Part shown: positions 1 through 41,049 of the stretch, piece by piece
Numbering within the stretch: the first letter of the stretch is position 1
Layout: every line of letters begins with the position of its first letter
DNA from: Acidobacterium sp.
GTDB lineage: Bacteria > Acidobacteriota > Terriglobia > Terriglobales > Acidobacteriaceae
Length of the DNA stretch: 41,049 nucleotides
Assembly: GCA_003167515.1 (NCBI GenBank)
Contig: PMSS01000404.1
Span: 1 to 41,049 of the forward strand
Direction of reading: 5' to 3'
Translations under genes and position numbers: made by a program
The notes under the pieces: model-generated
The model's input: only the letters and a program-made list of their open reading frames with translations
Told to the model about the DNA's origin: nothing
Databases searched by the model: none

Positions 1-11
1 GCACTCGCGGC

Positions 12-473
12 GTGGGCTGGGACTATGTGCATGTGGCCATCGACGACCACTCCCGCATCGCCTTCTCCCGGATTTATCCCAACGAGAAAGGCCCCTCGGT
101 ATCGGCCTTTTTGCGCGTGGCGGTGGCCGACTATGCCCGCCCCGGCATCCGCATTCGCAGAATCCTGACCGACAACGGGCCGGCTTATCGCTCGCTGGCC
201 TTCGCCCGGGCCTGTACCGAGCTGGGGCTGAAGCATCGCTTCACCCGGCCCTACACGCCGCGCGCCAACGGCAAGGCCGAACGCTTCATCCAGACCGCCC
301 TGCGCGAGTGGGCGTATGCTCGCGCCTACCACTGCTCCGACCACCGCAACCGGGATCTGCTCCCCTGGCGGCATCAATACAACTGGCACAGGCCTCACGC
401 CGGTATCGGCCTGGCCGCTCCCATCAGCCGCTCCGGCCTTGATCGGAACAACCTGTTGAGCCTCCACAATTAG
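12..473 (+). mobile_element. IS481-type transposase, 3' part (integrase core; 5' end outside window)
   Basis: rve-type integrase core: 'VAIDDHSRIAFSRIYPNEKG', 'ILTDNGPAYRS', 'RPYTPRANGKAERFIQTALREWAYARAY', 'WHRPHAGIGLAAPISR'. The ORF is open to the window start. Confidence 0.9.
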
Positions 474-525
474 GGAACACGAAACACGGAACAGGCAATA
501 GGGAATAGGCAACAGGGAAAGCGAG

Positions 526-829
526 TCAGACTTCGTGGTTGTCGAAGAGGAGGATGTCGAGGGAGGCGGAGGGACATCGCGTGTGCGCCGGCTGCCTGGC
601 CTTCGGGGCTGGCGAGGGCCGATTGCATCGCCTGCATCGAGTCGAAGTGCAGCGTTGCGACGAGATGATAAGAGGAGGGGCCGAACGGCGTCATGACTGG
701 GCCACGGCTGATTTCATATTTGCGCAGGCCGGGGACTTTCTTCGCGAGCGAGATGTGGGTTGCGGCGTATTCCTTGTTGAAGGCGGCGGTGTCGTTCGGC
801 GTCTTGTAGAGCACGATCGTTTGGGCCAT
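526..829 (-). pseudogene. EthD-family protein, frameshifted near its C-terminus
   Basis: The N-terminal frame reads MAQTIVLYKTPNDTAAFNKEYAATHISLAKKVPGLRKYEISRGPV (EthD-like). The ORF then runs into junk to 470, while another frame of the same strand encodes ...SLDILLFDNHEV* ending at 526, a typical EthD-type terminus. Confidence 0.65.
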
Positions 830-909
830 TCTGCCACTCCTGTCTGAAGTTCTGCGCCATCATATGCGATTTTCCTCAGGTGCTGGAAGGTCGCTCGGTA
901 TCAGGCGCT

Positions 910-2067
910 TTAGTTAGGGAAGTAGACGGTGATAGTGCCGTCATCGGCGTTGGCGGTGATGATTGCGCTGCGGGGATCGCCGGTGAGGCGGGCGATGGCG
1001 ACGGAGCCCCATCCGCCGGAGATGGGTATGGAGGATGTGGTGAAGCGTCCGTCGGGGCCGCGCTCGTAGAGCATGAGGGTTTTGCTTTCGGCGCAGGCGA
1101 CAGCGATGGCGTGGCGGCCGTTGCCGCGGAGGTCGCCGGCGGCGACGCCGTTAGGACCGCGACAATCGCCGAGGGGAAGCGGGGAACGGGGCGCGGGGTG
1201 GAAGGCGCCGCGGCCATCGCCGCTCAGGATGGTGACGGTGTTCTCCGCGGGGCTGGCAATGTCGCGCTGGTAGGGAATCACGATCAAGTCAGGGGTGCCG
1301 TCGCCGTTGAGGTCGTCGATTGCGACCTGCCACGGTTTTGCGCCTGCGTGGAAGGGCGAGCCCGGGGCGTTGTGGAATCCACCTTTGCCGTCGCCGAGAA
1401 GGATAGAGACAGTGTTGTCGTCGAGGTTGGTGGTGACGATGTCGGGATGGCCGTCGTGGTTGAAGTCGGCGGTGCGGAGGCGCTCGTAGGGGCGGCGGCC
1501 GGTGGGGAAAAAGGCGCCGGGGGTGATGAGGCGGCCCGTGCCGTCGCTGAGGATGAGCTCAATTTGGTCGTGGCCCCAGCTGTCGGTGGCGACGTCGGGC
1601 TTGCCATCGGAGTTGAAGTCGGCGGCGACCACGGCGTGCGGATGCGGATACGAGTGCACATCGACGGGTGAGCCGGGGGCGAGGCGGAAGCTGCCTCGAC
1701 CGTCGCCGAGGAAGACGCGCAGATACGGCGACTGGTGGTTGGCGATGACGAGGTCGGGGTTGCCGTCGTTGTTCATGTCGGCGACGGCGATGTCGTTGGG
1801 GAGATGGCCGGCGGGGAAGGGGGAGCCGGGCGCGGGATGAAATGCGCCGCGGCCGTCTCCCAGGAGCACGGTGATAGTGCCGTCGTCCGCATGGTCGGAG
1901 CCGGCATTGGCGACGATGAGGTCGGGGTTATGGTCGTGGTTAACGTCGGCTACAGCGATCCAGCGAGGGCTGTGACCGGTGGGGATGGTGAGCTGGCGGA
2001 AGCGGGGAGTTTGCGCGTTGAGAGCGGCACAGAGGGAAGCGAAGGCGATGAGAAGGGCAGGACGCAT
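910..2067 (-). CDS. Secreted FG-GAP/VCBS repeat protein
   Basis: Signal peptide MRPALLIAFASLCAALNAQ, then repeated 'VADVNHDHNPDLIVAN...ITVLLGDGRGAFHPAPGSPF' units. The upstream in-frame extension to 2124 is less likely. Confidence 0.85.
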   Translation of the reverse strand: MRPALLIAFASLCAALNAQTPRFRQLTIPTGHSPRWIAVADVNHDHNPDLIVANAGSDHADDGTITVLLGDGRGAFHPAPGSPFPAGHLPNDIAVADMNNDGNPDLVIANHQSPYLRVFLGDGRGSFRLAPGSPVDVHSYPHPHAVVAADFNSDGKPDVATDSWGHDQIELILSDGTGRLITPGAFFPTGRRPYERLRTADFNHDGHPDIVTTNLDDNTVSILLGDGKGGFHNAPGSPFHAGAKPWQVAIDDLNGDGTPDLIVIPYQRDIASPAENTVTILSGDGRGAFHPAPRSPLPLGDCRGPNGVAAGDLRGNGRHAIAVACAESKTLMLYERGPDGRFTTSSIPISGGWGSVAIARLTGDPRSAIITANADDGTITVYFPN

Positions 2068-2197
2068 GCAATGGTCCGTTGGAGACGCACATGGAGGGTA
2101 GCGGATTGCGGGTAGCTGTGCCAATGGTAGGAAGGAGGCTTTTACAATCCGGAGCTTGCCGGGATCGATGACAATGGGGCGGTTGAGGAGGTGTGTG

Positions 2198-2587
2198 ATG
2201 GGGGACGGTTCGGCGAATGGTTCAGTCGGGGAAACTGCAAAAAGAATTCACTGGATTCGGATACTGATTGGTGGATTCTTGGCGGAAGCGTTGCTGATTC
2301 TGATCGTGATTCCGATCAACATGAAGTTCGGCCAGCATCCGTTGCTATATGTAGCGCCCGTGGGATCGCTGGTGACGTGTTTTCTGTTCGGATGGTGGGT
2401 TGGCGGCCGGGTCGAGTCACGGTTTGTCCTGCACGGCGTCCTGGTGGGATTGGTTGCGATGCTGATCTATATCGCGCTGACACGGGCGCAGCCGGAGCAG
2501 TTGGCGTATGTGCTGGCGCACGTACTGAAGTTATTGGGCGGAGCAGCGGGTGGGCTGGTGGCGGGACGGCGGAAATCTGCCGCGTAA
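2198..2587 (+). CDS. Small integral membrane protein (about 4 predicted TM segments), unknown function
   Basis: MGDGSANGSVGETAKRIHWIRILIGGFLAEALLILIVIPI... with hydrophobic segments; ends GGLVAGRRKSAA*. The ORF track starts at 2156; ATG 2198 is an alternative start. Confidence 0.6.
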   Translation: MGDGSANGSVGETAKRIHWIRILIGGFLAEALLILIVIPINMKFGQHPLLYVAPVGSLVTCFLFGWWVGGRVESRFVLHGVLVGLVAMLIYIALTRAQPEQLAYVLAHVLKLLGGAAGGLVAGRRKSAA

Positions 2588-2639
2588 CGCGACTAGTTGC
2601 TTGTCGCAGAGACTTCGTTACCGATCGGAATTTCGCAAA

Positions 2640-2665
2640 CCCACGTCTCAACAGCGAGACGTGGG
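2640..2665. terminator. Perfect 10-bp hairpin, candidate bidirectional terminator or REP-like palindrome
   Basis: CCCACGTCTC-aacagc-GAGACGTGGG, between the convergent genes ending at 2587 (+) and 2740 (-). Confidence 0.45.
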
Positions 2666-2739
2666 GCAGCCATTTTCGTGGCGGTGCTAACGAAATCCCT
2701 GGGACAGGCCGCCAGCGTAATCGGACTAGCGTAAGGCAA

Positions 2740-3633
2740 CTATCTGAGGACTTCGTCGAGGAAGCGGCTTAGCGTGTCGGCGAAGGTCGATTCGGGTGAA
2801 GCGCGGAGGCCGTAATACTGCTTCGGGTAGGGAGCGGCTTCGAAGAGGGCGCGGGTGCGGGACGTATCGCCATGGATGTCGAGGAAGAGGAGCGGGGTGT
2901 GGGAGTGGGCGAGGTCGGGGATGGGGTCGAGTTTGTCGTTTTGGAACAGCCACAGTGGCAAAATGCGGGCTCGGGCGTCAGCGGCGAAGATCTGACGGGC
3001 GGACGGGTTGGGGTCTTCGAGGATGGCTGCGGCGGGGGCGAATTGGGCGGCGAAATGGGCAGCAAAATTGGCTCCTGCACAGTCGCCGAAGACGATGAGA
3101 TCGCGTGTGGGGATGTGGCGGGTGTCGGTGAGGTACGTCCAGGCGGCGATGGAGTCTTCAGTCGCGAGGCGTTCGGTAGGATGGGCGCCGGCGGAGTGGC
3201 CGAATCCGCGGTAGTCGAAGGCGAAAACGTTGATGCCGAGCCCGTGGAGGGTCAGGAGCGCGGGGACACAGTCGGAGAGGGAGCCGCGGGCGCCGTGGAG
3301 ATAGAGGACCGTGGCTGTTACGTATTTCGATCCTGGTTTCGCGGGGACCCACCAGCCGTTGAGTTGGGGTAACCCCGCGTCTGTAACGTCAAAACGGACT
3401 TCTTCATAGGCCATGCCAGCTGAAGCGGGGGTTGAGGTAATGGCGCGGGAGGGGTGGAAGAGCATCTGCCATTGGCCCTGATAGAACAGCAGGCAGAGGG
3501 CGGCGTATCCGCAGAGTGCGGCGGCGAGGAGGGTGAGGGCGAGGGCGGTGAGGAGCCAGCGTGGGCTGATGGTGGGCGGTGGCTCTGCAGAGCTGCCGGT
3601 TTTCTCTGTGGCTTCGGGAGCGCGCTTCGGCAT
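2740..3633 (-). CDS. Alpha/beta hydrolase (membrane-anchored serine aminopeptidase-like)
   Basis: N-terminal TM (LLTALALTLLAAALCGYAALCLLFY), 'VLYLHGARGSLSD', 'FAFDYRGFGHSAG', 'DLIVFGDCAGANFAAHFA', 'TPLLFLDIHGDTSR'. ATG at 3633 begins right after the zinc-ribbon ORF. Confidence 0.8.
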   Translation of the reverse strand: MPKRAPEATEKTGSSAEPPPTISPRWLLTALALTLLAAALCGYAALCLLFYQGQWQMLFHPSRAITSTPASAGMAYEEVRFDVTDAGLPQLNGWWVPAKPGSKYVTATVLYLHGARGSLSDCVPALLTLHGLGINVFAFDYRGFGHSAGAHPTERLATEDSIAAWTYLTDTRHIPTRDLIVFGDCAGANFAAHFAAQFAPAAAILEDPNPSARQIFAADARARILPLWLFQNDKLDPIPDLAHSHTPLLFLDIHGDTSRTRALFEAAPYPKQYYGLRASPESTFADTLSRFLDEVLR

Positions 3634-3637
3634 TGCG

Positions 3638-3814
3638 TCAACCGAATGCGAGCTCGTCGGGGGATTCGAGGGGGGTTCCGCAAAGGCGGCAGATAACGGA
3701 CGAGCAGTCTCCGCAGACGAGAGGGTCGTCGACCGAGCGGGCGCACACGGGGCACCAGAGTTTGATGGTTTGCGGGGCCGGGGGATCCTGGGGCTCCGAT
3801 GAGGGATGAGCCAT
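3638..3814 (-). CDS. 58-aa zinc-ribbon protein with three CxxC motifs
   Basis: Hand translation: MAHPSSEPQDPPAPQTIKLWCPVCARSVDDPLVCGDCSSVICRLCGTPLESPDELAFG*. Not in the ORF track. The ORF-track extension of 2740..3834 uses a different frame here. Confidence 0.75.
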   Translation of the reverse strand: MAHPSSEPQDPPAPQTIKLWCPVCARSVDDPLVCGDCSSVICRLCGTPLESPDELAFG

Positions 3815-3848
3815 TCTGAGTCTGAGGTTAGCACTGACAGGCGAGCGA

Positions 3849-3946
3849 GCGTTTAGCGGAAGGCGTTTAGCAAGAAGCGCTTAGCGAAAGGCGTTTAGCG
3901 AAGGGCGTTTAGCAAAAGATTTTCAGCGAAAAGCTCTTACGAAAAT
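3849..3946. repeat. 14-bp tandem repeat, 5 close copies plus 2 degenerate
   Basis: GCGTTTAGCGGAAG / GCGTTTAGCAAGAA / GCGCTTAGCGAAAG / GCGTTTAGCGAAGG / GCGTTTAGCAAAAG / ATTTTCAGCGAAAA / GCTCTTACGAAAAT, exact 14-bp register. Confidence 0.9.
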
Positions 3947-4232
3947 CGAACGACCAAATGGATAAGTCACGCCCAAGCTGATCGGGAGCCTCATTAACCG
4001 ACTCGCCATGCTTTTTGCACAGGGGAGCGAGGGCCTGGAGGGGGAGCCGGGCACGCGGTTGAGCAATTGAGGGGGCAGGAATTAACAGCGAAGGCACGTG
4101 CCAATCTTTGTTCGGGGCTGTAAGAAAGGAGGTCAATTTGGACGCAGGAGGTTGTTTACTATGCATTAAAGGGCGAGAGTGGGCTTGATTGGAAGCTCTT
4201 TGATCGCCCGAAAGCGGGAGGAAGAGAAAGTT

Positions 4233-5726
4233 ATGGCAACAGCAGGCCTGAAGCGGATGATGCTGTGGGGTGACCTCGAGGGTCGCGATCTGGAAGGGCA
4301 CTGGCTGCTCGGGCGTCTGGCGCGGCCGCTGGGACGGACGGCATGGTTCGAGGCGATGGGAGCGGACGGAATGCCGCTGATGCTGAGCATCACGGAGGCT
4401 CTCAACGATGAGGACGAGCTGCTGGCGCGGCTGGCAGCAGCGGCGGAGATCCAGCACCCGAATGTGGTGGCGATCCGCGAGGCAGGGATCTCGCGTCTGG
4501 ACGACATGCCGGTGGTGGTCGCGGCGATGGAAATGACGGAGGAGAATCTGGCCGATGTGCTGCGCGAGCGGACACTGAGCGCGGCGGAGGGGCGACAGGT
4601 TCTGGATGCGGTGCTGGCGGCATTGACGGCGATGCATGCGCGAGGGCTGGTACACCGGCACATGGACGCGGCGAGCATCCTCGCGATGGACGAGACGATC
4701 AAGGTGCGGAGCGACTGCGTGCAGATCGGCGGCTCGGGGTTTGGCGTGGCGGCTGCGGACGATGTGCGTTGCGCGGCGCGGATGGTGACCCAGGCGGTGA
4801 CGGGTTTCTTCCCGAAAGGAGAGAACGACCCGGTGTTGCAGCTGCTGCCGGAGCCGATGGCGCGGGCGGTGCGGCGGGCGCTGACGGGGAACGCGGGCGC
4901 AACGGAAGTGGCGGCGCTGGCGGGGACTCGTCTGGAACTGATGCGGGATATTGTGAGGGATCTGACCCGCATCGAGCCGCTTTCAAAGACGCTGCTGAAA
5001 GTGGCCGGAGCTTCGGAGGGGGTGGGGGCGAAGGAGAAGACTGCTGTCGAGGAGCCGGCGGGGCAGCGCGAATCGATTGGGGGGGCCAAGCGAATCGCGA
5101 AGAAGAAAGAGTCCAAAGAGAGTGGCTCGTTGCCGCGGATGCTGCCGATGAGGCGTGCGGATGTTCGCGCGCAGGCGGCGTTGTTTGCGGAGCCGTTCAT
5201 GCTGCCCAACGGGCGGCAGCAGGGAGACGGTGCGTGGGCGATGGAGGGCGAGAACCCCGAAGAGGCGCGGTGGCCGGGCGCGCCCTATGTGATTGCCGCG
5301 GTAATCGCGGTGTTGCTGGTGACGGTGTTCACGTTGTATGGCATGATGCGTCTGGAGTCTTCCGGGAGACGAACGGCCGCGCCTGCGACGGCGCCGGCTG
5401 TCGTCGTGGTGTCGCAGGACACGAAGGGTGCGACCGTGAGAGGCGCGGCGGCGAGTTCGATAGCCAGTGCTGCGGCCAGCGCAAGGGGCGAAGGATGGCG
5501 AGTGATCGCCTACACCTTCGATCTTGAGGAACAGGCGCAGCAACAGGCGAAGGCGCTCGCAGAGCGTTATCCGCAACTGGAGCCTCATGTGTTTGCGCTG
5601 AAGGGAGCCGCGCCCTGGATGGTCACGCTGGGTGGTACGATGGGCAGGGCCGAGGCCCTGCTCCTGCGCGATGAGGCGGTTTCACTGGGATTGCCGGGCG
5701 ACACGTACGCGCAGAATTTCCGCTGA
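4233..5726 (+). CDS. Protein-kinase-like pseudokinase with TM segment and C-terminal SPOR-like domain
   Basis: Kinase-fold scaffold ('LLGRLARPLGRTAWFEA', 'HPNVVAIREAG', 'AMHARGLVHRHMDAASILAMDE', 'VQIGGSGFG'), TM 'VIAAVIAVLLVTVFTLYGMM', then 'GEGWRVIAYTFDLEEQAQQQAKALAERYP...WMVTLGGTMGRAEALLLRDEAVSLGL' (SPOR-like). Confidence 0.65.
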   Translation: MATAGLKRMMLWGDLEGRDLEGHWLLGRLARPLGRTAWFEAMGADGMPLMLSITEALNDEDELLARLAAAAEIQHPNVVAIREAGISRLDDMPVVVAAMEMTEENLADVLRERTLSAAEGRQVLDAVLAALTAMHARGLVHRHMDAASILAMDETIKVRSDCVQIGGSGFGVAAADDVRCAARMVTQAVTGFFPKGENDPVLQLLPEPMARAVRRALTGNAGATEVAALAGTRLELMRDIVRDLTRIEPLSKTLLKVAGASEGVGAKEKTAVEEPAGQRESIGGAKRIAKKKESKESGSLPRMLPMRRADVRAQAALFAEPFMLPNGRQQGDGAWAMEGENPEEARWPGAPYVIAAVIAVLLVTVFTLYGMMRLESSGRRTAAPATAPAVVVVSQDTKGATVRGAAASSIASAAASARGEGWRVIAYTFDLEEQAQQQAKALAERYPQLEPHVFALKGAAPWMVTLGGTMGRAEALLLRDEAVSLGLPGDTYAQNFR

Positions 5727-5899
5727 GTCAAGTTGCGCCATCTCCATATACCACATTTTTTCTATTGCGCCCATCGGCGCAACCACAGTAGGATTGCCAG
5801 AAATATTCCCCGGCTGGGCAGCTTAAGTCGGCCAGTTTTACGGTGTTATGCTCGGGCGGGCATTGATCTCTGATTCCCCTCGGGGTCAGCGGAGACGGC

Positions 5900-6283
5900 G
5901 TGGACGGCAGGACTTCGGTACTGATCATCGATGACGATCCCACGCATCTGCGGATCTATGGATGGATCATCGACGCAGCGGGGTATGACGCGTTGCCGGC
6001 GCTGGTGACGGCGGACCGGATCGATTTTCCGCAGGGACGGGTCGACGTGGTGGTGATGGATTATCGGTTGACGGGACAAGTGACAGCGGTCGAGGCTGCC
6101 GAGGAGGCGAAGCAGCGGTATCCGGACGCGCCGATCATTGTGCTGTCGGATGTGTACGACCTGCCTGCGGACATCGAGCCTTATACGCGGGTGTTTGTGA
6201 GGAAGGGAGAGCCGGCGAAGCTGGTGGCCACCCTGGCGCAATTCTCGAAAAAGACGGCGATCTTACCGGGCAGCGTCGCGTAG
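5900..6283 (+). CDS. Response-regulator receiver-domain protein (stand-alone REC)
   Basis: 'SVLIIDDDPTHLRIYGW', phospho-acceptor 'VDVVVMDYRLTG', 'APIIVLSDV', 'RVFVRKGEP'. Confidence 0.8.
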   Translation: MDGRTSVLIIDDDPTHLRIYGWIIDAAGYDALPALVTADRIDFPQGRVDVVVMDYRLTGQVTAVEAAEEAKQRYPDAPIIVLSDVYDLPADIEPYTRVFVRKGEPAKLVATLAQFSKKTAILPGSVA

Positions 6284-6389
6284 CTTTTCTCGGATTGGCT
6301 TTTCGATACAACCCAATAAAAACTTGTATGCATCAGAAAACCGCGCTGCGGCTCATCTCGCCGGTTTTGCCGGAGATCGAGCTTGCTGC

Positions 6390-6415
6390 GACTTTGAATT
6401 CCGACTTTGAATTCC
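6390..6415 (+). repeat. Perfect 13-bp tandem duplication
   Basis: GACTTTGAATTCC|GACTTTGAATTCC. Confidence 0.95.
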
Positions 6416-6510
6416 GTGGGCGATCCTGTGACGTCCGCACTCTGGAGTATGCGAGAACCTGGAAAGAGGGTTCGAAGCGATGCGGCGTGAAGGAAGCGGG
6501 CACGACTGAG

Positions 6511-7119
6511 ATGGCGGTGAGGCGGCAAATGCGGGCGCGATGGGACCGGTGGCGTTCAGTGCCGGCGCTCGTGTCCTTGCTGCTGGCGGGGCTCGTGGCA
6601 GCGCACGCGGCAATGCCGCCGCAGGAAGCCAGGGCGCAGAAGCCATCGCGCGACGATGTGCAGGCGGCGTATCTCTACAACTTCGGAAAATTTGTGCGCT
6701 GGCCGGAGAACGCGGGCCATGGTCCGATCCAGGTTTGCGTCGCAGGGGAAGATTCATTCGGGCAGACGATTGGGCGGCTAACGGCGGGGGAGCAGATCGA
6801 CGGGCGGGCGCTCCAGGTTCGCAGTTTGGACCGGCCGGAAGCAGAGGTGGGATGTGCGATTTTGTTCGTCGGCACGTCGGAGCACGGACGTGAGGACAGC
6901 TTTCTTGCGGCGGCGGCGGGCAAGCCGATTCTGACGGTTGGGGATGGGCCGGATTTCCTGACGCGCGGGGGTATGATCCAGTTCTTTCAGGTTGAGGATC
7001 ACGTCCGCTTTTCGGTGAATCTGGATGCGGCCAACCGGAATGGTGTGGGGCTGAGCTCGGAGCTGCTGAAGGTCGCGGTGAGCGTAAAGGGCAAACCGCA
7101 GGGCGGAGGGGCGCGATGA
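6511..7119 (+). CDS. YfiR family (DUF4154) periplasmic protein
   Basis: Signal peptide, then 'DDVQAAYLYNFGKFVRWPENAGHGPIQVCVAGEDSFG', 'AILFVGTSEHGREDSFLAAAAGKPILTVGDGPDFLTRGGMIQFFQVEDHVRFSVNLDAANRNGVGLSSELLKVA'. Start at ATG 6511 (possibly 6529). Confidence 0.85.
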   Translation: MAVRRQMRARWDRWRSVPALVSLLLAGLVAAHAAMPPQEARAQKPSRDDVQAAYLYNFGKFVRWPENAGHGPIQVCVAGEDSFGQTIGRLTAGEQIDGRALQVRSLDRPEAEVGCAILFVGTSEHGREDSFLAAAAGKPILTVGDGPDFLTRGGMIQFFQVEDHVRFSVNLDAANRNGVGLSSELLKVAVSVKGKPQGGGAR

Positions 7120-8585
7120 AGCCAGGCTCCTCCTCGATCTCGGCGAAGCTGATGTGGATGAACGTGGTGGTAAGCGCGACGGTGCTGGCGCTGGCGGTGA
7201 TTGCGTTTTTCTTCTACGACCTGATTTCGTTCCGGCAGAACCTGATTCGGAATCTGGAGACGTCTGCGGAGATTGTGGGGACGAACAGCGTGTCCGCGCT
7301 GACGTTTGACGATCCGCAGAGCGCGGCAGCGACGCTGCAGGCGCTGCGCACTTCACCCGATGTGGTGTCGGCGACGCTGGTAACGAATGACGGCACGACG
7401 TTCGCGGAATACCTGCGGACGGAGAGCGCGCGGCCGACGCCGGTGCGGGCGCTCGCGGAGGGGAAGAACGACGAAGACTGGGTGACGGGCAGGCAGGTGC
7501 TGCTGGCGCACCGCGTCATTTTCCAAGGCAAGGCGGTGGGCACGGTGTATATCGCGGCCGAGCTGACGGAGACGGGGCGGCGGGCGCGGCAGTATCTGCT
7601 GATTGCGTGCGGAGTTCTGCTGATCTGCATGGCGGCGGGCCTGCTGATCAGCTCGACAGCGCGGAGGCTGGTGGCGCGGCCGATGGTGGCGCTGGCGGAG
7701 ACGGCGCGCAGGGTTTCACGAGAGCGGGATTACTCGGTGCGCGCGGCGCCGCATCCGGACAAGGACGAGATTTCGGTGCTGATCGAGGCGTTCAACGAGA
7801 TGCTGGTGCAGATCCAGAGCCGGGATACGGCGCTGAACCGCGCGCGCGATCAGCTGGAGGCACGTGTGCAGGAGCGCACGGCGGCGCTGCGTGCGGCAAA
7901 TCGCGAGCTGGAAGCGTTTTCGTATACGGTCGCCCATGATCTGCGCGGGCCTCTCGATGCGGTGCAAGGGATGGTCTATATTCTCGAGAGCCTCGAGCGG
8001 GAGGAACAGGAGGGCGAGCGCCGGGAGATTCTGGAGCAGCTGCGGCAGGCCACCCGCAACATGGCCGGGCTGATCGATGATCTGCTGAACCTGTCGCGGG
8101 CGAGCACAGTCGCACTCAGGAAGGCGCCGGTGAACCTGAGCGAGATGGTGTGGCAGACTGCCGAGGAGCTGAGACGTGGGGATCCGGAACGGCGGGTGGA
8201 GTTCAAAATTGCGCGTCTGCCGGAGGTTGAGGCAGATGGGGGGTTGATCCGGGTGGCGCTCGACAACCTGATCCGCAACGCGTGGAAATACACCTCGCGC
8301 CATGACCAGGCATGCATCGAGTTCGGAGCAATGCGAGTGCGGGACGAGACGGTGTACTACGTGAAGGACGATGGAGCGGGGTTCGATCCGAAACTGAACG
8401 ATCAGCTGTTCCAGCCATTCCATCGGTTGCACAGCCGGAGCGAATTTCCCGGAACGGGAATTGGGCTGGCGACGGTGGCGCGCATCCTGGCGCGGCACGG
8501 TGGGCGAATCTGGGCGGAAGGCGCGATAGAGAAAGGTGCGACCTTCTGGTTCACGCTGAAGAGCGAGGTATCGGCGGTCGCGTGA
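7116..8585 (+). CDS. Sensor histidine kinase: CHASE8-like sensor, HAMP, HisKA, HATPase_c
   Basis: Two TMs flanking 'SVSALTFDDPQSAAATLQALRTSPDVVSATLV'; HAMP 'RRLVARPMVALAETARRVSRERDYSVRA'; H-box 'FSYTVAHDLRGPLDAVQG'; N-box 'LDNLIRNAWKYT'; 'DDGAGFDP'; 'GTGIGLATV'. Overlaps the yfiR-like stop (ATGA). Confidence 0.9.
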   Translation: MKPGSSSISAKLMWMNVVVSATVLALAVIAFFFYDLISFRQNLIRNLETSAEIVGTNSVSALTFDDPQSAAATLQALRTSPDVVSATLVTNDGTTFAEYLRTESARPTPVRALAEGKNDEDWVTGRQVLLAHRVIFQGKAVGTVYIAAELTETGRRARQYLLIACGVLLICMAAGLLISSTARRLVARPMVALAETARRVSRERDYSVRAAPHPDKDEISVLIEAFNEMLVQIQSRDTALNRARDQLEARVQERTAALRAANRELEAFSYTVAHDLRGPLDAVQGMVYILESLEREEQEGERREILEQLRQATRNMAGLIDDLLNLSRASTVALRKAPVNLSEMVWQTAEELRRGDPERRVEFKIARLPEVEADGGLIRVALDNLIRNAWKYTSRHDQACIEFGAMRVRDETVYYVKDDGAGFDPKLNDQLFQPFHRLHSRSEFPGTGIGLATVARILARHGGRIWAEGAIEKGATFWFTLKSEVSAVA

Positions 8586-8701
8586 GGGGAGAGGCGCGCT
8601 CGCGCCGGGGACTTCTCGCTGGGTCGGGGGGAGAGATCCTGAGAATTCTCTAATCCTATTGTCTTCTTTTGGGGCATCCGCTCGCTCTTCGGGTGGGTGC
8701 G

Positions 8702-9130
8702 ATGCCTCCTGAACCGGATAACAAGCCGCAGCTAGGGACAACTGCGACGGCGCCGCAGCCAACCGCAGGCGCTGGGGGAGCTGCGGCGGCGCGTGCGCCC
8801 GCGCTCGGAGCTGTCGGGGCGGGTGCGGTGCAGGCTGCCGGGCCAGCAGCTGCCGGGGCGCTCGTGGTACACAGCGACGGAGTCGAAGATCCGCCGCCGG
8901 AGGAGCCTGATACGCGCCTGGACCGGCTGCCGATGCGGCTGGACGCGTTGGTCAAGGTCCATTCGTTCCGGGTGCAGGACCTGCTGTCGATGGAAAAAGG
9001 AACGATTGTGGAGACAGTGCACGAGCATACCCAGGATGTTCCGGTGCGCTCGGGAAGCGCATTGTTGGTGTGGGCGGAGTTCGAGGTGCTGGATCAGAGG
9101 CTGGCGGTCCGGATTACACGGCTCTCCTAA
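8702..9130 (+). CDS. FliN-like SpoA-domain protein
   Basis: C-terminal SpoA fold: 'LPMRLDALVKVHSFRVQDLLSMEKGTIVETVHEHTQDVPVRSGSALLVWAEFEVLDQRLAVRITRLS'. Alanine-rich N-terminus. Confidence 0.75.
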   Translation: MPPEPDNKPQLGTTATAPQPTAGAGGAAAARAPALGAVGAGAVQAAGPAAAGALVVHSDGVEDPPPEEPDTRLDRLPMRLDALVKVHSFRVQDLLSMEKGTIVETVHEHTQDVPVRSGSALLVWAEFEVLDQRLAVRITRLS

Positions 9131-9160
9131 GACGAGAAGGTTGCGCCGTGGGTCCTCCTG

Positions 9161-9598
9161 GTGATGGATGGTTCTGAACGGGGGCGGAGGATGGGTGGCT
9201 TCGTAACGGCCCGCAAGGGATCGGCAGTTCGTAACGGTTCGCAAATGACGGAATTAGCTGCGCAGGAAGTGGGGCGGAGCGCGGGGGACCGACGGATGGG
9301 AGGATCGAGGAACACGATGGGGATGATACTGAATCCGGTTTTTGAGGGAAGCACGCCACTGCCGCGCTACAGCTGGACGATGCGGATGGGCTTGTGGCTG
9401 CGGAGGCTGATGAGTCTGCCGACCGCCGGCGAGATGCCGATCCGGCTCGAGGGCAGGCTGAGTCTGGGGCCGAAGAAGTCGCTGGTGCTGGTGAACTGCC
9501 GCGGTAAGAGCGTACTGCTGGCCCTGGGAACGGAAAGCATTACGCCGATTATGGAAGTACCGCCGCACCGGCGGCGGAGAAGGGATTCCGCGCAGTGA
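9161..9598 (+). CDS. fliO: FliO-like flagellar export protein (true start uncertain, probably 9317 or 9323)
   Basis: 'LWLRRLMSLPTAGEMPIRLEGRLSLGPKKSLVLVNCRGKSVLLALGTESITPI' is the FliO-type core; immediately upstream of fliP. Confidence 0.6.
   Translation: MMDGSERGRRMGGFVTARKGSAVRNGSQMTELAAQEVGRSAGDRRMGGSRNTMGMILNPVFEGSTPLPRYSWTMRMGLWLRRLMSLPTAGEMPIRLEGRLSLGPKKSLVLVNCRGKSVLLALGTESITPIMEVPPHRRRRRDSAQ
9172..9255. repeat. Three copies of TTCnnAACGG at exact 28-bp spacing
   Basis: TTCTGAACGG at 9172, TTCGTAACGG at 9200, TTCGTAACGG at 9228. The latter two extend to TTCGTAACGG(CC/TT)CGCAA. Confidence 0.8.
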
Positions 9599-10296
9599 AC
9601 GCGTTGTTCCTGGCCGCAGTGAAGGCCCGGAGCGGGCTGCCGGGGCTCGATCTGTCGGGGCATATCGGCAACAACAACTCGATCCCCTGGACGATTGTCT
9701 TCACCCTGACGCTGCTGACGCTGTTGCCGGCGATCCTGCTGGCGATGACGCCGATGGTGCGGCTGCTGGTGGTCTTTCACTTTCTGCGCCAGGCGCTGGG
9801 CACGCAGACCGCGCCGTCGAACCAGGTGCTGATGGGGCTGGGCCTGATGATGACCTGGTTCCTGATGCAGCCGGTTCTGGTGCAGGTGGACCAGCAGGCG
9901 GTGGAACCGTTTCGGGCGGGGCAGATCTCAGGGTGGGATGCGATCGACCGGGGATCGGAGCCGGTGAAGACCTACATGCTGCGCTACGCGCGCGAGAAGG
10001 ATCTGGCGCTGTTTGTCTCGGCGTCGATGACGGAGCGGCCGGCGAAGCCTGGCGACCTGCCCATCCGGGTGGTGGTGCCGGCCTACATCCTGAGCGAGCT
10101 GAAGGCGGGATTCGAGATCGGCGCGGTGCTGTTTCTGCCCTTCCTGCTGGTGGACATGGTGGTGGCCTCGATTACGACTTCGATCGGGATGTTCCAGCTG
10201 CCGCCGGTGGTGATCTCGACGCCGCTGAAGATTCTGCTTTTCGTGATGGTGGACGGCTGGAACCTGCTGGCCAGCTCGCTGCTGAAGAGCTTTTAA
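9595..10296 (+). CDS. fliP: Flagellar export protein FliP
   Basis: 'TLLPAILLAMTPMVRLLVVFHFLRQALGTQTAPSNQVLMGLGLMMTWFLMQPV', 'VVVPAYILSELKAGFEIGAVLFLPFLLVDMVVASITTSIGM'. GTG start. Confidence 0.95.
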   Translation: MNALFLAAVKARSGLPGLDLSGHIGNNNSIPWTIVFTLTLLTLLPAILLAMTPMVRLLVVFHFLRQALGTQTAPSNQVLMGLGLMMTWFLMQPVLVQVDQQAVEPFRAGQISGWDAIDRGSEPVKTYMLRYAREKDLALFVSASMTERPAKPGDLPIRVVVPAYILSELKAGFEIGAVLFLPFLLVDMVVASITTSIGMFQLPPVVISTPLKILLFVMVDGWNLLASSLLKSF

Positions 10297-10365
10297 CCTG
10301 GCCATCAACCTGGGCGCACGGGCGCCGGGAAGAGATGGGACGGAAATGTTCAGGAAAGGAACGCG

Positions 10366-10641
10366 ATGGGACCGGATGCGGTAGCGGAGCTCATGCGCAA
10401 TCTGCTGCGGGAGGCGTTGATCCTGGGAGCGCCGGTGCTCGCGGCGGCCTGCATCACGAGCTTCCTGATCAGCCTGTTGCAGACGCTGACGTCGTTGCAG
10501 GACCAGACCATCTCGACGGTGCCGCGGCTGCTGATTGTGGTGGGGCTGCTGATGGCGGCGCTGCCCTGGTTCCTGGGCCGGCTGATGAGCTACACCCTTT
10601 CGCTGTTCTCGGATTTCCATCGCTTTCTGGGGGCGGGATGA
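10366..10641 (+). CDS. fliQ: Flagellar export protein FliQ
   Basis: 91 aa; 'LLREALILGAPVLAAACITSFLISLLQTLTSLQDQTISTVPRLL'. Confidence 0.93.
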   Translation: MGPDAVAELMRNLLREALILGAPVLAAACITSFLISLLQTLTSLQDQTISTVPRLLIVVGLLMAALPWFLGRLMSYTLSLFSDFHRFLGAG

Positions 10642-11420
10642 AGTTGGGCAACGCGAACTGGGAGGGAACCCTCGAGGCCATGACGCTGGTGATGGTGCGG
10701 ATCAGTGGACTGATGGTCTTTGCTCCGGTGTTCTCCTCGGCGGCGATCCCGGTGCGGGTGAAGGCGGCTTTTGTGCTGGCCGTGTCGTTTCTGGTGGCGC
10801 CGGTGGTTGCGGCTTTTCCGCGCGCGCACGCGGAGCTGGGGATGCTGCCGGTCCTCGGAGAGCTGAGCGTGGGACTGGTTCTCGGCATGACGCTGTCGCT
10901 CCTGTTCGCGGCGCTTGATTTTGCCGGGCAGGTGATGGGATTTCAGTTCAGCTTCTCTCTGGTGAACCTGATGGATCCGAATGCTCCGGTGCAGACTCCG
11001 CTGCTGGGGCAGATGTTCGGGCTGCTGGGAACGCTGGTGGTGGTGGGCGCGGGACTGGACCGCACGCTGCTGGCCGCTCTTTTGCGGACCTTCGCAGCAG
11101 CGCCGGTGGGGACGGTGACCCTCGATCCGCATGCCGGTCTGGCGATTGTCACGATGGCGGGCGGAATTTTTGCGGCGGCGCTGCAGCTGTCGGCTCCCGT
11201 AATCGGGGCGACGCTGCTGGCGGAGCTGGCGGTAGCGCTGGCCGGAAAGCTCTCGCCGCAGCTGCCGGTGATGGCGATGACCGTGCCGCTGAAGACCCTG
11301 GTGGGCTTCGGCGTTCTGATTGGGTCGCTGGCGCTGTGGCCGCACTGGATCGAGGCGCGCTTCGCGGCGCTGCTCGACGACGCGGGACGGCTTTTGGCGA
11401 CTGCGGCGGGAGCGGCTTAA
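10638..11420 (+). CDS. fliR: Flagellar export protein FliR
   Basis: MKLGNANWEGTLEAMTLVMVRISGLMVFAPVFSSAAIPVRVKAAF...; 'GQVMGFQFSFSLVNLMDPNAPVQTPLLGQ'. ATGA overlap with fliQ. The ORF-track start at 9933 is spurious. Confidence 0.93.
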   Translation: MKLGNANWEGTLEAMTLVMVRISGLMVFAPVFSSAAIPVRVKAAFVLAVSFLVAPVVAAFPRAHAELGMLPVLGELSVGLVLGMTLSLLFAALDFAGQVMGFQFSFSLVNLMDPNAPVQTPLLGQMFGLLGTLVVVGAGLDRTLLAALLRTFAAAPVGTVTLDPHAGLAIVTMAGGIFAAALQLSAPVIGATLLAELAVALAGKLSPQLPVMAMTVPLKTLVGFGVLIGSLALWPHWIEARFAALLDDAGRLLATAAGAA

Positions 11421-11423
11421 TCC

Positions 11424-12548
11424 ATGCCTGGCGACCGGACAGAGAAGGCGAGTCCACGGCAGCGGCAGAAGGCAGCCGAGCACGGCGATCGAGCGCGCAG
11501 CCGCGATCTGATGTCGGGTGCAGCCATGCTGGCGGGAACCTTCGCGCTGGGCAGCGTAGCCGGGAAATGCGTCGAGGGGTGGGCCGGGGCGTATCGTGCG
11601 TTTCTGGCCATCGGACAGCCGGCACTATGGGATCGCTCGACAGCGGCAGAGACGGTATTGGCGATGCGCGGGATCGTGCTGCGGACGCTCGAACCGGTGG
11701 GCATCGTCTTCCTCGCATCGCTGGCGGCGGCGGTGGCGGCCGGGGTGATGCAGGGCGGGGGCTGGAGTCTGAATTTCGAGGCGTTGTCGCCCAAGCCGGA
11801 GCGGCTCAGTCCTGCGGAGAACGCCAAAAATGTCTTTTCGCTGCGCGGCGCGGTGCGGCTAGGTAAGTCGCTGGTGCCGGTGGTGCTGCTGGGCTTCTTC
11901 GCGGTTCGCGCCATCGAGGCGCAGACCGAGATTCCGCCCATGAGCATGGAGCGGTATCCGGACGTATTTGCCGAGATGTACAACCTGCTGCTCGACGGGG
12001 CGTGGATTTTCCTCGGCTGGGCGGGCATCGACTACGTGATGGAGTGGCGAAGCCGGGAGAGCCGCCTGCGCATGTCGAAGCAGGACATGCGCGACGAGTA
12101 CCGGGAGATGGAGGGGAGTCCGCAGGTGAAGTCTAGGATACGCGGACTGCGCCGGCAGATGCGGAGGCGCCAGCTGAAGGCGGATATCGGGCGGGCTTCG
12201 GTGGTGGTGACGAACCCGACGCACTACGCCGTGGCGCTGACCTTCAATTTCGAGACGATGGAACCGCCGCGTGTGCTGGCCAAGGGCAGGGATTTGCTGG
12301 CGGCGCAGATTCGGGAAGAGGCGCAGTGGGCGGGCGTGCCGATTGTCGAGAATCCGCCGCTGGCGCGATCGCTCTACCGCCAGGTGGAGCAGGGTCAGAC
12401 GATTCCTTATGAACTGTACGCGGCGGTGGCGGCGATTCTGGCATGGCTCTACCGGCGCGAGGTCGAGGAGCGCGTGCGGCGAGAACGGGCCGACGCCCAG
12501 GCCCGCGCAAAGAAAAACCACGGTGGCGGCCCGAGAGAGGCGCGATGA
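11424..12548 (+). CDS. flhB: Flagellar export switch protein FlhB
   Basis: 'DRTEKASPRQRQKAAEHGDRARSRDL', autocleavage motif 'VVVTNPTHYAVALTF', 'VPIVENPPLARSLYRQVEQGQTIP'. Confidence 0.96.
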   Translation: MPGDRTEKASPRQRQKAAEHGDRARSRDLMSGAAMLAGTFALGSVAGKCVEGWAGAYRAFLAIGQPALWDRSTAAETVLAMRGIVLRTLEPVGIVFLASLAAAVAAGVMQGGGWSLNFEALSPKPERLSPAENAKNVFSLRGAVRLGKSLVPVVLLGFFAVRAIEAQTEIPPMSMERYPDVFAEMYNLLLDGAWIFLGWAGIDYVMEWRSRESRLRMSKQDMRDEYREMEGSPQVKSRIRGLRRQMRRRQLKADIGRASVVVTNPTHYAVALTFNFETMEPPRVLAKGRDLLAAQIREEAQWAGVPIVENPPLARSLYRQVEQGQTIPYELYAAVAAILAWLYRREVEERVRRERADAQARAKKNHGGGPREAR

Positions 12549-12584
12549 GGAGGGGACGATGATGACAGGACGGAGGGCTATGCG

Positions 12585-14672
12585 ATGAGTGCAGGAGCGA
12601 TGACCCTGGGGACAGCCGCACCGGGCGGAGGTATGAGAGCGCTGCGCAATCTGGTGTTGCCGGTGGCTGCGATCAGCGTTCTGTTCGTGATGGTGGTGCC
12701 GGTTCCGGCCTTCGTCATGGACATGCTGCTGGCCTGTTCGATGGCGGCCTCGATCCTGGTGTTTCTGTCGGCGGTGCAGCTTAGGCGGGCGGTGGACTTC
12801 TCGGTGTTTCCAACGCTGTTGCTGCTGCTGACGCTGTTTCGTCTGTCGCTGAATATTGCGTCGAGCCGGCGCATTCTCCTGCATGGCAACGAAGGAACGT
12901 CGGCGGCGGGCAAGGTGATCGAGGCGTTCGGGCAGTTTGTGGTGGGCGGCAATTACGTCGTCGGGTTTGTGTTGTTCCTGGCGCTGATCGCGATCCAGTT
13001 CTTAGTGGTGAGCCACGGCGCCGTGCGCACCGCCGAGGTGACGGCGCGCTTCACGCTCGACGCGCTGCCGGGCAAGCAGATGGCCATCGATGCGGACATG
13101 AACGCGGGACTGATCGATGAGTCGACGGCGAGAAAGCGGCGGCAGGCGATCGCGCAGGAGGCCGAGTTTTACGGGGCGATGGACGGGGCTGCACGCTTCA
13201 ACCAGCGCGACTCGCTGGCCACGATTCTGATTACCGCCATCAATATCGTGGCCGGGCTGCTGATCGGGACGCTGCAGCAGGGAGTTGACCTGGGCGAAGC
13301 GGTGCGCACCTACACGATTCTGACGGTGGGCGACGGACTGGTGACGATGATTCCTTCTCTGCTGGTCTCGGTCGCGGGCGGAATGGTGCTGACGCGGGCC
13401 TCGTCGGCCGGACAGCTGACGACAGAGCTGGGAGCGCAGTTGCTGGGGAATGGATCGACGCTTTATGTGGCGAGCGGAGTGCTGGGGGCGTTGTGTCTGA
13501 TTCCCGGTTTGCCCAAGCTCGCGTTTCTGCTGCCGGCCGTGGCGCTGGGATACGCGGGGACGCGCGTGGTGAAACGCCAGGCTCCGACGGCGGAAGGCGA
13601 GACGGGAAAAAAAGCGGCGGAGAAGCCGGAGAATCTGGCAGCGATTCTGCGCCTCGACGAGCTGAGCCTTGAGATCGGCTTCCAGCTGATTCCTCTGGTC
13701 GACGAAAAGCAGGGCGGGCAGATGTTGCAGCGGGTAAAGACGCTGCGGCGTCATCTGGCTGGAGAACTGGGGTTCCTGATTCCACCTGTCCATATTTCCG
13801 ACAACCTGCGGCTCAAAGCGCGGGAGTACGTCGTCTCGCTGCGGGGAGTCGAGATCGGCCGCTGGCAGACGGAGGGGAGCTGCCTGCTGGCGGTGTCGAC
13901 GGAGGCGCAGCCGCGGCCGCTGCCGGGCAAAGAGACGCGGGAGCCGGCCTATGGAACTCCGGCGCGCTGGATCCAGCCGGCGGTCGAAGAAGAGGCGCTG
14001 GCGGCCGGCTATTCGGTGGTGGATCACGTGACGGTGATCGGGACGCATCTCGGGGAGCTGATCCGGAAACATGCGCACGAACTGCTGGGCCGGGCGGAGA
14101 CCAAGCGGCTGCTGGACTCGCTCGGGGAGAGCCATCCGAAGCTGGTCGAGGAACTGGTGCCGAAGGTACTTTCGCTTGGCGAGGTGCAGAGAGTTCTGCA
14201 GCAGCTTCTGCGGGAGCGGGTCTCGATTCGCGATCTGGGAACGATTCTGGAGACGCTGGTCGAGACGGCTGCACAGAACCGCAGCCTGCCACAACTGGTC
14301 GAAGCGGCTCGCCAGTCGCTGGGGCGGCGGCTGGTGCAGCCCCTGCTCGAAGCAGACGGGACGCTGCGGGTGATCGCGCTCGAGCCGGCGCTCGAGGAGG
14401 AGCTGATGGGGCTGGTCTCGCCCGAGCCGGGGGCGCGGCAGCTGGCCTCGGGCGGGAATACGCCGATCCTGAAGCGCATCCTCGATTCTTTGAAACATCT
14501 TATGGGGCCGGCTTCGGCTTCGGCCCAGCCCGTGCTGCTCTGTTCGAGTCCGGCGCGGTATCACGTGCGGCGGTGGCTTGAGCCGGTGCTGCCGCGGCTG
14601 ACAGTTGTCGCCCCGGCCGAGATCCCCTTGGAGGTTCAGGTGCGGGCTGCGGGGATTGTGCGCCAGAGTTGA
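12585..14672 (+). CDS. flhA: Flagellar export protein FlhA
   Basis: 'VDFSVFPTLLLLLTLFRLSLNIASSRRIL', 'FTLDALPGKQMAIDADMNAGLIDESTARKRRQAIAQEAEFYGAMDGAARF', FHIPEP-type ending. Confidence 0.97.
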   Translation: MSAGAMTLGTAAPGGGMRALRNLVLPVAAISVLFVMVVPVPAFVMDMLLACSMAASILVFLSAVQLRRAVDFSVFPTLLLLLTLFRLSLNIASSRRILLHGNEGTSAAGKVIEAFGQFVVGGNYVVGFVLFLALIAIQFLVVSHGAVRTAEVTARFTLDALPGKQMAIDADMNAGLIDESTARKRRQAIAQEAEFYGAMDGAARFNQRDSLATILITAINIVAGLLIGTLQQGVDLGEAVRTYTILTVGDGLVTMIPSLLVSVAGGMVLTRASSAGQLTTELGAQLLGNGSTLYVASGVLGALCLIPGLPKLAFLLPAVALGYAGTRVVKRQAPTAEGETGKKAAEKPENLAAILRLDELSLEIGFQLIPLVDEKQGGQMLQRVKTLRRHLAGELGFLIPPVHISDNLRLKAREYVVSLRGVEIGRWQTEGSCLLAVSTEAQPRPLPGKETREPAYGTPARWIQPAVEEEALAAGYSVVDHVTVIGTHLGELIRKHAHELLGRAETKRLLDSLGESHPKLVEELVPKVLSLGEVQRVLQQLLRERVSIRDLGTILETLVETAAQNRSLPQLVEAARQSLGRRLVQPLLEADGTLRVIALEPALEEELMGLVSPEPGARQLASGGNTPILKRILDSLKHLMGPASASAQPVLLCSSPARYHVRRWLEPVLPRLTVVAPAEIPLEVQVRAAGIVRQS

Positions 14673-14749
14673 TCTGGCGGGCATAGGCAGAGGGCAGGGA
14701 CGACGCAAGGTCAGGGCAGTGGCAAGGTCGGGGACGAGGAGCCAGCGCG

Positions 14750-15634
14750 ATGGACTATGCAGGTCAGGCAGCGGAGACGTGGAGAAAACCGGGTCGGGAA
14801 AGCCCGGCCGCAACGAGGGACACGGGACTCGAGACCAGCAGACTGGAAACGAGGAAAGTGGAAATGGAAACCAGCGAAGCGGAAGCCCGGGACCGGGAAT
14901 CCATGTCCGGGCCGCCAGCGAACGACGAGGAGCGCGAGCGGATGATGCTCGAACACATGCCTGCCGTGCGCTGGACGGCAAGGCGCATTCACGAGCGCCT
15001 GCCCCAGCACGTGGACATGGAAGATCTGGTGAGCGCGGGCACTCTGGGTCTCCTCGATGCCTTCCGCAAGTTCGACCCCGCGAAGAAGGTGCAGTTTCGC
15101 AGCTACGCGCAGTTCCGCATCCGGGGAGCGATCCTCGACAGCCTCAGGACGCTCGACTGGAGCCCGCGCGATCTGCGCCGCAAGGGGCGTGCAGTCGAGG
15201 AGGCGGTGCGGCGGCTGACGGCGCGCTGCGGGCGGGCGCCATCCGAACCCGAAGTGGCGCACGAGATGAGCCTCGGCCTTGAGGAGTATCAGCAGCTCCT
15301 GGGCGAGCTGAAGGGGCTTGAGATCGGCACGCTGCATATCGAGCGCTCCGAGGACTCAGGAGAAGAGGAACTGGCCTACATTCCGAATCGTCCCGACGAC
15401 GATCCGCTGTTTCGCTGTCTGCGCGGGGAGATGCGCGAGCGTCTGGCCTCGGCCATCGACCGGCTGCCGGAGCGGGAACGTCTGGTGGTGACGCTCTATT
15501 ACTACGAGGAGATGACGATGAAGGAGATCGGGCTGGCGCTGGGGGTGGTCGAATCGCGGGTCTCGCAAATCCATTCCTCGGCGGTAGTCCACTTGCGTGC
15601 AGGCCTTCAGGAATTCGGGACGGGGCGGCGGTAA
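14750..15634 (+). CDS. fliA: RNA polymerase sigma factor FliA (sigma-28); start uncertain (14750 or 14903)
   Basis: Sigma70 r2 'HVDMEDLVSAGTLGLLDAFRKFDPAKKVQFRSYAQFRIRGAILDSLRTLDWSPRDLRRKGR'; r4 'LPERERLVVTLYYYEEMTMKEIGLALGVVESRVSQIHSSA'. Confidence 0.93.
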   Translation: MDYAGQAAETWRKPGRESPAATRDTGLETSRLETRKVEMETSEAEARDRESMSGPPANDEERERMMLEHMPAVRWTARRIHERLPQHVDMEDLVSAGTLGLLDAFRKFDPAKKVQFRSYAQFRIRGAILDSLRTLDWSPRDLRRKGRAVEEAVRRLTARCGRAPSEPEVAHEMSLGLEEYQQLLGELKGLEIGTLHIERSEDSGEEELAYIPNRPDDDPLFRCLRGEMRERLASAIDRLPERERLVVTLYYYEEMTMKEIGLALGVVESRVSQIHSSAVVHLRAGLQEFGTGRR

Positions 15635-15640
15635 ACCGGT

Positions 15641-16603
15641 ATGGCGATCGAAAAGGAACTCGTACAGGAGGAGATCGACGCCCTGTTTCAGGCGGCGCGG
15701 GCGCGTAACCACGAGGTTCGTCAGGAGCCGAAGAGCCGGGTGCTCGCCTGGAGTTTCTCTCGTTCTGGGCAGATATCGAACGAACAGCTACGCGCCATCA
15801 GTATGATCAACGACATCTTTGCCCGCAACCTGACGCATCATCTGGGCGCATGGTTCCGCAGCCGGGTGCAAGTCAGCCTGGTCTCGGCCGAGCAGATCCA
15901 GTTCAGCGAGTTCCTGCTGCGTATCCCCGAGCTGGCCTATGTCTGCTCGGTCCGCCTTGAGCCGCTGCGCGCGACGTCGGTGCTGCAGATGGATCTGACC
16001 ACGGCGCCCTCGATGATCGACCTGCTGCTGGGCGGCGAAGGGAAGGCCACCGAGCCGAGGGAGCTGACCGATATCGAGGAGTCGATCTTGTCGGGCGTGG
16101 TGGAGGCGATCTGTCGCGAGCTGACCGCGGCCTGGCAGCCCGTGGGGCTGAGCTTCAGCTTTGAGAAAAGGCAGATGCAGACGCAGACGCCGAGGCTGAT
16201 TCCGGTCTCGGAAAAGACCCTCTGTCTGAGTTTCGAGCTGCGCCTCGCCGAGACCAGCGGTCTGCTGAACCTGGCGTTTCCGGCCGTGGCGTCCAATACG
16301 ATTCTGCGCCGGCTGGGCGGCGAGCGATCCCGGCAGCGGCGCCACTCCGAGGAGACGCGACGGCGCATCAGGGAGCTTGCGGGCAATTGCCGGACCAGCA
16401 CCGCGCTTCATCTGCCGCCGGTGCGGGTGGCGGCCGAGTCGCTGGGCGAGTTGCGGCCAGGATCAATTTTGCGGTTGGATCTGCCGGCGCGGACGCCGGC
16501 GCAGTTTCGTGCCGGGGGTGTGGTGTTGTTTTCGGCTGCGCCGGTCGGGCGGGCGGATCATCGGGCGGCGCAACTGCTGAAAGCGAGCGAGGCGAAGAGG
16601 TGA
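15641..16603 (+). CDS. fliM: Flagellar motor switch protein FliM
   Basis: 'LVQEEIDALFQAA', 'LRAISMINDIFARNLTHHLGAWFRSRVQVSLVSAEQIQFSEFLLRIPELAYV', C-terminal SpoA-like region. Confidence 0.88.
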   Translation: MAIEKELVQEEIDALFQAARARNHEVRQEPKSRVLAWSFSRSGQISNEQLRAISMINDIFARNLTHHLGAWFRSRVQVSLVSAEQIQFSEFLLRIPELAYVCSVRLEPLRATSVLQMDLTTAPSMIDLLLGGEGKATEPRELTDIEESILSGVVEAICRELTAAWQPVGLSFSFEKRQMQTQTPRLIPVSEKTLCLSFELRLAETSGLLNLAFPAVASNTILRRLGGERSRQRRHSEETRRRIRELAGNCRTSTALHLPPVRVAAESLGELRPGSILRLDLPARTPAQFRAGGVVLFSAAPVGRADHRAAQLLKASEAKR

Positions 16604-17355
16604 ACGAACAGGGAGGGAGTACGGGTCTGGCAACACAGGGTCCGGGAAGCTGGATCGGGAAGCTCGAGGCGGAGATCGCCCGCGAGCTCGGGCAGCCCGT
16701 ATCGCTGGCCGCCGGCGGCGAGGCGCCTGAGCCGGCCAGGAGTCTCTCGGATATGATCGCTGTCCCGGGAACGCGCCTGGTCCTGAGGGTCGATCGCGAC
16801 GATGCGGCCGGGGTTCTGGCCGAAGGCCGCGTGGTCGAGGCAGGGCAGGCGGATGCGGAAATGGTGCGGGAGCTCTGGTCCGGCATCCTCTCGAGCGTGG
16901 CGGCGCGTCTGGGGGGGAAGACGGTGCCGGAGGCTCTGGATCCGATGCGGACAGAAGTTCGGGCGGACCCATGCACCCTGCGTCTCGGCAACGCTCGGAT
17001 GCGCATGGCCATCGCCGTGGAGGCGACTGAGAAGGAAGCCCCCGTGGAGGCGCCCGTGCGGGCGAACGCGGGCGGGGAGCGGGCAGCGGGCAATTTCGAT
17101 TTGCTGCTCGAAGTGGAGCTCGATGCCTCGGTCCGCTTTGGATCCTGCGAGATGGAACTAAAGGACCTGCTGGAACTGGGGCCGGGGGACGTGGTCGAGC
17201 TCGATCGCCACGTGGCCGATCCCGTGGATCTGATTGTGGGAGACAAGATTGTTGCGCGCGGCGAGGTGGTGCTGGTGAATGGCAATTTTGGCTTAAGAGT
17301 CACCGAAATAGCGGAGCCTGTGCGGCGGCTGGAGAGCATCCGATGCCTCTGTTAG
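16600..17355 (+). CDS. fliN: Flagellar motor switch protein FliN/FliY type
   Basis: C-terminal SpoA 'LLLEVELDASVRFGSCEMELKDLLELGPGDVVELDRHVADPVDLIVGDKIVARGEVVLVNGNFGLRVTEIA'. GTG start overlaps the fliM stop (GTGA). Confidence 0.85.
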   Translation: MNEQGGSTGLATQGPGSWIGKLEAEIARELGQPVSLAAGGEAPEPARSLSDMIAVPGTRLVLRVDRDDAAGVLAEGRVVEAGQADAEMVRELWSGILSSVAARLGGKTVPEALDPMRTEVRADPCTLRLGNARMRMAIAVEATEKEAPVEAPVRANAGGERAAGNFDLLLEVELDASVRFGSCEMELKDLLELGPGDVVELDRHVADPVDLIVGDKIVARGEVVLVNGNFGLRVTEIAEPVRRLESIRCLC

Positions 17356-18362
17356 GAAGCCGGGTCGTTCGAAAGAGCGAGCCTGGGGCACCACTGGCGG
17401 AAACACGCCCCGGTTCGCTGTTTTCCCATTGCGCGAGTCCGCGCTGCGCAATGGGCTGGATTCGTCTGTGGCGCAGCCGGCGGGTTCCCGGATTCGAGGG
17501 GGGATGGGCCTGCTCGGCCGAATGCATGGGAGATCTGGTGGCGGCGGCGGTGCGCCGGGAGATGGATGGGGGGATCTCGATTTCCGCGTTTCGCCAGCAC
17601 CGCGTGCCTATGGGCCTGATGCTGGTCGAGCAGGGGCGGATCACGCCGGAGCAGCTGCGCGCGGCTCTGGACGGCCAACAGCGCGCGGCCAAGGAGACGG
17701 GGGAGACGGTTCGCCTGGGAGAATGGCTGCTGCGGAGTGGGGTCCTCGCGGAACGGGCGCTGACCCGGGCGCTGAGCGCGCAGTGGAATTGTCCTGTGTA
17801 TTCGCTTGGGAGCTATCGTCCGGAAGAGGTGGCGGCATCGATGCCCAGGTTCCTGTCGGAGGCTTTTGGCGCGCTCCCGGTGCGGGTGGCTGGCGGGAAG
17901 CTTCTGTACGTGGCCTTCTCCGGACGCATCGACCGCAGCCTGAGCTATGCTCTGGAGCGCATCGGTGGAATGCGGGTGACGGCCGGCATCGCACCGGATT
18001 CAGAATTCGAGCGGGCGCAGGTGCGTTTCCTTGAAACCCCCGCGCCGCGGGCGCGGTTTATCGAGGCGGCCAGTTCCTGGGTGCTGGCGCGGACCATCAC
18101 CCGCCTGATCGAATCCGAGAAGCCGCTCGACGCGCGTCTGGCGCGGATCCACGACTACTACTGGCTGCGGATGTTCCGGCGCGCGGCCCCTGGTTCTGGG
18201 TTGCCCCCCTCAGAGGCCGTTGAGGACCTGCTCTTCACGGTGGGGACGGGCGTCGTGACGGGCGGGCCGGAAAGCAAAGCGGGAAGAGAAAAATCAGATC
18301 GTGAAAATCGGAACCTCGCCGATAAGGCAAGAGTGGAGGAGACTGCGCGATGTCCGGAATGA
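17343..18362 (+). CDS. MshEN/GspE N-terminal-like domain protein with N-terminal Cys cluster
   Basis: 'HCASPRC...GGWACSAEC' plus two 24-residue motifs 'PMGLMLVEQGRITPEQLRAALDGQ' and 'RLGEWLLRSGVLAERALTRALSAQ'. Confidence 0.7.
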   Translation: MPLLGSRVVRKSEPGAPLAETRPGSLFSHCASPRCAMGWIRLWRSRRVPGFEGGWACSAECMGDLVAAAVRREMDGGISISAFRQHRVPMGLMLVEQGRITPEQLRAALDGQQRAAKETGETVRLGEWLLRSGVLAERALTRALSAQWNCPVYSLGSYRPEEVAASMPRFLSEAFGALPVRVAGGKLLYVAFSGRIDRSLSYALERIGGMRVTAGIAPDSEFERAQVRFLETPAPRARFIEAASSWVLARTITRLIESEKPLDARLARIHDYYWLRMFRRAAPGSGLPPSEAVEDLLFTVGTGVVTGGPESKAGREKSDRENRNLADKARVEETARCPE

Positions 18363-18733
18363 CGGTGCTAATTGTCGACGACTCGTCGGTGATGAGGAAG
18401 ATAGTCGAGCGGGCTCTGCGCCAGGCAGGGCTGGATCTGACGAAAGTGTTGGAAGCGGGCAGCGGACGGGAAGGCCTCGAGGCGCTGGGACGCGAGCGAG
18501 TAAACCTGATCGTTTCCGATATCAACATGCCCAGCATGGACGGCCTCGAATTTCTGCGGCAGATTCAGAGCCAGGGGCTGGCCCAGGGAGTTCCGGTGGT
18601 GATGATAACCACCGAGAGCGGCGAAGAGCATGTGCGCGAGGCGTTGGCGGCGGGGGCTCAAGGGTACATTCGCAAGCCGTTCACGCCCGATCAGGTGCGG
18701 GAGCGGGTGCTCCCGCTGCTGGGTCCTGCGTAA
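18350..18733 (+). CDS. cheY: CheY-like response regulator
   Basis: 'TVLIVDDSSVMRKIVERALRQAG', 'LIVSDINMPSMDGLEFL', 'VVMITTES', 'GYIRKPFTPDQV'. Confidence 0.9.
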   Translation: MSGMTVLIVDDSSVMRKIVERALRQAGLDLTKVLEAGSGREGLEALGRERVNLIVSDINMPSMDGLEFLRQIQSQGLAQGVPVVMITTESGEEHVREALAAGAQGYIRKPFTPDQVRERVLPLLGPA

Positions 18734-18934
18734 GCCCTCTGCCGACCTGGTTGTCTCAAGGCGGCGCGACAAGACTGCATCTTGCGGAGCCGGCGTGCGG
18801 GCGCAGGCAGAATAAGGGCGTAGCCCGCGAGCCTGGGCGCGACCGCAGGGCACAACGAGAGGTATGCAGCCAACAGAACACAGCAGCAACGAACAGGCCA
18901 CAGACGGGACGGACAGGAAGGAGAGTGAAAATCG

Positions 18935-19444
18935 ATGGCGGCAGGCAAAGGGACGACGGCGGTCTCCGGCACAGACAAAAAAGTGGAGATCTCCCGATTT
19001 GAGAAACACCTCGATCAGGCGACGGACGAAGTTTTCAGCACCATGATCGGGGTGAGTTGCGCGCCGGCGGGCGAGAGCCCCGTGGGGGAGGCAGAGACGA
19101 TTTCCGCGGTGATCGGACTGGCCGGTGCGCTGAGCGGTTCGCTGGTGCTGCATTCCAGCAGTGTGGCGGCAATGCGGATCGCCGAGCGAATGACCGGCAT
19201 CGAGCCGGGCGGGGTGGATGCCCTGGTACGGGACGCGGTCGGCGAGATGTGCAACATGGTGGCCGGAGCCTGGAAGGGCCGTGATCCGTTGCTGATCTCG
19301 GGGTGCCTGCTCTCGACGCCGACGGTGGTGTCGGGGACCAGCTATCTGCTGTTCAGCCAGCGAGCTCCCATTCGCATCGAACGACACTATCGATTTGAAG
19401 AGCTGACCTTCATGATTATCCTCTCCTGTGAGTTGCCAGGGTAA
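18935..19444 (+). CDS. cheX: CheX-like chemotaxis phosphatase
   Basis: 'DEVFSTMIGV', 'VIGLAGALSGSLVLHSSSVAAMRIAERMTG', signature 'DAVGEMCNMVAGAWKGRD'. Confidence 0.8.
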   Translation: MAAGKGTTAVSGTDKKVEISRFEKHLDQATDEVFSTMIGVSCAPAGESPVGEAETISAVIGLAGALSGSLVLHSSSVAAMRIAERMTGIEPGGVDALVRDAVGEMCNMVAGAWKGRDPLLISGCLLSTPTVVSGTSYLLFSQRAPIRIERHYRFEELTFMIILSCELPG

Positions 19445-19513
19445 GTTTTTTCCAATGTCTCCCCCCCTCCATCGGCCCCCGTCCTGCAGGAATCCGGGGT
19501 GGGAGGCGGATGG

Positions 19514-20251
19514 GTGGACAGCGGCTATTACGCAGCGTTTTCCGGGTGGCTCGCGCGCAGCCAGGCGCTCGATGTAGCGGCCGGCAATCTGGCTAACGCC
19601 GGAACCGCGGGCTATCGCGCGGAACGGGACTATTTTCGTTCGGCCATTCTGGGTCCCGATACGCTGCATTCGCAGCTCAACACGACGGTTAATGCGTTCG
19701 GGGTGCTGGGCGGGAGCCGACTGGACATGGACCAGGGTGCGCTGACACCGACCGGCAATCCCCTCGATCTGGCCATTGAAGGGGACGGATTCTTTGCCAT
19801 CCAGACAAAACAGGGTCTGCGATACACGCGCGATGGGCAATTCGAGCGTGCGCAGGACGGAACCCTGACCACACAGGCGGGCGAGCCGGTGCTCGATGCG
19901 CGGAATCGGCCTGTCCGGGTACCGGCTGGCGAGATTGCGATCGGCACCGATGGATCCGTATCGGTCAATGGTGCCGTGGCGGGCCGGATTTCGGTTTTCG
20001 GCTTCGCCTCAGCTGATGAGCTTTTGGCTGAAGGCGCGAATCGCTACGCTCCGGTGGAAGGCGCCGAAGCCACAGCCGCGACGGGCGCTGTTCATCAGGG
20101 TGCGCTCGAATCCTCAAACCAGGACGTGATCGGCGGAAGTTTGCAGCTGGTGCTGATGCAGCGCCAGGCGGAAATGATGGAGAAGGCGGTTTCGATGTTC
20201 TCGAACGATCTCGACAAGGCGGCGAGTGAGGATTTGCCGCGCGTGCCATAG
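19514..20251 (+). CDS. flgF: Flagellar basal-body rod protein FlgF
   Basis: 'YYAAFSGWLARSQALDVAAGNLANAGTAGYRAERDYF', 'NPLDLAIEGDGFFAIQTKQGLRYTRDGQFERAQDGTL'. GTG 19514 follows GGAGG. Confidence 0.88.
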   Translation: MDSGYYAAFSGWLARSQALDVAAGNLANAGTAGYRAERDYFRSAILGPDTLHSQLNTTVNAFGVLGGSRLDMDQGALTPTGNPLDLAIEGDGFFAIQTKQGLRYTRDGQFERAQDGTLTTQAGEPVLDARNRPVRVPAGEIAIGTDGSVSVNGAVAGRISVFGFASADELLAEGANRYAPVEGAEATAATGAVHQGALESSNQDVIGGSLQLVLMQRQAEMMEKAVSMFSNDLDKAASEDLPRVP

Positions 20252-20276
20252 GCGGACGGGATACCAGGAGGCAGAT

Positions 20277-21065
20277 GTGATTCGAGCTTTATACACGGCG
20301 GCGAGCGGCATGAGCGCGCAGCAACTGAACCTGGACACGATCGCCAACAATCTGGCGAATTCGTCGACGGTAGGGTTTCGCCAGCGGCAGCTGCAGTTTC
20401 AGGACATGATCTACCAGAATCTGGTGACGCCGGGCGCGGCGCAGAGCCAGGAGACGGTATCGGCGGGGCTGCAGATCGGCCTCGGAACGAAATCGGCGGC
20501 CAGCGAGGTCATCATGACCCAGGGCGATATGAACCAGACCAACAATCCGCTGGATCTCGCGATTCAGGGAACGGGCTTTTTCCAGGTGTCGCGGCCGGAT
20601 GGAACGCTCGCGTATACGCGCGCCGGCAATTTCTATCTGAACAACCAGGGTTCGCTGGTCGATGCGCAGGGCGACGCCGTAGTGCCGAGCATCACGATTC
20701 CGGCGAATGCGACTGCGGTCACGATCACGCAGTACGGGGTGGTAAACGCGACGCTCCCCGGGCAGCAGAATCCGGCGCAGCTGGGACAGATCCAGCTGGC
20801 GACGTTTGTGAATCCCGGAGGCCTCGAGAGCGTGGGATCGAATCTGTTCACGGCGACGCTGTCGTCCGGCGACCCGGTGCTGGGCAATCCTGGGGGAACG
20901 GAGGGACTGGGGACGCTGCAGCAGGGATATCTCGAAAACTCGAATGTGGATGTGGTGGGAGCGTTTGTGCAGATGGTTCTGGCGCAACGCGCCTACGAGA
21001 GCAATTCGAAGGTGATTCGCGCGGCCGATGACATGTACAGCCAGGTCAACAACATGGCGCGGTGA
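20277..21065 (+). CDS. flgG: Flagellar distal rod protein FlgG
   Basis: 'VIRALYTAASGMSAQQLNLDTIANNLANSSTVGFRQRQLQFQDMIYQNL', 'NPLDLAIQGTGFFQV', 'GYLENSNVDVVGAFVQMVLAQRAYESNSKVIRAADDMYSQVNNM'. Confidence 0.95.
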   Translation: MIRALYTAASGMSAQQLNLDTIANNLANSSTVGFRQRQLQFQDMIYQNLVTPGAAQSQETVSAGLQIGLGTKSAASEVIMTQGDMNQTNNPLDLAIQGTGFFQVSRPDGTLAYTRAGNFYLNNQGSLVDAQGDAVVPSITIPANATAVTITQYGVVNATLPGQQNPAQLGQIQLATFVNPGGLESVGSNLFTATLSSGDPVLGNPGGTEGLGTLQQGYLENSNVDVVGAFVQMVLAQRAYESNSKVIRAADDMYSQVNNMAR

Positions 21066-21110
21066 CCTAAGGTCATTTGGGCGGGATCGAAATCTGGCAG
21101 GGAGGGCGTT

Positions 21111-21575
21111 TTGGCTTGGATGGGCATTGGGGCAGGCGTTCTGGCGGCGATGCTTCTGGCGCCGGCGTCCGCATCCGGCGCGTGCGGAGCTGGAAATATT
21201 GTCCGGGACTGGGGCCTGCACATCGAGTGGGTTGTTGAGCGCGACGCGAGTCACCTGGAGCGGCCCGCGAGGCTCGTGGAGGTTCCATGGAACGCAGCGG
21301 GAGTCGAAGAGCAAACTCAGATGAGATGCACTGCCGCGAGCCGGAGCGTGGGAAGAGAGGCTCTGCGGTCTGCGCCGGAGGTTCGGAGCGGCATGCGAGT
21401 CGTAGTGTGGCGGCGGGATGAGAGTGGGGAGATTCATCTTCGCGGCACGGCGCTGGGCACGGCGTGCATGGGAGAAAGGGTCTTCGTGAAGGCGGGCCTG
21501 AGTGGGGCGACGGTCGAGGGGATCGTGCGCGGGCCGGGTCTGGTGGAGTTATCGCCGCAGAAGGGCGGAGAGTGA
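21111..21575 (+). CDS. flgA: FlgA-like P-ring assembly chaperone (SAF domain)
   Basis: Signal peptide; 'PEVRSGMRVVVWRRDESGEIHLRGTALGTACMGERVFVKAGLSGATVEGIVRGPGLVEL'; sits between flgG and flgH. Confidence 0.75.
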   Translation: MAWMGIGAGVLAAMLLAPASASGACGAGNIVRDWGLHIEWVVERDASHLERPARLVEVPWNAAGVEEQTQMRCTAASRSVGREALRSAPEVRSGMRVVVWRRDESGEIHLRGTALGTACMGERVFVKAGLSGATVEGIVRGPGLVELSPQKGGE

Positions 21576-22346
21576 ATGCGGGCAGCGAGACGGAAAGCGG
21601 CGGGACGCGCCGTTTGGGCGGGGACGGGGCTTGCGGCAAAGGCTGCGGTATGGATCGCGGTTGTAATCACACTGTTCCTGACCGGCGTGGCCTCGGCGGG
21701 AGTCACAAAGAAGCAGCAGTCCGCTAACACTCCGCCGGATGTGGCGCTGAGAGAGTACATCGCGCGGGTGCGCGCGGAGAAGGCGGCTGAAGTGCTGACA
21801 CCCGGGTCGATCTGGTCGGCGACCGGGAGGCTGACCAATCTGGTCAGCGACGTGAAAGCGGTGCGCGCGCACGATCCGATCGCGGTTGTGGTTTCGGAGA
21901 GCCTCGCTGCGTCGACCGACGGGACCGTGAAGAACCAGCGGGCCTCGAGCGCGAGCTCGCAGGTGTCCGCGCTGCTGGGCAAGCTTTCGACCAGCAATGC
22001 CCTGAACAATCTTCTGAACCAGAGCTCCGCCTCGGCGCTGAATGCCCAGGGACAAAGCCAGACGAATTCGACCATCACGACGACTCTGGGCGGCGAAGTC
22101 GCCGATGTTCTGCCCAACGGGATGCTGGTGATCCAGGTGGTGCGGCAGCTGACGTTCAATCAACAGACGCAGCTGATCCGGCTGCGCGGGCTGGTGCGGC
22201 CTGAGGATGTCAACGCACAGAACCAGGTCATGTCGACGGCGATTACGGATATGGAGCTCGAAGTGGTGGGAAAAGGCATCGTGAACGATGCCACCTACCG
22301 GCAGAATCCGGTGGTGCGCCTGATCGAAAGGATTCTGGTCTTCTGA
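21576..22346 (+). CDS. flgH: Flagellar L-ring protein FlgH (no lipobox Cys seen)
   Basis: 'LTPGSIWSATGRLTNLVSDVKAVRAHDPIAVVVSES', 'GGEVADVLPNGMLVIQVVRQLTFNQQTQLIRLRGLVRPEDV'. Confidence 0.9.
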   Translation: MRAARRKAAGRAVWAGTGLAAKAAVWIAVVITLFLTGVASAGVTKKQQSANTPPDVALREYIARVRAEKAAEVLTPGSIWSATGRLTNLVSDVKAVRAHDPIAVVVSESLAASTDGTVKNQRASSASSQVSALLGKLSTSNALNNLLNQSSASALNAQGQSQTNSTITTTLGGEVADVLPNGMLVIQVVRQLTFNQQTQLIRLRGLVRPEDVNAQNQVMSTAITDMELEVVGKGIVNDATYRQNPVVRLIERILVF

Positions 22347-22370
22347 CCTGGGGCATCGGATGACGGTGAG

Positions 22371-23522
22371 GTGACAATGCGACGGCTGGTACGGGTAACG
22401 ATGCGGAGGCTGACGGCCGGAGTTCTGATGATGGCTTGTGCCGCGCCGGCAGCGGGCGCCGAGAGCCCGCCGAAGAGAAAGCTGGCGCGCGTAAAAGACG
22501 TGGCCTCGGTCGAAGGGGTGCGGGACAACCAGCTGGTGGGCTATGGAATCGTGGTCGGGCTGCATGGGACAGGGGACAGCTCGCAGACGGTATTTCCGCT
22601 GCAGACGCTCGAGTCGGCGCTCGAGCGTATGGGCGTGAGCCTGCAGGGGAACGCGATGGCGTCGATGATGCAGACGCGCAACATGGCAGGGGTTTTCCTG
22701 TCGGGCACGCTGCCACCGTTCGCGCGGCCGGGCAACAAGGTCGACATCACGGTCTCATCGGCCGGCGATGCGCGGAGTCTCGAGGGGGGCGTGCTGCTGC
22801 TGACCCCGATGTACGGGCCGGATGGGCAGATTTATGCACAGGCGCAGGGGCCGATGGTGCTGGGCGGATACGCGGTAACGGCGAACGGGAGCAGCAAATC
22901 GGTGAACTATCCTACGACGGCGCGCATCCCTTCGGGAGCGATTGTGGAGCGGGGGGTGCCGCTCGATCTGGCGCAGATGCGTACGCTGTCGCTGCTGCTG
23001 AACGATGCCGATTTTGAAACCGCAGAGACGGTGACGGCGGCGATCAATCGCGAGCTGAGCCGGTCGCTGGCTCATGCCGTAGACAGCCGCCGGATCGAGA
23101 TTCAGCCGCAGGCCAACGAAGACATTCCGGCCTTGCTGGCGCGGGTCGAAGAGGTCGAGGTGGAAGTGCAGCCGCGGGCGAAAGTGGTTGTAAACGAACG
23201 GACCGGAACGGTGGTGATCGGTGGCAACGTGACCCTGCAGCCGGTGACGATTCTGCACGGCGGTTTGGTGGTGAACATCGTGAGCAGAACCGAAGTCTCG
23301 CAGCCGAACCCGCTCGCCCAGGGAACGACGCAGGTGGTGCGGCAGACGACGGTGCAGGCGCAGGACAAGCCGGTCAATCGGATTGAGCTGCGGGAGGGCG
23401 CTACAGTGGACGATCTGGTGGAGAATCTGCAGCAGATTGGAGCAACGGCGCGGGACATTGTCTCGATTCTGCAGGCGATGAAGGAAGCGCAGGCTCTTGA
23501 AGCCGAGCTGGAGGTGCTGTGA
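22371..23522 (+). CDS. flgI: Flagellar P-ring protein FlgI
   Basis: 'ARVKDVASVEGVRDNQLVGYGIVVGLHGTGDSSQTVFPLQTLESALERMGVSL', 'NMAGVFLSGTLPPFARPGNKVDITVSSAGDARSLEGGVLLLTPMYGPDGQIYAQAQGP'. Confidence 0.96.
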   Translation: MTMRRLVRVTMRRLTAGVLMMACAAPAAGAESPPKRKLARVKDVASVEGVRDNQLVGYGIVVGLHGTGDSSQTVFPLQTLESALERMGVSLQGNAMASMMQTRNMAGVFLSGTLPPFARPGNKVDITVSSAGDARSLEGGVLLLTPMYGPDGQIYAQAQGPMVLGGYAVTANGSSKSVNYPTTARIPSGAIVERGVPLDLAQMRTLSLLLNDADFETAETVTAAINRELSRSLAHAVDSRRIEIQPQANEDIPALLARVEEVEVEVQPRAKVVVNERTGTVVIGGNVTLQPVTILHGGLVVNIVSRTEVSQPNPLAQGTTQVVRQTTVQAQDKPVNRIELREGATVDDLVENLQQIGATARDIVSILQAMKEAQALEAELEVL

Positions 23523-23893
23523 TGCTACCGGTGGCCGCGGCAGTGTTGCGTGGGATGGGAGCGGCGGGCACGCCCGCCGCAGCGTCGGGGATGGTGTCCG
23601 GACCGACGGCGGGGCCGAATTCCGGCCTGAGTACCGACCCGAGGCTGAAACCGGCAGCGCACGAGTTCGAGGCGTGCCTGATGAAGGAATTCCTTCAGCC
23701 ACTGCAGCATGATGCTCTATTCGACGACGGAAAAGACGACGCAGGCGGCGATGGCAGCGGGAACGCGCTGATGAGTTTCGGGTCCGAGGCCCTGGCTAGG
23801 GCGATCTCGGAGCGGGGTGGCTTCGGAATTGCAACGAAGATCATCGGGCATTTTAAGCAGGGCGGTTCATCGGGAACGACGGGGAGTATCTGA
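23522..23893 (+). CDS. flgJ: Rod-binding protein, FlgJ N-terminal type (no muramidase domain)
   Basis: 'KPAAHEFEACLMKEFLQPLQHDALF...MSFGSEALARAISERGGFGIATKIIGHF'. Confidence 0.85.
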   Translation: MLPVAAAVLRGMGAAGTPAAASGMVSGPTAGPNSGLSTDPRLKPAAHEFEACLMKEFLQPLQHDALFDDGKDDAGGDGSGNALMSFGSEALARAISERGGFGIATKIIGHFKQGGSSGTTGSI

Positions 23894-23925
23894 AAGATTT
23901 CTCACAATGGGATCAAAATGATGTC

Positions 23926-23952
23926 TCAAGTGTTGTTCGTTGTTGCCGATAG
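23926..23952 (+). promoter_or_regulatory. Candidate sigma-28 (FliA) promoter upstream of flgM
   Basis: TCAAGTGT-N11-GCCGATAG versus consensus TAAAGTTT-N11-GCCGATAA: 3 mismatches in 16, exact spacer, 23 bp before the flgM start. Confidence 0.75.
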
Positions 23953-23974
23953 ACTGAGGTAAGGAGACCAGGTC

Positions 23975-24259
23975 ATGAATGTGAACAACGGCCTTCAGGG
24001 GTTGCAACAGCTTTTTTCGAGTCAGGAAGTCGCACAGTCGGGCGGTAAGGCAGGCCCGAAAGGGGTAGAGGACGCACAGGCGGGAACGGATCAGGCGACC
24101 CTTAGCGCAGCGGCAAGCGTAGCTTCGTCATCGGCGCCGGACTCGGACGTGAGGATGGACAAGGTGGCCGAGGTGCAGGCGGCGCTGGCCAGCGGCACTT
24201 ACGACGTTCCGGCAGCCGCAGTCGCGGGAAAGATGATCGATCAGATGCTGGGGAAGTGA
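23975..24259 (+). CDS. flgM: Anti-sigma-28 factor FlgM
   Basis: 94 aa; C-terminal 'DSDVRMDKVAEVQAALASGTYDVPAAAVAGKMIDQMLGK'. Confidence 0.9.
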   Translation: MNVNNGLQGLQQLFSSQEVAQSGGKAGPKGVEDAQAGTDQATLSAAASVASSSAPDSDVRMDKVAEVQAALASGTYDVPAAAVAGKMIDQMLGK

Positions 24260-24585
24260 AGAACTCAAATCCGCTTCTCAGGTTGCGGATCGTGGCGGAG
24301 ATCGGATCTCCTTTGCGGGGGATCGGGAGAACGAGAGTGCCGGGTCGAGTATCGGCGATCAAGCTGTTGGGAGCAGGGATCAAGGCGCTCGCGCATGCCG
24401 ATGCGGCGGAACTGGAGGGATTGGCGGAGGCGGCTCTAGAGGCCGTGGGGCCGAGGACCGCTGAAGAGCGGATGACGGCGCGCGAGGAGTTGCGGACTCT
24501 TGGGTATCTGATCACGCTGACGCGGCGCAATCTGCGGTTGCTGCGGGGCGTCGGATACGGCGGATACGGGCCGTTTCGAGGCTGA
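24256..24585 (+). CDS. Small helical protein, candidate FlgN-type chaperone
   Basis: GTG start overlapping the flgM stop (GTGA), position between flgM and flgK, 'EELRTLGYLITLTRRNLRLLRGVGYGGYG'. Assigned mainly from context. Confidence 0.5.
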   Translation: MKNSNPLLRLRIVAEIGSPLRGIGRTRVPGRVSAIKLLGAGIKALAHADAAELEGLAEAALEAVGPRTAEERMTAREELRTLGYLITLTRRNLRLLRGVGYGGYGPFRG

Positions 24586-24595
24586 GAGATCATCC

Positions 24596-26026
24596 ATGGC
24601 CACGATCGGCACAGCATTCAATATTGCGACGGGGGCTCTTGACGCGGATCAGGCGGCTCTGGATATCGTGGCCAACAACACGGCGAACGTGAACACTCCG
24701 GGGTACACCGTGGAAACGCCGACCTGGGAGCAGAACGATTCGGCGTCGCTTGGAGGAATGAACTTCGGAACGGGCGTCTCGATGACGGGCGCTCAGTCGC
24801 AGCGGGACAGCGTGCTGGAACAGGCGATGCAGCAGCAGACGCAGACAGAGAGCGCGTCGGCATCGCGCCTGACGGCGCTCGACCAGATACAGACGATCTT
24901 CAGTGGTGCGACCAGCGCGGGAACAGATACAGACAGCGCGAGCGGCGTTGGCAGCGATCTGACGAGTTTCTTCGATACGCTGTCCTCGTTGGAGGCGAGC
25001 CCCGCGGACGATTCGGTGCGGCAAAGCGTATTGAGCGCGGCGGGCACGCTGGCGTCGGACTTCAACAGCGCAGCATCGCAGCTCGAGGGTCAGCGGCAGT
25101 CGCTCGATGAGCAGAGCACGAGCGTGGTGGAGCAGGCGAACACGCTGCTCACGGACATCGCCCAGCTCAATGTGCAGATCGGATCGACGAGTCCGAACGC
25201 CGATGCGGGGACGCTCGAGGATCAGCGGCAGCAGGACCTCACGAATCTGTCGCAACTGATCGGGGTGCGGACGGTGACGACAGAGAACAACGGTCTGACG
25301 GTGACCACGATGGGTGGGGGTTTGCTGGTTTCCGAAGGTCAGGCTTACCAGATGACGAGTGGCGAGGATGACGGGGTGAGCCACTTCTTCGATGCGGAAG
25401 GAGCGGACATCACTTTGGACCTGACAAGCGGCGGAGGTCAGCTGGGAGGGATTCTGACGGCGCGAGACCAGGATATTCCGGAGGTGGAGAGTTCGCTCGA
25501 TCAGCTGGCGTACTCGGTTGCGACGCAGGTGAATAAGGTAAATGAGCTCGGCTCGGATCTGAACGGCAATAAGGGTGCGGCGATCTTCGGGCTGCCGGCC
25601 AGCGCGACGGCGGCCGACCCGGCGGGATCGGCGGCGGGGATTTCCGTGGTCATGACCGACCCATCGCAGATTGCAGCAGCCGCATTGGAGGCGGGCTCGT
25701 CGGATAACACGAATGTGGTGGCGATGGCGAATCTGGAGAATCAGGGAATCGTCAACGGCGTATCGCCGACTTCGTTCTTCTCGGATATGGTGACGAGTCT
25801 GGGCAGCGTGACGTCGGAGGTTTCCGGCGAGAATACGGCGCAGCAGGCTTCGCTGACGCAACTCAACGACCAGATTGGGTCGATCTCAGGAGTGAACCTG
25901 AACGATGAAGCGGCGCAGCTGGAGACTCTGGAGCAGTCCTACCAGGCGGCTTCGAAATTGTTTACGACACTGGACCAGGTGATGGTGTCGGCGCTGAATC
26001 TGGGCGTCCAGACGACCTACTCATAG
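24596..26026 (+). CDS. flgK: Flagellar hook-associated protein FlgK
   Basis: 'FNIATGALDADQAALDIVANNTANVNTPGYTVETPTW'; C-terminal 'SGVNLNDEAAQLETLEQSYQAASKLFTTLDQVMVSALNLG'. Confidence 0.94.
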   Translation: MATIGTAFNIATGALDADQAALDIVANNTANVNTPGYTVETPTWEQNDSASLGGMNFGTGVSMTGAQSQRDSVLEQAMQQQTQTESASASRLTALDQIQTIFSGATSAGTDTDSASGVGSDLTSFFDTLSSLEASPADDSVRQSVLSAAGTLASDFNSAASQLEGQRQSLDEQSTSVVEQANTLLTDIAQLNVQIGSTSPNADAGTLEDQRQQDLTNLSQLIGVRTVTTENNGLTVTTMGGGLLVSEGQAYQMTSGEDDGVSHFFDAEGADITLDLTSGGGQLGGILTARDQDIPEVESSLDQLAYSVATQVNKVNELGSDLNGNKGAAIFGLPASATAADPAGSAAGISVVMTDPSQIAAAALEAGSSDNTNVVAMANLENQGIVNGVSPTSFFSDMVTSLGSVTSEVSGENTAQQASLTQLNDQIGSISGVNLNDEAAQLETLEQSYQAASKLFTTLDQVMVSALNLGVQTTYS

Positions 26027-26137
26027 AGTGGACGGCGAGAGGCATTGGCGCGTGGTTGTGAGCAGCTGGCAGTTTCAAGTGCCGCCGGGGTTCGGAACAG
26101 AGTGAACGCTCAAAGGACCAGCGAGGGAGTTGAGAAG

Positions 26138-27034
26138 ATGAGAGTCAATCCGCTGTACATGAACGATCTGGTCGGGTCGCTCGATGCGACGTCGGCGAAC
26201 GAGCAGCAGCTGACGGAGGAACTGGCGAGTGGATCGAAGGTGAATCAGCTGAGTGACGATCCGGTGGCGGCAGGGCAGAATGTGCTGTTGAGCGCGCAGA
26301 TTGGCAGCGACGACACGTTTTCGCAGGCCGCTTCGTCGACGCAGAGCATGCTGCAGGTAGGCGATTCCGCGTTGAGCACGGTGGTGAGCCAACTGACATC
26401 GGCAGTGTCTCTGGCGACGGAAGGCAACAACGGCACGTTGAATGCGAGCGATCTGGAATCGATCAGCAACCAACTAGTGGGGGTTCGGGACGAGGTACTG
26501 TCGCTGGCGAACACGACGTATCTGGGCCAATACATTTTTTCGGGAAGCCAGGGAGGGACCGCGCCCTATGCGCTGAATACGACGACGACGCCGGCGGTGG
26601 CGACGTATCAGGGCGACACCGATGTGAGTTATCTGGAAACGCCGAATGGGCAGAAGATTCAGCTGAATATTCCCGGAAGCCAGATTTTTTCGGCAAAGGG
26701 AAGCGACGTGCTGGGAACGCTGAACGCGCTGATTGCGGACTTTTCGACGGGGACGGCCGCGCCGACGGCCGAGGTGGATGCGCAGCAGCTCAGCACGGCG
26801 CTGGGAAATGTGACCCAACAGCGGGTTCTGCTCGATAACTCCCTTTCGCGGCTGACCTCGGCCGAGAGCTACACGCAGAGCGAGTCGGCGCAGCTGACTT
26901 CGGCGCAGACGAATCTATTGCAGGCCAATGTCGGACAGATCGCGACGCAGCTGAGCACGGCGGAAACGCAGCAAACTGCGTTGAGCCAGGTGATTGCGAC
27001 GCTGGGGAAACAGAGTTTGTTTAACGATCTGTGA
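26138..27034 (+). CDS. flgL: Flagellar hook-associated protein FlgL
   Basis: 'MRVNPLYMNDLVGSLDATSANEQQLTEELASGSKVNQLSDDPVAAGQNVLLSAQI', 'TYLGQYIFSGSQGGTAPY', flagellin-like C-terminus. Confidence 0.9.
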   Translation: MRVNPLYMNDLVGSLDATSANEQQLTEELASGSKVNQLSDDPVAAGQNVLLSAQIGSDDTFSQAASSTQSMLQVGDSALSTVVSQLTSAVSLATEGNNGTLNASDLESISNQLVGVRDEVLSLANTTYLGQYIFSGSQGGTAPYALNTTTTPAVATYQGDTDVSYLETPNGQKIQLNIPGSQIFSAKGSDVLGTLNALIADFSTGTAAPTAEVDAQQLSTALGNVTQQRVLLDNSLSRLTSAESYTQSESAQLTSAQTNLLQANVGQIATQLSTAETQQTALSQVIATLGKQSLFNDL

Positions 27035-27093
27035 GCCGGGGTTAGCTGACGCAGCAATTTACTGAGGGTGAGGTGGAAAACCAGTCATGCGAC

Positions 27094-27118
27094 GGGCGGC
27101 GGGCGCATCAGGCCGCCC
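27094..27118. terminator. GC hairpin between convergent flgL and GH3 remnant
   Basis: GGGCGGC-N11-GCCGCCC. No clear T-tract. Confidence 0.35.
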
Positions 27119-27125
27119 TCTCGAG

Positions 27126-28437
27126 TTACTGCACCTGCAATTCTTGAGTGAGTGGAGTGTTCTCCGACGAATCGCCGACGAAGATGACGAATTTTCCGGG
27201 GTCAACCTGCCAGCCATTCTTATCCTCGCTCCAATAGGCGAGAGAGCGGCGGTCGAGGATGACGTTGACATGATGCGTGTCGCCGGGGCCCAGGCGAACC
27301 TTTTCGAATCCCTTGAGTTCTTTGACGGGGCGCCTGACCTTAGCGGAAGGATCGCCCACGTAGACCTGGGCAACGGTAGCTCCTTCAAGCTGGCCGGTGT
27401 TGCTGACGTCGAAGGAGACGGTACCGCTGGCGTCCGGGCTGGCCTGCTCCGGTGAAACTTTGAGGTTGGAGAACGAAAAGGTGGTGTAGGACAGTCCGAA
27501 GCCGAAGGGGAACAGCGGCTTCTTATCGGAGCTGGTGTAGTAGCGGTAGCCGAGGAAGACACCTTCCTTATAGGAGACGTGGGACGTTTGGCCTTTGGGA
27601 CGGGGGCGGCGTAATAGTTGTCGTGGACAGGGTTTTCTTCCCAGGAACGCTCGAGGCTGACGGGGAGATGGCCTTCGGGTGAGTGCTGACCGGTGAGGAT
27701 CTGGGCCATGGCGCGGCCGCCTTCCTGGCCAGGGTACCAATCGTGAAGGAGTGCGGGAACGCCGTCGAGCCAGCGATGCATGTCGACATTACCGCCGGCG
27801 GTGATGGTGACAATCGTATGAGGATTGGCCTCAGAGACTGCTTTAATCAGCTCATCCTGTCCAAAGGGAAGTTCGTAGCTGCGATCGAAGCCCTCGCTTT
27901 CTGAAGAGGGATCGAAACCGACGGCGACGACAGCAGCATCGGCCATGGTGGCATTTTCTTCGCTTCGGGCAAGACGAGTTCGCCGGCACGGCGAATTTCG
28001 AGGCCGATGCGGGGATAGGCGGCGTCGGGCCAGTAGTCGAGTTCGAAGGAAGCGGCATTGCCTGCTGTGAGTGGCAGTTCTACGTAGTGCGGAGCCTGGC
28101 CTTCGCGGAGGCTGATCGATGACCGTCTCCCCATCGACGACGAGTTTGTCGGCGTCGGAGCCGCCCGCGCCGGCGAGGAATAGATAACTTTCGGATTTTG
28201 CCGGCAGTATTTCATGGTGTAGCGAATGCTGGGTCGCCCTTTTGCGGCAGGGGGCCACTCTTCGGAGCGAAACATGGCGATTCGGCAGGCCAGGCATCGG
28301 GGCCGAGAACGGCCCGGGTGTGAAGCTTCGCCGGATCGAACGGGAGCATGTTGCCCTCATTCTTGAGGAGGGTGACGCTCTTGAGCTGCGATGTGAATCG
28401 ATTGATTGCGCACGAAAGTACCCCCAAACCAGCGCCC
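27126..28437 (-). pseudogene. GH3 family beta-glucosidase pseudogene, 5'-truncated with several frameshifts
   Basis: GH3 pieces occur in order but in shifting frames: 'FTSQLKSVTLLKNEGNMLPFD', 'YLFLAGAGGSDADKLVVDGE', 'SFELDYWPDAAYPRIGLEIRRAGELVLPEAKK', 'NATMADAAVVAVGFDPSSESEGFDRSYELPFGQDELI...', 'HVSYKEGVFLGYRYYTSSDKKPLFPFGFGLSYTTFSFSNLKVSP...'. Confidence 0.88.
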
Positions 28438-28549
28438 ACCAGCCTCGCAGAGCGTTGCGAATCTGTAAAGACAAATGGGCGCTGTCGCAGTTAGTGGTTT
28501 GGGAAGAGTGCGGCTCCGTAGTAACATAAGGAAATTTTCCCGGACTACG
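28423..28549 (+). promoter_or_regulatory. Candidate structured leader upstream of the XDH operon
   Basis: Nested inverted repeats CCCAAACCA(28423)/TGGTTTGGG(28495), AGCGCCCA(28431)/TGGGCGCT(28476), TCGCA(28445)/TGCGA(28456), then CGTAGT(28517)/ACTACG(28544) enclosing GGAAATTTTCC. Confidence 0.5.
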
Positions 28550-28572
28550 TTGAGCCCGAGAGGGGAGCGCGA

Positions 28573-30825
28573 TTGCCGCAGGAGAAGATTGTTGGACAGC
28601 CGATGCTGCGCAAGGAAGGCGTGGCGAAGGTGTGTGGCCGGGCGCAATATATCGACGATCTGACGCTACCGGAGATGCTGTATGGGGCGACGGTACGGAG
28701 CTCCATCGCGCGGGGGCGAATCCTGGGGATTGAGTTCGGCGAGGGCATTCCGTGGGACGAATTTGTGATCGTCACGGCGACGGATATCCCAGGCGATAAC
28801 GAAATTGCGCTGATCAACCACGACTGGCCGTGCCTGGCCGCCGAGTTTGTGAACCATCCTGAAGAACCGATTGTGCTGCTGGCACATCGGGATCGGCATT
28901 TGCTGCCGAAGGCTGTGGCCGCGGCGCGCGTGAGTTATGAGGAATGGCCGGCGGTGTTCACCATTGAGGAGAGCGAGCGCGGCGAACCGGTGGTGTGGGG
29001 CGAAGACAATGTCTTCAAGTCGTTCCTAATGGAAAAGGGCGATGTGGATGCGATGTGGGCCGGCGCGGATCTGATTGTGGAGGGCGATTATGCGACAGGC
29101 GCGCAGGAGCACCTCTATATAGAGAACAACGGCGCGATTGCGGCGTTTTCACCCGAGGAAGGGCTGACGGTGTGGGGCTCGCTGCAGTGCCCGTTCTACG
29201 TACACAAGTCGCTGGTGAAGTTGACGGGGTTGGCGGAAGAGAAAGTCCGGATTGTGCAGGTGGAGACGGGCGGCGCATTTGGCGGGAAGGAAGATTATCC
29301 GTCGATGATCGGCGCGCACGCGGCGCTGCTGGCGATGAAGTCGGGCAAGCCGGTGAAGATCGCTTATGACCGCGCAGAGGATATGGCGGCGACGACGAAG
29401 CGGCATCCGTCGCGCGTGCGACACCGGACAGCTGTAACGCGAGACGGAAAGCTACTGGGGGCGGAGATTGAAATTGCGCTCGATGGCGGGGCATACTCGA
29501 CGCTTTCGGCGACGGTGCTGTCGCGTGCGACGATTCATGCGGGTGGTCCTTATTTCTGGCCGAGTATTCGGGTGCGGTCAAAAGCGTTTGCGACGAATTG
29601 TCCACCGCATGGGGCGTTTCGGGGATTTGGCGCACCACAAAGTCTGTTTGCAATTGAGCGCCATATGGACCACGTGGCCGAGGCGCTGGGCTTGGCGCCG
29701 GACGAGCTGCGGCGCAGGAATTTTCTGAAAACGGGACAGACCACTACGACGGGCCAGGAGATAAAAGAGAACATCGATCTGGATGCGTTGATGGGGCGCG
29801 CGCTAAAGGAGTCCGGGTATCACGCAAAACGAGGACGGTTCGCACGCCAGAATGCCGGCTCGGGCATGAAGAAGAAGGGGATCGGGCTGGCTTCGTTCCT
29901 GCATGGATCGGGATTTACGGGATCGGGGGAACGGTATCTGAATTCGCTGGCGGCGATGGATGTGACGACGGAGGGAAAGCCGCGGGTCCTGGTATCGAGT
30001 ACGGAATTTGGGCAGGGGACGAATACGATTCTGTGCCAGATTGCGGCGGAGACGCTGGGTATCGATTACGAGGCGGTGGAAATGGGGCCGCCGGATACGA
30101 GCGTGGTGCCGAATACCGGGCCGACGGTCGCGTCACGCACGTCGATGGTGGTGGGGAAGCTGGTGCACTCTGCCGCCGTGGGGCTGAAGCAGACGCTTTT
30201 GACAAGCGGACTGTTACAAGAGGGATACACGACGGGCGAATTCGTAGCCGCAGCGCGCACTTATGTTGCGCAGCATGGCGCTCTGCGAGCGGAGAGCCGT
30301 TATCAGGCGCCCCCGGGCGTGCACTGGGATGATCAGCGGTATCGCGGAGAGGCCTACGCGGCGTATGCGTGGGCAGTTTACGTGGCCGAGGTGACGGTGG
30401 ATCTGGCAACGTGCGGGGTCGAGGTCGATGATTTTGTCGCGGTGCAGGAAGTGGGGCGCGTGCTCAATCCCGTGCTGGCCGGGGGCCAGATTGAGGGCGG
30501 CGTTGCGCAGGGCATTGGCTACGCACTCTATGAGAAGGTCGTCTTGCAGAACGGCCATATGGCCAACAACCAGATGACCAACTACATTATGCCCACGGCC
30601 GAAGATGTACCTCCGATTCATGTCTTTTTTGAAGAAATACCATTTGGTTATGGAGCCTTTGGCGCCAAGGGTATTGGCGAGTTACCGCACGATGGTCCCG
30701 CTCCCGCAATTCTGAATGCGATTCGAGACGCTACGGGCGTTGGCTTCCGTGCGATTACGCTCTTGCCTGAAGATTTGTTTGTGGAATTGGCAGTGCGCGA
30801 GCCCGTCGCGGAGGCTGCTTTATGA
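28573..30825 (+). CDS. Xanthine dehydrogenase family, molybdopterin-binding subunit
   Basis: 'GVAKVCGRAQYIDDLTLPEMLYGATVRSSIARGRI', 'GGAFGGKEDYPSM', 'PPHGAFRGFGAPQSLFAIE', 'GTNTILCQIAAETLG', 'GAFGAKGIGELP'. TTG start. Confidence 0.95.
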   Translation: MPQEKIVGQPMLRKEGVAKVCGRAQYIDDLTLPEMLYGATVRSSIARGRILGIEFGEGIPWDEFVIVTATDIPGDNEIALINHDWPCLAAEFVNHPEEPIVLLAHRDRHLLPKAVAAARVSYEEWPAVFTIEESERGEPVVWGEDNVFKSFLMEKGDVDAMWAGADLIVEGDYATGAQEHLYIENNGAIAAFSPEEGLTVWGSLQCPFYVHKSLVKLTGLAEEKVRIVQVETGGAFGGKEDYPSMIGAHAALLAMKSGKPVKIAYDRAEDMAATTKRHPSRVRHRTAVTRDGKLLGAEIEIALDGGAYSTLSATVLSRATIHAGGPYFWPSIRVRSKAFATNCPPHGAFRGFGAPQSLFAIERHMDHVAEALGLAPDELRRRNFLKTGQTTTTGQEIKENIDLDALMGRALKESGYHAKRGRFARQNAGSGMKKKGIGLASFLHGSGFTGSGERYLNSLAAMDVTTEGKPRVLVSSTEFGQGTNTILCQIAAETLGIDYEAVEMGPPDTSVVPNTGPTVASRTSMVVGKLVHSAAVGLKQTLLTSGLLQEGYTTGEFVAAARTYVAQHGALRAESRYQAPPGVHWDDQRYRGEAYAAYAWAVYVAEVTVDLATCGVEVDDFVAVQEVGRVLNPVLAGGQIEGGVAQGIGYALYEKVVLQNGHMANNQMTNYIMPTAEDVPPIHVFFEEIPFGYGAFGAKGIGELPHDGPAPAILNAIRDATGVGFRAITLLPEDLFVELAVREPVAEAAL

Positions 30826-31325
30826 GCGATCGCCTGCACGCCATTCGATTCACCGTCAATGGGGAGGGTCGGGCTGTGCAGGTCCCACCGATGAAGCGCC
30901 TGCTGGACGTGTTGCGCGAAGACCTGCATCTGACCGGCACCAAGGAAGGATGCGGCGAAGGCGAGTGCGGCGCGTGCAGCGTGCTGTTGAATGGCGATCT
31001 GGTCAACAGCTGCCTGGTTCCCGTTGCGCAGGCGGACGGGGCGGCCATTGACACGGTTGAGGGACTGGGAGCGGACGAGCGGCTGCATGCGGTGCAGCGG
31101 GCGTTTCTGGAGTGCGGAGGCGCGCAGTGCGGGATGTGCACTCCGGGGATGCTGGTGGCGTCGGCGCATTTGCTGAGGAAGAATCCGCGGCCGGATCTGG
31201 CGGCGATTCGCGAAGGGCTGAACGGTAATTTGTGCCGGTGCACTGGCTATATGCGGATCTTTGAGGCGGTAGAGCGGGCGGTGAGCAGCACGAGTGCGAA
31301 TGGCGCGAGCGAGGGACGCGGATGA
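30822..31325 (+). CDS. Xanthine dehydrogenase family, 2Fe-2S subunit
   Basis: 'GTKEGCGEGECGACSVLLNGDLVNSCLVP', 'ECGGAQCGMCTPGMLVASAHLL', 'LNGNLCRCTGYMRI'. ATGA overlap with the upstream gene. Confidence 0.97.
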   Translation: MSDRLHAIRFTVNGEGRAVQVPPMKRLLDVLREDLHLTGTKEGCGEGECGACSVLLNGDLVNSCLVPVAQADGAAIDTVEGLGADERLHAVQRAFLECGGAQCGMCTPGMLVASAHLLRKNPRPDLAAIREGLNGNLCRCTGYMRIFEAVERAVSSTSANGASEGRG

Positions 31326-32707
31326 GATCGCATCCCGCCGAGTACGAGATGGTGTCGCCGGGAAGTCTTGAGGGTGTGCTGCGACTGATGAAAGACGAGC
31401 CGGGACAGTGGCTGCCTGTGGCGGGCGCAACCGAAGTCATGGTGATGTTCAGTGCAGGAAAGCTGGCCGCGCGGCGGTTCGTCAACCTGTGGAATTTGCT
31501 GGAGCTGAGGGAGATTCATGAGGACGCGGAATCGCTAACGCTGGGCGGGGGCTGCACGTTCAGCCAGATTCGCAATTGCGCGGCGGTGCAACGGAATTTT
31601 CCACTGCTGGCACAGGCTGCTTCGTGGACGGGCAGCATTGCGAATCAGAATCGTGCGACCCTGGCGGGAAATCTGGCGAACGCTTCACCTGCGGCGGATT
31701 CGCCTCCCGCACTACTGGCGTATGACGCGGAGCTGGAATTGGTCTCGGTGCGCGGGACGCGGCGGATGGCTTATCGGGATTTTCACCTGGACTATAAGAG
31801 GACTGCGCTCGAGCCCGGGGAGCTGATTCTGTCGGTCAGACTAAAAGGGCACTTTGACGGTTACTTTTCCTATGGGCGGAAGACAGGGGCGCGGAATGCT
31901 CAGGCCATTTCGAAAGTATGCATGGCGGGAGTGGGACGCGTTCGCGAGGGCCGAGTCGAGGATGTGCGCATTGGAGTGGGTGCGGTGGCGCCCATTCCGT
32001 TACGGCTCATCGGAGTTGAGCTGTTGATCTGCGGAGAGCCGATCGGAGATGAGGCGATCATTCAGGCGAGGCGATTGCTGAACGATGCGATTGCGCCCAT
32101 CGACGACATTCGGTCAGTCGCTGAGTATCGCCGATTTGTTGCAGGAAATTTGCTGGAGGAGTTTCTGCGAGGGTTGGCCGCTTCCGGACTGGCTTTGAAT
32201 CCGGTATTGGCGCGGTGGAACGCGTTGCCGGAGATGGAAGCGGAGGAAGAGATACTGCCGTGCTGTAGCTCGGTGCGCTGGGCGCAGGAGATAGTTCGGC
32301 TGCGGCCGTTTACCGCGGAGGCCGCGTTGTTCGAGGCTTCAGATCGGGTGTGGCTGGGGCTTGGGCCCGAGGATTGGGACGAGGCGTTTCGCAGCCATCC
32401 ACGGATCGGGGAGCGCAAAGCGCCGAAGGCGGCGACGGAGCAGTCTGCAACGTGGTCAAGCCAGGAGCAGGACGGGGTGAATGCTCAGGATGCGGAGAGT
32501 CTGCGGGAATTGGAGCACGGCAATCGGGAATATGAGACTCGGTTTGGGCGCGTGTTTCTGTTGTGTGCTACGGGAAAATCGGCTGCGGAGATGCTGGAGA
32601 TCCTGAAGCGGCGGCTCGGCAACGATGCGGAAGCGGAATTGCGAGAGGCAGTCGAGCAGCAGCGGCAGATTACCCAACTGCGGCTGCGGAAGTGGCTGGA
32701 ACGATGA
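31322..32707 (+). CDS. Fusion: xanthine dehydrogenase FAD-binding subunit plus OHCU decarboxylase (UraD-like)
   Basis: N-terminal CO_deh_flav region ('WLPVAGATEVMVMF', 'LGGGCTFSQIRN', 'TGSIANQNRATLAGNLANASPAADSPPALLAYDAELELVS'). C-terminal 'WAQEIVRLRPFTAEAALFEASDRVW...FRSHPRIGERK...ELEHGNREYETRFGRVFLLCATGKSAAEMLEILKRRLGND'. Confidence 0.9.
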   Translation: MRSHPAEYEMVSPGSLEGVLRLMKDEPGQWLPVAGATEVMVMFSAGKLAARRFVNLWNLLELREIHEDAESLTLGGGCTFSQIRNCAAVQRNFPLLAQAASWTGSIANQNRATLAGNLANASPAADSPPALLAYDAELELVSVRGTRRMAYRDFHLDYKRTALEPGELILSVRLKGHFDGYFSYGRKTGARNAQAISKVCMAGVGRVREGRVEDVRIGVGAVAPIPLRLIGVELLICGEPIGDEAIIQARRLLNDAIAPIDDIRSVAEYRRFVAGNLLEEFLRGLAASGLALNPVLARWNALPEMEAEEEILPCCSSVRWAQEIVRLRPFTAEAALFEASDRVWLGLGPEDWDEAFRSHPRIGERKAPKAATEQSATWSSQEQDGVNAQDAESLRELEHGNREYETRFGRVFLLCATGKSAAEMLEILKRRLGNDAEAELREAVEQQRQITQLRLRKWLER

Positions 32708-33045
32708 GCGGAATTTCAACACACGTTCTGGATCTGGCGCTGGGTCGACCAGCGGTGGGCGTGCATGTCAGATTGGAACGCGAGGATGGCGGGGTGTGGC
32801 GGGAGGCTGGGCGCGGCGAGACGGATGTCGATGGGCGGATCAGGAGCCTGCTGCCACCGGAGGAGCCGCTACAAAGCGGAAGATTTCGGCTTGGATTTGA
32901 AACGGGATCGTATTTTCGGGCACAGGGCAGCGACAGTTTCCATCCTTATATAGAGATTGCATTCGAGGTGCGCGATGCTGGCGAGCATTATCATGTTCCC
33001 TTGCTGGTAACGCCGCACAGTTATTCCACGTATAGAGGAAGCTGA
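32704..33045 (+). CDS. uraH: 5-hydroxyisourate hydrolase (transthyretin-like)
   Basis: 'ISTHVLDLALGRPAVGVHVRLER', 'ETDVDGRI', 'HYHVPLLVTPHSYSTYRGS' C-terminal YRGS. Confidence 0.96.
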   Translation: MSGISTHVLDLALGRPAVGVHVRLEREDGGVWREAGRGETDVDGRIRSLLPPEEPLQSGRFRLGFETGSYFRAQGSDSFHPYIEIAFEVRDAGEHYHVPLLVTPHSYSTYRGS

Positions 33046-33051
33046 CGAAAG

Positions 33052-33900
33052 ATGATCACGCTGGGAGAGAATCGGTACGGCAAATCGCGCGTGCGCGTGA
33101 TGAAGGTAGAGCGGCAGGGCGAGCGTCACGCGGTGCACGAGTGGAATGTGGAAGTGTGGCTGAAGGGCGACTTCGAAAGCTGTTTTGCAGACGGGGATAA
33201 CAGCCGGATTCTGCCTACGGATACGATGAAGAATACAGTTTATTATCTGGCGCACCTTTCGAAGGCTGAGCACATTGAAGGATTTGCAACGGAGCTGGTT
33301 ACATATTTGCTGGAAAACAACCCCCAGGTGACGGAGGCGGGAGCGAGCATCGCGGCTAGTTTGTGGGGACCTCTAGCGGCGGGCGGCCGGATGCACGAGA
33401 CAGCGTTTATCCAGGCCGGCAATGCGCGCGAAACGACGACGGTGACAGGCAAGCGCGGCGAGACCGTGAGCGTGGCTTCGGGATTTCGTGACTTGTCGAT
33501 TTTGAAGACGGCGAAGTCGGGATTTGCCGGCTATATCAAAGACAGGTTGACGACGCTGAGGGAGACGCATGATCGATTGCTGGGAACGTTGGCTGCGGCG
33601 GAGTGGAAATACGCGGCAGATGGCGTCGATTACACGGCGGCGCGCCTCCGGATCACGGATGCTCTGCTCCATGCATTCGCCGTGCACGACAGCCTGTCCG
33701 TGCAACAGACGCTGTATGCGATGGGAAAAGCGGCGATCGAGGCGGAGCGGAGCATCAGCGAGATACATTTGTCGATGCCGAACAAGCATTGCAACCTGGT
33801 GGATCTTTCGCCGTTTGGGCTCGACAATCCGAACCATATTTTTGTGCCGACCGACGAACCGCATGGCTCGATCGAGGCGACTCTGAGGAGAGCGAGTTGA
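33052..33900 (+). CDS. Urate oxidase (uricase)
   Basis: 'GENRYGKSRVRVMKVERQGERHAVHEWNVEVWLKGDFESCFADGDNSRILPTDTMKNTVYYLA', 'SISEIHLSMPNKHCNLVDLSPFGLDNPNHIFVPTDEPHGSIEAT'. Confidence 0.96.
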   Translation: MITLGENRYGKSRVRVMKVERQGERHAVHEWNVEVWLKGDFESCFADGDNSRILPTDTMKNTVYYLAHLSKAEHIEGFATELVTYLLENNPQVTEAGASIAASLWGPLAAGGRMHETAFIQAGNARETTTVTGKRGETVSVASGFRDLSILKTAKSGFAGYIKDRLTTLRETHDRLLGTLAAAEWKYAADGVDYTAARLRITDALLHAFAVHDSLSVQQTLYAMGKAAIEAERSISEIHLSMPNKHCNLVDLSPFGLDNPNHIFVPTDEPHGSIEATLRRAS

Positions 33901-35189
33901 CCACAACTACGACCCGAGATGAGACGCGGGCGGCGGCGGCCGACAAAGGCGCGGCCATGCTGATGCATCGTTGCGGCGTTTTAGCGCAGTGTACGGAGAA
34001 GCAGGGCGAGATACTGAGAACCTTTCTTTCGCCGGCGATGGATGAGGTCCATCGGACCATGCGGGGATGGATGGAGGCGGCGGGAATCGCGGTCGCCGTG
34101 GATCGTGCAGGAAATTTGCGTGGCGTGTATCCAGCGGATAGCGGCGGTGAGGCGCGGCGGTTGGTGATCGGGTCGCATCTCGACACGGTGCCGAACGCGG
34201 GAGCCTATGACGGCGTTCTCGGTGTGTTGATAGGCCTGGCATTCGTGGAGGCGAGCGCGGAACGTAAGGATCCGTTTGCCATCGAAGTGATTGGGTTTTC
34301 GGACGAGGAGGGCACGCGCTTCGGGGCGCCGTTTCTCGGCAGCCGCGCGGTGGTGGGCGAACTGGCAGGTGACTTGCTCGAATGCGTCGACGGCAACGGC
34401 GTATCTGTAGCGGCGGCTATTACGAATCATGCGACACAACGGCCGGAGACGATCGAGGCTGTGTTGTCGGATCGGTGTGCCGCGTATCTCGAATTTCATA
34501 TCGAGCAGGGGCCGGTGCTCGAGAGCAGAGATCTGGCGTTAGGCATCGTGGAGGGTCTCGCCGGGCAAAGCCGGTGCAAAGTGGAATTTCGCGGGCACGC
34601 CGGGCATGCGGGGACGACTCCGATGAAGCTGCGCAAGGACGCGCTCGCCGGCGCGGCGGAGTGGATGACTCGCGTGGAGGCGATCGCGATGCGTTTTGGG
34701 AATGCCGTGGCAACAGTAGGCCGGATTGATGCCGAACCGGGCGGGGTGAACGTGATCCCAGGCAACGTGCGGTGCAGCCTCGACGTACGGCATGCTGAGG
34801 ATCCGGTGCGTGCTGCTTTGGTCCGAGCAGCATTTGATGAGGCGCGCGGAGTTGCGGCGAAGCGTGGCCTCCAGGTGGGGACGGCGCAGTATCATGAGCG
34901 TCCTGCAGTGCGGCTGGACGTGGACCTGGTGTCGCTGGCGGAACGCGCAGCGGAGCGCGCGGGATATGCGACGATCAGGATGACGAGCGGAGCGGGGCAC
35001 GATGCGATGGTGATTGCTCCGCACGTGCCCTCGGCGATGGTCTTCCTGCGCAATCCTGGCGGGATCAGCCATCACCCGGAAGAGAACGTAGCAGAGCGCG
35101 ACGTGGCGGCTGCCATCCATATGGGACTTTGCTTCCTTGATGAATTCGCCGGGCATCTGGCGCAGAAGGAGACGGGAAAGCTTGTCTAG
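33897..35189 (+). CDS. allC: M20-family amidohydrolase, probable allantoate amidohydrolase
   Basis: 'RRLVIGSHLDTVPNAGAYDGVLGVL', 'VIGFSDEEGTRFGAPFLGSRA', 'LEFHIEQGPVLES', 'GHAGHAGTTPM', 'MTSGAGHDAMVIAPHVPSAMVFL'. TTG start overlaps the uricase stop. Confidence 0.82.
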   Translation: MTTTTTRDETRAAAADKGAAMLMHRCGVLAQCTEKQGEILRTFLSPAMDEVHRTMRGWMEAAGIAVAVDRAGNLRGVYPADSGGEARRLVIGSHLDTVPNAGAYDGVLGVLIGLAFVEASAERKDPFAIEVIGFSDEEGTRFGAPFLGSRAVVGELAGDLLECVDGNGVSVAAAITNHATQRPETIEAVLSDRCAAYLEFHIEQGPVLESRDLALGIVEGLAGQSRCKVEFRGHAGHAGTTPMKLRKDALAGAAEWMTRVEAIAMRFGNAVATVGRIDAEPGGVNVIPGNVRCSLDVRHAEDPVRAALVRAAFDEARGVAAKRGLQVGTAQYHERPAVRLDVDLVSLAERAAERAGYATIRMTSGAGHDAMVIAPHVPSAMVFLRNPGGISHHPEENVAERDVAAAIHMGLCFLDEFAGHLAQKETGKLV

Positions 35190-35940
35190 CGGAATTCACG
35201 GCGGGTTGCATAATCTGGGGCACACGCGCAGTGTGCGGCGGTCAAGCTATTTAGTGCACACGCCTGATACGTTTATTCGCACCCAAATTCCGGGAACGAC
35301 GAAGGCGAGAGTGATTGTTCACGTTTCGCCCGCGATCGGCGCGGGCTTCACGCAGTACTCGGTGGAATTTGAGCCGGGCGGCGTGCTGGGCGATGCGGCG
35401 GGGCAGAGGTTTGTGTATGTGCTGGAAGGGGCGGTCACGGTGGACGCCGGCCCGCACAAGCACGCCGTCGCGAAAGACGGATATGCCTACATACCGCAGG
35501 GTGTGGAACAACGCCTGTCGGCGATCGAGAAGGCGCGCGCGGTGGTGATTGAGCAGCCTTATCGACCCGTGCGAGGAGTCAAAGCGCCGGAGCTGCTGGT
35601 TGGACATGAGCAAGAAGTCACAGGGCAGCCGTTGATGGGCGATGAAGATCTGCAGGTGCGATCGCTGCTTCCGGACACGATGGCTTTCGATTTTGCGGTG
35701 AACACGATGACCTACAAGCCGGGTGCGGCGCTGAGCATGGTGGAGATTCATGTGATGGAGCACGGGCTGCTGATGCTCGAGGGCGGCGGCATCTACCGGC
35801 TGGACGACGACTGGCATCAAGTGACGGCGGGGGATGTTATCTGGATGGCGCCGTATTGTCCGCAGTGGTTCGGGGCGTTGGGGAAGGCTCCGGCCAAATA
35901 CCTTATCTATAAAGACTGGAATCGGCATCCGCTGAGGTGA
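35182..35940 (+). CDS. allE: (S)-ureidoglycine aminohydrolase (bicupin AllE)
   Basis: 'HNLGHTRSVRRSSYLVHTPDTFIRTQIPG', 'RFVYVLEGAVTVDAG', 'VEIHVMEHGLLMLEGGGIYRLDDDWHQVTAGDVIWMAPYCPQWFGALGKAPAKYLIYKDWNR'. Confidence 0.92.
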   Translation: MSSGIHGGLHNLGHTRSVRRSSYLVHTPDTFIRTQIPGTTKARVIVHVSPAIGAGFTQYSVEFEPGGVLGDAAGQRFVYVLEGAVTVDAGPHKHAVAKDGYAYIPQGVEQRLSAIEKARAVVIEQPYRPVRGVKAPELLVGHEQEVTGQPLMGDEDLQVRSLLPDTMAFDFAVNTMTYKPGAALSMVEIHVMEHGLLMLEGGGIYRLDDDWHQVTAGDVIWMAPYCPQWFGALGKAPAKYLIYKDWNRHPLR

Positions 35941-35942
35941 CG

Positions 35943-37187
35943 ATGAAGATCGAAGTGGATGCGGATCGCGTGGCGCGAGAGATTGACGCCTTGGCGGCCA
36001 TCACCGACGCAGAACCGCCGGCGGTGACGCGCGTCGTTTTCACAGAGCAGGACCTGCGCGCACGCGCCTGGCTCAAGGAGCGTTGCGCAGAGGCGGGTTT
36101 GGCGATCCGCGAAGACGCAGTGGGGAATACGTTCATACGCTGGGAGGGTTCGCGGCCGGACCTTGCGGCGGTGGCGACTGGATCGCACATCGATGCGATT
36201 CCCAATGCGGGGAAATTCGATGGCGTGGTCGGAGTGCTGGGCGGGCTCGAGGCGATTCGCGCTTTGCGGCGCATTGGATTTGAACCGGAGCGGTCGATTG
36301 AGTTGATCCAGTTCACGGCTGAGGAGCCGACGCGGTTCGGTGTGGGCTGCATAGGAAGCCGGCTGCTCGCCGGAGTGCTGGGGCCCGAGGCCGATGAGGC
36401 GTTGCGCGGGAGCGACGAGCAGACGCTGCGCGCAGCTCGGACGAGCGCAGGGTTTGCTGGGGATTTGGCTTCGGTTCGACTGCCGCAAGGATACTATTCG
36501 GCATTTGTGGAGCTGCATATCGAACAGGGGCCGATTCTGGAGCGGGAAGGGATTGCAATCGGCGTTGTTACGAATATTGTGGGACCGGCGAGTTTTTTTA
36601 TCACTCTTGAAGGTCGGGGCGGTCACGCGGGTGGTGTGTTGATGCCAGAGCGGCACGATGCATTGTGTGCGGCGGCGGAGATGATTGTGCGCATCGAGGA
36701 GCTCGCGAAGGTATCGGGTTCTGTGGACACGGTGGCGACGGTGGGGATTTGTGAGGTGCATCCGGGAGCCATCAACAGCATTCCGAGCCGCGTGAAGCTG
36801 GGGGGCGACTTGCGGGATACTGATGGAAAGCGGCGGGATCGCGTGCTCGCTGAGATTAAGGCCGCGGCGGAACGGATTGCGCAACAGCGGCAGATACAAA
36901 TTACGACGCAGATGCTGAATGCGGATGATCCGGCTGCTTCTTTGCCGCAGGTTCTTGAGGCGATTGAGCGCGGATGTGAGGAAGAAGAGCTGCGGTCGCG
37001 CAGAATTGTAGCGCGCGCTTATCACGACTCATCATTCATGGCGCAGATTGCGCCGATGGCCATGATTTTCATTCCCTGCCGAGGTGGCGTGAGTCATCGC
37101 CCCGATGAGTATGCCTCGCTGGAGCACATTGTTGGTGGGGTGAAGGTGCTGGCGCGGACGTTGGCTGAGCTGTCGCACGCTCACTGA
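35943..37187 (+). CDS. M20-family amidohydrolase, second paralogue, probable ureidoglycolate amidohydrolase-type
   Basis: 'AAVATGSHIDAIPNAGKFDGVVGVLGG', 'ELIQFTAEEPTRFGVGCIGSR', 'VELHIEQGPILE', 'GRGGHAGGVLMPERHDA'. Substrate inferred from the preceding allE. Confidence 0.8.
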   Translation: MKIEVDADRVAREIDALAAITDAEPPAVTRVVFTEQDLRARAWLKERCAEAGLAIREDAVGNTFIRWEGSRPDLAAVATGSHIDAIPNAGKFDGVVGVLGGLEAIRALRRIGFEPERSIELIQFTAEEPTRFGVGCIGSRLLAGVLGPEADEALRGSDEQTLRAARTSAGFAGDLASVRLPQGYYSAFVELHIEQGPILEREGIAIGVVTNIVGPASFFITLEGRGGHAGGVLMPERHDALCAAAEMIVRIEELAKVSGSVDTVATVGICEVHPGAINSIPSRVKLGGDLRDTDGKRRDRVLAEIKAAAERIAQQRQIQITTQMLNADDPAASLPQVLEAIERGCEEEELRSRRIVARAYHDSSFMAQIAPMAMIFIPCRGGVSHRPDEYASLEHIVGGVKVLARTLAELSHAH

Positions 37188-38149
37188 GCATCGCAATACG
37201 CGAGGGTGTAGGCGCTGGCTGGGTCGATGGGTCGCGCGATCAGCTTCAGATCAGAAAGCTGAGAATACATAGTGGCCCAGCGGGCTGGATCCATGTGTCC
37301 CGTGTCGGCAGGATTGCCGGTATCGATGAAACTGCCGTCTTTCAGAGCTTGCCAGGTGAACTGCATCTGCTCGGGAGCCTGGGCTGGGTTGAGTTTCTGC
37401 AGATCGGCATTCACGACTGAAGGATCCTGCATGTAGTCGCGCCAACCGCGAATGGAGGCACGAACAAATTTTGCGACGACGTCAGGATGCTGCTCGAGAT
37501 ACGTGCGCGAAGTGAAGAAGACGCGGTAGGGCGCGTAGCCGGTGTCTCTGATGAGGAGAGTGCGGACGGAGGCGCCAGCTTTGCGGGCGAAGAATGGCTC
37601 CGATGTGACGAAGATTTGCTGGATGTAGTTGGGGTCGGCGAGGAAATTGGCGATGCTGTACGTCGCGGGGATTTCGCGCGCGCTCTTGAGGTTGTAGCGG
37701 CGGACGATATATTCGAACCAAGTGGCGCCCGCCTTGACGGCGATGGCGCGGCCATCGAGATCGGCAAAGGAATGGACGGGAGAATCGGCATGGAGCAGGA
37801 TTCCCTGCGGGTCGCTCTGCATGGTCGCGCCCACGGCAACGAGAGGCTGGCCCTGCGAGTCGGCTTCGAGGATGCGGTCGGAAGAGCCCATGGCGAATTG
37901 CGCCGAACCCATGGAGACTTGCTGTTCGGCGACATTCATCGGGCCGCCCGGAAGGATGGTGACGTCGAGTCCCTCCTGACGGTAGTAGCCCTTTAGCAAC
38001 GCTTCGTAGAAGCCGCCGTGCTCGGGCTGCGGATACCAGTCCGTCTGGAAATAAACCGGAATCAGGCCGCTGGTAGAGGTTGCGCGATGGCAACCGGCTG
38101 CGAGAACCGTCAGGGCGAAACATAAAAAAGCTGTGGCGACGCGACCCAT
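37181..38149 (-). CDS. ABC transporter substrate-binding lipoprotein (NMT1/SsuA-like)
   Basis: Lipobox 'ALTVLAAGCHRA', 'LIPVYFQTDWYPQPEHGGFYEALLKGYYRQEGLDVTILPGGP'. Start at 38149 or GTG 38194. Confidence 0.85.
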   Translation of the reverse strand: MGRVATAFLCFALTVLAAGCHRATSTSGLIPVYFQTDWYPQPEHGGFYEALLKGYYRQEGLDVTILPGGPMNVAEQQVSMGSAQFAMGSSDRILEADSQGQPLVAVGATMQSDPQGILLHADSPVHSFADLDGRAIAVKAGATWFEYIVRRYNLKSAREIPATYSIANFLADPNYIQQIFVTSEPFFARKAGASVRTLLIRDTGYAPYRVFFTSRTYLEQHPDVVAKFVRASIRGWRDYMQDPSVVNADLQKLNPAQAPEQMQFTWQALKDGSFIDTGNPADTGHMDPARWATMYSQLSDLKLIARPIDPASAYTLAYCDAQ

Positions 38150-39470
38150 GTTCGAGGGTAGCACGGGGTCTGTCTTCGCGGGCGAGTTGATCACCGAGCA
38201 GCGCGGCCATGCGCAACAGGCGGCGGTCGTCGTTGTGGGCTGCTATGAGTTGCAAGCCGCATTCAGGCGAGGGGAGGACGACGGCGGGATTGCCGCCGAG
38301 ACTGGCGGGGGTGGTGAGACGCAGGATGCGTGCGCGCGATTCGGTGTGGTCGGCTCCGGCGAGCAGCCGGGTGAGGGGTGACACCGGCGCAAGAACAAAA
38401 TCGAAATGCTGGAAGAGCCGCTCTTGCTGACTCCGGAAGTTCTGATGGCGCTGGCGGAGCCGGTGGATTTCTTCTTCGCTGAGTGATGCACCCCATTCAA
38501 GGCGAGCGGCGATCGGGGATTCGAATTCATGGTAGAAGCCAGCGTGGAGTTTTGCCGCTTCGTATGCCTGAATGGGAGCATAGATGTCCCAGGCTTCGGA
38601 CCAGAATTCCGGATTCAGGGATTCAATGTGAATTGCGATACCGCGGCTGTTACGAATGCGACCCTGCCAGTGGTCCATAGCGTGCCGGACTTCGGGATCG
38701 CATTGTTCAAGGAGCGGTCCGGTGAGCGCGCCGATGCGGATGGTCGCCGAAGGAGGATGTTCGGGCGGCAGGTCAAAAAGAGATTCGGCGAGGAGCGGCA
38801 GGTCGCGCAGATCGCGACAGAGCCAGCCGATGGTGTCGAAGGAGGGCGCGAGATGGTGGCCGCCGCTCCAGTCGCCGATGCCGAGCGACGCTCGATAGCC
38901 TGCGAGTCCGCAGAGCGCGGCGGGGGCGCGGACCGATCCACCGGTGTCGGTTCCGATGGCGGCGACAGCCGATCCTTCCTGTATCGAAGCGGCGGCGCCG
39001 CTCGATGAGCCGCCGGTCAGCAGGTTGGGATTTGACGGTTGCAGACAGTCGCCGTAGTCGCGATTCTCGCCGGTGATGCCGTAGGCAAGCTGATGGAGGT
39101 GGGTCTTACCGGTAATAACAGCCCCGGCGTGGCGCAGGCGCGACGCAACCCAGGAGTCTGCCGGTGCGATCTGCTTATGCGCCGCATAAAAGTTCGAGCC
39201 GCTGCTTGTCGGAAATCCTGTAAGGTCGAAACAATCCTTGAGAGAGACAGGCAAACCAAAGAGGGGCAGAGAATTGTCGCCCGCGGTTGCACGTTCCATC
39301 TGGCGGAGCGCTTCGGCGAGGGTCCAGCCGGGATCGAGCGCAAGATAAGTGTTTCGGCTGGCATTGCCGTTGGCGCGCGTCAACGAGGTTCGAAGTTGAG
39401 TTGCGGGATTGGTTTCTTCTGACTTGTACGCCGCGAGGAGCGCGGTGATCGGTGAGGGTCGCGGCGTCAT
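37482..39470 (-). CDS. Amidase-signature hydrolase; the homologous part ends near 38190, the rest is out-of-frame read-through over the downstream gene
   Basis: 'LPLFGLPVSLKDCFDLTGFPTSSGS', 'NLLTGGSSSGAAASIQEGSAVAAIGTDTGGSVRAPAALCGLAGYR', 'FVLAPVSPL'. The tail after 'MAALLGDQL' is low-complexity R/S/P sequence. Confidence 0.8.
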   Translation of the reverse strand: MTPRPSPITALLAAYKSEETNPATQLRTSLTRANGNASRNTYLALDPGWTLAEALRQMERATAGDNSLPLFGLPVSLKDCFDLTGFPTSSGSNFYAAHKQIAPADSWVASRLRHAGAVITGKTHLHQLAYGITGENRDYGDCLQPSNPNLLTGGSSSGAAASIQEGSAVAAIGTDTGGSVRAPAALCGLAGYRASLGIGDWSGGHHLAPSFDTIGWLCRDLRDLPLLAESLFDLPPEHPPSATIRIGALTGPLLEQCDPEVRHAMDHWQGRIRNSRGIAIHIESLNPEFWSEAWDIYAPIQAYEAAKLHAGFYHEFESPIAARLEWGASLSEEEIHRLRQRHQNFRSQQERLFQHFDFVLAPVSPLTRLLAGADHTESRARILRLTTPASLGGNPAVVLPSPECGLQLIAAHNDDRRLLRMAALLGDQLAREDRPRATLEHGSRRHSFFMFRPDGSRSRLPSRNLYQRPDSGLFPDGLVSAARARRLLRSVAKGLLPSGGTRRHHPSGRPDECRRTASLHGFGAIRHGLFRPHPRSRLAGPASRCRGRDHAERPAGNPAPCRFSRPFLCRSRWPRHRRQGGRHLVRIYRPPLQPQERARNPRDVQHRQFPRRPQLHPANLRHIGAILRPQSWRLRPHSPHQRHRLRALPRLLHFAHVSRAAS

Positions 39471-39548
39471 GCGGCCATTGTAGAGCCAGGCATGAGTTAC
39501 GCAGAGGGCCGCGGTGACGGTTCATTCGGGAAAGAGGATTGGGGCTGA

Positions 39549-40079
39549 ATGAATGAGAACAGGGCGCGAGGGTCCGCGACGCAGCGGATGAGAGACGAAG
39601 CTATTCTCGCGGACCTGGTTCGCTTTACTGCGCTCAGCTTTGCGACAGCGACGCCGGTTCCTTTCGGCGCGGCCCTGGTGGAGACGCGGACGGGCAAAAT
39701 GCTGTTTCGCGGTCGCAACGCGGTCATGCGGGAGAAGGATCCGAGCGCGCATGCGGAGACCCGCGCGGTGCGCAAGGCGTGCCAAAAACTTGGGCGGCCA
39801 TCGCTCGCGGGATATACGCTGTACAGCACCTGTGAGCCGTGCCCGATGTGTATGGCCAACGCGCTATGGGCGGGGGTGGATCGCGTGGTATTCGGCGCGA
39901 CAATTGCCGATGCGAACGAGCATTGCCGGCAGATTCACATTACGGCGCGGGAAGTTGCCGAGCGCAGCGATATGCGCTGTGAAGTGGAAGGGGAAGTGCT
40001 CAGAGAAGAATGTCGCGCGCTGTTTGTTGATCCTCGTATGATGCAGGCATTTCGAAGCTGGGGGACGCGCAAGAAATGA
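39549..40079 (+). CDS. Nucleoside/base deaminase (guanine-deaminase-like, CDA fold)
   Basis: Zn motifs 'HAETRAV' and 'TCEPCPMCMANALWAGVDRVVFGATIADA'. Confidence 0.8.
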   Translation: MNENRARGSATQRMRDEAILADLVRFTALSFATATPVPFGAALVETRTGKMLFRGRNAVMREKDPSAHAETRAVRKACQKLGRPSLAGYTLYSTCEPCPMCMANALWAGVDRVVFGATIADANEHCRQIHITAREVAERSDMRCEVEGEVLREECRALFVDPRMMQAFRSWGTRKK

Positions 40080-41049
40080 GGGACGCGCAGGTGCTGGCTG
40101 CAGATTTGACCACGATGCTGGGCGATGCGTCGCGGGTGCTGACGGCTCCAGCGATGGTGGAGCGGCTGTCGAAGGATTTCTATTGGTATTCGCCAGTGCT
40201 GCATCCGGTGCTTGAGGGGAAGCGCGCGGATGTGGTGGTGCAGCCGGTAACCGTGAAGGAAGTGCGGGACGTGCTGCGGCATTGCTATCGGCATGACGTG
40301 CCAGTCACAGCGCGTGGCGCGGGGACGGGGAACTACGGACAGGCGATTCCACTGAGTGGGGGAGTAGTGCTCGATCTTTCTCGGATGAATCGGATCGCGG
40401 AGATTACCGGTGATGGGGTCGCGGTGTGCGAGCCAGGAGTGCGGCTGGGCGTGCTGGAATCGGCGGCGCGCGAACAGGGTTGGGAGCTGCGCTGCTACCC
40501 AAGCACCATTGTGAAGGCGACGGTGGGCGGATTTCTTGGCGGAGGATCGGGCGGGATCGGTTCGGTGACGCATGGCGGGCTGCGGGATTTCGCGACGGTG
40601 CGCGCGCTGGAGGTTGTCACGATGGAAGAGGAGCCGCAGGTGCATCTGCACGAGGGCGAAGCAGTGCATGAGATTCTGCATGCATGGGGGACGAACGGGA
40701 TTATCACGAAGATCTGGCTGGCGCTGACGCCGAAGGTGGAATGGGTGCAGGCGGCAGTTGCATTTGACAGCTTTGCGGATGCGTTCGACTTCAGCGAGCA
40801 GGTTGCTGGAGACGCAGAGTGGACGAAGCGGCTGGTGACGACGTTTGAGTGGCCGATTCCGCTGTACTTCTCGACGGTAAGAGCGATCTGCCCCGAGGCG
40901 AAGCACTTGGGTTTCTTCATGATTGCGGCGGAACAGTCTGGCGAGTTTCGAAATGCGGCGGAAAGAGCAACAGGGACTGTGACGTATTTGGCGCCCTATG
41001 CCGGTTTGAAGGCGCAGCCGCTACTCTCGGACTACACCTGGAACCACAC
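40076..41049 (+). CDS. FAD-binding oxidase (GlcD-like), 3' truncated by window end
   Basis: Hand translation from ATG 40076: MRDAQVLAADLTTMLGDASRVLTAPAMVERLSKDFYWYSPVLHPVLEGKRADVVVQPVTVKEVRDVLRHCYRHDVPVTARGAGTGNYGQAIPLSGGVVLDLSRMNRI... VKATVGGFLGGGSGGIGSVTHGGLRD. Absent from the ORF track because it has no stop in the window. Confidence 0.85.
   Translation, partial: MRDAQVLAADLTTMLGDASRVLTAPAMVERLSKDFYWYSPVLHPVLEGKRADVVVQPVTVKEVRDVLRHCYRHDVPVTARGAGTGNYGQAIPLSGGVVLDLSRMNRIAEITGDGVAVCEPGVRLGVLESAAREQGWELRCYPSTIVKATVGGFLGGGSGGIGSVTHGGLRDFATVRALEVVTMEEEPQVHLHEGEAVHEILHAWGTNGIITKIWLALTPKVEWVQAAVAFDSFADAFDFSEQVAGDAEWTKRLVTTFEWPIPLYFSTVRAICPEAKHLGFFMIAAEQSGEFRNAAERATGTVTYLAPYAGLKAQPLLSDYTWNH

Follow-up and report, generated by a model that had tools for sequence, protein, structure and literature searches.

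Why should a gene that encodes the c-di-GMP-binding motifs of a secretion ATPase, and no ATPase, reside in the switch operon of a flagellum? This question is raised by a 339-residue open reading frame in a contig of Acidobacterium sp. (PMSS01000404.1), which was analysed over its full length of 41,049 nucleotides, hereafter called the window. A sequence-only reading of this DNA had noted two 24-residue motifs separated by an 11-residue spacer, pairs of cysteines in front of them, and the lack of an ATPase domain, all of which we could confirm in the 339-aa frame. The gene also has the position that was claimed for it in the window, directly between fliN and cheY, and it overlaps both of these genes. 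To our knowledge, routes from c-di-GMP to the motor are known for few domain types (PilZ and the CheY-like Cle proteins) and in few proteobacteria. The reading of the locus that we favour, with a modest degree of confidence, is that the MshEN protein encoded here serves the flagellum of the Acidobacteriota as a dedicated c-di-GMP receptor. The features on which this reading is based are listed in the Table.

Table. Positions of the MshEN gene, its predicted modules and the surrounding flagellar genes in the window.
Feature	Position	Strand	Length	Remarks
Flagellar cluster fliO-fliP-fliQ-...-flhB-flhA-sigma28-fliM-fliN-MshEN gene-cheY-cheX-flgF-flgG-flgA-flgH-flgI	9161..23522	+		Pfam
fliM	15641..16603	+		N-terminal EIDALF CheY-binding-type segment; Pfam FliM, E 2.9e-36
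fliN	16606..17355	+		Putative start codon; constant upstream neighbour; Pfam FliMN_C, E 2.9e-23
Stand-alone Cys4 - MshEN - probable N2-remnant protein gene (P0001)	17343..18362	+	339 aa	
Cys4 module, C30-x4-C35 ... C57-x3-C61	17430..17525	+		Putative treble-clef/FCS-like zinc finger
MshEN motif I, residues 89-112 (PMGLMLVEQGRITPEQLRAALDGQ)	17607..17678	+		Pro replaces Arg at position 1
MshEN motif II, residues 124-147 (RLGEWLLRSGVLAERALTRALSAQ)	17712..17783	+		Canonical RLG...Q
MshEN_C subdomain, residues 149-231	17787..18035	+		Pfam PF05157 and Foldseek
C-terminal beta-alpha-beta-beta-beta module, residues 233-300	18039..18242	+		Probable traffic-ATPase N2 remnant
cheY	18350..18733	+		Start at 18350 or 18359; Response_reg, E 1.2e-30
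cheX	18935..19444	+		CheY-P phosphatase; PF13690, E 1.2e-15

The 5′ end of the MshEN gene shares 13 nt with fliN (stop codon at 17353-17355), and its orthologues begin at the same position with MPLL- or MPVL-like N-termini; these two observations support the start at 17343. The TGA stop codon (18360-18362) lies inside the start region of cheY, the overlap amounting to about 4 nt if cheY is initiated at its second ATG (18359) or to 13 nt if it is initiated at 18350. Because the MshEN gene overlaps both neighbours, it is probably translated together with fliN and cheY. The existence of orthologues rules out a recent pseudogene or a chance open reading frame. The neighbouring FliN of the window is extended at its N-terminus by about 150 aa (16606-17100), a stretch that is absent from FliN proteins of the Edaphobacter/Granulicella type (about 100 aa).

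As to its domains, the sequence-only reading was right about the motifs and incomplete otherwise, the protein containing a full bidomain of MshEN_N (residues 89-147) and MshEN_C and, behind it, one more module at the C-terminus. The presumed relationship to MshEN was borne out by alignment to family models: the protein passes NCBIfam NF053729 ('c-di-GMP_motif') with 40.3 bits at a cut-off of 38, and all 53 aligned orthologues match this model with E ≤ 0.001. Pfam PF05157, which in these proteins covers the C-terminal half of the bidomain, scored around its cut-off of 23.1 bits (23.5 in the genome search and 20.7 with hmmscan). A match to DUF4388 (E 0.0019, under its Pfam cut-off) was treated as chance or remote. 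When the six frames of the window were searched with the relaxed 24-residue motif (Wang et al. 2016), motif II was the only match, motif I failing at one position, where R99 takes the place of an expected hydrophobic residue. Among 200,000 shuffled versions of the protein, one relaxed motif was found in 0.11% and a tandem pair never; the tandem motif is more than a product of chance. The 11-residue spacer (residues 113-123) compares with about 5 residues in MshEN receptors and represents an insertion typical of the genus of the window, being shorter in most orthologues outside this genus. It forms an inter-helix loop, so that its extra length would probably be neutral.

An AlphaFold model of the protein, built with 24 orthologues, has a mean pLDDT of 84.9, with values above 90 for almost every residue from 91 to 300 apart from the final blocks, and poor values for the first 20 and the last 40 residues. 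The model displays the four-helix bundle of MshEN_N together with the MshEN_C fold, and in Foldseek searches the whole bidomain matched the c-di-GMP-bound structures of MshE (5HTL) and PilF GSPII-B (8PDK) with E-values of 1e-7 to 1e-8 and a probability of 1.00, the latter value being reached for 9GL5 as well. No Walker A motif or RecA-like ATPase domain was found in the protein with Pfam or NCBIfam, and the chain ends after the N2-like module.

Whether such a fold still binds its ligand depends on a small number of residues, and we therefore inspected these across 53 orthologues. Residues C57, C61, G91, G126, Q147 and W274 are invariant, followed in conservation by C30 and C35 (each in 52/53), P179 and R276. 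The invariant set thus includes the Gly at position 3 of both motifs (G91 and G126) and the Gln at the end of motif II, while the Gln at the end of motif I (Q112) is present in 49/53, having been lost in a few orthologues such as L116 and L121. It is these Gly and Gln positions that contact c-di-GMP in MshE (PMC5013675). At position 1 of motif II (R124 in the window) 50/53 orthologues have Arg or Lys. The loss of the Arg and Gln ligand positions in most homologues, which the sequence-only reading had regarded as speaking against its proposal, is therefore not what the alignment contains. The Arg of the original consensus is nonetheless found at position 1 of only one of the two motifs, as motif I starts with P89. 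Pro occupies this position in 38/53 orthologues and is the residue of the clade of the window, whereas Arg, Lys or Leu is found in most of the distant clades.

Several published observations bear on these deviations. Changes of Arg9 in MshE shift the affinity by at most five-fold (PMC5013675), and the consensus for position 1 was later widened to R/K/L (PMC11731258). In PilF, replacement of Lys by Leu at position 1 of GSPII-B even tightened binding (KD from 6 to 2 nM), and GSPII-C, whose motif II has Pro (P335) in position 1, binds c-di-GMP nonetheless (PMC11731258). Since position 1 tolerates changes in these proven binders, P89 is unlikely to abolish binding. A Ser at position 1 of motif II did prevent binding in PilF GSPII-A (PMC12002112), but the window protein keeps Arg at that place. 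The residue R99 is a mild concern, I19R being one of eight changes given for XpsE, which does not bind (PMC5013675); the first motif of PilF GSPII-C has Lys at the equivalent position. Altogether, we predict with good confidence that the protein binds c-di-GMP.

The same residues bear on the idea that the protein has a structural, accessory role in the C-ring, where its MshEN fold is reused for protein contacts and no longer binds c-di-GMP. Such a loss would agree with the Pro at position 1 of motif I, with R99 and with the absence of Gln112 from some orthologues, and it has precedents in other GSPII domains, XpsE and PilF GSPII-A (PMC5013675, PMC12002112). However, across the phylum hardly any residues of the protein are better conserved than the Gly and Gln of the ligand site, and c-di-GMP is bound by PilF GSPII-B with Leu at position 1 (2 nM) and by GSPII-C with P335 (PMC11731258). 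In our estimation a purely structural role is quite unlikely.

In front of the bidomain lies the Cys4 module, which in the AlphaFold model (residues 30-61) consists of short strands followed by a helix that starts at the last Cys pair. No Pfam zinc-finger family was significant for the Cys4 domain of the window, and a PDB profile match to the PHD finger of yeast YNG1 (E 0.0016) was judged to reflect generic similarity in the Cys pattern. With each of the four Cys present in 52 or more of the 53 orthologues, a metal-dependent regulator, as contemplated in the sequence-only reading, is plausible; a structural zinc finger would be likelier than metal-dependent signalling. A finger of the FCS/treble-clef kind might also contact nucleic acid or a sigma or anti-sigma factor, and the protein would then control the expression of flagellar genes, with the MshEN part sensing c-di-GMP. 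The presence of both sigma-28 and flgM within the flagellar cluster is in line with this idea, but Pfam gave no match to a known DNA-binding family, and it is to fliN, not to sigma-28 or flgM, that the gene remains linked. We consider such a role very improbable.

The C-terminal module, in which W274 and R276 are conserved, is predicted to fold on its own (pLDDT 92.5 when modelled alone). When it was compared by hhalign with the 'VN.I...A...ASDIHxEP....RyRiDG' segment of N2 from PilB proteins of the same phylum, an E-value of 0.028 was obtained with all orthologues and of 0.0004 with the distant ones, and none of 100 column shuffles reached the score with either set. A Foldseek search with the isolated module yielded no significant match, and since the fold comparison thus failed to confirm N2, we regard descent from it as likely rather than proven. 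On the basis of its sequence, the module is likely a shortened N2 remnant, and the MshEN protein as a whole likely derives from a traffic ATPase by loss of the motor.

If the protein serves the flagellum, its gene should be distributed accordingly. Among 61 related genomes, about 23 besides the window were found to encode the orthologue completely or in large part, and in 23 of 23 loci that were fetched with their flanks the gene directly follows fliN in the order flhA-sigma28-fliM-fliN-gene (fliM was undetected between sigma28 and fliN in 2 of these loci). Across the phylum, stand-alone orthologues, counted as open frames under about 560 aa with a match that starts in the Cys region plus one fragment at a contig edge, were found in 55 of 396 sampled Acidobacteriota genomes. 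FliN is encoded in 55/55 of the orthologue-bearing genomes compared to 128/396 overall, and the orthologue occurs in 0/268 FliN-negative genomes, although these genomes are related to one another and the counts do not represent independent events. Within the family of the window, 35/37 FliN-positive and 0/7 FliN-negative genomes have it. The orthologue is present in 10 GTDB families of the 396-genome sample and in 2 more among the 61 related genomes. A profile search of genome contigs with a narrow orthologue alignment named Edaphobacter, Granulicella, Acidipila and other Acidobacteriota as carriers, whereas a single-protein search of these contigs gave no match; one carrier contig is labelled Rhodanobacteraceae and possibly belongs to a mislabelled bin. 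The plasmids searched contained no orthologue and gave a single match, to a secretion ATPase. In one genome (G011) the orthologue (L042:8041-9025 (-)) is split near its 3′ end into two overlapping pieces by an apparent frameshift, which may be an assembly error or the sign of a decaying gene. Another stand-alone MshEN type of about 305 aa (family f32; for example G299:C5:323118 and G190:C10:228220), whose match does not include the Cys4 region, is also found in FliN-negative genomes and is apparently unrelated to flagella.

In further loci the gene lies just downstream of fliN in all but one, with one or two small genes in between in some of them, and in distant families it keeps its place between fliN and flgF, the intervening small genes being an HDOD gene and a DUF2802-like gene. 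HDOD genes (L100:5314-6276 (+); L089:5290-5979 (-)) separate fliN from the MshEN gene in distant families or, in G304, take the place of the latter, and their product is possibly a functional partner of the MshEN protein or a substitute for it. Several Acidobacteriota have, downstream of fliN, a small gene whose product contains a putative membrane helix (L100:6298-6729 (+), L101:5406-5954 (+), L091:3277-3780 (+)), the one in L100 having a weak DUF2802 match (E 5e-6, below the Pfam cut-off). Exceptions to the arrangement are G303, where the orthologue is unlinked to fliN, G187, where it was lost and flgF directly follows fliN, and G304, where an HDOD gene occupies the slot in which the MshEN gene is missing. 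Since G187, G304 and G039 are flagellated and do not have the gene, it is not essential to the flagellum. Of the conserved fliN-mshEN-cheY order that had been envisaged, the fliN part thus stands, while adjacency to cheY is lineage-specific, flgF often being the next gene downstream. Consequently, cheY was dropped as the defining partner link, as its adjacency is not conserved across loci. The original proposal of a c-di-GMP regulator of the switch is strengthened by the phylum-wide conservation and synteny and needs correction in so far as cheY is not a constant neighbour.

Given how strictly the gene goes with flagella and with fliN, its product may act on the C-ring or its binders. Alternatively, it might be a c-di-GMP-controlled factor that docks on FliN to gate flagellar protein export or the sequence in which the C-ring is assembled, comparable to FliH, which docks on FliN, and to the MshEN-bearing end that docks PilB/GspE on its machine. 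The likely descent from the N-terminal half of a traffic ATPase, the location beside fliN in an operon that includes the export genes fliO/P/Q, flhB and flhA, and the missing tie to cheY would all suit such a factor. On the other hand, the protein has neither an ATPase nor a FliH-like helix, and its retained ligand residues suggest signalling rather than scaffolding alone. We therefore rate an export or assembly factor as unlikely. If c-di-GMP is bound, the dedicated receptor that we favour probably targets the motor or switch, export and transcription being less likely targets, and the most likely site of action is the C-ring or CheY, as for YcgR or Cle. Gene neighbourhood, however, is not proof of physical contact with FliN, FliM or CheY.

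With 28 GGDEF matches (c-di-GMP synthesis) and 7 PilZ matches (other receptors) in the genome, c-di-GMP signalling exists in this organism. A classical CheY switch exists as well, because FliM keeps its EIDAL-type N-terminus and the genes for CheY and CheX lie close by, and the MshEN protein would therefore be an added input. Just upstream of the flagellar cluster (6295-8585), the window encodes a YfiR/HmsC-like protein and, after it, a histidine kinase with a CHASE8 domain. In YfiN-type diguanylate cyclases CHASE8 serves as the sensor, whereas here it is joined to a kinase. A purine degradation cluster with xanthine-dehydrogenase-type subunits, OHCU decarboxylase and uricase (28573-33900) adjoins the flagellar cluster.

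From these elements a possible mechanism can be outlined. The ancestor would have been the front half of a pilus or type II secretion ATPase, of which the MshEN bidomain and the N2 remnant were kept and the motor ATPase was lost, and a Cys4 module, probably binding zinc, would have been added at the N-terminus. MshEN_N would hold c-di-GMP between its two 24-residue motifs and would thereby shift its position relative to MshEN_C, upon which the Cys4 module, the C-terminal module or both could dock on the C-ring (FliN/FliM) or on CheY. At high c-di-GMP such docking may bias switching or slow rotation, the direction of the effect being inferred. The proposal comes down to a single named gene, for whose product the ligand residues are predicted (G91, G126, Q112 and Q147); it is present in cultivable Edaphobacter and Granulicella strains and is hence open to genetics.

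The literature search, which covered few subscription papers, returned no paper that joins MshEN with FliN in this manner and none for Acidobacteriota. MshEN has been found together with CheA and CheX domains (PMC5013675). While the MshEN domain is already known, the architecture of Cys4, MshEN and probable N2 remnant without an ATPase and its fixed place in the flagellar operon across a phylum appear to be undescribed. With MshE of V. cholerae and PilF of T. thermophilus the window protein shares the tandem 24-residue motifs, the ligand Gly and Gln residues and the MshEN_N plus MshEN_C fold, and it differs from them by the absence of an ATPase, the Pro for Arg in motif I, the 11-residue spacer, the Cys4 module in front and the location in a flagellar operon. 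In the same order as in the PilB/GspE traffic ATPases, MshEN is followed by a probable N2-like segment, but this segment is shortened and the whole C-terminal ATPase with its Walker A/B motifs is missing. E. coli NfrB, in which the MshEN region is similar over residues 85-221 (E 1e-11), is another case of MshEN outside secretion ATPases; unlike this c-di-GMP-activated membrane glycosyltransferase, the window protein has no recognised enzymatic domain.

In function, the closest parallels to the proposed role of a c-di-GMP effector on the flagellar switch or motor are YcgR and Cle. YcgR is a flagellar brake through which c-di-GMP acts on the switch via a different domain, PilZ, and in Caulobacter the CheY-like Cle proteins attach to the flagellar switch in their c-di-GMP-bound form (PMC5677366). 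Their domains are unrelated to MshEN: a Pfam scan found no PilZ domain in the window protein, nor a receiver domain with an Arg-rich C-terminal motif of the Cle type, cheY being a separate gene. In addition, interaction was shown for YcgR and Cle and is what we infer here. Tentatively, and with somewhat less conviction than we attach to the receptor itself, we propose that the Acidobacteriota have a phylum-wide c-di-GMP-sensing C-ring subunit or clutch, an engine-less pilus or secretion ATPase that gained a zinc finger and moved into the switch operon, and that it forms a third independent effector class beside YcgR and Cle. If this is true, these abundant soil bacteria solved c-di-GMP control of the motor independently, by recycling the sensor of a pilus ATPase.
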